In this document: in pieces, positions 1 through 64,000 of the stretch | Numbering within the stretch: position 1 is the first letter of the stretch | How the letters are laid out: the number at the start of each line of letters is the position of its first letter | DNA from: Ignavibacteriaceae bacterium | Lineage (GTDB): Bacteria > Bacteroidota > Ignavibacteria > Ignavibacteriales > Ignavibacteriaceae | Reading direction: 5' to 3' | Length of the DNA stretch: 64,000 nucleotides | Assembly: GCA_013360295.1 (NCBI GenBank) | Contig: JABWCL010000003.1 | Coordinates: forward strand, 62,001-126,000 | The notes under the pieces: generated by a model | Told to the model about the DNA's origin: nothing | The model's input: the letters and a program-made list of their open reading frames with translations, nothing else | Databases searched by the model: none | Program-made: the position numbers and the translations under genes

Positions 1-94
1 GGATAAGGCCTGTATTCAGCGCCGTGAGTCAGTGACCCGTGACTATTAAAGTCGGTTCTTTAATGCTATCACTTCACCGGCAGTGCGAAAAATG
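1..94 (-). ncRNA. possible start of 6S RNA (ssrS) downstream of zapA
   Basis: No reading frame is convincing here. In many bacteria the gene directly downstream of zapA is ssrS (6S RNA), and this stretch lies downstream of zapA on the same strand and runs off the window edge. I can see short complementary segments (for example gtcagtgac and gtcacgggtcac on the minus strand) but not the full 6S hairpin with its central bubble. The assignment rests on synteny only. Confidence 0.25.
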
Positions 95-394
95 TCAATT
101 GGATGGTTCGCTTATTTCTGGGCGGGCAAAAAGCTGCTTCATTTTCTTTATTTTTTCATTCGCCTGAATAAGAAATTCCTTATTCCGGTTTTTTTCAATA
201 AAGTAATCGTAAGCTATGTTGAGAGCAGCGATTACAGCGATCGTCTGATGAGGCTGATCACCTGCTTCTTCCTGGATCTCTTTCATTGATTTATTTACGT
301 AGTCAACCAGTTCGGAAGCTACTGCTTCATCGTCAACCAGTAAAGAGTATTCTTTATCGAGTAGTTTTACTTTTAGCTTCTTTTTGTCGCTCAT
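95..394 (-). CDS. zapA: cell division protein ZapA
   Basis: 99-residue protein of the ZapA family, which binds FtsZ at midcell and promotes filament bundling. The N-terminal part (about residues 7-25, KVKLLDKEYSLLVDDE) matches the beta-hairpin that contacts FtsZ. Residues about 60-95 form the long basic and acidic helix used for dimerisation and tetramerisation. Length is normal for the family. It is the last gene of the thrS-to-zapA run on the minus strand, 25 nt after a coiled-coil gene. The pheT-zapA neighbourhood is common in Bacteroidota-Chlorobi genomes. Confidence 0.85.
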   Translation of the reverse strand: MSDKKKLKVKLLDKEYSLLVDDEAVASELVDYVNKSMKEIQEEAGDQPHQTIAVIAALNIAYDYFIEKNRNKEFLIQANEKIKKMKQLFARPEISEPSN

Positions 395-419
395 TCGGGT
401 ATACCATCCGTTAATTAGT

Positions 420-734
420 TTACGAACCCGTTAAATGACTGTCAATTGTAACGATTAAATCGTTAATCTTCTTTTTTAAATTGTCTTTTTCCTCAGAAGA
501 AAAGACACCTTCGAACAGTGTTTCCTTCATCTGCTCCGATTCTTCCTGCTTCTGCCTCATTTCTTCGATCTGAAGCTTAAGCATTTCGATATCCTGAAGC
601 GCGCTCTTTAGTTTTAACTCAAGCTCTTTCTTCTGTTTCTGCAATATAATATTGCGGTCAAAAAGAGTTATGACCTGAGATTCAATATATGACAGGTCTT
701 CTAAAAGGGCCTGGCTTCTTTCGCTGTTTGGCAT
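420..734 (-). CDS. small coiled-coil protein between pheT and zapA
   Basis: 104-residue acidic protein. About residues 28-75 form an uninterrupted heptad pattern rich in Leu, Lys and Glu, so a coiled coil is expected. There is no signal peptide or membrane segment. Its ATG directly follows the TAG stop of pheT with no spacing, so it is almost certainly translated from the same mRNA. Its position before zapA suggests a role alongside ZapA in division, as short coiled-coil proteins such as ZapB do, but I see no sequence match that proves it. Function unassigned. Confidence 0.7.
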   Translation of the reverse strand: MPNSERSQALLEDLSYIESQVITLFDRNIILQKQKKELELKLKSALQDIEMLKLQIEEMRQKQEESEQMKETLFEGVFSSEEKDNLKKKINDLIVTIDSHLTGS

Positions 735-3137
735 CTATTCGCCTCTGAGTTTAGCTTTGAACTTATCTTTAATTGATGTAATAAGTTTATTAAATTCCTG
801 TTCAACCTCACCGTCAGTCATAGTCCGCTCCGTGTTGAAGTATTCAAAAGTATACGCGACACTTTTAATGTTCGCGTCTATCCTCTCACCTTCATACAAG
901 TCGAACAACCTGAATGCTTTAAGGTTTTCAGTCTTATTTGCTTTTATACAATCATCTATTTCCTGCAGCTTAATACTCCTGTTTATAAGTAACGCTGCAT
1001 CCCTTATTATCTTAGGATACTTCTGAAGTTCTTTGTATTTGGTCACTTTAAGTGGAAGGCTTTTAATTGAACCTAATTCTAATTCAATAACTAACACTTC
1101 CTGATCAATATCAAATAACTTCAGGTAGCTCTTTTTTAATTTACCGCCGCTCCCTATTTCAGAATTTCCCAGCGAAACGGTGTAATAATAATCAAAAATA
1201 TTATTTCCCACCTGATAATATGAATGAAATAATTCACAATCAAGTGTTTTTTTCATTAATAATGAGGTTACATCCCCTTTCAGGTCAAAAAAGTCGAAAA
1301 TTTCCTCTTTTTGGTGCCATTCTTTCAGATTTCTTCTTCCGGTTAATATGAGGGATATCTTCCGCTTTTCTTCAAAATCGCTGAAGTCCTTGATCTCCTC
1401 ATTAACCATTCTGAATGTATTTCCTATTTCAAAAAGCTTCAGGTCCTTTTCTCCCACCGCAATATTTCTTCTTACCACATCAAGAGCCCCGGGGATGAGT
1501 GATGTGCGAAGGTATTCCATTTCCTGTGACTGTGAATTCAACAGCCTCACCGGTTTTCCGAAAACTGATGCCTGCCCCTCTGTCTGAAATGAGATTGTAA
1601 TTATTTCATTATAGCCCAACGCACACAGATGCTCCCTGATTTCATCTTCCTCAGAAGTTGTATCCACATATGATCCGAACTTCATCGAGATCTTTTCGAT
1701 GTCGGGTATCTTTTCGAACCCGTGAATCCTGCCAATTTCCTCAACGACATCTATTTCTCTTTCGATATCAGGACGGAAACTCGGCACTGAAAGCGAATAA
1801 CCTTGTCCATTTGAAGATAAGATCTTAAAGCCCAATCGCTGAAGAATATTCTGAATCTCAGAAGCCTCAATCTCATACCCGAGTATTCTTCTGATTTTGT
1901 CAAAGCGAATACTGACTTCCCTGCCGGCAATCTTATTCGGATATTCATCTATGATCCCATCGACTACGCTGCCGCCGCAGATTTCAGCAAACATTCCCGC
2001 GGCAATTTCAGCCGCGAGAGGAGCAAGTTCTGGATCAATTCCTCTCTCAAACCTGTAAGAAGCATCCGTGGATAGAGCAAGCCGCTTGGATGTTTTTCTG
2101 ACACTGCCCGGAGCAAAATAGGCACTTTCTAAAAGAATATTCTTTGTTGAATCAAGTACTTTAGAGTTTTCCCCTCCCATTATTCCGGCAATAGCAACGG
2201 GGATCCGTGAATCGCAGATCAGAAGATCATTTGGTTCGAGGATACGTGCCTTACCGTCGAGAGTTAAAAATTCTTTCTCACCGCCCGCTCTCCTGATTAC
2301 GATGGTGTTTTCCGAAAGCAGATCATAATCGAATGCATGTAAGGGCTGACCAAGAAGAAGCATTACATAATTTGTAATATCCACGACGTTATTAACAGGA
2401 TTAAGCCCGGCCCGTGTTAGTTTCTGTTTTAGCCACTCCGGTGACTCTTCGACTTTTACATTCCTGATAACCTTCGCGCAGTACCTCGGGCACAGGTCAG
2501 GGTCTTTAATATGTACCTTGGCCAGTTTATGAATCTCATCTGAGGAGACTGATTTCTGGTTGAACGAGATGAGAAAATCCCTTTTGAAAAGGGCAGAAAG
2601 ATCTCTCGCCACACCAAGATGACTCAGTGCATCCGGACGGTTGGGGGTTATACCGATTTCAAAAATCACATCGTTCAGCCCAAACGCTTCTGAAATAGGC
2701 GTACCGGGAACGTATGAATCATTCAGCACCATAATTCCCGAGTGATCTTCGCTAAAGCCCATTTCGAATTCTGAACAGATCATTCCGTTCGATTCAATAC
2801 CACGTATCTTAGCTTTTTTAATCACCATCGAATTACGTGGAACCACCGCGCCCTCTTTCGCCAGGACGATAGTCTGCCCGGCATCTACATTCGGAGCGCC
2901 GCAAATTACATCCACTACCTCGTTTCCGGAATCCACCTTGCAGAGCGTCAGTTTATCTGCTTTTGGGTGCTTTTGTTTTTCAACTACCTTACCAATAACG
3001 AAATTGTTATATAGCGAAGGCTGATCGTGGATATCTTCTACCTCTAAACCGGCAAGCGTCAGCTTTGAGGATATCTCTTCAACACTGATGCCGGATAAAT
3101 CAACTAACTCTTTTAACCAATTAAGTGAGATTTTCAT
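735..3137 (-). CDS. pheT: phenylalanine--tRNA ligase beta subunit
   Basis: 800 residues, the usual length for bacterial PheT, which with PheS forms the alpha2beta2 enzyme charging tRNA-Phe. The order of domains is visible. An EMAP-type tRNA-binding fold lies at about residues 40-150 (FVIGKVVEKQKHPKADKL). The B3/B4 editing domain follows in the 210-400 region. The B5 and catalytic-like core lies at about 410-690. The C-terminal FDX-ACB anticodon-binding domain starts near KYPKIIRDAALLINRSI at about 705. It starts 12 nt downstream of the pheS stop, so the two are cotranscribed. Confidence 0.97.
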   Translation of the reverse strand: MKISLNWLKELVDLSGISVEEISSKLTLAGLEVEDIHDQPSLYNNFVIGKVVEKQKHPKADKLTLCKVDSGNEVVDVICGAPNVDAGQTIVLAKEGAVVPRNSMVIKKAKIRGIESNGMICSEFEMGFSEDHSGIMVLNDSYVPGTPISEAFGLNDVIFEIGITPNRPDALSHLGVARDLSALFKRDFLISFNQKSVSSDEIHKLAKVHIKDPDLCPRYCAKVIRNVKVEESPEWLKQKLTRAGLNPVNNVVDITNYVMLLLGQPLHAFDYDLLSENTIVIRRAGGEKEFLTLDGKARILEPNDLLICDSRIPVAIAGIMGGENSKVLDSTKNILLESAYFAPGSVRKTSKRLALSTDASYRFERGIDPELAPLAAEIAAGMFAEICGGSVVDGIIDEYPNKIAGREVSIRFDKIRRILGYEIEASEIQNILQRLGFKILSSNGQGYSLSVPSFRPDIEREIDVVEEIGRIHGFEKIPDIEKISMKFGSYVDTTSEEDEIREHLCALGYNEIITISFQTEGQASVFGKPVRLLNSQSQEMEYLRTSLIPGALDVVRRNIAVGEKDLKLFEIGNTFRMVNEEIKDFSDFEEKRKISLILTGRRNLKEWHQKEEIFDFFDLKGDVTSLLMKKTLDCELFHSYYQVGNNIFDYYYTVSLGNSEIGSGGKLKKSYLKLFDIDQEVLVIELELGSIKSLPLKVTKYKELQKYPKIIRDAALLINRSIKLQEIDDCIKANKTENLKAFRLFDLYEGERIDANIKSVAYTFEYFNTERTMTDGEVEQEFNKLITSIKDKFKAKLRGE

Positions 3138-3149
3138 TTTATTTTCTGC

Positions 3150-4160
3150 TTAAAACTGTCTGAGAAAACGTAAATCATTTTCGAACAAAATTCTTATGTC
3201 ATCAATACCGTACTTAAGTAAGGCGATCCTCTCAATACCCATGCCAAAAGCATATCCGGTATACTTTTCATCGTCATAACCGACTGACTTAAACACGTTA
3301 GGATCAACCATTCCGCATCCAAGTATCTCGAGCCACCCGGTGTGTTTGCATATTCTGCAGCCTGCTCCCTTACAGAGATAACAGGTAATATCCATTTCAG
3401 CGCTTGGCTCAGTAAACGGAAAGAAACTCGATCTGAAGCGGTATTTGATATCGCTGCCGTAGAACTCTTTAGCAAATGCAAAGAGAGTTCCTTTCAGCTC
3501 CGCGAATGTAATGTCGGTATCAACACACAAACCCTCAACCTGGTGAAACAGACAGTGGCTGCGCGCGTTTATATCCTCATTCCTGAAGACTTTCCCGGGC
3601 ATAATAGCCCTTATCGGAGGTGGCTGATCCTTCATGACACGTATCTGAACAGGTGATGTGTGTGTGCGAAGCAGGAAATCTTTATTGATAAAGAAAGTAT
3701 CCTGCATATCTCTTGCCGGGTGGTCATCAGGAAAATTCAGTGCTTCAAAATTATTATAATCCGATTCGACTTCAGGCCCGTCATATATCGAAAAGCCCAT
3801 CCTCTTGAAGATAGACTTGATCTCATCAAGGGTTTTAATAACGATGTGCTTCCTGCCAAAGGATGTGTTTCTCCCGGGTAGAGTAAGGTCGAGGGAACTG
3901 AAATCAGAGCTCACGCTGCTCTCAATTTTTTCTTTCAGCGCCTGGTAGGATGACTGGCAGTAATTCTTTAATTCGTTCAGGGATTTCCCCAACACGGGTT
4001 TCTCTTCCCTGCCCGCGTTCCTGAGGTCTTCAAAAAGAAGAGTGATACTGCCGTTTTTTGAAAGATATTTAATACGAAGGTTTTCTAAATCAGCTAGCGT
4101 TGAAGATTTCGAAAGTTCCTCTTCAAATTCTTTTTTAATAATTTCTATCTTTTCCTGCAT
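3150..4160 (-). CDS. pheS: phenylalanine--tRNA ligase alpha subunit
   Basis: 336-residue class II synthetase subunit carrying the catalytic site. Motif 2 is seen as PGKVFRNEDINARSHCLFHQVEG and motif 3 as GYAFGMGIERIALLKYGI near the C terminus. The N-terminal 90 residues are the expected coiled-coil tRNA-binding arm. I chose the ATG at 4160 because AAAGGA lies 6 nt before it; a longer frame to 4181 needs a TTG and has no such site. A 13-bp hairpin separates the gene from rplT upstream. A Cys-rich stretch (CYLCKGAGCRICKHTGW) in the catalytic domain is common in PheS of this lineage. Confidence 0.97.
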   Translation of the reverse strand: MQEKIEIIKKEFEEELSKSSTLADLENLRIKYLSKNGSITLLFEDLRNAGREEKPVLGKSLNELKNYCQSSYQALKEKIESSVSSDFSSLDLTLPGRNTSFGRKHIVIKTLDEIKSIFKRMGFSIYDGPEVESDYNNFEALNFPDDHPARDMQDTFFINKDFLLRTHTSPVQIRVMKDQPPPIRAIMPGKVFRNEDINARSHCLFHQVEGLCVDTDITFAELKGTLFAFAKEFYGSDIKYRFRSSFFPFTEPSAEMDITCYLCKGAGCRICKHTGWLEILGCGMVDPNVFKSVGYDDEKYTGYAFGMGIERIALLKYGIDDIRILFENDLRFLRQF

Positions 4161-4181
4161 ACTTGTCCTTTTAAAATACAA

Positions 4182-4226
4182 ATACCCTCCGCTAAAGTGT
4201 AAGGACTTCGGCTAGCAGAGGGTATA
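4182..4226 (-). promoter_or_regulatory. stem-loop between rplT and pheS
   Basis: On the minus strand, AUACCCUCUGCUA and UAGCGGAGGGUAU form a 13-bp stem (one G-U pair) closing an 18-nt loop that can itself pair GAAG with CUU. The downstream arm is followed by TTGTATTTT, a weak T-rich tract, and then the pheS ribosome binding site. It could be a partial terminator or attenuator that sets the ratio of ribosomal protein to synthetase expression, or a processing site. Confidence 0.55.
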
Positions 4227-4230
4227 AAAA

Positions 4231-4578
4231 TTATTTCTGTACGAAATTAACTAATTCTGCAAATGCGTTAGGGTGCTCGGTGCTTAACTGCGCGAGTATC
4301 TTACGGTTAATGACAACGCCTTTAACCTTCAAAGCATTAATGAACTTGGAATAAGAAATCCCGAATGGACGGATAGCGGCATTGATCCTGACTACCCAAA
4401 GATTCCGGTAATTCCTCTTTTTCAGTTTGCGGTCACGGTAAGCGTGGACAAGTCCCTTTTCAACATGGGTTTTGGCAACCGTAAGTACGTTCTTACGCGC
4501 ACCCCAGTAACCTTTTGCTTTAGCTAATAGTTTTTTTCTTCTTCTGTGCGATGCAACTTTATTTTTCGATCTTGGCAT
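4231..4578 (-). CDS. rplT: 50S ribosomal protein L20
   Basis: 115 residues, normal L20 length. L20 binds 23S rRNA early in large-subunit assembly and in many bacteria represses its own operon. The family pattern is clear: N-terminal basic extension (SKNKVASHRRRKKLLAKAKGYWGARKN), then HAYRDRKLKKRNYRNLWVVRINAAIRPFGISYSKFI and the closing globular helices. It lies 12 nt downstream of rpmI in the standard infC-rpmI-rplT order. Confidence 0.98.
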   Translation of the reverse strand: MPRSKNKVASHRRRKKLLAKAKGYWGARKNVLTVAKTHVEKGLVHAYRDRKLKKRNYRNLWVVRINAAIRPFGISYSKFINALKVKGVVINRKILAQLSTEHPNAFAELVNFVQK

Positions 4579-4590
4579 ATTTTCTCTCTC

Positions 4591-4782
4591 CTATTGTAAC
4601 ATTGTTCTTACGCGTTTTGCATCGGCTGGCGAAACCAGCGTTGACTTTCTGAGGCTTCTTTTCCTCTTCGTGCTTTTGGAAGTCAGTATGTGGCTCTTGT
4701 AAGCCTTCTTCCTCTTATAATTGCCGGAGGCAGTTCTTTTGAACGTTTTGGCAGCGCCCCGGTTACTTTTCATTTTAGGCAT
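4591..4782 (-). CDS. rpmI: 50S ribosomal protein L35
   Basis: 63-residue, very basic protein with the L35 signature [33 protein letters not shown] at its N terminus. It is part of the large ribosomal subunit. Its position between infC and rplT is universal in bacteria that keep this operon. The spacing of 48 nt from infC and 12 nt to rplT supports cotranscription. Confidence 0.97.
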
Positions 4783-4830
4783 ATTACCTTTACTACTCTT
4801 TTTAATTAATAAATGAGTTATTTAGTTAAA

Positions 4831-5364
4831 TTACTTTTTCTTTGTCTTACCTTTCTGCGGCACGACAATAACACTTAAGTTCCTGCCCTCCATTTTCATC
4901 GGGCTTTCAACTTTGGCAAATTCAGCGACTTTCTCAATAAATTTCTGCAGAAGTTCCTCACCCAATTGAGTATAAGCCATTTCTCTTCCCTTAAAAACAA
5001 CCACGGCCTTTACTTTATTGCCTTCATCCAAAAAGTTCAGAGCATGCTTGGTTTTGAATTCGAAATCGTGCACGTCTGTATTTGGATGAAACCTGATTTC
5101 CTTTAATATTGAAACATGCTGATTTTTCTTCTGCGTTTTTTCCCTTTTCTGGAATTCATACTTAAACTTTCCGTAGTCAATTATTTTGCATACAGGCGGT
5201 TCAGCTTTGGGAGCAATCTCAACGAGATCCAGTGACCTTTCCCTTGCGAGCCTAACGGCATCTTTAACCAGAAACACACCCAATTGCGTCCCGGCTTCAT
5301 CGATTACCCTTACCCTGGAAGAGGTGATGTCTTCGTTTATTTTAATTTCAGCTATGTTTGTAAT
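4831..5364 (-). CDS. infC: translation initiation factor IF-3, AUU start
   Basis: 177 residues by my start choice. IF-3 binds the 30S subunit and polices initiator tRNA and start-codon choice. The core KINEDITSSRVRVIDEAGTQLGV begins the N domain, then DLVEIAPKAEPPVCKIIDYGKFKYE, and the C domain ends GRNLSVIVVPQKGK. There is no ATG, GTG or TTG in frame that would keep the first N-domain strand; a TTG at 5283 would delete about 27 conserved residues. An ATT at 5364 lies 5 nt after GAGG and the previous in-frame stop is at 5410-5412. IF-3 genes are known to use AUU to allow autoregulation, so this start fits. It begins 20 nt after the thrS stop. Confidence 0.92.
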   Translation of the reverse strand: MTNIAEIKINEDITSSRVRVIDEAGTQLGVFLVKDAVRLARERSLDLVEIAPKAEPPVCKIIDYGKFKYEFQKREKTQKKNQHVSILKEIRFHPNTDVHDFEFKTKHALNFLDEGNKVKAVVVFKGREMAYTQLGEELLQKFIEKVAEFAKVESPMKMEGRNLSVIVVPQKGKTKKK

Positions 5365-5384
5365 AGAAACCTCTAAATTATTGT

Positions 5385-7307
5385 TTAATCTTTGTTTACG
5401 AGCTTTTGCTTAATAAGTCTTATAAAATCGTTCGCAGGCATTTTTCCGATGTCGCCTACCTTATGCTGCCGGATAGAAACCTCTCCGGACTGAACTTCCT
5501 TTTCACCGATAATGAGCATATACGGAACCTTATGCGTTTCCCAGTCACGGATTTTATAGCCAATCTTCTCATTGCGTTCATCAAGTTCCACACGGATCCC
5601 TTCTTTTTTGAGTTCCTGCGTGAGCTTTTGTGAGTGTTCCAGGAACGCCTGGGAGACTGGGATCACGGCAACCTGCACGGGAGCAAGCCAGACTGGAAAT
5701 GCTCCGCCATAGTGCTCTATCAATACACCGAAGAATCTTTCAAGCGAACCCAGCAAAGCTCTGTGAACCATAAATGGGCGATGCTCTTTTCCATCCTCTC
5801 CGATATATTTCAAATCAAATCTCTCAGGAAGAGTGAAATCAAACTGTACTGTACTCATCTGCCATTCCCTGTTAAGGGCATCTTTGATCTTGATATCAAT
5901 TTTGGGTCCATAGAAGGCTCCGCCTCCTTCATCAACCTCGTACTGAATTCCTTCCTTCTCCATAGCGTTTTTGAGAGAAATAGTGGCCTTTTGCCATAAT
6001 TCATCCTCGCCTACTGCCTTCTCAGGTTTAGTAGAGAGATAAAAATTCAACTGGTCAAATCCGAAAGCACTCCAGACCATCTTAGCAAACCGTATTACTT
6101 CAATAACCTCATCTTCGATCTGTTCTTTGGTGCAGAAAATGTGCGCGTCATCCTGTGTAAAACCGCGGACGCGAAGTAATCCGTGAAGTACGCCGGACTT
6201 CTCATACCTGTAAACAGTACCGAGTTCCGCCCACCTTAATGGAAGGTCCCGATATGAGTGAAGTTTATTTTTATAAATCATAATATGGAACGGGCAGTTC
6301 ATCGGTTTGACATAATAATCCTGCTCGTCTACTTTCATCTCAGCGTACATACTCTCCTTGTAAAAATCAAGGTGACCGCTTGTTTCCCAGAGCCAGCCTT
6401 TCCCCATATGCGGGGAAAAGAGAAGTTCATAGCCATTTTCAAGGTGAGCTTTACGCCAGAAATCCTCAATCTCAAGTCGTATACGGGCGCCTTTTGGATG
6501 CCAGTATATAAGTCCCGCACCGGCCTCTTCGTGGATACTAAACAGGTCCAGTTGTTTACCGAGTTTGCGGTGATCTCTTTTCTTTGCCTCCTCAAGGAAT
6601 TTCAGGTGTTCCTCAAGCATTTTCTTTTTTGGGAAGGTGATGCCGTAGATTCTCTGCATATGCTTGTTCTTTTCGTCACCGCGCCAGTATGAACCTGAAA
6701 CGGTAAGAAGCTTAACAAATTTGATCTTACCAACCGAGGGCAGATGGGGGCCGGTACACAGGTCAGTGAACGCGCCCTCTTTATAAATGCTGATAACCTC
6801 TTTAGAATCATCCAGTTCGCTGATAATTTCGATTTTATACGGGTCTTCCTTTGATCTGAAAAGTTCAAGAGCCTGCTGCTTTGATAATTCTTCACGATTA
6901 AAGGTTTCATCAACCTTTGCAAGTTCGAGCATCTTATTCTCAATAGCAACCAGATCTTCTTCGGTAAGTTTCTTGCTGATATCAAAATCATAGTAGAAAC
7001 CAGAATCGATAGCGGGTCCGACCCCGAACCTGGCTTCAGGATGCAGAGACTGAATCGCGTGCGCCATCAGGTGAGATGAGGAATGCCAATAGACTTCCCT
7101 GCCTTCAGGATCATCGAAGGTAAGAAATTGGATGGTTGTATCAGATGTAAGAGGAGTAAATAACTCTTTTACATTGCCGTTAATCTTAACTGCAAGTGCT
7201 TCCTCAAAAAGCCTGTTTGAGATTGATTTTGCAATCTCACCGGCACGGATGCCTTTCTGATACACCCTGATATTTCCGTCAGGAAATGTTACTTTAATCT
7301 GTTCCAT
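5385..7307 (-). CDS. thrS: threonine--tRNA ligase
   Basis: 640 residues, full length for bacterial ThrRS, which charges tRNA-Thr. Domains in order: TGS (1-62), editing domain with HSSSHLMAHAI at about 77 and CTGPHLP at about 184 supplying the conserved His and Cys, class II core with MNCPFHIMIY at about 338 and the motif 2 region RVRGFTQDDAHIFC, and a C-terminal anticodon-binding domain from about 540. It heads the thrS-infC-rpmI-rplT-pheS-pheT cluster on the minus strand, about 40 nt downstream of tRNA-Val. I see no T-box in the short leader. Confidence 0.98.
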   Translation of the reverse strand: MEQIKVTFPDGNIRVYQKGIRAGEIAKSISNRLFEEALAVKINGNVKELFTPLTSDTTIQFLTFDDPEGREVYWHSSSHLMAHAIQSLHPEARFGVGPAIDSGFYYDFDISKKLTEEDLVAIENKMLELAKVDETFNREELSKQQALELFRSKEDPYKIEIISELDDSKEVISIYKEGAFTDLCTGPHLPSVGKIKFVKLLTVSGSYWRGDEKNKHMQRIYGITFPKKKMLEEHLKFLEEAKKRDHRKLGKQLDLFSIHEEAGAGLIYWHPKGARIRLEIEDFWRKAHLENGYELLFSPHMGKGWLWETSGHLDFYKESMYAEMKVDEQDYYVKPMNCPFHIMIYKNKLHSYRDLPLRWAELGTVYRYEKSGVLHGLLRVRGFTQDDAHIFCTKEQIEDEVIEVIRFAKMVWSAFGFDQLNFYLSTKPEKAVGEDELWQKATISLKNAMEKEGIQYEVDEGGGAFYGPKIDIKIKDALNREWQMSTVQFDFTLPERFDLKYIGEDGKEHRPFMVHRALLGSLERFFGVLIEHYGGAFPVWLAPVQVAVIPVSQAFLEHSQKLTQELKKEGIRVELDERNEKIGYKIRDWETHKVPYMLIIGEKEVQSGEVSIRQHKVGDIGKMPANDFIRLIKQKLVNKD

Positions 7308-7348
7308 CTAAGATAGTTAATAAAAAAAATGCGAAATGGTCTCGTAAA

Positions 7349-7425
7349 TGGTGGGTTCTATAGGATTCGAACCTATGACCTTCTGCACGTCAAGCAGACG
7401 CTCTAACCAACTGAGCTAAGAACCC
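7349..7425 (-). tRNA. tRNA-Val(GAC)
   Basis: Full cloverleaf on the minus strand: acceptor GGGTTCT / AGAACCC, D arm AGCTCAGTTGGTTAGAGC, anticodon stem TCTGC/GCAGA around the loop TTGACGT (anticodon GAC), and T arm with GGTTCGAATCC. The ACCA end is encoded (7349-7352). Confidence 0.95.
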
Positions 7426-7477
7426 ATTGCAAAGCAAATAAAATTAAAGGAAGAGGAACCTCTTCCCTTAATAATCG

Positions 7478-7563
7478 TACCGAGGGCCGGACTCGAACCG
7501 GCACGGAAACAAGTTTCCACAGGATTTTAAGTCCTGTGCGTCTACCAATTCCGCCACCCCGGC
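7478..7563 (-). tRNA. tRNA-Leu(TAA)
   Basis: 86-nt type II tRNA with long variable arm. Acceptor GCCGGGG pairs with CCTCGGT using two G-U pairs. The anticodon stem CAGGA/TCCTG encloses a loop with TAA. The variable arm GGAAACTTGTTTCC forms a hairpin, and the T arm is GCCGG-TTCGAGT-CCGGC. CCA is not encoded. Its 5' end lies only 12 nt from the tRNA fragment at attL. Confidence 0.95.
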
Positions 7564-7572
7564 ACATAAAGA

Positions 7573-7620
7573 AAGTGGGCCCTGAAGGACTTGAACCTCC
7601 GACCCGCTGATTATGAGTCA
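7573..7620 (-). repeat. attL: 3' fragment of tRNA(CAU), 48-bp direct repeat
   Basis: Identical over 48 bp to 29276-29323. It contains the 3' acceptor strand, T arm, variable loop and the anticodon loop of the tRNA but lacks the 5' half, so it cannot make a tRNA. It marks the left junction of the integrated element. Confidence 0.93.
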
Positions 7621-7664
7621 CGAGGAATCACTTAATTTTACCCGATTTTCGCAGCTTTTCCCGT

Positions 7665-7684
7665 AACTGGGACAAACTGGGACA
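7665..7684 (+). promoter_or_regulatory. candidate integrase arm-type sites, left end
   Basis: Two abutting copies of AACTGGGACA, one helical turn apart, 45 bp inside attL. The same motif occurs three times (29176-29207) near attR. Short direct repeats near both ends of an integrative element are typical of integrase arm-binding sites. The role is inferred from position only. Confidence 0.45.
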
Positions 7685-8026
7685 CTACCTGGTTAATTAA
7701 TAAATTATTTTAGTAAATCTCAAACCCTTAAAATCCACTCGTATTATTGTAAATAATACAGACTAGTAAAATAAGAAACTTCTGTAATATATACAAATAT
7801 CAGGAGTTAAGTTGATTCGTGTTTATTGATTGCGCTTCCCCTCCCCTCTCTCTTGTTTCGACCCCTCCCGCTTTGCCTGCCTTGCGCTTGCGCGCGGCTT
7901 TCTGATCAGCCTTACCCCCTTGTTTCTGGCTTCGCGCCTCTCCCCTTCCCGGGGCGCGATGGATAAGAACGGTATCCCGGGCGGAAAGCGGGACGACCTG
8001 CACGGGGCTGCGCCACTATCATTATA

Positions 8027-8210
8027 CTTTTTTCCCAACCCGTAAAAGAAGCTTTAAACCCCGAATAAAGACAAAGTGAAAGGTGAAAAAAAATGACGTT
8101 CCTATGTTATTTTTTTTTACCTTTTACGCATTCACGGTGAATAGATGTAGCACGGAAAAAGACCTACCCCGAAACAGTGTGTATATTTTCTTACGGGTTG
8201 GGGAAAAAAG
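8027..8210. repeat. nested long inverted repeats
   Basis: Outer arms: CTTTTTTCCCAACCCGTAA at 8027-8045 and its complement with one extra G at 8191-8210. Inner arms: AAAGGTGAAAAAAAATGAC at 8079-8097 and its near-complement at 8106-8124 around an 8-nt loop. The whole forms a long cruciform or a long folded RNA about 200 bp before the capsid gene's terminator. Confidence 0.6.
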
Positions 8211-8341
8211 ATTTTCTAATGATTGCAGGTATCTGCAATGTACAATTTAGAAATGGGGTTAAGGACTGAGGCGGTGTTTATTTGGCGCCGAAATATTTAA
8301 GCCGAAGGTACGAGAAATAATAGGATCGAAAGAATTTGAGT

Positions 8342-8400
8342 AAACCCCTCCCAAATTTCGATACCTCGGAGGTACAAAGGAACCGAGTGGGAGGGGTTTT
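8342..8400 (-). terminator. strong hairpin after the capsid gene
   Basis: AAACCCCTCCCA (8342-8353) and TGGGAGGGGTTT (8387-8398) form a 12-bp stem 4 nt beyond the capsid gene's stop. It is followed by TGTTTTT on the plus strand, so it may terminate in both directions. The loop contains TACCTCGGAGGTA, itself palindromic. Confidence 0.75.
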
Positions 8401-8404
8401 GTTT

Positions 8405-9331
8405 TTAGCTGATGATTATGCCTTCGAGTCTGGCGACGGCTTTGTTGTTTGCCAGGACAAGGGTTGTATCGAATTCGATACCGTGAACGTAGTGAACTCC
8501 GACTAAGTTGAGGTCAACTACTTCGACGCCGATGTTTGTCGGCAAGGTCAAGTCCATCCGCTCACCGAAACGGGCAGCGTAGATGCTGGTACATACCGCG
8601 CCTGAACTGCCTACGACTTCATCGTGCGGCAATACCCTATTACCTGCATTATCATATCCACCTACAACAACAGGTATCTGATTGTAATAGGATATCGGCG
8701 TGCCGAATTCATCAACTGTCGTGGTGATATATTCACGTGCGATGGATGATAGACGGCTTAAGGTCTTAACGTCCATAAAGAGCACCTGAGCACCGCCAAG
8801 AACTTTACCGATTAAATCATCGAGCATTTCGAGGAACTGCTGCTGTTTCTTTTTGGCAGTGTCGCTGTTGCCAAGGTCAACTGCGTGACCATTAGCAGAA
8901 GCGGTAATCTTTTGTGAACCGGGAACGATATACTTGAGACCATCAAAAGAGTCTGAGTTATCCTGAGAATTACCGTTGAAGAAGTAGTTCTGGAACTGTC
9001 TGCCAAGGTTGCCCGCAAAGCTGAGCAGTTCGGTTGCACGGACACTGGATATGTCTATGCCTCTTCTCTCGTGTGCTTTGTCAACTTCTACCTTATCGCC
9101 GAGAATCTTAAGTGTAGGGTTGGCGAATGATGGAGAAACAACGTTCGCGGGATAGTTGCTGTTAAGAGCACGGAACTTACCACCGCTGGCTGACGCGTTC
9201 TTGCGGACATAATCCGCGTTTCCTATCATACGATAAAACTCCGCGTATTTGAGTACGGAAGCGTTCTCGTACATTTTCATTACCACCTGTGAGGTGACGG
9301 GGTCGCTTGCTGATATTTGCTGTAACTTCAT
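8405..9331 (-). CDS. phage major capsid protein (HK97-fold type)
   Basis: 308 residues. The protein has the layout of major head proteins encoded just after a protease/scaffold gene: an N-terminal arm (MKLQQISASDPVTSQVVMKMYENASVLKYAEFYR), a core with AHERRGIDISSVRATELLSFAGNLGRQFQNYFFNG, and a C-terminal half with the strand-rich GTPISYYNQIPVVVGGYD and a closing GVHYVHGIEFDTTLVLANNKAVARLEGI. It lies 17 nt downstream of the protease/scaffold gene and ends at a strong hairpin. It would form the icosahedral shell. I recognise the role from layout and style, not from a specific named phage. Confidence 0.72.
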   Translation of the reverse strand: MKLQQISASDPVTSQVVMKMYENASVLKYAEFYRMIGNADYVRKNASASGGKFRALNSNYPANVVSPSFANPTLKILGDKVEVDKAHERRGIDISSVRATELLSFAGNLGRQFQNYFFNGNSQDNSDSFDGLKYIVPGSQKITASANGHAVDLGNSDTAKKKQQQFLEMLDDLIGKVLGGAQVLFMDVKTLSRLSSIAREYITTTVDEFGTPISYYNQIPVVVGGYDNAGNRVLPHDEVVGSSGAVCTSIYAARFGERMDLTLPTNIGVEVVDLNLVGVHYVHGIEFDTTLVLANNKAVARLEGIIIS

Positions 9332-9348
9332 TTGCTTACTCCTTTATT

Positions 9349-10248
9349 TTAGTTTTTGTTACTGCGTGAAATTTCTTCTGCTATTATCTGTGCCGGAGAC
9401 TTAGTGCCAATACCGGCTGATGATGTTTTGTTTTTGATGACTTCTTCTGTTGTGAACTGCTTTTGCATTGAACCTACAAAGTCTCTGATAAGAGACACTA
9501 CGTCTTTCTTTATCTCGGAGAAGTCGGAAGTCTCAATCTTTTGAGCAAGACTGAAGAGCATCTCACTCTGTGGTGGAGTGATGATACCTTCGTGGGTTTT
9601 ACTGCTAAGGAAAGTGCGGAATTCCATTAAGCGCATTTGCGAATGTGCGGCTTTGAGTTCATTCTCTACCTTAATGCGCTGTTTTTCTGATTCGGTGAAC
9701 TTAAGTTCCAGGGATTGTGCTGTATTAGTGTCAGGACCAGGGACAGTAGGGACGATAGTGACAGTGTCAGTAGCAGTGTCAGTCACAGTATCAGTGATAG
9801 TGTCAGTGGAAGATGGCACGGGGACTGAATCAGGCTGGGCTGTGTCGAATTCGATTGTGGTGGTTTCTTCTGCTGCGTTGAATTCGAGGTCTTTAAGTCC
9901 TTTGACTGCCGGAGGTGCAGCGCCAAGAAATCCGACGTGCCTGAGCGTACCATCGGGATAAAGGGAAACGGAACGTTTCTTGAATAATCCCTGCCTGACT
10001 GCATCGGAGAACTCTGCAACTACATTCCGGGGGAATGCAAGGAGCCTGTCGCCAACCCTTTTAAGTTTTTCAATCCAGCCATAAGCTGGAGAATTTGTTT
10101 CTGGGTGACCTACGACAATTGGAGCCTCGTGAATTTGAGGATTGTAGGAATCTACAATCTTGTCGAGGTCGGAGTCTGACCAGGAACGTGATTTACCAGA
10201 TGAATCTGTGTGTTCCCCGGAACGGAAAATTTCAAACCATTCTAACAT
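9349..10248 (-). CDS. phage prohead protease/scaffold (Mu I-like family)
   Basis: 299 residues. The N-terminal 130 residues match the family of phage protease-scaffold proteins that begin with an EIFRSGEHTDSSGKSRSWS-like strand and carry VVGHPETNSPAYGWI and KKRSVSLYPDGTLRHVGFLGAAPPAVKGL. The catalytic Ser of such proteases lies in the RSVSLYP segment. About residues 185-230 are a helical scaffold domain. Between them, at about residues 140-173, is a Thr/Asp/Val-rich stretch (TDTVTDTATDTVTIVPTVPG) encoded by a GGGACA-type repeat tract, which looks like a linker made from a DNA repeat. It is followed closely by the capsid gene. Confidence 0.75.
   Translation of the reverse strand: MLEWFEIFRSGEHTDSSGKSRSWSDSDLDKIVDSYNPQIHEAPIVVGHPETNSPAYGWIEKLKRVGDRLLAFPRNVVAEFSDAVRQGLFKKRSVSLYPDGTLRHVGFLGAAPPAVKGLKDLEFNAAEETTTIEFDTAQPDSVPVPSSTDTITDTVTDTATDTVTIVPTVPGPDTNTAQSLELKFTESEKQRIKVENELKAAHSQMRLMEFRTFLSSKTHEGIITPPQSEMLFSLAQKIETSDFSEIKKDVVSLIRDFVGSMQKQFTTEEVIKNKTSSAGIGTKSPAQIIAEEISRSNKN
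9729..9826 (+). repeat. GGGACA/CAGTGTCAG repeat tract inside the protease gene
   Basis: Plus-strand run with GGGACAGTAGGGACGATAGTG followed by repeated CAGTGTCAGT units. It lies antisense within the protease/scaffold gene and encodes its low-complexity linker. The same kind of run recurs across the element and always on the plus strand. Confidence 0.8.
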
Positions 10249-10337
10249 ATTTTTAACCTTTCTTTTTGATTGTATCTAAAATTATAATAACCCCGCTAAT
10301 TGGAGTACGCTGAATGGTACAGGCATACTGAGCAATG

Positions 10338-10376
10338 ACTGGGACAATCGGGACAATAGTGACCTTAGGGACAATA
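10338..10376 (+). repeat. GGGACA repeat tract, intergenic
   Basis: Three GGGACAAT units at 9-20-nt spacing (ACTGGGACAATCGGGACAAT then AGGGACAATA) between the protease/scaffold gene and the small gene upstream. Plus-strand orientation, as elsewhere in the element. Confidence 0.75.
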
Positions 10377-10394
10377 TTAAACTCCTTCAATTGA

Positions 10395-10640
10395 TTATGT
10401 AGGGACTAAATCATCTGACCAGATTGCGAGGACTGTATCTGCCGGAAAGAAGCAGGGCAAGTCCTGTTTAACTCCTTCCTCTGTAATGAAGAAGAAAAAA
10501 CCTGGCGGATAAATTCCTCCGCTGTTCTTACGATATTCAAAAGCAGAGGCACTGATCTTAACTGAATAAACTGTGAAACCATCACCGGAGTTATCGGTTG
10601 ATGATTCAATTCTCTTTAATGCTACGGTAAATGTGCTCAT
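10395..10640 (-). CDS. small protein of the head-gene operon
   Basis: 81 residues, no membrane segment or signal peptide. The composition is beta-like, with a KISASAFEYRKNSGGIYPPGFFFFI stretch. It starts 8 nt after the gp36-like gene and precedes the protease/scaffold gene by about 146 bp that hold a GGGACA tract. Position among head genes suggests a decoration or connector role, but no family is recognised. Confidence 0.6.
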   Translation of the reverse strand: MSTFTVALKRIESSTDNSGDGFTVYSVKISASAFEYRKNSGGIYPPGFFFFITEEGVKQDLPCFFPADTVLAIWSDDLVPT

Positions 10641-10648
10641 TGCAATGC

Positions 10649-11083
10649 CTAATAATTAAGAAACGATTCTTGGGTATAGGCTGTTAATAGCAAGTTTGTA
10701 TCGGCGGTGGTAAGGGACAATGAACCGTTACTTATTTGCATAAGTGTTGATACAGCCATATTAAAATTCGATTTTACTGATTCGGGAACCGGAGTCTCGG
10801 GATTGAAAGTAAAGATATAATACACCGCGATATGAAGATTGAGCGCTTTAATGAAAGAATTAGAAATCAAAGCAGGGTTACGGGCAATGAAGCCGGTAAC
10901 AAAACCGATTGAAGCGGTGACGAGGTTTGCCAGGATAACAGAAACAGGGTCTTCCGGATCTGAAAGGTCGAAGGATAGCTCGTTAGTGTAATTGAGCAAG
11001 CTAATTACTTTCTGTTCCGATAATACGGACAAAACATTAGAAGAGTTTATCGGTTGTAACTCGGGTGCTGGTTCGCCTGACAT
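10649..11083 (-). CDS. gp36-like head completion/connector protein (tentative)
   Basis: 144 residues. The pattern of an acidic N-terminal half, then an all-helical stretch with LANLVTASIGFVTGFIARN, ALNLHIAVYYIF, TPVPESVKSNFNMAVSTLMQISNGSLSL, resembles the Mu gp36-like (DUF1320) proteins that sit at the head-tail interface. In those the sequence after the second helix is also Pro-Glu-x-Val followed by an amphipathic helix and a short LSL strand. It is the first gene of the minus-strand head operon. The assignment is by pattern and context. Confidence 0.5.
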   Translation of the reverse strand: MSGEPAPELQPINSSNVLSVLSEQKVISLLNYTNELSFDLSDPEDPVSVILANLVTASIGFVTGFIARNPALISNSFIKALNLHIAVYYIFTFNPETPVPESVKSNFNMAVSTLMQISNGSLSLTTADTNLLLTAYTQESFLNY

Positions 11084-11102
11084 AGATATTTATTTTAACC
11101 TT

Positions 11103-11180
11103 AATTATTTTAAGTTTAATATATATATTTTTAGTATATTATGCAAGTGAATAATTTAGTTTATCAATTATTTTAAGTTT
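11103..11180. promoter_or_regulatory. divergent promoter region with 15-bp direct repeats
   Basis: The region between the minus-strand head operon and the plus-strand terminase operon has two perfect copies of AATTATTTTAAGTTT (11103-11117 and 11166-11180), 63 bp apart, flanking a very AT-rich centre with TATATATATT. A shared regulator or sigma factor acting on both operons is plausible. Confidence 0.45.
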
Positions 11181-11206
11181 GAAACAAATAACGGCAAAGG
11201 AAATAA

Positions 11207-11560
11207 ATGGGAACCACTGAGATCGAATTAAAAAGGAGCGGGACAAAGCGAAAGGAACGCGATACCGGAAGCGCTGAGAATAAAGTGGAGAAAATGGCTG
11301 AATACGGCTTAAATAACAGGGAAATAGCGGACATCCTGGAGTATGATGAGAACACCCTGAAGAGGCATTTTGAGATTTTTCTGGTAAAAGGGAGGGCAAA
11401 TCTCAGGCAGAAGCTGAAACGCAAGCAGATTGACATTGCCCTTAAGGGGAATGTGGCGATGCTCATCTGGCTTGGAAAGCAGTACCTGGAACAGGCGGAT
11501 AATAGTAAGGACTTCAACGAACTGAAGGTGATTCTGGAACGGAAAGAGCTGGGGAATTGA
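11207..11560 (+). CDS. phage terminase small subunit
   Basis: 117 residues. A helix-turn-helix at about residues 33-60 (GLNNREIADILEYDENTLKRHF) is followed by a helical segment with NVAMLIWLGKQYLEQ, a hallmark of small terminase subunits of this kind. Small terminase recognises the packaging site and regulates the large subunit. AAGGA lies 7 nt before the ATG. It is 99 bp upstream of the large-subunit gene, the gap being filled by an AATTAAG tandem repeat. Confidence 0.8.
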   Translation: MGTTEIELKRSGTKRKERDTGSAENKVEKMAEYGLNNREIADILEYDENTLKRHFEIFLVKGRANLRQKLKRKQIDIALKGNVAMLIWLGKQYLEQADNSKDFNELKVILERKELGN

Positions 11561-11632
11561 GAATTAAAAATTAAGAATTAAGAATTAAGAATTAAGAATT
11601 AATCCCACAAAGCGGGAAAAGAAATTAAGAAT
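11561..11632 (+). repeat. AATTAAG tandem repeat with imperfect palindrome
   Basis: GAATTAA/AATTAAG units repeated about six times, then AATCCCAC..GCGGGAAAAG and another AATTAAGAAT. A close relative is at 25192-25237 (AATCCCATGGGACGGGACAGG between the same AATTAAG ends), and shorter ones are at 14591-14622 and 22158-22190. It is a dispersed noncoding repeat of the element. Confidence 0.7.
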
Positions 11633-11659
11633 GGATACCATACATTTGTTGGGTATAAT

Positions 11660-13072
11660 ATGGAAGTAAAGCTTGAGGTAGCGTATCATCCAAAGCAGAA
11701 GGAGATATTCTTCGGGAGTGATGCAAGGTTCAAGGTCATAGCAAAGGGGCGAAGATTCGGACTGACGAGGGGATTTGCTAATTATGTGATCGAGGCTATG
11801 CTTGGGGGACTCTCCCCTATTCTTTGGGTTGATACGGTGTACGGGAATATTGAACGGTACGTTGAAAGATATTTTAAGCCGGTGCTTAACGGACTGCCTA
11901 AGTATATATGGCAGTACCGCGGGAACAGGAATGATTTGAGGATTGGGAGTGCTATTTGTGACTTCCGCTCTGCGGATAGACCGGAGAATATTGAGGGTTT
12001 TGGCTATGCGCTGGTGGTGCTGAATGAAGCAGGGATTATTCTTAAGAACAGGGCTTTGTGGAATGAGAGTATTCGTCCGATGATAATGGATTACAAAGCA
12101 AGGGTTTTAATCGGGGGAACGCCTAAGGGGAGGTATGTTAAGAGGAATGGGGAGGAGCATTTGTTTTATGAGCTGTATAACCGTGGCGCTTCGATACCCC
12201 CGACATTACTTGATAATGAGGTCGGGGTACTCAGCGACCGAGGGACAGTAGGGACTGATGGGACAATAGGGACTAAAGAGCAATGGAGGAGTTTTAATTT
12301 TTCGTCTTATGATAATCCGCTGCTGGATAAGGATGAGATTGATGAGATGGTTATGGAGATTCCTCCGATGCTGAGGGAACAGGAAGTGTTTGGGAGGTTC
12401 GTTGAGACTGAAACGGAAGGGATTATTAAAAGAGAGTGGTGGAGGTTTTATCAGGGAAAAGAAAAAAGAGACAGGGACGGGAGGGACGCTGGGGACGATA
12501 GCGAAAAAGAAACTAACCCAGAAACGGATAGGCGAGAGGGATATTGGATTCAAAGTTGGGATACGGCGTTTAAGAAGAATGCGGAGAATGATTATTCGGT
12601 GTGTACTACCTGGATGGTGGATGATGGGAAGTATTATCTTGTGGATATGTGGAGGGGTCGGGTTGAGTTTCCTGAATTGAAGAAAAAAGTTGCAGAACTT
12701 TTTTCGGAGTTCAGACCGGATGAGGTGCTTATCGAGGATAAGGCGTCGGGGCAAAGTCTGATTCAGGAATTGCAGAGGGAGACAGTTGTGCCGGTGAAAG
12801 CGATACGTGTGGCAAGCGATAAAATAACCAGGGCGAGTATCGCCACGCCGCTGATGGAAGCAGGGAAAGTATTTTTGCCAAGCGATAGGCATTGGTGTGA
12901 ACAGGTAATCAGGGAGTGTGAGGAATTTCCAGGGGGACAGTTTGACGATATTGTGGATTCGGTGACACAGGCATTGAATTATCTGAAAGATAAGGAACGA
13001 ATGCGAAGCATTCGGATTGAAGGAATTGAAAGTGAATTCGCAAAGAGAATTAATAAAATAAGGATGATATAA
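11660..13072 (+). CDS. phage terminase large subunit with repeat-derived insertions
   Basis: 470 residues. The N-terminal ATPase half contains AKGRRFGLTRGF (P-loop region, about residue 28) and SPILWVDTVYG. The acidic Walker B partner is near VVLNEAGIIL at about 120. The C-terminal RNase H-like nuclease shows SWDTAFKKNAENDYSVCTTW, LIEDKASGQSLIQEL and GQFDDIVDSVTQAL, with the three catalytic Asp. Two stretches do not fit the family. Residues about 177-208 are encoded by a palindromic element plus a GGGACA run. Residues about 270-292 (RDRDGRDAGDD) are encoded by another GGGACG run. Both lie around the junction of the two domains. The reading frame is kept, so the protein is probably still made. 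Confidence 0.9.
   Translation: MEVKLEVAYHPKQKEIFFGSDARFKVIAKGRRFGLTRGFANYVIEAMLGGLSPILWVDTVYGNIERYVERYFKPVLNGLPKYIWQYRGNRNDLRIGSAICDFRSADRPENIEGFGYALVVLNEAGIILKNRALWNESIRPMIMDYKARVLIGGTPKGRYVKRNGEEHLFYELYNRGASIPPTLLDNEVGVLSDRGTVGTDGTIGTKEQWRSFNFSSYDNPLLDKDEIDEMVMEIPPMLREQEVFGRFVETETEGIIKREWWRFYQGKEKRDRDGRDAGDDSEKETNPETDRREGYWIQSWDTAFKKNAENDYSVCTTWMVDDGKYYLVDMWRGRVEFPELKKKVAELFSEFRPDEVLIEDKASGQSLIQELQRETVVPVKAIRVASDKITRASIATPLMEAGKVFLPSDRHWCEQVIRECEEFPGGQFDDIVDSVTQALNYLKDKERMRSIRIEGIESEFAKRINKIRMI
12188..12285 (+). repeat. palindromic element plus GGGACA run inside terL
   Basis: A 50-bp unit (12188-12237) beginning GCTTCGATACCCCCGAC and ending GTCGGGGTACTCAGCGA matches an intergenic copy at 25082-25131 in about 44 of 50 positions. 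Its arms form a hairpin. It is joined to a GGGACAGTAGGGACTGATGG run (to 12275). Together they encode about 32 extra residues in frame. Confidence 0.8.
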
Positions 13073-13073
13073 T

Positions 13074-14153
13074 ATGCAGAAGGAACTTCTAAGGGAGTAC
13101 GCTACAAGGGATAAGAAGGATATAATTAAATCCTTTATGAATATACTGCCTGACCCTGACCTGATACTGAAGCAGCAATCGGGCAAGTATAATGAAATGC
13201 AGATACTTAGAAAGCTTGAATATGATTCCCACCTGATAGCCGTGAAACAACAGAGGATATTGCAAGTAAGCGCAATGCCGTGGGAGATTAATCATCAAAC
13301 CCCGCAAATACCAAAAGAAATAATGGGTACAGACCAGCAGGAAGCCTGGGAGAATTTTAATCGGGAGGTTATTAATTTCACCGCACCTGAAGGAATGGAA
13401 GATGAAATAAGGGATATGCTGATGAGAATAAATGTGGATGAGGTGATTGAGCAAGTGCTGGATGCTTTGTTCTACGGATATGTTGTATTTGAAATAATGT
13501 GGGAAATCAGGGACGGGAAGATTATGCCAAAGGCATTGATAGAGAAACCGCAGGAATGGTTTGTATTCGACACGGAAGGGATACTCAAGCTGAAGAATGA
13601 CAAGGGGGAACCATCACCACTGCCGGAGAATAAGTTTCTGCTTGTTCAACACAAAGCAAGATATGATAATCCCTACGGGTTAAGGCTACTGAGCAGATGT
13701 TTCTATCCCGTAACTTTGAAAAAGGATTGTACTGTGTTCTGGGCTTTCCTCACGGAGAAGTACGGCATGCCTTATCTAATCGGCAAAGTTACCAGGAACG
13801 CGACAAAAGAGCAGAGGGAGAATTTCCTAAATGGATTGATTGAGATGAGACGTGACGCGGTTGCGGTCATCGAAGATGATGAGAGCATTCAGATAATGGG
13901 GGACACAGGGAGGAATGAAAGTTCGGAACTGTATAAGGAGTTCATTAACTTTCAGAATAATGAAATAAGCAAAGCCATCCTCACCGTCACGCTGACAACG
14001 GAATTGCAAAGTACCGGGGCATATTCGGCAACGCAGACGCACAAGCAAATTCTCGACAGGATAGCATTAGCCGATAAGAAACTTGTAGAGCGAACCATCA
14101 ACCGGCTTATCAACACTTATCTTTTCTTGAACAAGGGCGGGCGATTCACATAA
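13074..14153 (+). CDS. phage portal protein, Mu gp29-like (DUF935), short
   Basis: 359 residues. The features of the Mu gp29-like portal family are visible: HLIAVKQQRILQVSAMPWEI near residue 55, EQVLDALFYGYVVFEIMWEI at about 125, KFLLVQHKARYDNPYGLRLLSRCFYPVTLKK, FWAFLTEKYGMPYLIGKV, and SKAILTVTLTTELQSTGAYSATQTH. Portals form the dodecameric packaging channel at one head vertex. The protein stops soon after NRLINTYLFLNKGG, where family members usually continue for about 80-150 residues, so the C terminus may be lost or naturally short. It starts one base after the terL stop and is followed by the structured region at 14181. Confidence 0.8.
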   Translation: MQKELLREYATRDKKDIIKSFMNILPDPDLILKQQSGKYNEMQILRKLEYDSHLIAVKQQRILQVSAMPWEINHQTPQIPKEIMGTDQQEAWENFNREVINFTAPEGMEDEIRDMLMRINVDEVIEQVLDALFYGYVVFEIMWEIRDGKIMPKALIEKPQEWFVFDTEGILKLKNDKGEPSPLPENKFLLVQHKARYDNPYGLRLLSRCFYPVTLKKDCTVFWAFLTEKYGMPYLIGKVTRNATKEQRENFLNGLIEMRRDAVAVIEDDESIQIMGDTGRNESSELYKEFINFQNNEISKAILTVTLTTELQSTGAYSATQTHKQILDRIALADKKLVERTINRLINTYLFLNKGGRFT

Positions 14154-14180
14154 TGTCTTTTCTTCTCTTATCCTATCTAA

Positions 14181-14527
14181 TAATCGCAAGTTTACATAAT
14201 GCCACATTATCGGCTCCCCGCCGTCAACGCAACAGCCGCCCTCTTATCAGGCTGGAGTGCGTCCGCGCTGCATACGGATAAACTTTTCCAGCGCGGGGGG
14301 AGCACGGAAGCCATCAACTAAAGCGGCTGGACTCTTTTCGGGCGGTAAGCGGATAATGTTCATTATGTAAAAGCTGCAATCATCAACTTAAGGGGCGGGA
14401 GACTATCTGGCGAAGTGGCGAAATGGTGGCATCAAATCAATCATTCTTATCAGTCCACCGAAAGGAGCCGCGCGCCCTGTCCACTTACCGCCCCACTCTT
14501 TTCTGATTGCAGCTGTACTTGCGGATT
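14181..14527 (+). ncRNA. candidate structured RNA with two nested domains
   Basis: No reading frame fits. Pairings seen: P1 AATCGCAAGT (14182-14191) with ACTTGCGGATT (14517-14527). P2 ACATAATG (14194-14201) with CATTATGT (14361-14368), then ACATTATC (14204-14211) with GATAATGT (14352-14359). P4 CAGCCGC (14233-14239) with GCGGCTG (14323-14329). P5 CCGCGCTG (14263-14270) with CAGCGCGG (14289-14296). P6 AGCTGCAATCA (14372-14382) with TGATTGCAGCT (14504-14514). P7 GGGGCGG (14392-14398) with CCGCCCC (14488-14494). P8 GGTGG (14425-14429) with CCACC (14455-14459). The stems nest without conflict into two domains closed by P1. CATCAACT, CTTATCAG and CTCTTTTC each occur once per domain. It could also act as DNA, for example a packaging or replication site. 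Confidence 0.6.
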
Positions 14528-15303
14528 CATAACCAATCAAATCAACTAAACTATAATCTGGTGAATGGGCGGGCTAACACAAATCAAAACAATTAAAAAT
14601 TAAGAATTAAGAATTAAGAATGGTGATGGAAGTTTAAGCGTCTATGAGTGGATGAATATGAGGATATAATGATAACGGGAGAGAGAAGTTTTGCGTAAAT
14701 CAATTTAAGGCAATTCAAATCAATTCAAGCTGTGCGGATAAGGGGGCTGCTGCGCAATCAAGGGCAGAGGGCAACGATACTTAAATCCGCCTTGCGCGAA
14801 GGAATGAGTGTAGTGGAGGGAATGCAGCCTGCGGAATGGACGGAACGTAACGAGAGGATGAGTCGCAGGGCGGTGAAACTTAATTGCCGTCTGCCTTGCG
14901 GAGCGCCCCAATCAGGCACAGCAACGCTTATCTTTTCTTGTCTTAGCTTTTCTTTGGTAAGTGGTAAGTGGTGATTGTAAATGAGACTATTGGGACATCA
15001 GGGACAGAGTCAGGGACTGAAGGGACATTGGAGACAGTTGCGGTAAAAGTGATTATTGCAATGTGTTAGGGTAATGATTGAAATCTTAACAAAGGAATTT
15101 CACGCAGGCGGTTGTGACTGGAAAGCGGAGCGGCAGTCACAATGGCTGCGAAGAACTTGCCTTATCAAATATTATGATGGGAATGTTATGGTGAATCGCA
15201 AAGTTTATCAAATCAGGCGCAAGGGCACTACTTCTTAAATCAGCCTTTGCGTTTTACATCACTTGCAGTCGGCAGTCTGAGGAGCGTAGAATTTCGGGGA
15301 TAG
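14528..15303. other. noncoding region with repeated hairpins
   Basis: No credible gene. It contains a family of hairpins of the form GCGCAAGGG....CTTAAAT....GCCTTTGCGC (about 14752-14800, 15200-15245 and 15327-15362), a 9-bp hairpin TTGTGACTG / CAGTCACAA (15112-15120 with 15134-15142), a long hairpin CTTGCAGTCGGCAGTCT (from 15254) with AGACTGCCGATGCAAG (to 15325), and a GGGACA run (14991-15040). Short frames here are not conserved-looking and have no ribosome binding sites. Confidence 0.5.
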
Positions 15304-15444
15304 CGGAAAAGACTGCCGATGCAAGTGCGCAAGGGCTGCTAAACTTAAATGTGCCTTTGCGCTTCTTGTAAATGCCTTTCAGGGACTTGTGGGACGGTAG
15401 GGACATCAGGGACAGGAGAAGTATCAGGGACAGTGTCAGTAAGA
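15304..15444 (+). repeat. cargo-flanking direct repeat, left copy
   Basis: The first 40 bases (CGGAAAAGACTGCC...GGCTGCTAAA) are identical to 21987-22026. After a diverged 37-bp spacer, 44 bases beginning AGGGACTTGTGGGACGGTAG (from 15381) are identical to 22063-22106. The pair flanks the TPR gene, the TAC operon and the restriction gene. Confidence 0.8.
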
Positions 15445-15790
15445 GGAACAGTAACAGTGAGGGTATTAGTTATGGGGAAGGTTGAGGAGATTTATTCGAG
15501 GCAGTATTGCGAAGGGGACACTTCCCTGCTGATTTTGGGGACGAATGGGACCAGGTAAGAAGTGCATTTGTTAGCCAAAGAAATAAAACGCAAGTTGTTC
15601 GCTCTCTGTGTTAGAGGTTCAGATAAAGTATATATTTTATTATTTAATGGAGATGTATATAGAAATACTAAATACATCTGGTTTTAGCTTATTTTGCAAT
15701 TTATAATTTGTAAGCACTATGGTGGAGCATATTTGTTGCTTAATGAATATATAAATATATGATACATTTAATACGTCTAATAAGAAATAA
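15445..15790. other. noncoding stretch downstream of the TPR gene
   Basis: 346 bp between the left cargo repeat and the end of the TPR gene. The left part continues GGGACA-like runs (CAGTAACAGTGAGGG, GAAGGGGACA, GGGGACGAATGGGACC). The rest is AT-rich. I see no gene or clear terminator. Confidence 0.5.
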
Positions 15791-16783
15791 TTATTTGCTA
15801 TTATCGATAATAAGAGTATATGCTTCGTCAATAAACATTATTTTAATTTTCTTGACATTCTTTTTTATGAGAAAATAATTTTTACTAAAACTATAGTTTT
15901 CACTACGATTACCAGTATAGTTCGCCCAACTCTCATAAACGTCACAATACGGGGAATTTTTTTTAGTGATATTATACTTTCCCTCATCAATCATATTTCT
16001 TACAATAATATTGTCCTTTACCACAATACTTTCATTAGTTTCCGCATCGCAGATAGTGACCTGGTGGAAAGGAAAGCCGAAAGGACCATAAGCCCGCGCT
16101 ATAAAATAAAGCAAATTGTAATTATCCGGTGGACTATAGGAATAAGGTTGTCTTTTATTATCATAACGATATTCGTCAGCATCCCATACCTTCAAGTCAT
16201 CAATTTGAACAACCATTAAATGTTTAATATCTGGTTCATCGTCCCAACTGTCAAATTTCAATATGTATTGATATTTACTAAAAGCAAGTGATTTTGCTTT
16301 TTTGGCTAATTCAGTATCGCTGTTTTCAATTTCCAATACGCGTTTTAAATCATTTATACTTTCTTTAACCGGATAATTAAATTGCGAACGCAGATAAAAT
16401 GCTTCTGCATATCCAGAATCAATGGTAATTGCCTGGGAATAATCACGATATGCATTGTTGGAATCATTGGAATTGCGGTATAAGTTACCGCGCAATAAAA
16501 ACAGTTCTTTTGACTGGGGACTTAATTGAATAGCTGTTGAGTAGTCTTTGAGTGCGTCATTATAGAGTTTTAAAGAGTCATTAACGATACCACGATACTT
16601 ATAACCATTGAAGTCTTTTTTATTTTTCTGGATATACTTGCTTAAATCTTTAAGCGCTGATTTAAAATCACCAGAAAGAATTTTTGCGTTGATCTTATCA
16701 AGTTGGTTATTGCCTTTTACTTGCGAATTAGAAACCTGAGTTAATAATACTATCCCAATTAGTAAAAGTATTAATATCTTCAT
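15791..16783 (-). CDS. secreted TPR-repeat protein, cargo gene
   Basis: 330 residues. An N-terminal signal peptide (MKILILLLIGIVLLTQVSNSQ) without a lipobox Cys predicts export from the cytoplasm. Residues about 30-165 hold tetratricopeptide-like units (AKILSGDFKSALKDLSKYI, SLKLYNDALKDYSTAIQLSPQSKELFLLRGNLYRNSND, AYRDYSQAITIDSGYAEAFYLRSQF). The C-terminal half is beta-rich with many Tyr and Asn residues and no family that I recognise. Codon use is AT-rich compared with the core genes, consistent with acquisition as cargo. It lies just inside the left cargo repeat. Function unknown. Confidence 0.7.
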   Translation of the reverse strand: MKILILLLIGIVLLTQVSNSQVKGNNQLDKINAKILSGDFKSALKDLSKYIQKNKKDFNGYKYRGIVNDSLKLYNDALKDYSTAIQLSPQSKELFLLRGNLYRNSNDSNNAYRDYSQAITIDSGYAEAFYLRSQFNYPVKESINDLKRVLEIENSDTELAKKAKSLAFSKYQYILKFDSWDDEPDIKHLMVVQIDDLKVWDADEYRYDNKRQPYSYSPPDNYNLLYFIARAYGPFGFPFHQVTICDAETNESIVVKDNIIVRNMIDEGKYNITKKNSPYCDVYESWANYTGNRSENYSFSKNYFLIKKNVKKIKIMFIDEAYTLIIDNSK

Positions 16784-17230
16784 TTTATACTCCGAATATT
16801 TAACATGATGGATCGTTCTGAAAATATAATATTATGAGAAGACGAGTATGTATATTATGTATAACACAATCGTTGTAAACTATAGCTTAAAAGTACTAAA
16901 ATATTATTACGCAATATAATGATAGAGCGCGATATGATAAAAATGTATAATTATATGAATTATGAGCATGAATTGATTACCTTAGGTCATACAGAGAACC
17001 CCACACTAATTCACGCCATTAAAAAATGGAGGAGATTAATTAGCAGTGACAGGAACAGGTACAGTATCAGTGACAGTGACAGAGACGCGTGCGAGGGGTC
17101 TTTAGGAGAAGTTAGGGACTGGTGGGACTTTTGGGACGGATGGACGAAATTATTAGTAAAATATATAGTGATTGAAAATTGCTGGGGATTGCGTCCATGC
17201 GTCCAAGGGAGGTACTGAATAAGTTAAATA
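16784..17230. other. noncoding gap between the TPR gene and the TAC operon
   Basis: 447 bp. The AT-rich part near 16800-16920 probably holds the promoter of the TPR gene. Positions 17043-17146 are a repeat run (GTGACAGGAACAGGTACAG, TAGGGACTGGTGGGACTT, TTGGGACGGATGGACG). A 99-codon frame over this run is repeat-derived and I do not accept it as a gene. Confidence 0.5.
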
Positions 17231-17695
17231 CTATTCAGCAGCTTTATTGGGGTCCGTCGCAGTAACCATGATCAACTTTGATGGGTCAATAATGGGCATA
17301 AAAATGCCACGAAGATTCGTACTTTCCGTTTTCGATAAGAGTATGCCACGAGTCGTGGATAAGGAGATACTTATTAATGTTATCAGAAATTGAGACGGAT
17401 AAGTAATATTCCCTTCCTTTATGGTAAATGCCTCATTAAAATTATTAATGAGAAATTTGAAGCGGGTAATCATATGACAAACAATCGGATTTGGCGCAGA
17501 GTCGGCAGAAATGTCAACAATAATATCAATTCCGACGATTTTGTTTTCTACTTCGAAAAAGAATCCAGCTTCTATTTTGAATGGGAATTTTGTTTTATCC
17601 AGCGATGCAATATCTGGCAGATTAAAAATTACAAATTCTAAAGTTTGTATGTCAGCTATTGAAAACTGAATTTGGATTTGATTTGAATCAGGCAC
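17231..17695 (-). CDS. SecB-like chaperone of a toxin-antitoxin-chaperone system
   Basis: 154 residues, close to SecB length. SecB-like layout: an N-terminal strand with IADIQTLEFVIFNLPDI, a long beta segment (KFPFKIEAGFFFEVENKIVGIDIIVDISAD), a strand ITRFKFLINNFNEAF, a helix with ITYPSQFLITLISISLSTTRGILL, and a closing MPIIDPSKLI that parallels the RGTFPxLNLxPVNFDALF end of SecB. The GTG start overlaps the antitoxin stop by 8 nt (GTGCCTGA), so the two are translationally coupled. In TAC systems the chaperone protects an unstable antitoxin. The order toxin-antitoxin-chaperone is as in the mycobacterial HigBA-Rv1957 system. Family call is by pattern; no search was possible. Confidence 0.6.
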   Translation of the reverse strand: MPDSNQIQIQFSIADIQTLEFVIFNLPDIASLDKTKFPFKIEAGFFFEVENKIVGIDIIVDISADSAPNPIVCHMITRFKFLINNFNEAFTIKEGNITYPSQFLITLISISLSTTRGILLSKTESTNLRGIFMPIIDPSKLIMVTATDPNKAAE

Positions 17696-18188
17696 TGATT
17701 GCCTCCGTAGTATAAATAGTATCTTGTTTTGCTACAAGTTTTAATTTAGAATAATACTTCTTATCAGATTGGTGACCGGGTTTTAAAAAGCGATCTAAGG
17801 AAGGATTAACGACAGCAGGCTTATCTCTCCCGGATTCCGAGATCTTGAATATACTGATGCTATCTGACGGTTGAGAAGAAGTGTTTAGAACAAAATCAAA
17901 ATTATTCTGCAAGTCAAATGCAGTGTAGAGAATTTGGGTATTAGTTTTTGCTTCAATCTGAGCAATGGTTTTAAGAGTAAAATTGTGGCGACCTGTAAGC
18001 CATTTACTAATTTCAGATTCTTTTTTATCGAATAATGAAGCAAAATATTTTTGTTTGCTGTCGAACTGCGCCCTAATTATTTCATTCAGCACAGCAGCAA
18101 TACCCATAGAAAGCCTATTATAGTTTTTGATCTCCGGAGAGACGGAATCTAATATTTTTTTAAACCAATCAGCGGTATAATTTTTCAT
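17688..18188 (-). CDS. XRE-family antitoxin with C-terminal extension (TAC)
   Basis: 166 residues from the ATG at 18188, which has AGG 8 nt before it and lies 7 nt after the toxin stop. A Cro/C1-type helix-turn-helix is at about residues 30-85 (FASLFDKKESEISKWLTGRHNFTLKTIAQIEAKTNTQIL). Beyond it is a tail of roughly 70 residues ending YYSKLKLVAKQDTIYTTEAISA. In TAC systems such a tail is the chaperone-addiction segment bound by the SecB-like partner, and here the tail would fit that role. It likely binds and neutralises the upstream toxin and represses the operon. Confidence 0.7.
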   Translation of the reverse strand: MKNYTADWFKKILDSVSPEIKNYNRLSMGIAAVLNEIIRAQFDSKQKYFASLFDKKESEISKWLTGRHNFTLKTIAQIEAKTNTQILYTAFDLQNNFDFVLNTSSQPSDSISIFKISESGRDKPAVVNPSLDRFLKPGHQSDKKYYSKLKLVAKQDTIYTTEAISA

Positions 18189-18195
18189 TGTTGAC

Positions 18196-18654
18196 CTATA
18201 AATCAATTTCGAAATCGATATCTAAATAATCCTGAAGTTCGGTAATTTTAATTTTCAGTAAAAGAAGTTTTTTGTTAATAGCTTCCAATATTTTAACCGC
18301 AAGATCGAGTTCAGGTATCTCGCGAAGATTTTTAACAGTATGGGGTTTAACCCCTCCCCCGCCAATGATAATCGCCAAATCATCATATTTTAGGCAATAT
18401 AAACGCAAAGTACCCGAATCAAGGAAACGATAGACATAATTTGAACGCTGATATTTGAAGAAGGTGCTTTGAATTCCAAAATCAGCCATCTTATCTATTG
18501 AGTCCAATAAAATACCACAATTGCCGGGATCAATCGGATAATACTTCTCAGCAAATTCCTGAAAAAGAGACATTGACGAACCCGAAAAAATAACCGATAG
18601 AAAGAGCGCTTTATCGGATTTTTTAATTATTTCAAGTTTGAATTTTTTCTTCAC
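18196..18654 (-). CDS. RelE/HigB-like toxin candidate (TAC)
   Basis: 152 residues from a GTG start. The C-terminal half (YVYRFLDSGTLRLYCLKYDDLAIIIGGGGVKPHT followed by LREIPELDLAVKILEAINKKL) resembles RelE/HigB-superfamily toxins paired with XRE antitoxins in Bacteroidota, where a strand-turn-strand containing an Arg-Leu-Tyr unit is followed by a Gly-rich turn. Such toxins usually cleave mRNA on ribosomes. The N-terminal half is less clear. It is the first gene of the three-gene operon and lies 49 bp after the restriction gene's stop. Function is inferred mainly from operon context. Confidence 0.55.
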   Translation of the reverse strand: MKKKFKLEIIKKSDKALFLSVIFSGSSMSLFQEFAEKYYPIDPGNCGILLDSIDKMADFGIQSTFFKYQRSNYVYRFLDSGTLRLYCLKYDDLAIIIGGGGVKPHTVKNLREIPELDLAVKILEAINKKLLLLKIKITELQDYLDIDFEIDL

Positions 18655-18703
18655 TTATAAGTTAAGATTTCTTATGAATAAAAAAAATGATAAAAATCAC
18701 ACA

Positions 18704-21700
18704 TTAGTTATTTGGTAGAAATGGGATTTTATCAATTTCGTGCATTAGCCTGTCAGTCTCGGAAAGGGCGACGATGATTTTCTGATAGTGGAGGATGTCG
18801 TCGAAAGAGAGTACTCTCCCCTTTCTGTCTTTGAGCCATTTTTGTGCGGGCTGGTAGCCGCCGATGTAGAAGTTCCAGGCGACTTCGGGGACACCGGAGA
18901 AGTATTGAGCGCTGTTAATGTAAACTTTGCCGTCATCGTATTTTACTTTATCCACTGTGTTGAAACCTGTAACCGGAAACCGAGTGATTAAATTATTGAG
19001 AACAGGGCTCTCAAAAAGATGAAGCTGGCGGAGCTCACTGCCGAGTTTGACAAGCTGCCAGAATGTTTCTTTGTCTTTTGGATAAGGTATACGAGGGAAA
19101 TCGGATTTAAGAAATTCGATATATTTATTACGATAAAATGGCGAATATAAAATAGAATACAGATAATCAAGAATGTAAAGCGAATTAACAACAATGGAAT
19201 CTGATGATGAAATGTTATCTGAATTCAGGGTAAAAAAAGACGAGAATTTGTTATAAATATCAAGATTCATATTGGAGGTTTTATTTCCCTCAATATCATA
19301 AATATATAGTGGGAAAATACTATCTATGCTTACACTATCAGATCTTATATAACCATTTGGAATTATATATTTAGATAAGAAATAATATGACACTTGATTC
19401 TGTGGTGGTTGTTTGCTGACGGTCACAAAACCTATATTTATATCACGAATGAAGTGTTGCATAACATCATAACGACTACGCTCAATAAAATTTACGTCAT
19501 AATAAATAAATCTATTATCTAATGGACGATAAGATATGTGTTTTATATAGTCAAATGAAGAAGATGAAGCAACGTTTTTAACTTGATCAATTTTCCAACT
19601 ACCATTTTCTTTTAGATCATATTTCTTTATTAGATCAAATTTATTCAATGAGAAAAAATCATCTATGCGGCTTCTTAAAGTGGCTTCATTATCATCAATA
19701 ATGAAAGAGTCACGAGAAGTAACAACGCCGACACTTTTTATATTGAATAAATCATTAATGCTGAACCCTTTTGTGTACTCGGATTCAAGATCAAAATTCT
19801 TTTTGACCATAAAATACTTAGGAGGGTTAGACTGTATTCTACTGTATTGCAATGAACGAATTGAATTATTGAAAAGGAATTCATACTTAAGTTCTCTTTC
19901 ACCATACAGATCATAGTGATAAACTTCAGCTAGATCACCGGGCTTTTTATTACCAGTTTTAATGAAAAAATTTATAGATACACCCTGCTGAATATCGAAT
20001 ACGTTGACATCGGGGGAGCCATCGGGAGAAGTTTCTTTTTTCTTGCTGTTGCCGTGAAGATCAAGCGTATAAATTTTATCGTAGGTTTTGAGGAGATTCC
20101 AGCGCATACCGCGGAATGTTGGATTGTCAAGGAAGCCGTGTGGGTTAATGAATGCAAGAATTCCAATTCCATTCTTTTCGATATGGTATTGCGCGTAGCG
20201 GATGAATTTCACGTAGTCGTCATTAATCCATTTAGGGTTACGTTCTTTAAGTTTTTCTTTTCCGCCAGGTTCTTTTTTATAGTCTTCCATCAAGTTCATA
20301 ATCCACACGCCTTTGTTAGCGCTTTCGCCGCTGTATGGAGGATTGCCTGTAAGAACGAGCATAGGAATATCGCGTTTTATGTGGTTTGCTTCGTTTGCTT
20401 CGGTGCTGAGCCAGTTTGCAAAAAGGGTGCCTGTGTCGGGATGGTGCTCTTCGAGTGTGTTCGTTAAGAAAATACGGAAGCGCTGATCTTTGGTTGGTTT
20501 GAAACCTGTTTCAGTAAGCAGCAAATCCAATTTAAGATGAGCCATAGCATAGGAAGCCATTAAAATTTCGAAGCCATTAAGCCGAGGGATAAGATGATTT
20601 TCAACGTAATCGCCCCAGATACCCTCCTGCCCTTCAAACCGCTGATGAATAAGTTTTACGATTTCCGCGAGGAATGTACCTGTACCGGTGGCGGGGTCGA
20701 GGATTTGTACTTTATGTATTTCCTGCTCGTATTTCTTACCGTTCTGATCCAGTTTAATTTTAATCTTACTATTATCAGCGATACCCGCAGTAAGACCAAA
20801 TTCTGAGACAAGAATTTCGTTTATTGACCGAACAATAAAACTTACTACAGGCTGCGGAGTATTCCATACGCCGCGCGATTTACGGAGTTTGGGGTCATAT
20901 TCACTTAGGAAGTTTTCATAGAAATAAATAATGGGATCTTCTTTGCGGGTATCTTTACCGTAGTCTTTAAGAAGCTCGGCTACGTTACAAGCGAGGAAGA
21001 TTTCAACAAGGTCGTCCACAATCCAGCGAATACGATCATCGAGGTCAGGACCGGCAATATAGCCAAAGAGTTTACGGAGAAAGGGATTAGATTTAGGGAT
21101 AAGTTCGGCAGCTTCCTGGCGAGAGAAGTCGGGAATAGAAGGATCGTGAAGGCGTGCCGCGAACATACCGTAAACTATAGTCTGAGCATAAACATCGGCG
21201 AAGCTTTTAGGTGTAATATCGTGGATAAGGATTTCCCGAAAGGCTTTCATTTGGTCGGCGAGTGTACTGTTCTCGTCGGATTCCTGGTCGCTTGTCAACG
21301 CGCGGTTAATGACATCGGCGAGCAAGCGCGCCTTTGCAGCCATAAGCTGCGCAAGGCGGAGAGGACTTTTTATTGTCTGACCGATATTTGAACAGAAGTC
21401 AGTTAATTGTTCAGTAAAGCGTTGAAAGTTTTCAGGGAGAGCTTTAATTCCTCTTGAAGTTACTTTACCGATTGTGATTTGAGCGATAAGTTGTCCGGAG
21501 CGGTAAAAGTGGAAATCGAGATAGTCAGTAAAAATAATATTATTAAGTGAGGATTTGTAGCGGTCGAACTGTTCCTGATTACCTTGTTTTTTCTTTCCTA
21601 CGAGGTCTGGATCCCCTATGTCTTTTGCTTCGATAAAGCCAATGGGGATGTCTTTACGGGTGAGGATGTAGTCTGGAGCGCCGCATTTTTGGCGCTTAGG

Positions 21701-21832
21701 CTCATTTGTAGCCCTTATGCCGGGTACAAGACTTTCGATAAGCTGCTGAAGGTCGCCGCGGAAGGTATGTTCTGTGGCGTTACCGAGTTTGTACCTGTTA
21801 TTAATGCTGGATAAGTAATGTTCTAAAGTCAT
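18704..21832 (-). CDS. single-chain restriction-modification enzyme (type ISP/IIG-like)
   Basis: 1042 residues from the ATG at 21832 (MTLEHYLSSI); frames extending to 22015 add a Ser/Leu-rich tail that does not belong. The N-terminal PD-(D/E)xK nuclease is visible at about residues 48-75 (GAPDYILTRKDIPIGFIEAKDI). A helical coupler of about 250 residues follows. The N6-adenine methyltransferase has motif I DPATGTGTFLAEI and catalytic NPPY in VLTGNPPYSGES. The C-terminal part with NPKWINDDYVKFIRYAQYHIEKNGIGILAFI and GVPEVAWNFYIGGYQPAQKWLKDRKGR matches the type ISP specificity region. I see no helicase block between nuclease and methylase. It would cut unmethylated foreign DNA and protect the host copy. 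Confidence 0.88.
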   Translation of the reverse strand: MTLEHYLSSINNRYKLGNATEHTFRGDLQQLIESLVPGIRATNEPKRQKCGAPDYILTRKDIPIGFIEAKDIGDPDLVGKKKQGNQEQFDRYKSSLNNIIFTDYLDFHFYRSGQLIAQITIGKVTSRGIKALPENFQRFTEQLTDFCSNIGQTIKSPLRLAQLMAAKARLLADVINRALTSDQESDENSTLADQMKAFREILIHDITPKSFADVYAQTIVYGMFAARLHDPSIPDFSRQEAAELIPKSNPFLRKLFGYIAGPDLDDRIRWIVDDLVEIFLACNVAELLKDYGKDTRKEDPIIYFYENFLSEYDPKLRKSRGVWNTPQPVVSFIVRSINEILVSEFGLTAGIADNSKIKIKLDQNGKKYEQEIHKVQILDPATGTGTFLAEIVKLIHQRFEGQEGIWGDYVENHLIPRLNGFEILMASYAMAHLKLDLLLTETGFKPTKDQRFRIFLTNTLEEHHPDTGTLFANWLSTEANEANHIKRDIPMLVLTGNPPYSGESANKGVWIMNLMEDYKKEPGGKEKLKERNPKWINDDYVKFIRYAQYHIEKNGIGILAFINPHGFLDNPTFRGMRWNLLKTYDKIYTLDLHGNSKKKETSPDGSPDVNVFDIQQGVSINFFIKTGNKKPGDLAEVYHYDLYGERELKYEFLFNNSIRSLQYSRIQSNPPKYFMVKKNFDLESEYTKGFSINDLFNIKSVGVVTSRDSFIIDDNEATLRSRIDDFFSLNKFDLIKKYDLKENGSWKIDQVKNVASSSSFDYIKHISYRPLDNRFIYYDVNFIERSRYDVMQHFIRDINIGFVTVSKQPPQNQVSYYFLSKYIIPNGYIRSDSVSIDSIFPLYIYDIEGNKTSNMNLDIYNKFSSFFTLNSDNISSSDSIVVNSLYILDYLYSILYSPFYRNKYIEFLKSDFPRIPYPKDKETFWQLVKLGSELRQLHLFESPVLNNLITRFPVTGFNTVDKVKYDDGKVYINSAQYFSGVPEVAWNFYIGGYQPAQKWLKDRKGRVLSFDDILHYQKIIVALSETDRLMHEIDKIPFLPNN

Positions 21833-21986
21833 GAAATTAATCCTGTCATAAAGAGAACCCGCCGAACCGGAAAAAGGACTGAAGAAAAATGAATTATAAT
21901 TTAAATATAGAGATAAGGGCGGGATAATACAATAAAGAGGCAAAGCGATTGGAGCCTGGCGAGCTAAGTAACTGTCAGAGGTACGC

Positions 21987-22127
21987 CGGAAAAGACTGCC
22001 GATGCAAGTGCGCAAGGGCTGCTAAAAATAATGTGCGTTTGCATTTCTTATCAATTCTTTTTAGGGACTTGTGGGACGGTAGGGACATCAGGGACAGGAG
22101 AAGTATAAGGGACAGTGACAGTAAGAA
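21987..22127 (+). repeat. cargo-flanking direct repeat, right copy
   Basis: Partner of 15304-15444: 40 identical bases, a diverged spacer one base shorter, then 44 identical bases from 22063, and AAGGGACAGTGACAGTAAG in place of CAGGGACAGTGTCAGTAAG. Same orientation, 6683 bp from the left copy. Confidence 0.8.
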
Positions 22128-22484
22128 TGACGGGAATTAGAGGGAGATTGGACGGAGGGAATTAAGAATTGAAACCCATGGAGCGGGGACTGTAACGAAG
22201 GGGACGAGTGGGACTGGTGGGACGGGAGGGAATTATAATTTAAAAATTAAAACGATATCCAAAGAGGGCTGAAGGAACGGAAAGAATGACAGAATAACTG
22301 TAATAAGAGATTAGAATGGATAGGAGCAGGCAGGTAATCAAGGAAATTTTTAAGAAAATACTAATAAATTACTGTAAAAAAGTATGGAGAGATATAGAAT
22401 AAAGTATGAATAAAGATAACGAAACATGTCAAGTATTTTTATGTAATTTTTATAATTTTTTATTACAATTTATATACATTTTTA

Positions 22485-22559
22485 TTGACAAGATGATGTA
22501 TAATTTATAAATATTGTATTTGCTTAATGAAATTTGAGAAAAACATACGAATATCGTAT
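22485..22559 (+). promoter_or_regulatory. promoter-like site with palindrome ATACGA-ATA-TCGTAT
   Basis: TTGACA at 22485-22490 and TAAATA at 22508-22513 are 17 nt apart. A 6-3-6 palindrome ATACGAATATCGTAT is at 22545-22559, about 30 bp downstream, where a repressor could act. Bacteroidota promoters often differ from this consensus, so the promoter call is weak; the palindrome is plain. Confidence 0.35.
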
Positions 22560-22711
22560 ACCCGCGTAAATACAGGGCGGGAGGAAAACAAGTTACTTTT
22601 TTATAGATACCGTAAAAATGGTTTGAACATGTGAAAAAAAAAGTTAATTGGTGAAAAAACTTTTTTTAAAAATAATTTTGATGCTACTATTTAAATTTAT
22701 ATTATTGCACT

Positions 22712-22726
22712 TGTGTAGTATACACA
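22712..22726 (+). promoter_or_regulatory. operator-like palindrome TGTGTA-GTA-TACACA
   Basis: Perfect 6-3-6 palindrome 34 bp before the ATG of the 311-residue gene, with the same half-site and spacer lengths as the palindrome at 22545. Likely a repressor binding site. Confidence 0.45.
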
Positions 22727-22759
22727 GAGTGTTTAATTCGTAGAAAAACTAGATAAGGA

Positions 22760-23695
22760 ATGAAAATAAAAAATGAAGAACGCAGATACATACAGGCAGA
22801 GAGGAGCATAACAACACTCTACGCGAGCAGTGCTCTTGTAAAATATAATGATGTTTCTTTAGGCGATGTGCGGGAAATTTATTTCCCAAACAATTATGGA
22901 TTATTGGAGAAGCATGTACTTAGTTTCGCCGATATGGCAGCCAGCATTGACTTTCTGATCGCACTAAAGCATGACCTGAAAGCTTATTTACAGAACAGGT
23001 ACTACGCGAATGCTTGTCAAGCGGGGAAAAGGTGCAAAACCGGAAGGAGAAATATCATCCAGATAAATGGAGATGGGCGAACTCCCCCCTATCGTTCAAG
23101 TCTTGTCAGTGATGAAATCTTCGAAAGTTTAGAGTTAAAAGAGAAAGAGTTCTTAATTAGTTTTGAGCAGTTATGCTCTATGCAAGCGGAACGAATTGAG
23201 AAAAAGAAGCTGTATAAAGATTATCTTATTCCAAACAAGATAATATACCCGGGAGAAATCGAGGATGCAATTGTAGTGCCAGACAACTCAATTGAGATTT
23301 TCAAATGGAATGCGAACGAAACCCATCTAAAACAAACTTATGATTTATTGCATGAGTATAATCTTATACCTGATAATGATTTCAACCATTTTCGCAAATT
23401 TTTCATAATTATAGGATCAGCAGATGAACAAGCAACTAGAGAGAATCCGAAGGCTATAAGATGGGGTGGGCAAGTAAATGAGCTTGCGCAAATAATTAAT
23501 GGGCTGTGCGAGTCTTCACTGATACTGGCGGGAAAAAGGAAATGGGAAATAACCTGTAAGGCATTCTTTATTCCAGGGAAAAATCTCAAACCTTCATTAC
23601 TTTCAAAGGCGCTATCAAAAGGCAACAGCAGTACAGGAAGAACAATTGACGCAGTAGTGAATGAAATAAGAAAGCATATCCAGAATACAAATTAA
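22760..23695 (+). CDS. uncharacterised element protein (RteC-like C terminus, tentative)
   Basis: 311 residues, no signal peptide or membrane segment. The N-terminal half is helical and basic (KHDLKAYLQNRYYANACQAGKRCKTGRR). The C-terminal half includes ETHLKQTYDLLHEYNLIP, AIRWGGQVNELAQIINGLCESSLI and a closing FIPGKNLKPSLLSKALSKGNSSTGRTIDAVVNEI. The Trp-Gly-x-x-x-Glu-Leu-x-x-Ile unit resembles the C-terminal region of RteC-like proteins and related hypothetical proteins of Bacteroidota mobile elements. A palindromic operator lies just upstream. It could be a regulator of the element, but no function is proven. Confidence 0.65.
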   Translation: MKIKNEERRYIQAERSITTLYASSALVKYNDVSLGDVREIYFPNNYGLLEKHVLSFADMAASIDFLIALKHDLKAYLQNRYYANACQAGKRCKTGRRNIIQINGDGRTPPYRSSLVSDEIFESLELKEKEFLISFEQLCSMQAERIEKKKLYKDYLIPNKIIYPGEIEDAIVVPDNSIEIFKWNANETHLKQTYDLLHEYNLIPDNDFNHFRKFFIIIGSADEQATRENPKAIRWGGQVNELAQIINGLCESSLILAGKRKWEITCKAFFIPGKNLKPSLLSKALSKGNSSTGRTIDAVVNEIRKHIQNTN

Positions 23696-23705
23696 CCATT
23701 CTAAC

Positions 23706-23737
23706 AGGTAATAGAGGTAATATTACCTCTATTACCT
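23706..23737. promoter_or_regulatory. perfect 32-bp palindrome of GGTAAT units
   Basis: AGGTAATAGAGGTAAT is followed directly by its exact complement (23722-23737). Each arm contains the unit AGGTAAT twice, and TATTACCCC follows at about 23752, giving five related half-sites. With no loop it is a poor hairpin terminator, though TTTCC follows. Iterons or a cooperative operator seem more likely. Confidence 0.55.
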
Positions 23738-23793
23738 TTCCTACACCCAACTATTACCCCCCAACTCAGTATATATTCTCAAATTTCATTAAG

Positions 23794-23812
23794 TGAATAA
23801 TGAAATTATTCA
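23794..23812. promoter_or_regulatory. operator-like palindrome TGAATAAT-GAA-ATTATTCA
   Basis: Eight-base arms with a 3-base spacer, 30 bp before the ATG of the 78-residue gene. A likely protein binding site in its promoter. Confidence 0.4.
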
Positions 23813-23841
23813 TTCTAATTTTAAATTAATTTGGAGAATAT

Positions 23842-24078
23842 ATGCGTACCGACGAAAGAAATGTTCTGATGAACTCCAAGACTTCTACATATATCCTTGC
23901 TGAATTGCATAAAAGAATTAGCAAGATAAATTCATCATATGAGAAGAAGATAAGCGAGAGCCAATACGACAGAAATAAAACGAAATTAATAAAGGAGCAA
24001 GTTGAATTTATCATCAGCCTGCTGAACATAATTGATTACGCCATGCTGACCACGGAAAAAACTTTAGGCATTGACTGA
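23842..24078 (+). CDS. small helical protein upstream of the recombinase
   Basis: 78 residues, predicted all-helical (ILAELHKRISKINSSYEKKISESQYDRNKTKLIKEQVEFIISLLNIIDYAML), charged, no membrane segment. GGAG lies 6 nt before the ATG. It ends 25 nt before the recombinase ATG, so the two are probably cotranscribed. Excisionase-like or accessory DNA-binding roles are common for such genes, but no helix-turn-helix is evident. Unassigned. Confidence 0.6.
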   Translation: MRTDERNVLMNSKTSTYILAELHKRISKINSSYEKKISESQYDRNKTKLIKEQVEFIISLLNIIDYAMLTTEKTLGID

Positions 24079-24103
24079 GACACAAATTAGACGAGGAGAA
24101 AAA

Positions 24104-25006
24104 ATGCAAGAAATTATGCGAGAGATGATCGAGAATATGATGCAGGGAGTAATACGGCAGGCGGGGATTCTTCTGGCGGATTTCGTGGAGCGTTATTTAA
24201 GGCTTGAGGGACCGGAGCACAGTGAAAGTTATAATGCTTCGATTAAATATTGCCTGGATAAACTTATTGAGTACTGTGGTAAAGGAGCGCTGCTCAGTTC
24301 TATTAATATGGTGACGGCAAAGGAAGTCCTTGCTATGCTCTCGAAGGGCGCACCGCTGGGGATAAATGTATACCTGAGGAACTATAAGTCTGTTTTTAAT
24401 ACCGCTAAGAAATGGGGATATATCAGTGAAAATCCATTCCAAGGAATTAAACTTAAAAAGAGGCAGAAGATGAGACCGGAGTTTCTGACAGAGGATGAGG
24501 TAAGGATTGTGGCGAAGTATCTGACATGGAATTTCGCGGACATTGTGTGGACGGCTTACTATACGGGGATGAGGGCAAATGAGATATTGAGCCTGCGGAG
24601 AGAGGATATAATGGATAGCGAAAGAATGATAAGGGTCGGGAGTAAGGACTTTGAAACAAAAGCACGGAAGGTTCGGCTCGTTCCTGTTCATTACGCTCTA
24701 TGGCCGATAATTGAGAGGAATATCCGCGGGAAGAATAAGGGTGATTTCGTTTTCGGGAAGAGGAAGCATGCGAAGTATACGGTGGATTGTGTGTCGAAAA
24801 AATTTAAGAAGGCGTGCAGAGAAGCGGGGCTGAGTGAGGAGATTCATTTTCACAGTTTACGCCACTCATTCGGAACTAACGCGATAGCTAAGGGGGCACC
24901 GATAACGGCGGTGCGGGATATTATGGGGCACTCGTCTATTCAGGTGACGCAGATTTACGCTCATACGGATGAGAGGATGTTGAGGGAGGCGATTGAAAAA
25001 TTATGA
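24104..25006 (+). CDS. tyrosine recombinase, second of the element
   Basis: 300 residues from the ATG at 24104, with AGGAG 5 nt upstream; a TTG at 24071 is less likely. The SAM-like core-binding domain spans about 25-125 (LLADFVERYLRLEGPEHSESYNASIKYCLDKLIEYC). The catalytic domain has Arg in YTGMRANEILSLRREDI, HSLRHSFGTNAIAKG (His-x-x-Arg), MGHSSIQVTQIYAHT (His and the Tyr nucleophile). It lacks the arm-binding N-terminal domain that the integrase at attR has. It may resolve multimers, act on other sites, or be left over from another element. Confidence 0.88.
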   Translation: MQEIMREMIENMMQGVIRQAGILLADFVERYLRLEGPEHSESYNASIKYCLDKLIEYCGKGALLSSINMVTAKEVLAMLSKGAPLGINVYLRNYKSVFNTAKKWGYISENPFQGIKLKKRQKMRPEFLTEDEVRIVAKYLTWNFADIVWTAYYTGMRANEILSLRREDIMDSERMIRVGSKDFETKARKVRLVPVHYALWPIIERNIRGKNKGDFVFGKRKHAKYTVDCVSKKFKKACREAGLSEEIHFHSLRHSFGTNAIAKGAPITAVRDIMGHSSIQVTQIYAHTDERMLREAIEKL

Positions 25007-25349
25007 TTTAAGAATTACGCTTCGATACGCCCCGATTTTGGATTGATAAAATTCAAAGGGATCGGGACTACTCAGCGACCGGCTTCGATATTCCCGACTT
25101 TAGTTGATGAAGAGGTCGGGGTACTCAGCGATCAGAGTTAAGAGTTAATTTTTTAGAAAGGAAAATGTTATGAATTGGTTTAGGGATGGACCTTAAGAAT
25201 TAATCCCATGGGACGGGACAGGAAATTAAGAATTAATGACCTGATGTGAAATGAAGGAGGGGCATAAAAAGAGACGCCCGGCAGCAAGGCAATGCGTACC
25301 AGGCGTCAAGTAGTTAACATATCTAAAAACAAATTTAGGAAGTAATACT
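25007..25349. other. repeat-rich gap before the primase module
   Basis: 343 bp. It has two copies of the CTTCGATA element (25019-25080 and 25082-25132), an AATTAAG repeat (25192-25237) and a hairpin GACGCCCGG / CCAGGCGTC (25273-25308) that precedes a 46-residue reading frame. No larger gene. Confidence 0.55.
25019..25132 (+). repeat. two tandem copies of the CTTCGATA palindromic element
   Basis: Copy A runs from GCTTCGATACGCCCCGA to GATCGGGACTACTCAGCGACC. Copy B runs from GCTTCGATATTCCCGAC to GTCGGGGTACTCAGCGATC. Each forms a hairpin through its GC-rich arms. Copy B is about 88% identical to the segment inside the terminase gene at 12188. Confidence 0.75.
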
Positions 25350-25490
25350 ATGAAAAGCAATAGTATTGTTCATGGAAACTTTATAAAGAAGTGCAGGATA
25401 AATGAAGCCCCTTCAAGGGTGGCGAAAAAGCAGGCTATGCAGAGATGCATTAACGTAAAGACTATATTAAAATTTATTAGGAAAGGATAA
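25350..25490 (+). CDS. 46-residue basic peptide upstream of the primase
   Basis: Reads MKSNSIVHGNFIKKCR then a Lys/Arg-rich helix and ends KFIRKG, stop at 25488-25490. TAGGA lies 8 nt before the ATG, and its own last codons (AGGAAAGGATAA) supply the ribosome binding site for the primase ATG at 25495, so the two appear translationally coupled. A GACGCC hairpin precedes it. It may be a leader peptide or a small regulator. No family is known to me. Confidence 0.45.
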   Translation: MKSNSIVHGNFIKKCRINEAPSRVAKKQAMQRCINVKTILKFIRKG

Positions 25491-25494
25491 AAAT

Positions 25495-27840
25495 ATGTTA
25501 GAGAAAATAAAAGAGTATGACGGGGAAAAATCCGGTAATGATGTGAAGATAATTAAGGTGAATGCAGTCAACGCGGCGAAATTGTACGGACTAAGCTGCA
25601 TGCCTGTGGAGGGGAAAAGACCGCTGTATACCTGGGAGAAGTACCAGGAGAATGGTATATCGGTTGAGGAACTGAGTGGGATGGACTTTGGATGCGCCAC
25701 GGGGTTCGCGGCGCTGATGGGTCCGGGAGAGGTCGCGAGTATTGACTTCGACAAGCTCGAAGACTGGAAGGAAATTGAGAGAGCGTTGGCGTTAATGAAG
25801 CTACCGCCTGATTACAGGTGGGTTGTTAAAAGCGGGTCGGGGAAGGGCGCGCATATTTATTTCAAATTTGCCGACGGTGAAATGCTTCATAAGCGATTCG
25901 GAAAGAAGGCAGTCTATAAGTTCAAGGCACAGCCCAAAGCCGGGTTTGAGCATCTGGAAGTAAGGATTAGCCGGTGTTATAATGTGTTCCCCTCTTCCCT
26001 GCACCCCAGCGGAGGGAAATATGAATTCGCGGGAGCAGAACCAATTGAGGCGCCGGAGTATCTTAATTACAGCGATCTGATGGAATACCTGACGGAAGCC
26101 TGCGAATTGCCAGAGACACCTAAGCCGGTGAATACTGAAAAGAAACTACAGATTAAAACAACGATAGCTGACCTGGAGGATGCATTAATACATATTGCCG
26201 GGAATCTGGAGTCTTACGATGAATGGATCAGGGTGGGGTTTGGACTTTGTCCGCTGGAGGAAGTAGGGGAAAATTTATTCGTGAATTTCAGCAAAGCGAA
26301 TACAAAATATGATGATACTGAGGAAGCGATAAGAAAAAAATTCAGGGATTTAAAGAAGGATTATGACGGGAGAATTACTGCCGGAACAATCTTTCATATC
26401 GCTGAACAGTACGGGTGGAAAAGAAAAGTTCAGCCATACTGGAGGATTGACGAGAAGAGCAGAATCCATATCATACTGCCGAGGATAAAAAAAATACTTG
26501 AAGAACAGGGTTTCTGCATGTACCGAGTGGATAAGACTTATTTACTTGTGAGGGTTGTGGATAATGTAGTCTATGAAGTAACACCACACGAAGTGAAGGA
26601 TTTTATCCAAAAGTACACTGACGAGATACCGATTGAATACTTCGAGGGGACAAGCGTAGAGACCGTTGAAGATCTGCTGATGAAAAAAGCAGGGCAGATT
26701 TTCTCTGATGGTTTCTATGAATTTCTGGAAGCCAAACCATTAAAGTTCGCAGAGGACGGCGACGATTACGGATATTTCTTTTTCAAGAATTGTTTCGTGA
26801 AAGTCACGAAGAAGGGTTATGAGCAGAAGGAATATAATGAACTGGACGGGTGCATCTGGGCGAGCCAGAAACTGGAGAGGGATTTCGACAGGACATTCAA
26901 GCGGACTGTTATGGCTGAGTTCTTCTACAACACGCAGGGGCAGGATATGGCAAGGCATAACGCAATGCGCAGCGTGATTGGGTTTCTGCTGCACAGAAAG
27001 AAAAAAGCCGGTGACGAGAAGGCGGTAATATTCATTGATGAGAAAATAAGCGACGGACAGTATGGCAGAAGCGGAAAGGGAATAACTTTCAAGGCTATAG
27101 GCAAGCTGAGGAATGTCGTAGAGATAGACGGAAGAAACTTTAAGTTCGGAAAGAGCTTCGCATTCCAGCGGGTGAATCCTGATACTGAAGTCATTGCATT
27201 TGATGACGCGGAGAAGGGTTTCGAATTCGACAAGTTATTTTCCGTACTCACTGATGGTATAATGGTGGAAAAGAAAAATCAGAAGGAAATGTATCTGGAG
27301 TACGAGAGAGCGCCCAAGGTAGTGATAACCACAAATTTCACTATTAAGGGGATAGATGACTCTACCCTGGACAGGCAAATTATAATTGAATTCACGGACC
27401 ACTATAACAGAAAGCATAAGCCTCACCACGAATTCGGGAAGTTATTCTTCACGCAGTGGAATAGTGAGGAGTGGAACGCGTTTGACTGTTATATGATTGA
27501 CTGTCTGAGGATGTATCTTGAGAACGGATTGCAAAGTTATCAACCTATAAATCTAAATAAAAAGCTGCTGGTTGAGTCAACGTGTGAATACTTCCCCGCT
27601 TTCGTTGAGGAGAATGTAGTCGTGGGCGTGGAATACAATAAGTTCGATTTGCATATGCAGTTTAAGGATGAAAACCCTGACTATAAAGAGCAAAAGCAGG
27701 CCGGGTTTACGAGGTGGCTTAAGACGTACGCGAAGCTGAATGATTTGAGGGTAATTGAGACGCACTCAGGGAAGGAAAAGAAGTTCAGGTTCGTGCCGAT
27801 AGATGAGGAGGGTAAACAGGCGATAAATCCGGCGGCGTAG
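25495..27840 (+). CDS. primase-polymerase fused to SF3 helicase (Pri-Rep type)
   Basis: 781 residues. The N-terminal archaeo-eukaryotic primase-like domain shows VASIDFDKLEDW (catalytic acids), VVKSGSGKGAHIYFKF and EHLEVRISRCYNVFPSSLHPSGG at about residues 75-180. A PriCT-like helical segment follows at about 220-305 (LEDALIHIAGNLESYDEWIRVGFGL). The C-terminal SF3/D5-type ATPase has a Walker A GQYGRSGKG at about 520, Walker B EVIAFDDAEKG, and sensor VVITTNFTIKGIDD. This would start and unwind replication of the excised element. Fused primase-helicases of this kind are typical of phage satellites and plasmids. A terminator hairpin lies 80 bp downstream. Confidence 0.85.
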   Translation: MLEKIKEYDGEKSGNDVKIIKVNAVNAAKLYGLSCMPVEGKRPLYTWEKYQENGISVEELSGMDFGCATGFAALMGPGEVASIDFDKLEDWKEIERALALMKLPPDYRWVVKSGSGKGAHIYFKFADGEMLHKRFGKKAVYKFKAQPKAGFEHLEVRISRCYNVFPSSLHPSGGKYEFAGAEPIEAPEYLNYSDLMEYLTEACELPETPKPVNTEKKLQIKTTIADLEDALIHIAGNLESYDEWIRVGFGLCPLEEVGENLFVNFSKANTKYDDTEEAIRKKFRDLKKDYDGRITAGTIFHIAEQYGWKRKVQPYWRIDEKSRIHIILPRIKKILEEQGFCMYRVDKTYLLVRVVDNVVYEVTPHEVKDFIQKYTDEIPIEYFEGTSVETVEDLLMKKAGQIFSDGFYEFLEAKPLKFAEDGDDYGYFFFKNCFVKVTKKGYEQKEYNELDGCIWASQKLERDFDRTFKRTVMAEFFYNTQGQDMARHNAMRSVIGFLLHRKKKAGDEKAVIFIDEKISDGQYGRSGKGITFKAIGKLRNVVEIDGRNFKFGKSFAFQRVNPDTEVIAFDDAEKGFEFDKLFSVLTDGIMVEKKNQKEMYLEYERAPKVVITTNFTIKGIDDSTLDRQIIIEFTDHYNRKHKPHHEFGKLFFTQWNSEEWNAFDCYMIDCLRMYLENGLQSYQPINLNKKLLVESTCEYFPAFVEENVVVGVEYNKFDLHMQFKDENPDYKEQKQAGFTRWLKTYAKLNDLRVIETHSGKEKKFRFVPIDEEGKQAINPAA

Positions 27841-27920
27841 TTGGACGGATGGACGGAAAAAAGTGATAATACCGGGCGGACTAGAAAGATAGGGGAAGTA
27901 ACGACCAAGTGAATGGTAAC

Positions 27921-27955
27921 GGGGGGAGGTGATGAGCCTCCTCCCTTTTTTATTT
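27921..27955 (+). terminator. terminator after the primase gene
   Basis: GGGAGG and CCTCC form a GC-rich stem around TGATGAG, followed by CTCCCTTTTTTATTTT. Classic rho-independent form in the plus direction. Confidence 0.75.
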
Positions 27956-27961
27956 TATGGC

Positions 27962-28001
27962 GGGTGGGTGGGTGGGAGCCATTGCAGCCTGCTCTCCCAC
28001 C
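27962..28001 (+). other. G-quadruplex motif overlapping a hairpin
   Basis: GGGTGGGTGGGTGGG (27962-27976) is the shortest-loop parallel quadruplex sequence. Its last part GGTGGGAG (27971-27978) can instead pair with CTCCCACC (27994-28001). The two folds exclude each other. It lies between the convergent primase and integrase genes. Confidence 0.6.
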
Positions 28002-28064
28002 GGTGGAAGTGATACCCCAGGACTGAGGTAATCCCGGGGAACCACGTGAGAAAATATTTCAAGT

Positions 28065-29138
28065 TTAAAGTAAATTTACGGCATCGGTTAAATTGGAGTG
28101 CTGGAGGTGGCTGTATATCTGGGTGGTTTTCAGGTCTTCGTGTCCGAGTAGTTCTTTTACTACGTATAGCTGGACTCCCTTCTGTACTAAGTTGCTGGCG
28201 AAGCTGTGGCGGAGTGTGTGGAAGTGGATGGATTCGTTCATTCCGGCAGCGCGGAGGGCTTTCTTAAATTGTTTGCTGATGTTTTCGGTGCGAAGCTGGA
28301 GGGCGTGCTTATCGCTGAAGATAAAAGCTTCCGGGGATTTTTCCCTGCCGCCTGCTATGATGTGCTGCAGCCGCGCGGAGATGGGGATTATGCGCTCTTT
28401 CTTTGATTTGCTGGTGAAACCGTTGGCACACTTTACGGTGATGGTGTTCTGGTGGAAGTTGACCCAGGACCAGCGGGCATTTACTATTTCGCCGGCACGC
28501 ATACCAGTGTAAAAGGCGAAGGTGAACACATCGCGGAAGATGGGGCTGGCGGTCTTTTCGAGGATTGCTTCCAGTTGGTCGATGGTTAAAAATGTGGGAT
28601 GGGATGAAGCGATTTTCGGAAGCTTAACCTTCTTAAATGGATTAACTGGAATATACTCCCAGTTAAGGGCTACGTTAAAGGCGGCTTTTAGTGTGCGATA
28701 GTATAACGCTGCTCCCCTGTTGGTGCGGCTGAAGGTCTGAATAATAAACTGTTCGGCGATGCGGTGGCTGATCTCTGCCAGGGTGATTTCTCCCGTGAAT
28801 GCGCGGAATTGCTTAAATGATAAGCTGACGGATCGGAGATAATGGGCGGACTTGGAGTGGCTGAGGTGGGAAAGGTATTCCTGCTGGAAGTCGGAGAGGC
28901 TTTTTCCGGTGGTGGTTGGTGCCGGTGCGATCGTGACGGTGGGCGGTGTAATCTGGGACACTGCTGGGACAATGTGAGAGGGCGCGGGCTGGTGCATTTC
29001 TTCCGGAGGAATGAAAGTTTTTAGGAAGAGTTCAGCCTCTTCACGGGTTGACTTTTTGGTGCTGACTTTTTTGCGTTTACCATCTACAAAATAAATGAGA
29101 TGGAAGTATTTGGAGCCGGGAGCTTCTGCAACGTACAT
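28065..29138 (-). CDS. tyrosine integrase next to attR
   Basis: 357 residues from the ATG at 29138; an upstream TTG at 29186 would run through the GGGACA direct repeats. The N-terminal part (MYVAEAPGSKYFHLIYFVDGKRKKVSTKKSTREEAELFL) is an arm-type DNA-binding domain. A Pro/Thr/Val linker at about 54-75 is encoded by a GGGACA tract. Then come the core-binding domain and the catalytic domain with YTGMRAGEIVNARW, a Lys in KSKKERIIPIS, HTLRHSFASNLVQKG, GHEDLKTTQIYSH (Arg-Lys-His-Arg-His-Tyr). The gene is transcribed away from the tRNA, 138 bp from attR, the usual place for the element's own integrase. Confidence 0.92.
   Translation of the reverse strand: MYVAEAPGSKYFHLIYFVDGKRKKVSTKKSTREEAELFLKTFIPPEEMHQPAPSHIVPAVSQITPPTVTIAPAPTTTGKSLSDFQQEYLSHLSHSKSAHYLRSVSLSFKQFRAFTGEITLAEISHRIAEQFIIQTFSRTNRGAALYYRTLKAAFNVALNWEYIPVNPFKKVKLPKIASSHPTFLTIDQLEAILEKTASPIFRDVFTFAFYTGMRAGEIVNARWSWVNFHQNTITVKCANGFTSKSKKERIIPISARLQHIIAGGREKSPEAFIFSDKHALQLRTENISKQFKKALRAAGMNESIHFHTLRHSFASNLVQKGVQLYVVKELLGHEDLKTTQIYSHLQHSNLTDAVNLL
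28928..28976 (+). repeat. GGGACA run inside the integrase gene
   Basis: GTGACGGTGGGCGGTG, then TCTGGGACACTGCTGGGACAATG on the plus strand, antisense to the gene. It encodes the Pro/Thr/Val linker between the arm-binding and core-binding domains. Confidence 0.7.
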
Positions 29139-29175
29139 TTTTTTTTCTGTGATGCGGGAGTGCCTTTTTTGACCA

Positions 29176-29207
29176 GACTGGGACAAAACTGGGACAAAAC
29201 TGGGACA
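29176..29207 (+). promoter_or_regulatory. candidate integrase arm-type sites, right end
   Basis: Three copies of (A/G)ACTGGGACA at 29176, 29187 and 29198, exactly 11 bp apart, 69 bp inside attR and just upstream of the integrase start. They match the two copies near attL. They may also let the integrase control its own promoter. Confidence 0.5.
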
Positions 29208-29240
29208 AAATCATAGGGAATTTTCAGAGGGTAAAAATGA

Positions 29241-29275
29241 AAAAACCCCGATTTCGTGACAAAATCGAGGTTTTT
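29241..29275 (+). terminator. hairpin beside attR
   Basis: AAAACCCCGATTT (29242-29254) and AAAATCGAGGTTTTT (29261-29275) form a stem around CGTGAC, followed directly by the attR repeat. The T run ends the arm, so it could stop plus-strand transcription into the tRNA. Confidence 0.5.
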
Positions 29276-29323
29276 AAGTGGGCCCTGAAGGACTTGAACC
29301 TCCGACCCGCTGATTATGAGTCA
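29276..29323 (-). repeat. attR: 48-bp direct repeat within the tRNA(CAU) gene
   Basis: Identical to 7573-7620. It is part of the intact tRNA at 29279-29352. The repeat ends inside the anticodon stem, a common crossover site for tyrosine integrases. Confidence 0.93.
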
Positions 29324-29352
29324 GCTGCTCTAACCAACTGAGCTAAGAGCCC
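29279..29352 (-). tRNA. tRNA with CAU anticodon (Met elongator or Ile2)
   Basis: Minus-strand cloverleaf: acceptor GGGCTCT / AGGGCCC (one G-U), D arm AGCTCAGTTGGTTAGAGC, anticodon stem GCTGA/TCAGC around CTCATAA, T arm GGAGG-TTCAAGT-CCTTC. CCA is not encoded. It is not an initiator tRNA, as position 1-72 is paired. Met and Ile2 cannot be told apart safely by eye. It is the integration target of the element. Confidence 0.93.
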
Positions 29353-29775
29353 ATTTTTCTAAAAATCCGAATTCTAAATATATCGCTTTATTAATAAATT
29401 ACAAAATTGCCGCCATAAACTGTTATATGTCAAAATTCCTTTTGGTGGTATGCCCCAAAAGAATGATTTCACCTGAAATGGACCTGATTGAATATACATG
29501 TCTGCTGTGAGTCGCGATACGTGGCTAAAAGCAGAGAGGACTCATGTCTCGACTTCTTCTATCCCCTTACTTGGATTGGGTGTGCTTTTCCCTAACCAAG
29601 GACTGAAAACGTTGTTCAAATTCTGAGAAAAAGTAAAGGAACCCTCATAATCAGTAGACTTAGATAATTAATTTTTATGGTCGTAAAAGAGCCCTTGTCT
29701 ACCCCTGAGGGAAGCCCTATTGCTTTTTAAATTAATTTTGGTAGTTTTTTCATTATAAAATAATTAGAGGTTCTA
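29353..29775. other. gap to the right of the element
   Basis: 423 bp from the tRNA to the VWA gene. It must hold the promoter of the tRNA (minus) and of the VWA gene (plus). I see no gene, strong hairpin or repeat. Confidence 0.4.
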
Positions 29776-30939
29776 GTGAAAAAGTTCGTTTTGTTCTTTC
29801 TATTAGCTCTATCTCTCACGTTCTGGTCCTGCGAAAAGAAGTCCTCAAACCCAACTGAAGCAACTGATTCTGATATCCCTGCAGATCCCGGAACTGCACC
29901 CCCATCTGTTAAAAATGGTCCCCTCAAACCTGCCGTGGGTGTAAAACTGGCTGACGATAGAACCAATCGGGTCCAGCTTAATATAGGGGGTTTGTTCCAC
30001 CAAGGATCACCAATTCAGTACACGACGAATAATCTTGTCATTCTGGAAGATGGAGTCGTAAAAGGTTACACTATCAGACCAATTACTTCCGTCACATTGG
30101 AAACTAACGTAGTTTTCATTATCGATGTTACCGGCTCAATGTCAGGTACTATTAGTGGAATAAAGGAAAGCATTATCGCATTTCTGAATAATCTAAAGTC
30201 AAAAGGCCTAAATGTGAAATGCGGAGCTGTTGCCTATTCGGATAATAACGACACCCGCATCCCTTATTCAACAAATGGTATTGCATCAAATACGGATCCG
30301 GGAGCATACACCGTTGTAGAATTTCACAATTTAACGGCCAATTTTGATTCCTCCAGCACCCTGTTCAGTTTTATTTCAGGTTTATATTCCAGCTACCGGG
30401 GATATGACGGTGGTGATATTCCTGAAGGTGGTTTTGACGCAATCTACTACGCCTATCAGAACTTTTCCTGGAGTCCAGGAGCTCAAAAAGTTTTTGTTGT
30501 ACTTACTGACGCACCATCGTGGGGGAAATATGCGCCTCTAGGCTCAGGAACAACAAGATCTCCGTGGAGAACCGATTCATTAGCTAATGTATTAGCAGGA
30601 AATGCTACCGTACACGTTGTTTCACCGATACCTTCCAAAATTTCAAGTAATATCTACAATGGGTCTTATGATATGCACTATCTTGCGACCCCGGGTACTT
30701 TCTCTCAATACGGAATAAATTATACTTCGGGCGGTACTGGAGGACTCTGGATAGATCTTTATAATGTGGACCTTACCGGCAGAGTTGACTTGACCACTCT
30801 GCCCATCAGCACCGTGGCTTCACAATCCGTGCGAGCAGAATACATAACAAAGACTCCTGGAAAAGGTAAGCATCTTATTAGGGTCGTTGTTGATATTGGT
30901 ACTGCAAACGGTGAAGTTACTGTTGAAGCTGACTATTAA
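29776..30939 (+). CDS. VWA-domain lipoprotein
   Basis: 387 residues from a GTG with AGAGG 5 nt upstream. The signal peptide ends in a lipobox (LSLTFWSC, Cys at about 20), so the protein should be lipid-anchored. A von Willebrand A domain spans about residues 110-310: MIDAS residues in FIIDVTGSMSG, then a Rossmann-like core with KVFVVLTDAPSWG. The final 60 residues (YITKTPGKGKHLIRVVVDIG) look like a small beta domain. The role is probably adhesion or protein interaction at the cell surface, metal-dependent through the MIDAS. It stands alone, immediately outside the element. Confidence 0.8.
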   Translation: MKKFVLFFLLALSLTFWSCEKKSSNPTEATDSDIPADPGTAPPSVKNGPLKPAVGVKLADDRTNRVQLNIGGLFHQGSPIQYTTNNLVILEDGVVKGYTIRPITSVTLETNVVFIIDVTGSMSGTISGIKESIIAFLNNLKSKGLNVKCGAVAYSDNNDTRIPYSTNGIASNTDPGAYTVVEFHNLTANFDSSSTLFSFISGLYSSYRGYDGGDIPEGGFDAIYYAYQNFSWSPGAQKVFVVLTDAPSWGKYAPLGSGTTRSPWRTDSLANVLAGNATVHVVSPIPSKISSNIYNGSYDMHYLATPGTFSQYGINYTSGGTGGLWIDLYNVDLTGRVDLTTLPISTVASQSVRAEYITKTPGKGKHLIRVVVDIGTANGEVTVEADY

Positions 30940-30966
30940 ATAGAAGCACTTTTCTAATACCATGAC

Positions 30967-30991
30967 GGAGGCGGCATTAACTGCTGCCTCC
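30967..30991 (+). terminator. hairpin between convergent genes
   Basis: GGAGGCGGCA pairs with TGCTGCCTCC (one G-U) around TTAAC, between the VWA gene and the TonB receptor gene. No T run follows in plus; a bidirectional stop is likely from its position. Confidence 0.5.
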
Positions 30992-31022
30992 TGGATTGGG
31001 AACAGTGAATATATCGATCACC

Positions 31023-33533
31023 TTAAAACTCAGCCTCAATTCCGACAACCGGGAGGAAACTGTATTGGTAAACCGTATTATTTGTGCCATCACTTGAGTA
31101 TGATTGTCCTGCAACATTCTTCTGATTGTATAAATTCTGGATCGCAAGGAAAACTACCAGGTTCCATCCTTTGAAATTATAACGGGAATTGAATGAAACA
31201 TCCAGTCTGTGGAATGCGGGGTATCTTTCGGAGTTCAGGTTTGTCCCGGGATGCCAGGAACCTCTCGACCACACTACTCCCCCTTCTCTCCGCTGCTCAG
31301 TCGTTGTGAATTCGCGGGGAGTGTACGCCCTGCCGCTTGAGTATCGCCATTTGAAACTGATCTCCATATCATCCGAGAATGGAAGAAGATGAGACGGGTA
31401 CCTTATATAGAAAGGCATTTCGTTAATCTCACTCTTTAATCCACTGAATCTCTTCCCCAATATTATGGTGAATATGTAAGGGAATTCGTAATCTGATGCT
31501 ATCGTTTTTCCTTCATACCCCTTCCTGAAATCTTTGATCTTGCTGTTCATATATGAGAAACTTGCTGTCCCGTAAATGTCTTTAACAAGCTTTTGCTGGA
31601 TAACAAAATCTATACCGTAACTATCCTGCTCTCCGATATTCAGTACTTTCTCTGATCTGAAGGTCTTATCTTCGAGGTAAACTAATTCCTCACTGACGGG
31701 TACACGGTCATATTTTTTGTAATATGCCTCTATTGTCATCTTTAATCCCTCATCCCAGATGTGTTCCAATCCTGCAATGTAATGCAGTGCACGGCTGTTC
31801 AACAGATTTCTGTTCACACCGGACTTGTACCGGTCACCGTAAATCGGATATGCGTGTGTCTGATAATAGTATCCGAATGCAAAATTAATGTTCGTTATTG
31901 CCGGAATCAGATAATATGACAACGACAAACGGGGGGATAATTCAGATGCATTACTGTATGTAAAGTGGTCATAACGCAGCCCTGCATTAATTACTAACCG
32001 CTCATTCAGTAACGTAAATTTATTGTTTATGTATGCATAAGTTTTATTTTCCTTAAAGAGGCTGATGCTGTCGTTGATAACTGCCGGAGGCAGGACTATC
32101 GGACCAGTTTCATATGTTCCGTCGTTATCAAGGTCATACCTCGCCGTGTCACCGTCGATAGTAACAGCTGAATTAAACTCCCCTGTCCTGTATGAAACCC
32201 CCGCGTTAAATTCGTAAGCCGGGGATGAGAGATAAACCATATCTAACTTCAAACCGTACTCGTTCTCATCTGACAATTGGCGGTATAGCGGCCTTATATT
32301 CAGGGTTGAGTGCCCGTCAAGTTTCCCCGAACCATCAAATGTACGCCTGATTACTTCAGTAGTGACATCCACGTCGTAGTGATAACGGGTGGTTGAGAAT
32401 GTGGTTGTCGTAAAAAAGTTTTTTGACCAAAGGCTTTTCAGGCTTAGCCCGCTGGCAAATTGATTCTGCCTTACGAACACATTTTCCATTCCGACGGTGT
32501 CAATTCTGCCCGCAAGCAGCGGGTCGGTTATTTCCGGTTCACCAAGAATATCAATGTAATCATCACCAAAAATCCCGGAGAATGAGAGTTTCTGCTTGTC
32601 TGTAAGGTCATAAGTTACTTTATACTGAGCGTCATAATACTGAGGCACCGCAGTTAGTCCGATCGCCCCTACAATAAGGTCAAGATAACTCTTCCTCGCG
32701 GAGAACAGCCAGGCTCCTCTGTTATCACCGATTCCACCCTCAAGTATCAGACCGGCTCCCGCAAAAGATGTATTCGCGTTTCCGGCAATTGTCGTATTCC
32801 TCCTCCCTTCCCTGGTGTTCACAGTGATAATCGACGAGAGCTTATCCCCGTACTTGGAGATAAATCCGCCTGTGGAAAAACGGATATCCTCTATCAAATC
32901 AACATTCACCATATTAATCGGTCCGCCGGAATTATATTCATTTGGATAGTGGTTTACTGAATGAACTTCGATATCATCAAATACAACCAGGTTCTCATTC
33001 GGGGCTCCTCCTCTTACGAGCAGTTCATTATCCTGATCACTTGAAAACGCTACTCCGGGCATACTTTGAAGTATCCTCTGAAAATCCTGCAATGAACCCG
33101 GTGATCTTCTTACTTCTTCAGCATTCAGAACTACTGTACTTAAATTGTTCACCTGGATTGATTTATCAAAATAATCCCCTTTAATCAAAACCCCTTCCAT
33201 CTCAACTGTAGTGGACTGAAGTTTAATCGAAACAACTGACTCCCTGCCGGCGTTTACGATTATATCGGTTTTAATCAGAGTAACATAACCAACCTGCGAA
33301 ACGCGGATTGAATACGCTCCCAAAGGAACTTTGATCCTGAAATCCCCTTTCTCATTGGTAACAGTTCCACGGCCGGGGAGTTCATTAATTACTATTGTTG
33401 CGCCAGGAAGTGTTTCACCGGTCACTGCATCCAAAACGCGGCCGCTGATAAAATTGCCTGAAGCCTCCTGAGCAGAAAAGTGATGGAAAGATGAATGAAG
33501 TAAAAGAAATAAGACAATATGTAAAGTTTTCAT
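31023..33533 (-). CDS. TonB-dependent outer-membrane receptor
   Basis: 836 residues from the ATG at 33533; the extra ten residues before it are not needed. A signal peptide (MKTLHIVLFLLLHSSFHHFSAQ) is followed by a carboxypeptidase-like regulatory domain (about 25-110, ISGRVLDAVTGETLPGATIVI), a plug domain (about 125-240, SPGSLQDFQRILQSMPGVAFSSDQDNELLVRGGAPNENLVVFDDIEV) and a 22-strand barrel ending in SFLPVVGIEAEF. It imports a large or scarce ligand across the outer membrane with TonB energy. The ligand cannot be told. It is a single-gene unit with no SusD partner. Confidence 0.92.
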   Translation of the reverse strand: MKTLHIVLFLLLHSSFHHFSAQEASGNFISGRVLDAVTGETLPGATIVINELPGRGTVTNEKGDFRIKVPLGAYSIRVSQVGYVTLIKTDIIVNAGRESVVSIKLQSTTVEMEGVLIKGDYFDKSIQVNNLSTVVLNAEEVRRSPGSLQDFQRILQSMPGVAFSSDQDNELLVRGGAPNENLVVFDDIEVHSVNHYPNEYNSGGPINMVNVDLIEDIRFSTGGFISKYGDKLSSIITVNTREGRRNTTIAGNANTSFAGAGLILEGGIGDNRGAWLFSARKSYLDLIVGAIGLTAVPQYYDAQYKVTYDLTDKQKLSFSGIFGDDYIDILGEPEITDPLLAGRIDTVGMENVFVRQNQFASGLSLKSLWSKNFFTTTTFSTTRYHYDVDVTTEVIRRTFDGSGKLDGHSTLNIRPLYRQLSDENEYGLKLDMVYLSSPAYEFNAGVSYRTGEFNSAVTIDGDTARYDLDNDGTYETGPIVLPPAVINDSISLFKENKTYAYINNKFTLLNERLVINAGLRYDHFTYSNASELSPRLSLSYYLIPAITNINFAFGYYYQTHAYPIYGDRYKSGVNRNLLNSRALHYIAGLEHIWDEGLKMTIEAYYKKYDRVPVSEELVYLEDKTFRSEKVLNIGEQDSYGIDFVIQQKLVKDIYGTASFSYMNSKIKDFRKGYEGKTIASDYEFPYIFTIILGKRFSGLKSEINEMPFYIRYPSHLLPFSDDMEISFKWRYSSGRAYTPREFTTTEQRREGGVVWSRGSWHPGTNLNSERYPAFHRLDVSFNSRYNFKGWNLVVFLAIQNLYNQKNVAGQSYSSDGTNNTVYQYSFLPVVGIEAEF

Positions 33534-33744
33534 TTTTGTCCTGACGGAATACTTACACAATATTTTTATATACTAACAAAATTTACTACATAATAGCCTG
33601 ATTTCTATATTATTTTTACCTAACAATTTTAAGAAGGATGAACGGTAGAGCAGGTTGTTAGCCGGTACTAAGTGCGTATTACAAAGCATAAGGCTTTTAT
33701 AGAATACCGCAGGGCCAGTTTGATCAGGAGAGATTCTTTAACAC

Positions 33745-33775
33745 CAGCCTCCGGTTTGATATATTCCGGAGGCTG
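33745..33775. terminator. hairpin between the CTD protein and the TonB receptor
   Basis: CAGCCTCCGG and CCGGAGGCTG, a perfect 10-bp stem with an 11-nt loop, 12 bp after the stop of the sorting-domain gene on the minus strand. No clear T run. Confidence 0.55.
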
Positions 33776-33787
33776 TTTAAGGAAATA

Positions 33788-34324
33788 TTACTTCAAGAAT
33801 GTCAGCTTTTTGACTGATACAAATTTACCTGTATCCAGCCGGTATAAATAAATACCAGATGCAAGATGAGCGGGATTAAAAGGAATGGAATATCTACCGG
33901 GAGACAGATGATCATTAACCAGGACAGCAACTACACTGCCAAGTAAATCATAAATTCTCAGCTGAACGAGTGATTCTTTATCTATGTCAAAACTAATAGT
34001 TGTAACCGGATTAAAAGGATTCGGGTAGTTTTGGTACAGCGCAGTTGAAACAGGCATAACGACTGTCTCCTTCTCTGCATCAGTAAGAAATCCATATCCT
34101 CCTGAAACCCCGATCAGCAATGACTTATCAGACCCTTCCATTCTTCCGCTAGTGAACTCACCTACGACTCCCTTTATCTGAAAAACTGGCGAAGAACCTG
34201 ACACAATGCCACTACTCCAGCGTGAATAAGAAATGGAAAAACTCTGAGCTAAAGTTTCCTCTAAAAAGGGGAGTATAATAAATATGACCATCAAAACAAA
34301 TTTGATTGTTCCGGAAAGCATCAC
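33788..34324 (-). CDS. short secreted protein with type IX-like sorting domain
   Basis: 178 residues: signal peptide (about 1-26), roughly 65 residues of beta-like sequence with [43 protein letters not shown], and a C-terminal sorting domain of about 85 residues with [18 protein letters not shown] and [22 protein letters not shown]. Domains of this kind direct export through the Por/type IX route in Bacteroidota and relatives. Its ATG overlaps the stop of the collagen-like gene (ATGA), so they are cotranslated and may function together. Confidence 0.75.
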
Positions 34325-35715
34325 TCCACCTTTAAAATATATTTAATCTGCTGACCATTATAAAAAAGTTTATGTCCGTTATTATCTCTCAAATCAATCT
34401 CAATCCAACCAGAGGGAATTTCAGGGCCGTAGAACATTATGATAGTTCCGACGGGTGAATTCCCGCCACCTGGATTACCCTGCCCTCTCACAGAAATCCA
34501 TTCATAATCAGCAGGATTGGTGGATTCCTCGGGAGTTGGCTTATTATATGCAACACCCATAAAAGCTTTCCCCCTGGGTTGATCAGTCATATTCGTTCCG
34601 AGGGAATCATCCGCATATTTAATCCACGTGTATAAACTTGTTCCTGCTGAACCTTGCGGACCCTGGGGACCCTGTGGTCCTTGCTGACCTTGAGGGCCCT
34701 GTGGACCTGGATCGCCTTGTGGCCCCTGATTACCCTGGGGGCCTTGTGGTCCCTGAGGGCCTGGGTCACCCTGCTGGCCTTGATTACCCTGAGGACCTTG
34801 CGGTCCCTGCTGACCAGGAGGTCCCGGATCGCCTTGCTGTCCCTGATTACCTTGTGGTCCCTGTGCACCTTGCTGACCGGGAGGACCCTGTTGTCCCTGA
34901 TTACCTTGTGGACCTTGCTGTCCAGGAGGACCTGGATCTCCCTGATGGCCCTGATTTCCCTGGGGGCCTTGAGGCCCTTGTGCACCTTGCTGACCGGGAG
35001 CGCCTTGTTGTCCGGGAGGACCCGGATTTCCCTGATTACCTTGCGGTCCCTGTGCACCTTGCTGACCGGGAGGGCCTTGTTGTCCAGGAGGGCCTGGATC
35101 TCCCTGATTACCCTGATTTCCCTGAGGGCCTTGCGGTCCCTGTGCACCCTGCTGCCCGGGAGGGCCTTGTTGTCCAGGAGGGCCTGGATCTCCCTGCTGA
35201 CCCTGATTACCTTGTGGCCCCTGAGGTCCGGGCGGCCCAACCAAACCAGTAGTATCACCAACCCAACGACCATTCTCATTTATAACTGCTATGCCATTGA
35301 TGGCAATACTTCTGGGATTAATATCTCTGTTTTTTACATCATTAGCTTGCAGGCTATTAAGAGCAAAAGGAACTGCACTGATTGGCTGACGTGGTGTTAA
35401 TTCCGGATCCTCTCCAACTTTTATCCCTAACCATAACGGCCTGTCAAAAATTAGTTCGAGAGGAGTAATACCGCCAAGAAGAATTGAGAAGAGTCCGTTT
35501 TGAACGAGAACGTCCTGTGTCTCTGTCCAAAGAATATTGCCGGAAATATCAGAGTCGTAAAAAGTAAAAGTAATGTTATAATTACCAGTCAGGACCGGAA
35601 CACCATTACTGTCATTAAGAAGAGCTTGAAAATTTATTAACCTGTTCTGGGCTTGTGCCGAAGCAACAGTAAATAATGAATACATAGCAATAAAAAGCCA
35701 TAGAAGCCTTTTCAT
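34321..35715 (-). CDS. secreted collagen-like (Gly-X-Y) repeat protein
   Basis: 464 residues. Signal peptide ([22 protein letters not shown]), then a beta domain (about 25-150, [27 protein letters not shown]) of a type often found before collagen or coiled-coil stalks in this lineage. Then comes an unbroken Gly-X-Y tract at about residues 160-355 made of units such as [18 protein letters not shown]. The C-terminal domain of about 105 residues ([21 protein letters not shown] to [11 protein letters not shown]) may trimerise the helix. It should form a rod at the cell surface. It is translationally coupled to the sorting-domain protein downstream. Confidence 0.85.
34650..35238 (-). repeat. 9-bp-period collagen-coding repeat
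   Basis: About 590 bp of imperfect 9-bp units coding Gly-Pro/Gln/Asn-Gln triplets, with longer higher-order repeats of about 90-130 bp (CAGCAGGGACCTCCCGG-like blocks recur). Such tracts change length easily by slippage or recombination. Confidence 0.85.
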
Positions 35716-36256
35716 GATAAAACTCCAGGAAATTGATAAACTATAACTGCAGCCAAATAGTCTAAGACCTTAGGGGGAGTGGCCGTAACACAACGAAGAA
35801 AGCTAATATAAATTCTATTAATTTCCAAACTCAACCTGTGATGAGTGTCATACCCGTTTATTATTTGCGTGCATTAAAATTTAAGGAAAAACTTTCAGAA
35901 TAGGTAAGTTCAATTAGTGAGTTCTCCTTACAAGGTACGGTATGATCACTTGATCTTTCCATCATGAGACAATGGTCTTTCTAAATTGAGAAATCTTCGG
36001 GATCCGAAGTCGAAATATGCGCTTCTCGATTTTCTTTTTTTCTGAGTAGTCAGTACATCTTATAATTCGTAGCTAAAATAAAGTTGCTGTCACAACTAGT
36101 AGCCGGTAAAAAATCAACCGGGTCATTTACTTCCCAATCATTTAAGATCATATTTTGTAAATTTTCAATTTTTTATTTGAATTTAAATTAAAAATATCTG
36201 TTGGATGTTAAGGATATTTATGTTTAATTTTGGGTGTCGAACCAAAAGAGAGAATT
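35716..36256. other. divergent intergenic region
   Basis: 541 bp between the collagen-like gene (minus) and the PhoU-like gene (plus). It holds promoters for both. TGTGA-N6-TCATA at 35837-35852 resembles a CRP/FNR half-palindromic site. I see no RNA or gene. Confidence 0.4.
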
Positions 36257-36874
36257 ATGTTTAAGAAGCTCTTACCTAAAGAAGAAAAATACTTTGAAGA
36301 TTTCAAGGAAATTATTTCTTTTATACGTCAGGCAGCAACGATCACACAGGATTTCTTCAAATCTGAGTCCTATGATCCCGATATCTACCTGAAACTAAAA
36401 CCAATCCAGAATCGTTACGATGAAATCACCTCAAGAGTCGTTAAAAGACTGAACAAGACCTTCATTACCCCGTTTGAACGTGAAGATATTTTCGCCCTTG
36501 TAAAAAAACTTAACGCCATCGGAAATAATCTTTTCGGTGCCGCTGTCCGCGTTGATACATACAACGTTACAACGAAAATCGCCGGCGCGGAGGAACTGAT
36601 GGCAATCGTTCTGCTGCAGATAAATGAACTGGAAAATGTACTGCAGGACCTGCGGCATAAACGGGAAAATATCAATGACTGCAAAGTTGTGCAGGATCTT
36701 GAAGCTGAAGCCGATAATGTTTATAGACGTGAACTTAAGAAGTTATTTCTTGAAGAGAAAGATCCGATGGAGATATTCAAAAAGAAAGAAATTCTTGAAA
36801 TTCTTGAGAACGCCTGTGATAAATGCCAGTCCGCGGCAAATGTTATAATCCATATTCTTATTAAGAATTCCTGA
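36257..36874 (+). CDS. PhoU-like (DUF47) partner of Pit transporter
   Basis: 205 residues from the ATG at 36257 (MFKKLLPKEEKYFEDF); the longer frame adds nine unlikely residues. It is all-helical as in the DUF47/PhoU-like family: ISFIRQAATITQDFFKS, then IQNRYDEITSRVVKRLNKTFITPFEREDIFALVKKLNAIGNNLFGAA and DLEAEADNVYRRELKKLF, with acidic metal-binding pairs. These proteins are found beside pit genes and are thought to control phosphate uptake. pit follows 150 bp downstream. Confidence 0.9.
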   Translation: MFKKLLPKEEKYFEDFKEIISFIRQAATITQDFFKSESYDPDIYLKLKPIQNRYDEITSRVVKRLNKTFITPFEREDIFALVKKLNAIGNNLFGAAVRVDTYNVTTKIAGAEELMAIVLLQINELENVLQDLRHKRENINDCKVVQDLEAEADNVYRRELKKLFLEEKDPMEIFKKKEILEILENACDKCQSAANVIIHILIKNS

Positions 36875-37024
36875 ACCGGAACCGGCAGTTCTTTTTCAGA
36901 TATTATGATATTTACGAAACCCGAAATTTAAATACATTATGGCACGGTAGATTATTCCGGAAGGTTACTTCAAAGGTTTACATTATCAATATTCCAAGAG
37001 AAAAAATATTAACCGATTACGTTT

Positions 37025-38014
37025 ATGACAATAGTTATACTGATTATTTTCCTTGCGCTCGTTTTTGACTTCTACAATGGAATGAATGATGCCGCGAATT
37101 CAATCGCGACCGTCGTTTCAACAAGGGTTCTGTCACCATTTCAGGCGGTGGCTTGGGCAGCTTTTTTCAATTTCGTAGCTGCATTTGCCTTCGGCGTCGG
37201 AGTAGCAACTACAATCGGGAAAGGGATAGTAGATGTAAACATAGTTGATAATTTCGTTATATTTTCAGGGATCGTCGGAGCCATAATATTAACCGCGACA
37301 GCCACCCACGCAGGAATCCCCGTAAGTGTTTCGCACGCGATTATCGGAGGGTATGGCGGGGCTGCGATTATCAAGGGAGGAATACACGCTTTAATCCTCA
37401 CCGGATACGCGAAGGTATTTCTTTTTATTTTTCTTGCGCCAATTATCGGGATGGTTGTATCTCTGATATTTTCCGTAGTCACGATGTGGGTTGTGAAGGA
37501 TTTGCCGGTGCGAACGGTGGATAAGTATTTCAGAAGGTTACAGTTAGTATCCGCGGCGCTATACAGTCTCAGTCACGGGAGTAATGACGCACAAAAGACC
37601 ATCGGTATAATTACAATCGTTCTCTTTACAAATCAATTACTTGGTGAAACATTCTATGTTCCATTTTGGGTAATTATTCTAAGCCACTCTGTTATCGCCC
37701 TTGGCACCTTAATGGGAGGATGGAAAGTAATCAAAACCCTTGGTATGCGCGTGACTAAATTAAACCCATTTGGAGGATTCAGCGCAGAAACCTCAGCAGG
37801 ATTAACAATCATCGGCGCTACAATATTTGGTATTCCGGTAAGTACTACTCACACGATCACGGGAGCAATCATCGGATATGGATCAACAAAAGGCTTTTCA
37901 GCAGTTAAATGGGGAGTCGCCAGGAATATCCTCTGGGCCTGGGTATTAACAATCCCGCTTTCAGCGGTATTTGCAATGATCACTTATATCTTAGTGACCT
38001 ATTTATTTAATTGA
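37025..38014 (+). CDS. pit: inorganic phosphate transporter, Pit family
   Basis: 329 residues, short-form PiT. Both family signatures are present: FDFYNGMNDAANSIATVVSTRVLSPFQAV near the N terminus and YSLSHGSNDAQKTIGIITIVL in the middle. GIPVSVSHAIIGG and GIPVSTTHTITGAIIGYG form the inverted half repeats. About ten membrane segments. It carries phosphate with H+ or Na+ across the inner membrane. The preceding PhoU-like gene is its usual partner. Confidence 0.93.
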   Translation: MTIVILIIFLALVFDFYNGMNDAANSIATVVSTRVLSPFQAVAWAAFFNFVAAFAFGVGVATTIGKGIVDVNIVDNFVIFSGIVGAIILTATATHAGIPVSVSHAIIGGYGGAAIIKGGIHALILTGYAKVFLFIFLAPIIGMVVSLIFSVVTMWVVKDLPVRTVDKYFRRLQLVSAALYSLSHGSNDAQKTIGIITIVLFTNQLLGETFYVPFWVIILSHSVIALGTLMGGWKVIKTLGMRVTKLNPFGGFSAETSAGLTIIGATIFGIPVSTTHTITGAIIGYGSTKGFSAVKWGVARNILWAWVLTIPLSAVFAMITYILVTYLFN

Positions 38015-38053
38015 TCCTAAGGCTTTTTATAATCACTTAGTCAAAAAAACATG

Positions 38054-39724
38054 TCATTTCATACATATCATCTTTCCGACAAGGAATGATTTTCCTGCAG
38101 ACAATCTGTAGAGGTAAATTCCTGAACTGAGGTCATACAGCGAAGAGTTGAATTCCACCCGGTGATACCCCGCTTCCTTAAGTTCGTTATCCACTAGTTT
38201 TATTTCCCTTCCAAGCAAGTCAAAAACTGACAGAGTAACAATCTCCGGTGTAACCAGCCTGTAGCTAATAGTCGTCTCCGGATTAAAAGGGTTAGGATAA
38301 TTATTATACAATTCAAAATTTATATTTCCCGCTTCTTCTTTTTCTGCAGAAGTCAGTAATGAGTCAAACGAAAGAATTCTTATTGCATCCGCGCAAATGC
38401 TTTGTCCGGTCTGCGCGAAGTTCGAAATATAAATCTCATCCGCGTCAGTTCCGGTAAAATTAAAAGTCCCGATGGAGTTCCATTTCAACCCGTTGACGCT
38501 CTGATCAAGCCTGACAGTATCAACTCCGCCAGCGTACTTTACAATGAAGGGAGTATTATTCGCCCTGTTGGAAGCCGCCACCCACCACGCGTCAACCCTG
38601 TACTGTCCCGGAGAAGGTACCCTAATCCTGAACCTGGCATACTGTTCGCCGTTGCCGGTTGTGCAAATTAGTGACGGTGTACCTCCCCAAAAACCACTGA
38701 TACCTGAGGTTGTCCAGCCGGTACCAGTTAAAGTACAGAGTGAGTCCCCTGTATCAATCACCTTGTTATAATATACAGGTGGGAGGAGCGGAAGAGAATC
38801 CGCAATGGTTACTGCAAGCATAGTTGGTATCGCCCTCTGGGCGGTACCCCCTTCCGGACGGTTAATAAGTGTGGTCCCAACCGCCATTTGAGATGAACCG
38901 CCGCCATCGAGATTCATAGCTTCAATGCATCCGAGATCCTTCATTAACTGGGCAAGTTCAGGAAGAGAGAGGCCTTCACTCGCAGCCTGCCTGCCGTCAG
39001 CGACAAGAAGAATAATTTCATTGTTCTTTGTAAACCCAATTGCAGATCTCGGATCTCTATTGGAGTAACCAACGCCGGAACCCCAGAATACTTCCTGGTC
39101 GTAGGTAATCCTGATTGTATCATTATTTATCAATGTTGGGCCGCCGCCGATACCTGCAATTAATTCATAACTTGGTAAACCGTTTACAGGAGAGGGTGAA
39201 GGAGCAGGCACACCCTGTGCATTATTTGTCGGAGACGGAAACGTGTAAATATCAAGAACCCTGTTGCCAAAATGGTAAATCCAGTCCACTGACATTTCTC
39301 GGGTTTCTTTTATACCCCAAAAACTGCGCGTAAGTATATAAGTCTTCCCATCACGTACAACGCTGTTAATATTTTTGGCTAAAACAGTTCCCGGATTGAC
39401 AAGAGCAGAATAGGAGGCATTGCTTGCGAAATCAAAGTAACCGCCATTTACCGCCGCGATGGCATTAAACCTGCCGCTGAAAGCTGTTATCCCCTCTTTC
39501 CCTGCAGGATTAAGATATGGCTTAACCACAACGCTCCCTTTTCTGAGATCCACGCGCAAGAACCAAACATTAAGCGCGGGAGAACTCCGGCTTCCTTTTA
39601 ATAACTGAACCCCCTGAGGGAGGCTGTACTGATTGCTGATATTCACCCAATTAATCGCCTGGGGATGCAGTTCGATTGAGATAAGACAAAGCAAAAAAAG
39701 AATAAAAAAGTAAGTTGGCTTCAT
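38054..39724 (-). CDS. secreted phosphodiester glycosidase-like protein (NAGPA) with sorting domain
   Basis: 556 residues. Signal peptide; a NAGPA/DUF2233 domain at about 30-310 with AVNGGYFDF, GIGGGPTLINN, RDPRSAIGFTKNNEIILLVADGR and CIEAMNLDGGGSSQMAVG, the pattern shared with enzymes that remove GlcNAc from phosphodiester-linked glycans. A beta domain at about 320-455 (YARFRIRVPSPGQYRVDAWWVAASNRANNTPF) resembles golvesin/xanthan-lyase-type binding modules. A C-terminal sorting domain has [18 protein letters not shown]. It should act outside the cell on glycans or wall polymers. A divergent lipoprotein operon starts 117 bp away. Confidence 0.85.
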   Translation of the reverse strand: MKPTYFFILFLLCLISIELHPQAINWVNISNQYSLPQGVQLLKGSRSSPALNVWFLRVDLRKGSVVVKPYLNPAGKEGITAFSGRFNAIAAVNGGYFDFASNASYSALVNPGTVLAKNINSVVRDGKTYILTRSFWGIKETREMSVDWIYHFGNRVLDIYTFPSPTNNAQGVPAPSPSPVNGLPSYELIAGIGGGPTLINNDTIRITYDQEVFWGSGVGYSNRDPRSAIGFTKNNEIILLVADGRQAASEGLSLPELAQLMKDLGCIEAMNLDGGGSSQMAVGTTLINRPEGGTAQRAIPTMLAVTIADSLPLLPPVYYNKVIDTGDSLCTLTGTGWTTSGISGFWGGTPSLICTTGNGEQYARFRIRVPSPGQYRVDAWWVAASNRANNTPFIVKYAGGVDTVRLDQSVNGLKWNSIGTFNFTGTDADEIYISNFAQTGQSICADAIRILSFDSLLTSAEKEEAGNINFELYNNYPNPFNPETTISYRLVTPEIVTLSVFDLLGREIKLVDNELKEAGYHRVEFNSSLYDLSSGIYLYRLSAGKSFLVGKMICMK

Positions 39725-39772
39725 ATGCGTGTTAATTGATAAAGAATACTCCTAATATAACAAAATCTACCC

Positions 39773-39788
39773 TGTGATGAATGGCATT
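39773..39788. promoter_or_regulatory. CRP/FNR-like half site in divergent promoter
   Basis: TGTGATGAATGGCATT lies between the NAGPA gene and the lipoprotein gene and resembles TGTGATGAGTGTCATA at 35837. The second half deviates from TCACA. Weak evidence from similarity of the two sites. Confidence 0.2.
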
Positions 39789-39841
39789 GATTATTCCAAA
39801 ACTGTTTAATACATTTAAATTGTAAATATTTCGAGGTTATC

Positions 39842-41743
39842 ATGAGACAGAAGAGTTTATTCTTATTAATTCCGCTCTTATTACTCATTGCGTTCGCACC
39901 CGGGTGCGAAGAGAACCAAACGGGAGAAGGTACTGATCCTACCGCTTCCAAGCAAAAATCTGAAGCCGCGTACAAAATGATGGAAGATGACATGTACATG
40001 ATGATGAACGGCAACTTCCGGAACGCGTCAGATTACGATCAACTCCGGTTCAAGCAGATGAACGCTACATTCAGAGAAGCCATTGAACTTGATCCGAAAA
40101 ACTACGAAGCCAAATACGGCGCCGCACTTTCCGAAATTCTGGCTGTTTACAGCGATCCGGAAGTTAATCAATTGGTCAAGGATTTTGAATCCGCCGGCAA
40201 CTCAAATAAAAATGCCATCTCCGGCGAGATGAAAAGAAGCCTCATTCCGCTGAAAACATCTGACTTGCAGTTACCCGAAGAAAAAATTGCTTCTTTACTC
40301 TTCAACATTAATAAAGTCGCCTTAACTGATCCGCCTCTGATAAGCCGTGTCCAGGCTGCGATCAGGAACAAACTGCTTCCCGCGATTGATTACGCAATCG
40401 CAAGACTTGTGGAATGTGAAGCCGAACCAAATTTCACTTTCCGGGTCACAGGCAGAATGCAGGGTGATAATACTCTTGACATGGTAACCATATATGTTAC
40501 TGAGGTATATTTCACTAATGCCCTTCTCAATGCATTCAAATCCGGACTTGAAGCAACTCTAATTTATAAATTCGATCTTACCGATTATTCTCAGGCAAGC
40601 CTTGTAGCTGCCTTACAGCCGAATAATACCAGTTTCTTTTATATGAATACTGACGGTCAGACACGCGCACAAAACGTAAAGAATGCTTTTCTCGGCGCGA
40701 TGAACAATATTAAGTCTGGTATTGCTTCACTTGAGAGTTTCTCCGGACGCAGGCCTGATGCTGTCATTAAAATCGGCAACTCAGGCGACAGGACTATAAA
40801 ACAGCAGGATCTCGATACATTAAAGAAGTACATTGATAAGGCGATTGACGCATTCAATTCAACTCAGACAGTGGAAATTAAGGACGCTGATTCCGACGGT
40901 AATGATTACACGATCAAAATAAACATCTCCAATTTCTTCAACAATATGCCGCAGAATCCTAAAACTGCTTTTATGCCATCCTACACTGTAGAACCATCAG
41001 GTGAAGATGACATCAGGTTTGATTTTGTGGCACAGACATACAGTGAATTCACTTTCCCTGATCCGACCTTTGGCGGACTCTTGCCGGATATGTCGAATGA
41101 AACTCTGAAGAGAATCCTCTACATCGACGAAGAATTCGCTTATAGATTCTCATTCAGTATTCATAAATTTGCTGCTTATGACGATTGGTGGGCGGCAAAT
41201 GGAATGAATTTAACATTCCGGTTTACTACACAGTCAAATAATGTCTACACAAAGACCGTTACTTATGAGGTTTACGAAGATAACAGTATCCTCTTCAAGG
41301 ACGCGACTTCTACTCCCGACAGAGTAACGCGTATTGAGCTGAATTACGGTGAAGGTTATATGGATTATTCATTCCAGGAAGCGGGAAGGTTCATTGAAAT
41401 CCGAGCGAAGGAAGAAGATTACTGTAACTTCCAAATTTTTGTGAGACCGGCTCTTACTAATTACCAAGTTAGCCCAAACCGTGATAATATTACGATTTAC
41501 TGGAATATTGAAGGTAATCAATCCGGATCAAATTACTATTACCTTGAGCGCTCCGTGGCAAGCGGCGCTTATCAGGAGGTAAATTATCTGGGCGGGTGGA
41601 TGAATTATAACTATACAGATTTTAACGTGACTCCGGGTGTTACCTATTCATACAGGCTTCGTTGTGTTTCTCAATGGAGCTGGGGTGATGTTCTGATCCC
41701 ATCTTCTCCGGTATATTCGAATGTACTGACGGTTACTCCGTAA
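39842..41743 (+). CDS. large lipoprotein with TPR-like and FN3-like regions
   Basis: 633 residues. The lipobox LIAFAPGC places the lipidated Cys at about residue 22. Residues about 40-110 have a TPR-like segment (FREAIELDPKNYEAKYGAALSEIL). The middle is a long helical and beta region with KDADSDGNDYTIKI, a calcium-binding-like Asp motif. The last 85 residues (LTNYQVSPNRDNITIYWNIEG to SYRLRCVSQW) look like a fibronectin type III fold. It is followed by a barrel gene one base later, so the pair likely forms a surface complex. Function unknown. Confidence 0.75.
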   Translation: MRQKSLFLLIPLLLLIAFAPGCEENQTGEGTDPTASKQKSEAAYKMMEDDMYMMMNGNFRNASDYDQLRFKQMNATFREAIELDPKNYEAKYGAALSEILAVYSDPEVNQLVKDFESAGNSNKNAISGEMKRSLIPLKTSDLQLPEEKIASLLFNINKVALTDPPLISRVQAAIRNKLLPAIDYAIARLVECEAEPNFTFRVTGRMQGDNTLDMVTIYVTEVYFTNALLNAFKSGLEATLIYKFDLTDYSQASLVAALQPNNTSFFYMNTDGQTRAQNVKNAFLGAMNNIKSGIASLESFSGRRPDAVIKIGNSGDRTIKQQDLDTLKKYIDKAIDAFNSTQTVEIKDADSDGNDYTIKINISNFFNNMPQNPKTAFMPSYTVEPSGEDDIRFDFVAQTYSEFTFPDPTFGGLLPDMSNETLKRILYIDEEFAYRFSFSIHKFAAYDDWWAANGMNLTFRFTTQSNNVYTKTVTYEVYEDNSILFKDATSTPDRVTRIELNYGEGYMDYSFQEAGRFIEIRAKEEDYCNFQIFVRPALTNYQVSPNRDNITIYWNIEGNQSGSNYYYLERSVASGAYQEVNYLGGWMNYNYTDFNVTPGVTYSYRLRCVSQWSWGDVLIPSSPVYSNVLTVTP

Positions 41744-41744
41744 T

Positions 41745-43094
41745 TTGCGGATCAGTCTCGTATTTCTGCTGATATTTCTGGCTGCGGTCTTCATCAGTCC
41801 GCAGCCGGATACTTCATCATCCGGTTCCCTATCCTTCCGTTCAGGCTACTTCAGTATCTTCAACGAAAAAACTGATTTCAGCCATTTTAATTCATCTATC
41901 CTAAGTAATAGCTTAAATATAAACTACAAACTGGATAAGACCGTTCTATACTCCTCAATGAGTTCTTACCGTTTTATTGTAGAGTCGCGTAACAGTAATA
42001 ACCGGACGAATGTAGACCTGCAAAACAGAGAGGACGCAGTTCAGGTTGGGTTAAGCACGGGATTCAGAAGTTTGTTTATTAAGCCGGAAATACGTTTCTC
42101 GAAGGCTAATAAAAAAATCCTGACAGAATATTCAATTGATTATGGAATTTATCATCCGGGGATGGGCCTCTACCTGGCGCAGTTTTCATACATAAAAACC
42201 CACTTCCCTTTTTATGCAATGGGTGTCTATGCGGGTGAAGGCTTTGGCATTACTAATTACACTCCATATTACTTACTTTCAACGAAGATCGGTTTGAATT
42301 TAATTCCCGATGGCAGCACGTTTGATATTGAGTACTTTAAGAATATTCAGGTAGACAATAAGTTTGATTCATCCTTCGGATACACCGACAAGCCCGAAAT
42401 TGAAATGTTTAATCTGACGCATAATCACAACTCAAAAGATTTCATCTTAAGAACAGGATTTACAAGATTAACCGGTAGATGGCGGATCATTCTTCTATAT
42501 GAAAATCTGCCGTTCAGCACAATTACTTTTCCGACAGTCAGCTATTCCGCTCTAGCATCCGAACTTAAACTTAAGAACACCAGATTTACTCCATCAATCT
42601 TTTTCAATTATTACTATTTCAGGATAGACGGAGCGGGCAATATTCAGTCGTGGCCATTTACATCAGTTATTACAAACGTAGTCGCGAACAGGATGAATTT
42701 CAGGATTGACGGGTGGTTAAACGCGATAAATCTCGGAGGAAAACTAACTCTGCCTTTAGGTGGTTTTCATATTAGTCCCGAATTGCAGTTTTATCACATC
42801 ATCCCTGAATCTGAAATTGATACCTGGCAGCCAGAATACCTGGTGTTCGGGGTAAGGAATTTTTATGATAGTTATGATGAAATTAAGAATGCCGGGCTTG
42901 CGCGGTTGCGCGTGTTTACCGATTGGAAACTCGAAGATTATTCAATATCGGCTGAACTATCACAGTTCATACCTCTGTACCTCACCAAAGAAATAAAAAA
43001 GAAACGTCCTCCCGGATACATTAAACCTGAGCAAGGGCAAGGAACTATAACCGGTGGCACAGAAATTCAAATTAAAATCTCAAGAGAATTCTAA
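41745..43094 (+). CDS. predicted outer-membrane beta-barrel protein
   Basis: 449 residues from a TTG start one base after the lipoprotein's stop. The signal peptide is MRISLVFLLIFLAAVFISPQ. The rest alternates amphipathic strands with Tyr/Asn-rich turns and ends in IQIKISREF, the terminal Phe being typical of outer-membrane barrels. No family is recognised. The coupling to the upstream lipoprotein suggests that the two act together. Confidence 0.7.
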   Translation: MRISLVFLLIFLAAVFISPQPDTSSSGSLSFRSGYFSIFNEKTDFSHFNSSILSNSLNINYKLDKTVLYSSMSSYRFIVESRNSNNRTNVDLQNREDAVQVGLSTGFRSLFIKPEIRFSKANKKILTEYSIDYGIYHPGMGLYLAQFSYIKTHFPFYAMGVYAGEGFGITNYTPYYLLSTKIGLNLIPDGSTFDIEYFKNIQVDNKFDSSFGYTDKPEIEMFNLTHNHNSKDFILRTGFTRLTGRWRIILLYENLPFSTITFPTVSYSALASELKLKNTRFTPSIFFNYYYFRIDGAGNIQSWPFTSVITNVVANRMNFRIDGWLNAINLGGKLTLPLGGFHISPELQFYHIIPESEIDTWQPEYLVFGVRNFYDSYDEIKNAGLARLRVFTDWKLEDYSISAELSQFIPLYLTKEIKKKRPPGYIKPEQGQGTITGGTEIQIKISREF

Positions 43095-43095
43095 T

Positions 43096-43134
43096 AAAAA
43101 AAATACCGGAGCCTGATGACCCCGGTATTCTTAT
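43096..43134. terminator. bidirectional terminator
   Basis: AATACCGG (43102-43109) pairs with CCGGTATT (43122-43129); A runs precede and TCTTATT follows, so both convergent genes (barrel protein and BNR protein) can use it. Confidence 0.8.
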
Positions 43135-43148
43135 TCAGCGAAGAATTT

Positions 43149-45923
43149 CTATTTAAGAATTGTAAGTTTACGGGATATCTGTCCCGATGCATCCCTGAGA
43201 GTATAAAAATATGTACCAGCAGGGAGTGTACCTGTATTAAAATCAGTTTCATATTCTCCCCTTTCCCTCCAGCCGCTGTATACGGTTTGTACCTTCTCGC
43301 CCATAATATTATAGAGGCTTAGCTCAACAAAAGAGGAACTTTGCACAGAATACTTGATAGATGTTTTTTCCGTGCCGCTGTTTCCGCGGATTGGATTCGG
43401 ATAATTCTGATACAGGAACAATTCAGTGTTTACCACTACATCAACGTCAACAGTGGAGGAATATTTAGCTGTGCCGTCAAAATCAATCTGCTTAATGCGG
43501 TAGAGTACCGTCCCCCTGTATCCCAAAATTTGCATATCACTGAATGAATAACTGTTATCCGCTGTTGATGTTCCGGCACCGTTGACATAACCAACAACCC
43601 GCCAGTCATCATTTTTCAGTTTCCTTTCAATTTCGAATCCTCGGTTGTTCTTCTCAGTCGCGGTTACCCAGTTCAATTGCACGTGATCTTCCAGGAATGC
43701 GGCGGCGAGTGACTTAAATTCGACGGGAACGGTAAAATCCACATATACTTCATATACTCCCCTGCCGTGGGTTCCTGCGCGCAGAACCTTCCTTTCCGGA
43801 GAATAATCAAGATGCTTAATTACCGTATTTGGCAAACCGTTATTAAGTTCATACCAATCCGCGCCGTCGTTACGGGTAACAAAAACGCCGACATCATTGG
43901 CAATAAAATAAGTATTTGGCGCAGTAGGGTCCTCATTGTAAATAAAAATATCCGATACCGGAGAATCCGGCAGGTTGCCGTTTATCGGGAACCAGGTGGT
44001 ACCTGTATCCGTAGTTTTGTAAACTTTATTCCCGCCGAACCCAAGGAATGTCACAAGCGCCACTTCGGAATTATCGGGATGCACATAAACTGAACTGATG
44101 GTTTTATTCGGTAGACCGCTGGAAGACAGCAAAGTCCAGGTCACTCCCCCGTCAAGGGAACGATACAGCCTTGATGAAGAAGAAGCATACATTAATTCCG
44201 GACGTGTTTTACTAATCGCCATTTCACGAACGGCAGAGGTGCCGTTCAGGTCGCTTGAGATTGCGGTCCAACTCTGCCCGTTATTTGTAGATTTATAAAT
44301 CTTTTGCCTGGCGGTAAAAAAAGTACCCGAAACTGATGGATGATGCAGAATCGGCGCGACCCAAGCGGGATTCTCGGAAGATGATATACCACTCGTCGCG
44401 TTAACCCAAGATGAGCCTCCGTTAGTCGTCCGCATCATACCGTTATTTTGTGTCTCTCCGATGATATAGGATTGATTAAAGGGATTAAAGCATACTTCGC
44501 CGCCATCCCCTCCGAAAGCCGCTGCCCAGTTTAGAGTAGAATATGTCTGCTGCGTTCCGTTGTCTTGCGTGCCGCCAAGAATACGAGCCGGGTTAAAAGG
44601 GCTTGCCGCGATCCTGTAAAATTGTGTTAGAGTAAGGGTTTGATTCTGGTTAATGAAAGAATTACCTCCGTCAGTTGATTTCCACACTCCGCCGTCATTG
44701 AGGCAGAGAAAAGTATTCGGCTGCGTCGGATGAAAAACCAGATTATGCTGGTCAACGTGTACAGGTCCTCCGGAATAACCATTGGTGATATTTGCGAATG
44801 AAACACCACCATCTGTCGTCCGCCAAAGATCAATAGTTCCGACATAAGCAACCGCCGGATTATTCGGATCAACTTTACAGTGAAGATCGTACCACGCCTG
44901 GCTTCCTCTGAAATCAGTTCCGGTGGCTATCTGTGACCAGGTTTCAGCGAAATTCACTGACTTATATGTTACAACAGCACTGGATGCATAGATGGCAGCA
45001 TAAAAAACGCCGGGTACTGATTTACAATAATCGAAATGTCCGCGGGTCATAGAAGGAAGGCCGGTGGAAAATGCCTGAAATGAATTGCCTGCGTCAATTG
45101 ATCTGCGTATTCCGCCGATTCCCGATCCCAACGCAAAAACTGTATCACCGGTCGTGGAATAGAGAACATCATCGCATCTGCCGCTGATGGCAAGTGACCA
45201 GGTAAGCCCGGCGTTAGTGCTTTTATATAATCCTGAATTGCCCAGAGCGGCAAACAGATCGCTTGAACGGGTCGGATGAATAACCAACCTTGAGAAATAT
45301 GAGGAAGAAGGAAGCCCCGCGGTTATGTGCTGCCAGGATTGCCCTCCGTCAGTAGATTTTAGCAGTCCCCTGCCGTAATATGAAGCGCCGCTGTACGTTG
45401 CCTCACCTGTACCCGCATAAATGATATTAGGATCATATTTATCCACTGCAATCGCGCCCATCGAAAGTGATGCCTCATTGTCTGAGGTAGGAGACCAGTT
45501 TAAGCCGCCGTCCATTGATTTCCATACCCCGCCGTTCGCAGGACCGATATAGATAATATCAGGATTCTGGGGATTATAAGCGGCTGTCACAATGCGCGAA
45601 GAAATATTCCCATACGAAAAATAATAACCGGGGGTGGGGCCAAGGTTTACCCATTTAAAATCATTGCTGATCGCCTGATTTCTTCCACGCATAGCGTTCC
45701 TCTGCTCCACTGCTCTTGAATACGCGTCGGGTGGAATAATTCCGGAAGGATAAGCCCTTTCGTCGTAGAATGCCCTCTCCCTGCTGAATGCCTTCGAACG
45801 TGCGACCTCCGAGGAAACTGAATGGTAAGGTGATTTTTCATTGAGAATATCTTTGTATTCGTTCTGAGCATACACCATTATAGAAAGTGAAAATATAGCA
45901 ACCGTTAATAAATTTCTTGTCAT
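43149..45923 (-). CDS. secreted BNR/sortilin-like beta-propeller protein with sorting domain
   Basis: 924 residues. Signal peptide (MTRNLLTVAIFSLSIMVYAQ), a short pro-region, then many BNR/Asp-box repeats (WKSMDGGLNWSP, LKSTDGGQSWQ, YKSTNAGLTWS, WRTTDGGVSF, YKSTNNGQSW, YRSLDGGVTW) filling about residues 85-720 and predicting one or two beta propellers as in sortilin/VPS10 and xyloglucanase families. Then comes a beta domain with NRGFEIERKLKNDDWRVVGYV and a C-terminal sorting domain (YQNYPNPIRGNSG). No catalytic residues can be named. It is likely displayed or released outside the cell. Confidence 0.85.
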   Translation of the reverse strand: MTRNLLTVAIFSLSIMVYAQNEYKDILNEKSPYHSVSSEVARSKAFSRERAFYDERAYPSGIIPPDAYSRAVEQRNAMRGRNQAISNDFKWVNLGPTPGYYFSYGNISSRIVTAAYNPQNPDIIYIGPANGGVWKSMDGGLNWSPTSDNEASLSMGAIAVDKYDPNIIYAGTGEATYSGASYYGRGLLKSTDGGQSWQHITAGLPSSSYFSRLVIHPTRSSDLFAALGNSGLYKSTNAGLTWSLAISGRCDDVLYSTTGDTVFALGSGIGGIRRSIDAGNSFQAFSTGLPSMTRGHFDYCKSVPGVFYAAIYASSAVVTYKSVNFAETWSQIATGTDFRGSQAWYDLHCKVDPNNPAVAYVGTIDLWRTTDGGVSFANITNGYSGGPVHVDQHNLVFHPTQPNTFLCLNDGGVWKSTDGGNSFINQNQTLTLTQFYRIAASPFNPARILGGTQDNGTQQTYSTLNWAAAFGGDGGEVCFNPFNQSYIIGETQNNGMMRTTNGGSSWVNATSGISSSENPAWVAPILHHPSVSGTFFTARQKIYKSTNNGQSWTAISSDLNGTSAVREMAISKTRPELMYASSSSRLYRSLDGGVTWTLLSSSGLPNKTISSVYVHPDNSEVALVTFLGFGGNKVYKTTDTGTTWFPINGNLPDSPVSDIFIYNEDPTAPNTYFIANDVGVFVTRNDGADWYELNNGLPNTVIKHLDYSPERKVLRAGTHGRGVYEVYVDFTVPVEFKSLAAAFLEDHVQLNWVTATEKNNRGFEIERKLKNDDWRVVGYVNGAGTSTADNSYSFSDMQILGYRGTVLYRIKQIDFDGTAKYSSTVDVDVVVNTELFLYQNYPNPIRGNSGTEKTSIKYSVQSSSFVELSLYNIMGEKVQTVYSGWRERGEYETDFNTGTLPAGTYFYTLRDASGQISRKLTILK

Positions 45924-46179
45924 AATCCTTCCGAAATATTAGCCAATAAGTTAAATAAAAAATCCGACATTCAAATAACCATGTTTTTTCATCCCCCCTG
46001 ATAGAACTCCGCTGCCGTGCTTTTGAAGTTAATAAAACGAAGGATGTAATTTCGTGAAAGCAAAGAAGAAATGAGTCGATAAATCGCAGGAGAAATGTCT
46101 CTTAATAGTGTTAAATTAGTACGCATAAATAAGAATTCTTGCATTAAGGATTTAACTTCATAAAATAATTGTAACAAAG

Positions 46180-46953
46180 ATGGTATTAGACAAATTATTA
46201 GAACTTTCCGTTCTGGCCGGTGAAGTGGTAAGAAACGGTTTTCGTAAAAAAATTAATATTCAGTACAAGACAAACGACTCAAATCTGGTTACGGAAATCG
46301 ACAAAAAATCAGAACAGGTGATTGTTGATTATATATCCAAAAACTTTCCATCGCACGGAATACTCGCGGAGGAAGGATCAGATTTCAACCGGTCCTCAGA
46401 TTATCTGTGGGTTATTGACCCTCTCGACGGCACGACCAACTTCGCTCACGGGCTTCCCATTTTTGCAGTTTCAATCGGAGTAATGAAGAACGGGGAGATT
46501 ATTGCGGGAGCGGTGAATGACGTTATGAGAGATAAAATTTATTTCGCGGAGAAAGGAACGGGTGCTTTTGAAGGAGAGAGGCGCTTGTCAGTCGGTTCAA
46601 ATGAAATTCTGAAACATTCCGTACTTGTAACTGGGTTTCCTTATGATATTGCGAATAATCCCGGAAACGCGCTCGAAATTTTCGTTGAGTTTATTAAGAA
46701 GACACGTGCCATAAGAAGACTTGGCGCGGCTTCAATCGATTTCTGTTATGTGGCTGATGGCGTTTTCGATGCCTTCTGGGAAGTACATCTAAGCCCCTGG
46801 GATATTTGCGCGGGGAAATTAATTGTTGAAGAAGCCGGAGGAGTAGTGACAGACTTTCACGGTAAACCAACCGATATATTTACGAAGCGAATTCTGGCTT
46901 CGAACGGAAAAATTCAGGAACCCGTTCTGGAAGTATTAAAACCTTATCTCTGA
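46180..46953 (+). CDS. suhB: inositol-1-monophosphatase family protein
   Basis: 257 residues, normal for the family of Mg-dependent phosphatases acting on inositol monophosphate and related substrates. Metal-site motifs: EEGSDF near 63, WVIDPLDGTTNFAHGLPIFAVSIG at about 83-106, and WDICAGKLIVEEAGG near 208. SuhB also has roles in ribosome biogenesis in E. coli; here its stop abuts the convergent nusB stop, with NusB being a partner in antitermination. The convergence is noted but may be chance. Confidence 0.92.
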   Translation: MVLDKLLELSVLAGEVVRNGFRKKINIQYKTNDSNLVTEIDKKSEQVIVDYISKNFPSHGILAEEGSDFNRSSDYLWVIDPLDGTTNFAHGLPIFAVSIGVMKNGEIIAGAVNDVMRDKIYFAEKGTGAFEGERRLSVGSNEILKHSVLVTGFPYDIANNPGNALEIFVEFIKKTRAIRRLGAASIDFCYVADGVFDAFWEVHLSPWDICAGKLIVEEAGGVVTDFHGKPTDIFTKRILASNGKIQEPVLEVLKPYL

Positions 46954-47412
46954 TCAGGTATCAATTAAACCGCTTCCGGATTTAAAGATCTTTCCCTCTT
47001 CAGCGAGCTCAGTCCGGATACCGTCGAGAATACCGTTAATGAATTTTGAGCTGTCTTTGGTGCCATACATTTTTGCGATCTCAAGAGCTTCATTCATTGA
47101 CACTTTTACAGGTATCTCGTTAAAATAAAGTATCTCCGCCAGCCCCATCCTTATTATCAGCTTATCAATTAATGAAACACGTTCAAGAGCCCAATTATTA
47201 AGGTTGGATACTATCAGAGCATCCAGTTCCACCCGTCTGGCAACCACCTGCCTGATCAGCGAAAGAGCGAACTCACGCCCCTCCTCTGTTTCGATCTCTC
47301 CTGTCAGGTACGCTACGGATGCATCAAGTCCTTCCGGATTCATCTCATACGCATAAAGCACCTGTAGAACCCGTTCGCGTATCATTCGTCTTTTTAATGT
47401 CTTCTCACTCAT
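46954..47412 (-). CDS. nusB: transcription antitermination factor NusB
   Basis: 152 residues. The all-helical NusB fold is shown by RMIRERVLQVLYAYEMNPEG at the N terminus and VSMNEALEIAKMYGTKDSSKFINGILDGI near the C terminus, the classic signature. It binds boxA of rRNA leaders with NusE. Last gene of the minus-strand run; 12 bp after the DUF218 gene. Confidence 0.95.
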   Translation of the reverse strand: MSEKTLKRRMIRERVLQVLYAYEMNPEGLDASVAYLTGEIETEEGREFALSLIRQVVARRVELDALIVSNLNNWALERVSLIDKLIIRMGLAEILYFNEIPVKVSMNEALEIAKMYGTKDSSKFINGILDGIRTELAEEGKIFKSGSGLIDT

Positions 47413-47424
47413 ATTAATTCAATT

Positions 47425-48459
47425 TTATATTCCAAATAACCAAAAGAAAAGCAGTGCTATCCCTTCCCTGACTTTACTGTACAATAATTTTTGAGTCGGA
47501 AATTCAGTATCACTGCCGGCGTATAACAACTTTATGTTAAAAAACTTACTCATCTCATTTATCCTGTTGAGATGATATTTATCTGTAATCACCGTAACCA
47601 ACCCCTGCGGATCACCATTCTTAAAAAAGTGCTGCCTGATATAAGCTACCTGCCCAGCAGTTGATACGGTTTTATTTTCCTTTACAATAGCGTCTTTGGG
47701 CACCCCGTATTTGATAAGGTATCTCCTGGCGACTTCAGACTCTGCCAATTCACCCGGGGCATTGCTGCCTGTTGTGAGTATACGGCTTATCTGACCTTTT
47801 TTATAAAGTTCAGCAGCTTTTTTAATTCTCCCATCCAAAGTGTTTGAAGGCTTGTCCTTTGAGACAACTGCTGCCCCGAACAATACTCCGTATTCGCTCT
47901 TCTTTTCTCCCAGCATCTGCCTGCTAATATTCTGAAGGAACTGTGAATAAAGGATCGAGAACAAGAGGAGGATAATAATCGCGAACAAACCGTTTGAAAC
48001 TGACCTGAGGGGAATAAATCCTTTCACCCTGAAAATCAAAAGCCAGAGGTAACTGATCCAGATTATCTGAGTGAGTTGAAATACGAGATAAAATATCCCC
48101 GCGAGAGCATGATTGATCGGGTAAACTGATATATAGTAATTCTGTTGGATCGGGCGGAAGTTATATATCCATCCCGCAAGCAGAAGGCTCACAAGGGAAA
48201 TAGTAATGAAATATCCGGCGGTTTTTAAGACTTCATTCGCGCGTTTCCTGATTGTCAGGATTATCATTTCACTGATAATCACCGCAACAAGAAAAAGATT
48301 TATAATATTACCAGTATAGGTAAATGTATAATCTGAGAGGCTTAAACCCTGATTCCTGTACTTGAGGTAAGTAAGAATGGACAGTTCAAGCAAAACAAGG
48401 CCGATCGGAAAAATAATTTTCCAGCCGCGCCCGAGACTCTTTTTTTTCACTGTCCGCAT
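47425..48459 (-). CDS. membrane protein with C-terminal DUF218 (YdcF/SanA-like) domain
   Basis: 344 residues. Residues 1-185 contain about five membrane segments. From about 188 a DUF218 domain follows (EYGVLFGAAVVSKDKPSNTLDGRIKKAAELYKKG, ILTTGSNAPGELAESEVARRYLIKYGVP, ENKTVSTAGQVAYIRQHF, TVITDKYHLNRI). Members such as SanA and YdcF affect envelope permeability; the biochemical role is unclear. It lies 30 bp downstream of the VanZ-like gene in the same direction. Confidence 0.8.
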   Translation of the reverse strand: MRTVKKKSLGRGWKIIFPIGLVLLELSILTYLKYRNQGLSLSDYTFTYTGNIINLFLVAVIISEMIILTIRKRANEVLKTAGYFITISLVSLLLAGWIYNFRPIQQNYYISVYPINHALAGIFYLVFQLTQIIWISYLWLLIFRVKGFIPLRSVSNGLFAIIILLLFSILYSQFLQNISRQMLGEKKSEYGVLFGAAVVSKDKPSNTLDGRIKKAAELYKKGQISRILTTGSNAPGELAESEVARRYLIKYGVPKDAIVKENKTVSTAGQVAYIRQHFFKNGDPQGLVTVITDKYHLNRINEMSKFFNIKLLYAGSDTEFPTQKLLYSKVREGIALLFFWLFGI

Positions 48460-48489
48460 ATTACCAAAAAGAACTTTTCGAAAGATTAA

Positions 48490-48879
48490 TTAACGTAAGA
48501 TATATTTATTAAAGAAGTAAAATAACACTGCGCCTATTACAGCGCCAATAGCATCGGCGATCAGATCAAACACATCAGCGGATCTGCCGGGCACAAAAAT
48601 CTGGTGAATCTCATCCAGGGTACCATATACTGAGGAAACCAGCACCGCCATAATGAGATACTTCTCCTTCACTGACCGGTATTTATCCTGTACAAAAAAA
48701 GCAAGAGCTAGCATAAAAGATAATATGGCATAAGCTGCAAAATGCTGAAACTTATCACTTACTGTAAAACTGATCGCCCTGTTTGAAGGCAGCGAAGTTC
48801 CTACAAACAAGATACTCCAGTAGATTGCCAGCGGGAAATATACCGCGCTCCTCTTATGCTTTAATAGAAATTCACGCAA
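48490..48879 (-). CDS. VanZ-like membrane protein
   Basis: 129 residues with four membrane segments. The family pattern is clear: WSILFVGTSLPSNR, SDKFQHFAAYAILSFML, YGTLDEIHQIFVPGRSADVFDLIADAIGAVIGA. VanZ-like proteins are linked to low-level glycopeptide resistance in enterococci, but most are of unknown role. The start overlaps the end of nnr by 8 nt, so they are coupled. Confidence 0.85.
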   Translation of the reverse strand: MREFLLKHKRSAVYFPLAIYWSILFVGTSLPSNRAISFTVSDKFQHFAAYAILSFMLALAFFVQDKYRSVKEKYLIMAVLVSSVYGTLDEIHQIFVPGRSADVFDLIADAIGAVIGAVLFYFFNKYILR

Positions 48880-50449
48880 ATGATTTTTGTAAAAATTTTA
48901 TCGCCCCGGGTAAATTATCTTTTATCTGCGTCGCGGTGTATCCGTATTCAGTTTCAGTTTCCTTAAGCAGGTCGGCAGAAAGGCTGTGAAGAAAAACTCC
49001 TGATATAGCCGCACTCTCCAGGTCATTAGACTGCGCGAGTAATCCGGCGATCACACCGGTAAGAACATCTCCCGTTCCGATCTTTGCCATTCCGGAATTG
49101 CCAAGCGGATTAATATACGTCTGGCCTTCCGGAGTGAAGATCATTGTCCTGGATGATTTTAGAACAAGGTATGCGCCTGTTTCTTCAACAAAATCAACTC
49201 CGGCTTTGTAGATATTCTTTTCGATATCTTCAGTTTTTAGCCCGGTAAGGACCGCGAACTCACCTGAGTGCGGTGTAAGTATTTTATTTTCAAGATTAAG
49301 TTTTTTATACACTCCGCCGGAGATAGCATTGAGTGCGTCAGCGTCAATCACCCCCGGTAATTCAGGGGTTTCTTTCAATATCTTTACTATAGATTTTTGT
49401 GTTTGAGCTTCCCTGCCAAGTCCCGGACCAATAAGAATAATCTTTCCGGAGGTGAACTCAGACTCAAGTTGTTTCAGGGCTTTTGCTGCAAGAAATCCCT
49501 TATTCTCGTCATCGTAGAATTCAAATACAAGTTCTGATTCATTAGTGGGAAATATCATATTCTTCAGTGAGGCAGGAGCAGCGATTTTCACAGCTCCGGC
49601 TCCGATCTTCAGAGCGGAGTGAGCCGCAAGAAGTGCGGCACCAGGGAAAAACCGTGAACCCGCTACAGCCAGTACTCGTCCGTGGGAATATTTATGCGCT
49701 GTCCGTTCCCGTTCAGGTAAAGAAAAATACGCATCTTCAGGCTCTATAATAAACTTATTCGCTTTTATCTCTCCGTACATAGAGTGGTGAACACCAATAT
49801 CCCCCCTGACGATTTCACCGCAGACTTCAAGTGCTTTTGGCGTGTACAAACCAACTTTAAGTTCTCCTAATGATATGGTAAGATCTGCAAAGAATGCTTC
49901 CTCAGAAAAGAAGAAGCCTGTGTCTCCGTCAATACCGGTAGGGATATCAATCGCGATTTTCTTTGCCGGCAGTTCATTAAGGAAATTAACGGTTTCAGCT
50001 ATCTCCTGCGAAAGTTTTCCCTTCGCACCGCTGCCAAGTATCGCGTCTATAATTACGGTCGCGCTTAGCAGAGCAGGTTTGTAATAATTGGAATTAATTG
50101 TACCGACGTAAATATTTTCAGGCATTGCTTCTTTTATTCTGGAAAGCAGCCTGAAATTGACTAAAGCGTCCGGAGTAAGTTCAGCATCCGAATAGAGAGA
50201 AAATACCTCAACCTTATAACCTCTCACTGCAAAATGACGGGCAATCGCGTAACCATCCCCGCCGTTATTCCCTCTTCCGCAAATTACTGCAATTTTATCA
50301 AATTTTGAATTCAGCCCCAGTTTGTCAATAGCAATATTCACGGAATTGATTGCGGCATTTTCCATTAGCAGAAGAGAAGGAAACGAAAAATAATTGATCG
50401 CCTCACTGTCAACCTGCCTTATTTGTCCGGTTGTATAAAGGGGCAGCAT
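48872..50449 (-). CDS. nnr: bifunctional NAD(P)H-hydrate epimerase/dehydratase
   Basis: 525 residues, the fused form. The N-terminal epimerase (about 1-215) shows ICGRGNNGGDGYAIARHFAVRGY and KIAIDIPTGIDGDTG. The C-terminal ADP-dependent dehydratase (about 230-525) shows GRVLAVAGSRFFPGAALLAAHSALKIGAG, LIGPGLGR, LTPHSGEFAVLTG and KIGTGDVLTGVIAGLLA. The enzyme repairs hydrated NADH and NADPH. It is 8 bp downstream of nuoN, so it sits at the end of the complex I gene run, a sensible place for a nicotinamide repair function. Confidence 0.95.
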   Translation of the reverse strand: MLPLYTTGQIRQVDSEAINYFSFPSLLLMENAAINSVNIAIDKLGLNSKFDKIAVICGRGNNGGDGYAIARHFAVRGYKVEVFSLYSDAELTPDALVNFRLLSRIKEAMPENIYVGTINSNYYKPALLSATVIIDAILGSGAKGKLSQEIAETVNFLNELPAKKIAIDIPTGIDGDTGFFFSEEAFFADLTISLGELKVGLYTPKALEVCGEIVRGDIGVHHSMYGEIKANKFIIEPEDAYFSLPERERTAHKYSHGRVLAVAGSRFFPGAALLAAHSALKIGAGAVKIAAPASLKNMIFPTNESELVFEFYDDENKGFLAAKALKQLESEFTSGKIILIGPGLGREAQTQKSIVKILKETPELPGVIDADALNAISGGVYKKLNLENKILTPHSGEFAVLTGLKTEDIEKNIYKAGVDFVEETGAYLVLKSSRTMIFTPEGQTYINPLGNSGMAKIGTGDVLTGVIAGLLAQSNDLESAAISGVFLHSLSADLLKETETEYGYTATQIKDNLPGAIKFLQKSFA

Positions 50450-50457
50450 AAGTAACT

Positions 50458-51885
50458 CTAAAATGTACTGTTAATAAGATTAATAATTGAACCCGGCGCA
50501 ACTCCCATAATAATAATGAGGAGCACCGATATCATAATCCCCAGCATCGCGGATGTCGACGGGGTAACCATTACTATCTCATCAGAATTATCAAAGTACA
50601 TAACCACAATAAGCCTGAGATAGAAGTAAACGCTTATCACAGATGAGATCACGCCTACAATCGCGAGCCAGGTCATTCCGGCTTCGATTGCCGAAAGGAA
50701 TACATAATACTTGCCAAAGAATCCGGCGAATGGAGGAATACCGCTGAGAGCGAACATTGTAAGTGCCATTAATCCGGCAAGTACGGGTTGCTTAAAACCT
50801 AAACCCTTATAATCACTAAACTCCGTGCCTCTGAGATCCCTTTTCTCAATAAGACTTATCAAACCAAAAGCGGCAAGGTTCATAAAAGTGTATGCCACCA
50901 GATAGAAGATCACACCCGATACACCTTTTTCATTCCACGCGGCTAAACCTATAAGCATATAACCCGCGTGAGCTATGGAAGAGTAAGCGAGCATTCTTTT
51001 CAGATCATTCTGAGAAATCGCGACAATCGAACCGTAAAGCATCGAAAGAACCGCCAGGACTGAAATAACAGGCGTAAAGAAAGAGGGATAAGCAGCCTGT
51101 ATAATCGGCGAGAAAATTATTATCAGCGCGCTGAAAGCAGCGGCTTTGCCGGTAGTTGACATCAGTGCGGTAACTGAAGTAGGCGCTCCCTGGTAAACAT
51201 CGGGAACCCACATATGAAATGGTACCGCAGCTATTTTAAATGAAAATCCGATGATGAATAAGAGTGTGCCTGTTAAAAACAGCGGGCTTGTTTTGAGCGT
51301 TTCGTAACCAATCACGATTTCGGTGATCGAGAGAGAGCCTACCGCGCCGTAAATAAGTCCAAGACCGAACACGAGAAAACCTGTGGCGAATGAACCAAGA
51401 AGGAAGTACTTTAGTGCGGCCTCGAGTGAGCGTTCATTCCGCCTGTTGAATCCTGCCAGAACATAAAAACAAACCGACATCTGCTCAAGTCCGATAAAGA
51501 TCATAATAAAGTCGGTCGCGCCGGAAATAAGCATCATCCCCAAAACCGAAGAAAGAAGCATTATATAATACTCACCGAAGTGAATTCCAGCCTTTTTAAT
51601 ATACTCCATGGATAAGAGTGAGACAACCGCGGCGCCAAAACTAAAAAGGAAAAAGAAGATGTTAACTCTTCCGCCTGTGAGAAATTTATCTTCAAAAACA
51701 AGAGCTGTGTGATCGAGAAGGATGAGTGATAAATAAGCGACCGACAACAATAGTACGAAAGTGAACCAGCCGAGAATTTTCTCACTTTCCTTTACAAGCA
51801 TCTCGATTATAAGAGTAGCAAGAATACCCACCCCGATTAATAGTACGGGTGAAAGACTTATCAGATCGTGTACAGTAAACGTCAT
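50458..51885 (-). CDS. nuoN: NADH-quinone oxidoreductase subunit N
   Basis: 475 residues with about 14 membrane segments. An antiporter-like proton-pumping subunit: FIGLEQMSVCFYVLAGFNRRNERSLEAALKYFLLGSFATG carries the conserved TM5 Glu region, and GFSFKIAAVPFHMWVPDVYQGAPTSVTALMSTTGKAAAF the TM7-8 Lys region. It belongs to the membrane arm of complex I. It is separated from nuoM by the antiporter gene. Confidence 0.95.
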   Translation of the reverse strand: MTFTVHDLISLSPVLLIGVGILATLIIEMLVKESEKILGWFTFVLLLSVAYLSLILLDHTALVFEDKFLTGGRVNIFFFLFSFGAAVVSLLSMEYIKKAGIHFGEYYIMLLSSVLGMMLISGATDFIMIFIGLEQMSVCFYVLAGFNRRNERSLEAALKYFLLGSFATGFLVFGLGLIYGAVGSLSITEIVIGYETLKTSPLFLTGTLLFIIGFSFKIAAVPFHMWVPDVYQGAPTSVTALMSTTGKAAAFSALIIIFSPIIQAAYPSFFTPVISVLAVLSMLYGSIVAISQNDLKRMLAYSSIAHAGYMLIGLAAWNEKGVSGVIFYLVAYTFMNLAAFGLISLIEKRDLRGTEFSDYKGLGFKQPVLAGLMALTMFALSGIPPFAGFFGKYYVFLSAIEAGMTWLAIVGVISSVISVYFYLRLIVVMYFDNSDEIVMVTPSTSAMLGIMISVLLIIIMGVAPGSIINLINSTF

Positions 51886-51964
51886 AGTTTAGAGGCTCAA
51901 TTATTAAGTTTTTACAAATAAATTATTAAGATAAGGGTTTATGGCAAGTTTGGAAAACCAATTT

Positions 51965-53278
51965 TTAGAACTTGCCGGGTGCCCAATAAAAGAATACAAA
52001 CCAGATAACCGCGAACAGGGGTAACAAAACAGGGATTGAATACTTGTAAATGTATTCGAAAAATCCCGGCATTTTTATTCCGCTTCTCTCGCTTATCGAT
52101 TTAACCATAAAATTCGGACCGTTTCCAATATACGTCATTGCGCCAAAAAATACCGCAGCCACCGATATCGCCTGAAGATAGATTGTATCCTCTGAAACGA
52201 ACTGGCGGACATCTCCGATAACGTTGATGTCAAGCGCATATTTACCCATCGCGGCGCTTAAAAAGTTCAGGTATGTCGGGGCATTATCGAGGAAAGCTGA
52301 AGCGGTTCCTGTTGCCCAGTAAAAAGTATTTTGATCGAGGGATTCCCTATAAACAGCAGCCTCGTGAGAGACTAATTGAAGCGCGGGAATCATTGTAAAG
52401 AAAATCCCGAAAAAAAGGTACGCAACTTCTTTTATCGGCATAAAATTAAATTCGTTCAGTTCCCTGACAGCCGGCCTAGATAATTTATACGCGGAGAAAG
52501 CAATTACGATAAACAGCAATTCCCTTATCCCGAGCGGCATGAAGGTTATCTTTGGCACAAACGAAAAAACTGACGGATCAATAAAAACGCAAAGTATTAT
52601 AAGCCCGAGGAATAAAAAATTACTGCTCCCCTGCAGGTTCAGTTTGAAGGGCATACCCCGCATATCATCCTCAAATCTCTTTGAGTGTTTCCTGTCAAGG
52701 AAATAGAAAACTAATAATACAAGAAAAATTGTTGGAAGCCAGATGAAGAACACGTTCTTCAGCACCCAGAAAAATGGTACTCCTCTGAGGAATCCCAGAA
52801 ACAACGGAGGGTCACCGATCGGGGTAAGCGCACCGCTGATATTACTCACAATAAAAATAAAAAAGATAATGTGATAAGGCCGTAGCTTGTTGCTGTTTAT
52901 TTTAATAAACGGCCTGATCAGAAGCATTGACGCACCGGTGGTTCCGATAAAATTTGAGAGGACGGCTCCCGCTAAAAGGAAAAGAGCATTATTCAACGGT
53001 GTTGGGCTTAGCTGCAGGTTAATAAATATCCCGCCTGTTACGGTAAACAGGACAGCCAAAAGCAGTATAAATGAAAGATACTCCTGCAGGGCGTGGTAAG
53101 GGCTGTGTGTATCGTTATAGTATAGTATATAGTGGGAGGCTACCAGCAGCCCTAGAATAATACTAATAATGGGGTAATTCTTTTCCCAGAAGTGGGGAAA
53201 GAAAATCGGCCCGGAAGCAATCATAAGAAGGAGGGCCACAAATGGTAAAACCAGATAAAGCGGTGGAATAAAACTCAT
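51965..53278 (-). CDS. NhaD-like sodium:proton antiporter inside the nuo cluster
   Basis: 437 residues with about 11-12 membrane segments. Ion-transporter-superfamily motifs: NFIGTTGASMLLIRPFIKIN and VSNISGALTPIGDPPLFLGFLRGVPFFW near 105-170, and FLDNAPTYLNFLSAAMG with MTYIGNGPNFMVKSISERSGIKMPGFF in the second half. This is the NhaD-type pattern. It lies between nuoM (43 bp) and nuoN (79 bp), all on the minus strand. An nhaD gene is known within the complex I operon of Rhodothermus marinus, so this arrangement is shared. It may couple Na+ and H+ gradients made by respiration. Confidence 0.85.
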   Translation of the reverse strand: MSFIPPLYLVLPFVALLLMIASGPIFFPHFWEKNYPIISIILGLLVASHYILYYNDTHSPYHALQEYLSFILLLAVLFTVTGGIFINLQLSPTPLNNALFLLAGAVLSNFIGTTGASMLLIRPFIKINSNKLRPYHIIFFIFIVSNISGALTPIGDPPLFLGFLRGVPFFWVLKNVFFIWLPTIFLVLLVFYFLDRKHSKRFEDDMRGMPFKLNLQGSSNFLFLGLIILCVFIDPSVFSFVPKITFMPLGIRELLFIVIAFSAYKLSRPAVRELNEFNFMPIKEVAYLFFGIFFTMIPALQLVSHEAAVYRESLDQNTFYWATGTASAFLDNAPTYLNFLSAAMGKYALDINVIGDVRQFVSEDTIYLQAISVAAVFFGAMTYIGNGPNFMVKSISERSGIKMPGFFEYIYKYSIPVLLPLFAVIWFVFFYWAPGKF

Positions 53279-53321
53279 TCACTCCCCCGCTTTATAACTG
53301 AATTTAACAATTTTCGTCTTA

Positions 53322-54854
53322 TCAGCGGATAATAATCCCATTAACACTTAGTATGGAATTTACGAGTGCTGACGAATACTTGTCAGTCATTTGCAGGAAT
53401 GTTGTAGGATACACGCCAATCCAGACTATAAAAATGATAAGAGTAACCATTATAAACAGTTCTTTTCCGTTCATATCAGTGAGACCGCGGAGTTCCAGCT
53501 TTTTAACCGGCCCAAAAAAGATTCTTTGGTACATCCATAAAAGATAGACCGCCGCGAAGATCACGCCTGACGCCGCAACAATGGCATACATCCAATTTGA
53601 TAAAACAGGCGATTTGAAAGCGCCGATTAAAATAAGAAACTCACCGATAAAGCCGTTTAAGCCCGGCAATCCGATTGAAGAGAGCGCCACAATAAGCATC
53701 ACTGCAGAATATACCGGCACAACAGCCGCGATTCCGCCATAATCTGCTATCTGGCGTGTGTGTGTTCTTTCGTAAATAAAACCTACCAAAAGGAAGAGTG
53801 CCCCGGTAGATAAACCGTGGTTGATCATCTGGATAATCGCACCCTGCATTCCTTCCGGTGTGAAGGCGAAAATTCCGAGAACTACGAATCCAAGATGCGA
53901 CACCGAGGAATACGCGACTAATTTTTTCATATCCTTCTGCACCATCGCCACCAGCGCGCCATATATTACACCGATAACAGCTAACAATGAAATCCAGCCA
54001 GCGTATTCAACCGAAGCCTGTGGAAATAACGGAAGGCAGAACCTTACAAGTCCGTAGGTACCCATCTTGAGAAGCACTCCCGCAAGAATAACGCTTCCTG
54101 CGGTTGGGGCCTCAACGTGAGCATCCGGCAGCCAGGTGTGTAGCGGAAACAAGGGCACTTTGATCGCGAAACTCAGAGCGAAAGCAAAGAACAGATAAGT
54201 CTGTATATCCAGTCCTAAAGCCGGTGAGACTTTGTACAACTCCAGAAGATTTGTCGTAAAGTAACCTGTTGATGATGAAGCATAAACCGCAAGCCATATT
54301 ATCGCAACAAGCATCAGGAGGCTTCCGAACATTGTGTAGATAAAAAACTTAACGGAAGCGTAGATCCTTCGCTCCCCTCCCCAGATCCCGATAATAAAAT
54401 ACATTGGGATCAGCATTGCTTCCCAGAATACGTAGAACAGGAACAGATCGAGCGAAATAAAAACGCCTATCATTCCCATCTCCAGGACGAGCATAAAGAA
54501 TGTGAATTCTTTAACCTTTATCTGAATGGAATTCCACGTTGAAAGAAGTGTCAGAGGAGTAAGAAAAGTTGTAAGTAATACGAGTATCAGTGAAAGCCCG
54601 TCCACACCCACATAATACGAGATGCTCAGGTCACTGATCCAGGAATATTTAAACTCAAACTGGAATTTGTCAAAGCCATAAACCCCGGAGTCAAATGAAT
54701 AATATACAAGCAGTGATATTATAAAAGTAACGAGCGACGTAAATAACCCGAAGTAACGGATCGCGTTCTTATTGGCCGATGGGAATACCATCAGGAGCAA
54801 AGCGCCTGCAAGCGGCACAAATAAAAGATAATTCAGAATTGTACTTGTTTCCAT
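53322..54854 (-). CDS. nuoM: NADH-quinone oxidoreductase subunit M
   Basis: 510 residues, about 14 membrane segments. Antiporter-like subunit with FVFWEAMLIPMYFIIGIWGGERRIYASVKFFIYTMFGSLLML (TM5 Glu) and FALSFAIKVPLFPLHTWLPDAHVEAPTAGSVILAGVLLKMGTYGLVRF (TM7-8 Lys and loop). It starts 3 bp after the nuoL stop. Confidence 0.96.
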   Translation of the reverse strand: METSTILNYLLFVPLAGALLLMVFPSANKNAIRYFGLFTSLVTFIISLLVYYSFDSGVYGFDKFQFEFKYSWISDLSISYYVGVDGLSLILVLLTTFLTPLTLLSTWNSIQIKVKEFTFFMLVLEMGMIGVFISLDLFLFYVFWEAMLIPMYFIIGIWGGERRIYASVKFFIYTMFGSLLMLVAIIWLAVYASSSTGYFTTNLLELYKVSPALGLDIQTYLFFAFALSFAIKVPLFPLHTWLPDAHVEAPTAGSVILAGVLLKMGTYGLVRFCLPLFPQASVEYAGWISLLAVIGVIYGALVAMVQKDMKKLVAYSSVSHLGFVVLGIFAFTPEGMQGAIIQMINHGLSTGALFLLVGFIYERTHTRQIADYGGIAAVVPVYSAVMLIVALSSIGLPGLNGFIGEFLILIGAFKSPVLSNWMYAIVAASGVIFAAVYLLWMYQRIFFGPVKKLELRGLTDMNGKELFIMVTLIIFIVWIGVYPTTFLQMTDKYSSALVNSILSVNGIIIR

Positions 54855-54857
54855 AAA

Positions 54858-56798
54858 CTACAAACTCGCCATAATCCAGAAAAATGCGATAACAATACCG
54901 AGGACCATAATGACAGCGTAAAACTGGGCGACACCTGTCTGCATTTTTCTTATTTGTGAAGCAAATGATTCTATTAATGAAGCAGTCTTATTTACAAGCC
55001 CATCAATAATTTTTACATCCGTAAATTTCCATAAGAATCCGTCCGATACTTTAACAATCGGGCTAATGATGGCTTTATCGTATGCTTCGTCAATAAGGTA
55101 TTTATTAAAAAGAAGTCTGTAAAGACCCGGAAATTTCAGGGATGCTGATTCGGCAATATCTTTTCTCTTCAGGTAAACAAAACGCGCGAAGTATATCGCG
55201 CCGGCGGCGGCCGCTACAGACACAGCCATCAGGAGTATTTCCTCGAAATGGGAGTGTGCGCCGTGTTTAGCTAAAAGTGAGTTTGCGGGCTTGAATACAG
55301 GATCTAACCAGTTTTTAATCTGATTTCCCCCGCTTCCCGAAAAAATTTCCGGGATACCTATAAAACCGCCAATCACACTCAGTATCGCGAGTACAATCAG
55401 TGGAACGGTCATTACTTTCGGGGACTCGTGCGGATGAACGTGGTGATGATCAAATCTCCCCTCACCTTCAAATGTCAGCGAATACAGGCGGAACATATAA
55501 AAAGCGGTAAGCATTGCGGTGATCGCGCCGACCAGCCAGAAGGCAAAACCCGCGTTTGCGTATGAATACCAAAGTATTTCGTCCTTACTGAAGAAACCTG
55601 AAAAAGGAGGTATACCTGAAATTGCTATGGCGCCTGTTAAAAATGTCAGGTAAGTGACGGGCATATATTTTTTAAGTCCACCGTATTTCTGAATGTTCTG
55701 TTCCTCGTGCATTCCGTGAATTACAGATCCCGCTGCAAGAAATAAAAGTGCTTTAAAGAATGCGTGCGTCATCACGTGGAAAATACCGGCAGTGAATGCT
55801 CCGACACCCATCGCCAGAAACATATATCCTAACTGGCTGACGGTGGAATACGCAAGCACTTTTTTAATGTCATTCTGAACAAGTCCGATGGATGCGGCAA
55901 AGATGGCAGTCAGTAGGCCAACGACAGCAACAACCATCATAATTGTTGGAGCGGAAGCGTAAATAACCGAAGTTCTCGCGACCATATAAACTCCGGCAGT
56001 AACCATTGTCGCGGCGTGTATAAGCGCTGATACTGGTGTTGGGCCTGCCATTGCGTCCGGAAGCCATACATAAAGCGGTATCTGAGCTGATTTTCCCGTC
56101 GCACCTATAAATAAGAATAACGCGATCATATTAAACGTACTCTCAGGAATTCCACCCAGTTTTACCTGTGCAAATACCTCTTCAAACCTGAGTGAATTGA
56201 ACGTAAGGTAGATAATAAACATTCCGATGAGAAAACCAAAATCACCAATCCTGTTAACGACAAAAGCTTTTTTGGCGGCATCGGCAGTTGTGCTGTTCTC
56301 AAATTTGCGGTCATACCAAAACCCGATGAGAAGGTAAGAACAGAGCCCCACTCCCTCCCAGCCGAGGAATAACAACACAAAGTTATCAGCAAGTATCAGA
56401 TTCATCATGGCAAATATGAAGAGGTTCAGATAAGCGAAAAATCTCCAGAAACCTTTATCTCCGTGCATATAGCCGATGGAGTAGACGTGAATCACGAAGC
56501 CCACACCGGTAACTACAAGAGCCATAAGTATTGAGAGAGGGTCAACCTGGTAACCGATCGGTATATTCAGGTAGTCAACCTTTATCCACTGAAAAAGATT
56601 AACGATGAAATGGCGTTCAGCGGCAGGCTTACCAAGGAGTTCAAAAAAGATACCAAGGCTGATAAGGAATGAGATCCCTACGGCTCCGCTCCCGATAACT
56701 CCGATTACCTTTTCATTTTTAATTTTTGGTCCGAGCAAACCATTGATCGCGAAACCGATCAAAGGAAGCAACACTGTTAAGTAAATTAAATCAATCAT
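54858..56798 (-). CDS. nuoL: NADH-quinone oxidoreductase subunit L
   Basis: 646 residues. The largest antiporter-like subunit, with LFLGWEGVGLCSYLLIGFWYDR, ATGKSAQIPLYVWLPDAMAGPTPVSALIHAATMVTAGVYMVAR and HVMTHAFFKALLFLAAGSVIHG. The last 150 residues hold the amphipathic lateral helix and closing membrane helix. A His-rich loop (GRFDHHHVHPHESPK) lies near residue 450, as in many NuoL proteins. Cotranscribed with nuoK 18 bp upstream. Confidence 0.97.
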   Translation of the reverse strand: MIDLIYLTVLLPLIGFAINGLLGPKIKNEKVIGVIGSGAVGISFLISLGIFFELLGKPAAERHFIVNLFQWIKVDYLNIPIGYQVDPLSILMALVVTGVGFVIHVYSIGYMHGDKGFWRFFAYLNLFIFAMMNLILADNFVLLFLGWEGVGLCSYLLIGFWYDRKFENSTTADAAKKAFVVNRIGDFGFLIGMFIIYLTFNSLRFEEVFAQVKLGGIPESTFNMIALFLFIGATGKSAQIPLYVWLPDAMAGPTPVSALIHAATMVTAGVYMVARTSVIYASAPTIMMVVAVVGLLTAIFAASIGLVQNDIKKVLAYSTVSQLGYMFLAMGVGAFTAGIFHVMTHAFFKALLFLAAGSVIHGMHEEQNIQKYGGLKKYMPVTYLTFLTGAIAISGIPPFSGFFSKDEILWYSYANAGFAFWLVGAITAMLTAFYMFRLYSLTFEGEGRFDHHHVHPHESPKVMTVPLIVLAILSVIGGFIGIPEIFSGSGGNQIKNWLDPVFKPANSLLAKHGAHSHFEEILLMAVSVAAAAGAIYFARFVYLKRKDIAESASLKFPGLYRLLFNKYLIDEAYDKAIISPIVKVSDGFLWKFTDVKIIDGLVNKTASLIESFASQIRKMQTGVAQFYAVIMVLGIVIAFFWIMASL

Positions 56799-56816
56799 CC
56801 GGTTAAACTTTCAGAA

Positions 56817-57119
56817 TTACCACTTAAGAATATTTATTTCATCAAGGTTCACGGTCAGTTTGTTCCTGAATATAGCGATAATAATCGCGAGCCCGACCGC
56901 GGCCTCAGCGGCTGCAACCGCCATTACGAAGAAAACAACCAACTGCCCGGTAACATTTCCGAGGTATGATGAGAATGTAACAAATACAAGATTCGCGGAA
57001 TTAAGCATCAGTTCGATCGACATAAACACCACGATCGCGTTCCTTCTGGTGATCACTCCAACCACCCCTGTAACAAACATAAATGAACTTAAAAATAAAT
57101 AATGCTCTATTGGGATCAT
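56817..57119 (-). CDS. nuoK: NADH-quinone oxidoreductase subunit K
   Basis: 100 residues, three membrane helices. Family pattern [47 protein letters not shown] with the conserved Glu in MSIELMLN, and [17 protein letters not shown] with the second conserved Glu. It starts 3 bp after nuoJ. Confidence 0.97.
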
Positions 57120-57122
57120 TTT

Positions 57123-57638
57123 TTACTCAAATTTTTTCTTTGCTAAAACCATTGCGCCTATTGACGCTGCTAACAACAAAAAGCCGATCGCTTCAAACGG
57201 AAGAAGGTAACTTGTCATAAGCTCCCAACCGATCCTTTCAACAGTGCCAACTTCCAGAGACTGCTCAGAGTGCCCGCCTGAAGTAAACATTGATGTTCCG
57301 GAAATGATAAGGAACATCAACTGGCCAAGGACTATTACACCTATCCCAATCGTAAGCATCTTAAAGCTTTTTCTCTCCTGAAAGTAATTCCTCTCCGCTT
57401 CGGGCCTTATCAGCATTATTACGAACAGGAAGAGCACCATGATGGCACCGGCGTAAACTATCACCTGCACGACCGCGATGAACTGCGCGTACAGTGTGAG
57501 ATACACTCCGGCAAGCCCGGCGAAATTAAGGATCAGGGAAAGCGCGGACAACACAGGATTTTTTGATGAGATAACCAGGATGGATGTCACAATTGAAATT
57601 GCCGCGAAAAAATAAAATAATACTGATTCAAGACTCAT
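57123..57638 (-). CDS. nuoJ: NADH-quinone oxidoreductase subunit J
   Basis: 171 residues, five membrane helices. Pattern NPVLSALSLILNFAGLAGVYLTLYAQFIAVVQVIVYAGAIMVLFLFVIMLI, containing the conserved pi-bulge region of TM3, then a hydrophilic linker and a last helix ending VLAKKKFE. It is the first nuo gene seen here; asnS lies 8 bp upstream, so nuoA-I must be elsewhere in the genome. Confidence 0.95.
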   Translation of the reverse strand: MSLESVLFYFFAAISIVTSILVISSKNPVLSALSLILNFAGLAGVYLTLYAQFIAVVQVIVYAGAIMVLFLFVIMLIRPEAERNYFQERKSFKMLTIGIGVIVLGQLMFLIISGTSMFTSGGHSEQSLEVGTVERIGWELMTSYLLPFEAIGFLLLAASIGAMVLAKKKFE

Positions 57639-57646
57639 TTCGATAC

Positions 57647-58942
57647 CTAAGGAGTATTTCTGTAAATCATTCTTGCAAAAGGAACGGTCTCTCTGACGTG
57701 GTCAAGGCCACATATCCAGCCAACCGTGCGTTCCAATCCGAGCCCGAATCCGGCGTGCGGAACAGTACCAAATTTTCTTAGATCAAGGTACCACTCGAAA
57801 GCTTCCCTGGGAAGATTATGTTCCTGAATCCTGCTTAGCAGAACATCAAAATTATCCTCCCTCTGGCTGCCGCCGATTATCTCTCCGTAACCTTCGGGTG
57901 CGAGAACATCCACCGCAAGCGCGAATTTCTCGTTCTCAGGATCGCGTTTCATATAAAAAGCTTTCACTTCCGATGGGTAACGATGCACCATCACAGGACG
58001 GTCAAACTGATTGGATATGATAGTCTCATCGCCGCCGCCAAGATCGTTGCCATACTCAAAATCAACGCCATTTTTGCGCAGTATCTCCACTGCCTCATCA
58101 TAGCTGATCCTGGGCAGTGGTCTTTTAACATTCTGAAGTTTTGTGATATCCCGTTCAAGAGTTTTTAAATCCTCTCCCCTCTCGGCGAGTACTGTCTGAA
58201 CAACGTATTCAAGGAATTCTTCGGCAAGGTCCATATTATCATTAAGATCGGCGAATGCAACTTCAGGTTCCACCATCCAGAATTCTGTCAGATGTCTGCG
58301 GGTTTTCGATTTTTCCGCACGGAATGTCGGGCCGAAAGTATATACCTTACCCAATGCAAGAGCGCTCGCTTCAGCATAAAGTTGTCCGGATTGTGTAAGG
58401 TATGCCTTACCTAAATCGAAGTAGTCTGTTTCAAAAAGAGTCGATGTACCTTCGCACGCGGCAGGGGTTAAAATCGGGGAATCCACGAGCGTAAATCCTT
58501 TGTTATCAAAGAAATCGCGGATGGCTTTAACGATCCTGTGACGTATTTTCAAAATAGCAGTCTGACGTGCCGAACGAAGCCAAAGATGGCGGTGATCCAT
58601 CAGGAATTCAATCCCGTGATCCTTCGGAGTAATGGGGTAATCTTCTGAATAACCTATAACTTGGAGGTCCTTTGCATCAAGTTCGAACCCGCCGGGAGCC
58701 CGTTTTTCTTCCTTTACAACTCCGGTAACGATTACGGAGGATTCCTGACCAACTTTATCAGTTAATTCAAAAACCTCAGGAGTAACATTACCTTTAAAAT
58801 AAACGCACTGAAGCAATCCGGTGCCGTCACGCAGTATCAGAAAATGAAGTTTTCCGCTGGACCTTTTGTTATAAACCCAACCCGGGATTGAGATTTCCTG
58901 TCCAACATACTTACCTAGTTCATTAATATAAATTTTTGCCAT
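57647..58942 (-). CDS. asnS: asparagine--tRNA ligase
   Basis: 431 residues. N-terminal OB-fold anticodon domain (about 1-100, [32 protein letters not shown]), then the class II core with [26 protein letters not shown], motif 2 [28 protein letters not shown], and motif 3 [28 protein letters not shown]. The motif 2-3 residues match AsnRS rather than AspRS. It immediately precedes nuoJ, an unusual pairing that suggests shared transcription. Confidence 0.95.
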
Positions 58943-59034
58943 TATCTTATGGGTACTTTTGGAAATAGAAAAGCAAATATATGAAAAGATTTAGAATAGT
59001 TAAAAGGAAGAGAAAACGATATTAACGAAGGTTT

Positions 59035-59871
59035 TTAGTGAATTGTCGTTTCTCCTTTAAGTGACTCCAATACATCTCCTTCCCAGTGCCAGTGCCAAGG
59101 TTCGTATGCAACCCCGTAAGGGTTGTCCGGAGGATAGGTCAGGTAAAAATTGAAACTCTTCGCGTTTTTCATCAGCCAGGCGAATTCTTCCAGTTCTTCA
59201 AAATCCTCGGCGGTTTGACCGTCTGAGAAACCATTGATTCCGCCGCCGCTGACAAAATCTATCGCATTGTTCTTTGGAGAACCGTGTTCGCTGTAACCCG
59301 GCATCGCTATCCATTTCGCGTTCTCCGTCAGGTTATAGTCATTTGAATGAACAAGGTAATAAAAGAATAGATAAGCCTGTCTGCCCGGAGAGCGGTAACC
59401 CGAATCAATATAAAGACGTTTGCCGATAGCCGCGTGCATGGCATTCATCATTCTCTCGTAATCACGGTATGAATGTTTAGGGCAATACTGGATTCCCGTT
59501 TCAGTTTTCCCTTTTCCTTCCCCGACAAAACGTGAGGGAATCATCACAAGATTATCAGCCTTGTCCCTGCCGAAAAACGGGCCTTTAAATCCAAGGGTTT
59601 TGGGATCAATGCTAAATATTCTTTCAGCGAATTCACGCTCCGCGAAATTCAGCGAATTCATTAATTCATCATAGTTGACGATGCTTCTTTTTTCCTCAGG
59701 TATATCATATATAAATGAGCTCCATTTATTGTATACTCTGAATGCCAGGTATGAATGAACCGGATTTAGCGAATATAGGGCGGGTTGTAATTTATAGAGT
59801 ACCGCGGTACTAAAAACAACAAGAAGTATTACGCCGGTTATAATGTAAGCAAGGCGGAATGGTTTGACCAT
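59035..59871 (-). CDS. D-alanyl-D-alanine carboxypeptidase, VanY/peptidase M15 family
   Basis: 278 residues with one N-terminal membrane anchor (LAYIITGVILLVVFSTAVLY), so the catalytic part is periplasmic. The zinc peptidase motifs are present: IDSGYRSPGRQAYLFFYYL, GYSEHGSPKNNAIDF (His and Asp ligands) and AYEPWHWHWEG (Glu and His). It would trim D-Ala-D-Ala ends of peptidoglycan stem peptides. Its ATG shares one base with the stop of the STAS gene (TAATG), so they are coupled. Confidence 0.88.
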   Translation of the reverse strand: MVKPFRLAYIITGVILLVVFSTAVLYKLQPALYSLNPVHSYLAFRVYNKWSSFIYDIPEEKRSIVNYDELMNSLNFAEREFAERIFSIDPKTLGFKGPFFGRDKADNLVMIPSRFVGEGKGKTETGIQYCPKHSYRDYERMMNAMHAAIGKRLYIDSGYRSPGRQAYLFFYYLVHSNDYNLTENAKWIAMPGYSEHGSPKNNAIDFVSGGGINGFSDGQTAEDFEELEEFAWLMKNAKSFNFYLTYPPDNPYGVAYEPWHWHWEGDVLESLKGETTIH

Positions 59872-60206
59872 TAGAAATTAGCGAGGGCCGTCTCTCTGGA
59901 GTCGTATATCTTAAATAACTTATCATACCCTGAAATCGTGAAAATCTTCATGGTTCCTGAATCCAACGCGCAAAATGCCATCTTCCCTCCTTTAAGATTC
60001 AGCTTTTTGAGGGCAATAATGAAGAGGCGGAGCCCGGCGCTGCTCACGAATGTTAGCTGAGAACAATCAACTAAAAGCTGCATTTCATTTTTTGTATCAA
60101 TAACTTCAGCAAACTTCTGCTCGACCGGCTCGCAATTCATTATATCAAGCCGCCCAGTCAGGCTTACTACATATACGTTATTCTCTTTTGATTCATGTAT
60201 CGTCAT
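59871..60206 (-). CDS. STAS-domain anti-sigma factor antagonist
   Basis: 111 residues, a single STAS domain. DCSQLTFVSSAGLRLFIIALKKLNLKGGKMAFCAL contains the SSAGLR segment where the regulatory Ser is phosphorylated by an anti-sigma kinase. Such proteins act in partner-switching control of sigma factors or other regulators. No kinase or sigma gene is beside it; the linked carboxypeptidase suggests envelope-related control. Confidence 0.88.
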   Translation of the reverse strand: MTIHESKENNVYVVSLTGRLDIMNCEPVEQKFAEVIDTKNEMQLLVDCSQLTFVSSAGLRLFIIALKKLNLKGGKMAFCALDSGTMKIFTISGYDKLFKIYDSRETALANF

Positions 60207-60561
60207 ATCAAATCAGACTTTATTATTAATTTTGATTACTTTATCAAAGTTAAGCAGAATATTAATTATGTGAAACATGCTGCCGGATTTAAGTTTCTAT
60301 AATTAGCATAGGAATAAGCCACAAACGTAATCCGGTTCCCTGAAAAACGAAATCGGCAAAAAAGAATAGAATTATTTGGTTTGATTCAAATTTCCGATTG
60401 AGTTAAATTTGTTGTGGTGTTCAGTAGTGGATCACGGGGCTCTGGCGCAATAATGACTGAGGCGAAGCATCCGGAAAGCCCGTAGTCTTTAATTTTAAAA
60501 TAGTGAAGAAATAACACTCAAATAGGATAAAACAACCAACAAACAAAATATAAAGGATAAT
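60207..60561. other. divergent gap between the STAS and YHS genes
   Basis: 355 bp with promoters for both directions. I see no RNA gene, clear hairpin or reading frame. Confidence 0.35.
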
Positions 60562-60879
60562 ATGAAAACTGTATTAAAATCATTTTTCTTCCTGTTTATG
60601 ATCTTTTTCCTTGCGGGAAGTGTAGACTCATACTCTCAGGTAGAAAAGAAAACTGAAAAATCTGCGAAAGCGGAAAAGAAGGTTATCTTCAATGCTTATT
60701 GCCCTGTAACCGGCGATGAAATTGACGCAGAAGGCAAAACCGTCGAATACAAAGGTAAAACGATCGCTTTTTGCTGCAAGAGCTGTCTGAAGAAATTCAA
60801 CAAGCAGCCGGAAAAGTATATGAAAAACCTGAGTGAAGACGGTAAAAAGTTTATCGGTAAACCCGCACCAATGCATTAA
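60562..60879 (+). CDS. exported YHS-domain protein
   Basis: 105 residues. Signal peptide (MKTVLKSFFFLFMIFFLAGSVDSYS), a Lys/Glu-rich linker, and a YHS domain at about 48-95: NAYCPVTGDEIDAEGKTVEYKGKTIAFCCKSCLKKFNKQPEKYM. The Cys pairs (Cys-Pro-Val-Thr-Gly and Cys-Cys-x-x-Cys) suggest metal binding, often copper or iron. It is a single-gene unit with a strong terminator after it. Role probably in periplasmic metal handling. Confidence 0.85.
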   Translation: MKTVLKSFFFLFMIFFLAGSVDSYSQVEKKTEKSAKAEKKVIFNAYCPVTGDEIDAEGKTVEYKGKTIAFCCKSCLKKFNKQPEKYMKNLSEDGKKFIGKPAPMH

Positions 60880-60886
60880 AATGAAG

Positions 60887-60922
60887 AAGCCCGCGGTGAT
60901 TCCTCAGCCGCGGGCTTTCTTT
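60887..60922. terminator. bidirectional terminator between YHS gene and gltA
   Basis: AAGCCCGCGG (60887-60896) pairs with CCGCGGGCTT (60908-60917), followed by TCTTTC. Strong GC stem between convergent genes. Confidence 0.85.
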
Positions 60923-60944
60923 CAATCCTCAGGATAACAAAGAT

Positions 60945-62222
60945 CTATTTCCTTTTTGCGATATCCTCGTAATGCCTTTCAGTCGCACCAGTATAAATCT
61001 GGCGGGGGCGATAAATCCTTAAAGTTGGATCATCAATCAGTTCCTTCCATTGAGCGAGCCAACCGGGCAGCCTGCCAAGCGCAAACATTACTGTAAACAT
61101 CTGTACAGGAATATTAAGTGCTTTGTATATAATTCCGCTATAGAAATCAACATTCGGGTATAATTTCTTTTCAACGAAATAGCTGTCTTCCAACGCGACT
61201 CTTTCAAGATTCTTAGCAACCTCAAGCAAAGGATCGTTTATGCCAAGTGCATTCAGCACACTGTCGCAAGCCTCTTTAAGAATACTTGCTCTCGGATCAA
61301 AGTTCTTATAAACCCTGTGCCCGAAGCCCATAAGCTTAAAGTTCGATTTTTTATCTTTTGCCAGGTTAATGTATTTCTTGTAGTCAAGATTATCCTTAGC
61401 AATCACGTCAAGCATCTCAATCACTTCCTGGTTCGCACCTCCGTGCCAGGGGCCCCAGAGAGCGCTGATACCTGCTGCAATAGTAGCAAATAAATTTGCC
61501 TGACTCGAACCCGCGATTCTTACGGTTGAAGTAGAACAGTTTTGTTCATGATCCGCATGGAGAATAAGGAGCTTATCCATCGCGTTCTCAATAACGGGAT
61601 TCACCTCATACTTTTCTGAAGGAACCGCGAAGAGCATATGCAGGAGGTCACCGACATACCCGAGATCATTTCTTGGATAAACGTACGGTTGCCCCAGTGA
61701 CTTTTTGTAAGAAAAAGCAGCAATGGTTTTAAGTTTAGCGATAAGCCGTATCATATTCAGCTCTTTCATTCCGGGGTTTTCGTGGCCAGGATAAAAAGCG
61801 GAAAGTGATGCAACCATCGCTGAGAGAACGCCCATCGGGTGTGCATTAGCCGGGAAACCTTCAAACATCTTTTTCATGTCTTCGTGAATAAGGCTATGGT
61901 GAGTCAGCAGATACCTGAACTTACTAAGTTCTTCGGCATTGGGTAGTTTACCGTAAATCAGGAGGTAACTAACTTCAACAAAGTTTGATTTTGCAGCGAG
62001 TTCTTCAATGGGATAACCGCGGTAACGCAATATCCCTTTTTCGCCGTCGATGAATGTGATTTCGCTTTTGCAGGAACCCGTGTTTCCATAACCGGGATCC
62101 AAAGTGATCGCTCCTGATTGATTGCGCAACTGGGCTATATCGATTCCGACTTCACCTTCAGATCCGACAATAACAGGAAGGGTATATTCTTTTCCAGACA
62201 GGATTAATTTGGCTTGATCCAT
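60945..62222 (-). CDS. gltA: citrate synthase
   Basis: 425 residues from the ATG at 62222, which has AAGGAG 5 nt upstream; a longer frame to 62294 is not needed. Citrate synthase motifs: GYPIEELAAKSNFVEVSYLLIYG, the catalytic His in ILHADHEQNCSTSTVR, ISALWGPWHGGANQEVIEML, and GFGHRVYKNFDPRA, with the catalytic Asp in NVDFYSGIIYKAL. It condenses acetyl-CoA and oxaloacetate at the entry of the TCA cycle. Length and the N-terminal beta extension are those of the type II (allosteric, hexameric) group. Confidence 0.96.
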   Translation of the reverse strand: MDQAKLILSGKEYTLPVIVGSEGEVGIDIAQLRNQSGAITLDPGYGNTGSCKSEITFIDGEKGILRYRGYPIEELAAKSNFVEVSYLLIYGKLPNAEELSKFRYLLTHHSLIHEDMKKMFEGFPANAHPMGVLSAMVASLSAFYPGHENPGMKELNMIRLIAKLKTIAAFSYKKSLGQPYVYPRNDLGYVGDLLHMLFAVPSEKYEVNPVIENAMDKLLILHADHEQNCSTSTVRIAGSSQANLFATIAAGISALWGPWHGGANQEVIEMLDVIAKDNLDYKKYINLAKDKKSNFKLMGFGHRVYKNFDPRASILKEACDSVLNALGINDPLLEVAKNLERVALEDSYFVEKKLYPNVDFYSGIIYKALNIPVQMFTVMFALGRLPGWLAQWKELIDDPTLRIYRPRQIYTGATERHYEDIAKRK

Positions 62223-62361
62223 GAAACTCCTTTTGAGAATTTTTAAATTAAGTTTCAGTTTATTCGAAATGTAAACTAAATAATTATTACACAATTATCA
62301 ACTAATTTTTATCAGAATCGTATTTATTTTATTTTTCCAGTGATGTTGATACAAATTACTT

Positions 62362-63558
62362 ATGCCGTCTTGGAAGCGTAATCTGGCAATCCTCTGGATC
62401 GCGCAATTTTTTGCGATGAGCGCGCTCAGTTCGGTGGTCCCCTTTCTCCCCTTGTTTGTCAGGGAACTCGGAGCGGCTACTCTTGAAGCAACCGCTTTCT
62501 GGAGTGGCCTTGTGTTCGCGGCTCCCTTTATGGTTTCCCTTTTTCTTACTCCGGTTTGGGGAAATTTAGGCGACCGTTACGGACAAAAGTTAATGACTGT
62601 CAGAGCAGTCTTCGGACTTTCTCTCTCACTATTGCTGATGTGGTTTACCACCAGCCCCCTTGAATTGGTTTTCTACAGGATTCTGCAGGGTGCAATGAGC
62701 GGATTTTACCCTGCCGCGATCGCACTTGCCGCAGTCAATACACCAAAAGATAAAACCGGCTACGCTCTCGGAGTTGTTCAGTCCGCAAATACTTCAGGCA
62801 ACATAGTTGGCCCATTGATAGGCGGTTTCCTCGCGGATGTAGCGGGATTCCGGATGGTGTTTGTAATAAGCGGAATTCTCATCGGATTTATCGGTTTTCT
62901 TATACTCTTCTTTCTTGAAGATAACCAGCAGAGGGACACCTCCGTTGAAAGGCATACTCTGAAAGAAAACCTTTCCTTCACGTTCACGCAATCCGAAATA
63001 CTCAGGGCCTGCATAATCATGCTTGCGGCTTCGCTGAGTATTTCAGTAATCAGGCCGGTCTTCGTGCTTTATATTGAATCCTTTGGTTATACAAAAAGTT
63101 ACTTACCTACAGTTGCTGGCGCGGTGCTGAGCCTGATTGGTTTATTCTCCGCCATCTCTTCGCTTAAATTCAGCAAAAAGCTTGATAAAGGCAAAACTCT
63201 GGAGATTTTCAGAACTGCGATTCTCATAGTATCACTAATGTATTTCTCCCAGTTCTTTATTGAGGATATCTATTTCCTGGTGGTTACTTCAAGTATTTTG
63301 GGGCTTGGGGCGGGCATTGTCTTCCCCTCCATTTTTTCAATAATCAGCAGAAATACTCCCTATGAGCGGCAAGCCGGTATTCTCGGTATCGCATCCAGTT
63401 ATCAGACTCTCGGCCATCTCATCGGTCCTCTAATTGCCGGTTTTGCGTCCGGTCTCGCAGGCATAAGGTCTGTCTTCCTGATTGCCACGTTTTTCTCGAT
63501 TATTATTCTGATTTTAACCTCGAAAAACAAAAATAATCCGCGGGATACGAATTCTTAA
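62362..63558 (+). CDS. MFS transporter
   Basis: 398 residues, 12 membrane segments in two halves. The loop 2-3 signature is GNLGDRYGQKLMTVRA. The second half has no strong substrate-specific motif. The form resembles drug/proton antiporters of the DHA1 type (GYALGVVQSANTSGNIVGPLIGGFLAD in TM5, motif C-like). Substrate unknown. Stands alone in a divergent pair with gltA. Confidence 0.85.
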   Translation: MPSWKRNLAILWIAQFFAMSALSSVVPFLPLFVRELGAATLEATAFWSGLVFAAPFMVSLFLTPVWGNLGDRYGQKLMTVRAVFGLSLSLLLMWFTTSPLELVFYRILQGAMSGFYPAAIALAAVNTPKDKTGYALGVVQSANTSGNIVGPLIGGFLADVAGFRMVFVISGILIGFIGFLILFFLEDNQQRDTSVERHTLKENLSFTFTQSEILRACIIMLAASLSISVIRPVFVLYIESFGYTKSYLPTVAGAVLSLIGLFSAISSLKFSKKLDKGKTLEIFRTAILIVSLMYFSQFFIEDIYFLVVTSSILGLGAGIVFPSIFSIISRNTPYERQAGILGIASSYQTLGHLIGPLIAGFASGLAGIRSVFLIATFFSIIILILTSKNKNNPRDTNS

Positions 63559-63625
63559 TTTTCTATTAATGATCCTGTGATTATATTTTAAACTGATTTT
63601 TTCAAATAAAAAGTGTGAGCAATAA

Positions 63626-63976
63626 ATGGCTAATCAATTTATCGGACATGTTGAAATTCCTGCTACCGACCTCGAAAGAGCGTCAGTGTTTTATAATAAT
63701 GTATTTGGCTGGGATCTTAAAGCTTTCGGCAAAGGCTATCTTCTTCATAATACTAAAGTCGGAATGACCGTCGGTGTTAGAAAAGTTGAAAAAATAATCA
63801 GCGGTGATACAACGATTTTCCATATAAATGTTACCGATATCGAGCAGGTTGTCGAAAAAATAAAATCTTTCGGCGGAAAGATCGCGCGAGAAAAGACAGT
63901 AATCCCGGTTTACGGATGGTATGCTTTAATCAATGATACCGAAGGTAATGTCCTGGGATTATACCAGTCACACTAA
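63626..63976 (+). CDS. VOC-family (glyoxalase-like) protein
   Basis: 116 residues. Two beta-alpha-beta-beta-beta modules as in vicinal oxygen chelate proteins: FIGHVEIPATDLERASVFYNNVFGWDLKAF and TTIFHINVTDIEQVVEKIKSFGGKIAREKTVIPVYGWYALINDTEGNVLGLYQ. The likely metal ligands are His-8 and Glu/Gln residues near the end. Substrate unknown. 67 bp after the MFS gene and possibly in the same operon. Confidence 0.85.
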   Translation: MANQFIGHVEIPATDLERASVFYNNVFGWDLKAFGKGYLLHNTKVGMTVGVRKVEKIISGDTTIFHINVTDIEQVVEKIKSFGGKIAREKTVIPVYGWYALINDTEGNVLGLYQSH

Positions 63977-64000
63977 GATAATTATTTTCTTCATCCAGAA

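Follow-up and report, generated by a model that had tools for sequence, protein, structure and literature searches.

A hairpin of two inverted dif-like sites in a putative phage satellite of Ignavibacteriales resembles folded single-strand recombination sites

Folded single-strand Xer sites have been described for filamentous phages such as CTXphi, whose attP comprises a pair of inverted dif-like sites separated by about 90 bp; the + strand folds and XerC alone exchanges strands (PMC3089051, PMC5357621). Here we analysed a structured element that follows a phage portal gene in the window (the whole stretch of 64,000 nucleotides under analysis) and found that the outer stem of its first domain is formed by two inverted dif-like arms.

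The preliminary description had proposed a nested two-domain fold with a closing stem, and such a fold is present at 14181-14527 (Table 1). Folded as RNA, this segment had a minimum free energy of -142.5 kcal/mol (z -5.9, 0 of 100 shuffles as good), and its + strand folded as DNA gave a z of -6.1 with no shuffle as good; the lowest z among 31 other 347-nt windows sampled through the surrounding island was -3.6. Because the repeats are inverted, the minus strand folds too (z -6.1). The long stems are TTACATAATG/CATTATGTAA and ACATTATC/GATAATGT in domain 1 and AGCTGCAATCA/TGATTGCAGCT in domain 2. The fold signal came from the dif-like arms (z -4.7 for the whole domain-1 hairpin) and from domain 2, and the interior of domain 1 was weak when folded alone. 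That a structured element without a known family follows the portal gene was thus borne out by this fold and by the Rfam 15 covariance models, which gave no match at 14181-14527; no open reading frame longer than about 46 aa overlaps the segment. The repeated octamers noticed earlier do exist, but as a motif they are weak and post hoc (five repeated 8-mers, P about 0.03 in shuffles). Homologue searches found none for the inner stems of domain 1 or for the domain 2 hairpin. The domain 2 hairpin stays outside the reading that we favour; in some relatives, a different GC-rich hairpin lies directly after the dif hairpin. At 14586-14622, the window also carries a AAGAATTAAG-type repeat that occurs in about 40 places across the genome.

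Table 1 Features of the hairpin and of the island that carries it, in window coordinates
Feature	Position	Strand	Basis
Closing stem, CGCAAGT with ACTTGCG	14185-14191 with 14517-14523	+	RNA and DNA folding
Left dif-like arm	14189-14217	+	Exact dif half-sites
Left arm parts: XerD-type half AGTTTACATAA; 7-bp centre TGCCACA; XerC-type half TTATCGGCTCC	14189-14199 (XerD-type); 14207-14217 (XerC-type)		
Enlarged apical part of dif hairpin (inner stems of domain 1)	14218-14345	+	z -1.8 alone
Right dif-like arm, inverted	14346-14373	-	Exact dif half-sites
Right arm parts: XerD-type half; 6-bp centre TGAACA; XerC-type half	14373-14363 (XerD-type); 14356-14346 (XerC-type)		
Domain 2 hairpin, closed by AGCTGCAATCA/TGATTGCAGCT	14372-14514	+	Folding, RNA z -4.7
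attL, 48 bp identical to 3' part of tRNA-Met	7573-7620	.	Repeat
Major head protein	8405-9331	-	PHROG 212
Head maturation protease	9349-10248	-	PHROG 976
Mu gp36-like head-tail adaptor	10649-11083	-	Pfam PF07030
Small terminase candidate	11207-11560	+	Position and homologues in other islands
Large terminase	11660-13072	+	Pfam PF17289, PHROGs
Portal protein (Mu type)	13074-14153	+	Pfam PF06074
Cargo: TPR protein, three PDC-M64-like genes, type IIG/ISP restriction enzyme-methyltransferase	15791-22015	-	
Second tyrosine recombinase YR2	24071-25006	+	Catalytic residues aligned with host XerC
Prim-Pol primase/polymerase	25495-27840	+	
Tyrosine integrase, adjoins attR	28065-29186	-	
attR, inside intact tRNA-Met 29278-29352(-)	29276-29323	.	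Repeat

A search with the whole of 14150-14560 returned the window itself and short matches only, many of them to dif or to the arms of dif hairpins. In a family-wide DNA search, the short matches to the outer stem of domain 1 fell on loci of two kinds, some with one plain dif (for example, AGTTTACATAATATACATTATCGGACA) and others with two facing dif-like sites about 70 nt apart. The arms are derived from dif: across the 4.46-Mb genome of the window, the only zero-mismatch dif matches are the two arms and a single plain dif on contig C89, where a xerC-like gene lies about 5 kb away. From 14190 onwards, 22 bases of the left arm are identical to the arms of relatives, and the right arm is identical to that of G061 at 19 of 19 positions. 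All 14 hairpin-bearing genomes examined have a plain dif elsewhere, at 0-2 mismatches in 13 and at 3 in G118. DNA folding leaves unpaired bases at the centre of the site, where most arms keep the TGT of dif on the XerC side and none keeps its XerD-side bases; a few arms have ACTTTAT at the centre, and L135 and L158 have other centres. The arms lie about 70 nt apart in relatives and about 140-160 in the window. Both arms of the window copy are exact, but it is without the GTGCCGAG and CTGGCTG flanks found in relatives, and it has an enlarged apex (about 50 nt in most relatives) and a second hairpin. Since apical insertions also occur in three relatives (L152, L156 and L162), we read the inner stems of domain 1 as a variable apex. 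In a search for long-interior hairpins like that of the window, only L162 was found, and its extra apical sequence has no clear link to that of the window.

A covariation check in homologues, suggested by the preliminary description, supports the outer stem of domain 1. In the aligned arms of 20 hairpins, the window included, eight pairs had changed on both sides; there were 42 double-changed cells compared with 15.5 in shuffled sets (0/500), and the covariation score was 0.238 compared with at most 0.052 in slid controls, counts that kinship among the hairpins inflates but probably does not wholly cause, given the slid control and the five pair types seen at one position. Across 41 distinct arm pairs, the non-Watson-Crick pairs were 50 G-T and 3 A-C, that is, wobble on one strand only, and because of this bias we take the folding strand to be the one read from left arm to right arm, the + strand of the window. 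As judged from these comparisons, the pairing of the arms is under selection and one single strand folds. Covariation and wobble bias signify a folded single strand and alone do not separate single-stranded DNA from RNA; DNA is favoured because the arms are dif.

A covariance model found such hairpins, usually 112-133 nt long, in 37 of 164 genomes of Ignavibacteriales, with at most nine matches per genome, and it recovered the window copy (28.9 bits, E 7e-4 in 163 kb). Scanning 84,980 species with a pattern yielded 29 stretches, from Ignavibacteria, Melioribacteraceae, 'Bacteroidetes' or unnamed MAGs, and Chryseobacterium balustinum. Nine IMG/VR contigs carry the hairpin. No match was found when an Ignavibacterial hairpin was compared by blastn with phage records or the Chryseobacterium hairpin with plasmids, and the window portal gave no match among viral contigs. 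In C. balustinum, two tandem tyrosine recombinases and a primase of the DnaG type adjoin two dif hairpins (L209 2686-2790 and L215 533-637), with RHS-like genes nearby, and a likely dif is located elsewhere, away from the hairpins. G005 has two dif hairpins in the same orientation (L058 4221 and 12999), 8.8 kb apart with genes between them, possibly a two-unit array.

The island carrying the window copy spans 7573-29323 (21.7 kb) at tRNA-Met, with an exact 48-bp repeat of tRNA-Met sequence at its two ends. To judge by its genes, it is a capsid-forming phage satellite; no tail gene was recognised among the island proteins scanned, a set that covers the small ORFs in part. The hairpin recurs in the same island context, with a plan of integrase, Prim-Pol, YR2, cargo, hairpin and structural module, and in nine other contigs it lies downstream of a portal gene. 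The structural module consists either of head and packaging genes (G061, L205, L226-L231 and L234, which are nine contigs with about seven distinct elements) or of a small gene and an unnamed protein family. An assignment of a recurrent 228-241-aa hairpin neighbour to DUF6266 was dropped, with no match in Pfam and NCBIfam. To the right of the hairpin of several f2 islands, a peptidase-M15-like gene is conserved, mostly followed by a holin-like gene (L152, L156, L157, L184, L189, L190 and L191), both names being given by reading rather than by family search. Beside the integrase of the G061 island, a second copy of the integrase C-terminal codons (L110 9273-9407) is possibly an att duplication. 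Within the window island, a direct repeat of about 140 bp (91% identity; 15304-15444 and 21987-22126) flanks the cargo block from the TPR gene to the type IIG restriction enzyme and may be a mark of how the cargo arrived. At 22499-23817, 42-nt imperfect inverted repeats surround an ORF of 311 aa for which Pfam, NCBIfam and PADLOC gave no match, possibly a small transposon.

The reading that we favour, with about even confidence, is that domain 1 represents a dif-derived recombination site formed by one folded strand, similar to CTX attP or attC, in a capsid-forming satellite island. The + strand would become single-stranded during replication, repair or transfer of the island, and its two inverted arms would pair into one double-stranded Xer-type site with unpaired central bases and a variable apex. 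An Xer-type recombinase, most likely the host XerCD, would then carry out a single strand exchange between this site and a dif-like partner, in the manner of XerC at CTXphi attP; replication would complete the reaction. We infer the recombination itself, its enzyme, its partner and its benefit, which might be another route of integration, an exchange of cargo or the handling of dimers. The setting favours single-strand recombination, as the island encodes a Prim-Pol and two tyrosine recombinases, and two tandem recombinases likewise accompany a primase in Chryseobacterium. Against this reading, the window island sits at tRNA-Met, where its own integrase seems to have inserted it, the outer XerC-arm bases agree only partially with the dif of each host, and the window copy lacks the flanks of its relatives. 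In the genomes checked, neither a hairpin adjoining a dif nor a recombinant junction came to light, and comparing the flanks of close relatives revealed no sharp boundary at the putative crossover and no clear cassette edge.

The main rival, which we consider unlikely, is that the hairpin is the site of YR2, an attC-like device by which cargo would enter or leave between YR2 and the hairpin with no need of host Xer. YR2 adjoins Prim-Pol in all Prim-Pol islands read, and cargo lies between YR2 and the hairpin in most, but in only 27 of 44 cases is the first cargo gene oriented towards the hairpin (P 0.17, not significant). The hairpin pair of G005 would fit such a device, whereas close relatives show no sharp cassette edge, the arms resemble the host dif, and YR2 scored 74 bits against an integron-integrase cut-off of 265.

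The preliminary description had suggested a possible new structured RNA and pointed to GOLLD and ROOL, which are large folded elements near phage genes. That the hairpin is a structured RNA of its own, or that it gives structure to the 3' region of the portal transcript, now seems quite improbable to us. Covariation and the one-strand G-T bias would fit RNA as well, but the arms match dif even at bases that pairing does not need; in the window, hairpin and portal gene share one orientation, but many islands have neighbouring structural genes that are directed away from the hairpin. In contrast to GOLLD and ROOL, the window element has no Rfam match, and its main, covarying stem, two inverted dif copies, reads as a DNA recombination site. 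A likeness to these RNAs is not supported, and the RNA interpretation of 14181-14527 is displaced as the preferred one.

We give little credence to a double-stranded Xer site that resolves dimers of the excised island, in the manner of cer or psi, with incidental folding. Circular forms of the island would benefit from it and the arms are dif-like, but a single dif would suffice, and it leaves unexplained both the inverted pair 160 bp apart and the one-strand compensatory change. A chance inverted repeat or a terminator, although the window hairpin does lie between the convergent portal and cargo genes, is highly implausible in view of the covariation, the recurrence, the AT-rich stem and the many relatives in which the neighbours are not convergent.

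If the favoured reading, a dif-derived site that recombines as a folded single strand, is true, a recurrent covarying dif hairpin in tailed-phage-type satellites would carry single-strand Xer recombination into a further class of mobile elements, hint at how satellites might acquire or exchange defence cargo, and offer an intermediate, open to testing, between Xer/dif and the attC sites of integrons. More tentatively, and in our view with a low probability, this satellite family may keep a dif-derived folded site and a dedicated YR2 for an integron-like exchange of cargo whose origin would lie in chromosomal Xer/dif and be independent of integrons. In the literature searched, no paper names both Ignavibacteria and phage satellites.

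Among known systems, the strand-biased circularizing elements SE-6283 and SE-6945 also have two tyrosine recombinases, and their one-strand circles are a possible parallel; inverted structures of the dif or attC kind were not detected at their att sites, and no head genes seem to be reported for them (PMC9345347). Like cfPICIs, the island has an integrase, a primase, its own head and packaging genes and no recognised tail gene (PMC11389934), but it differs in its Ignavibacteriales host, Mu-type portal, second recombinase and dif hairpin, and any mobilisation by a helper phage is putative. Integron attC sites share the folded single strand, unpaired central bases, variable apex and preference for one strand (PMC4792948); here, by contrast, the arms are dif rather than R and L boxes, close relatives show no clear cassette boundary, and the recombinases are not integron integrases (YR2 74 bits against 265). 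The CTXphi-type attP of IMEXs differs in that the carrier here is a tailed-phage-type satellite with its own integrase at tRNA-Met, and the hairpin lies inside the island, not beside dif, with an apex of about 140 nt in the window. Integration at a chromosomal dif was not encountered, plain dif lying elsewhere in all genomes checked, and calling the element an IMEX fails because the hairpin is not located at dif. That it may work like a CTX-type attP is supported by its anatomy: an inverted pair of dif-like sites, less than 100 bp apart in relatives, a single-strand fold, and a centre with dif bases retained towards XerC and lost towards XerD (PMC3089051, PMC5357621).
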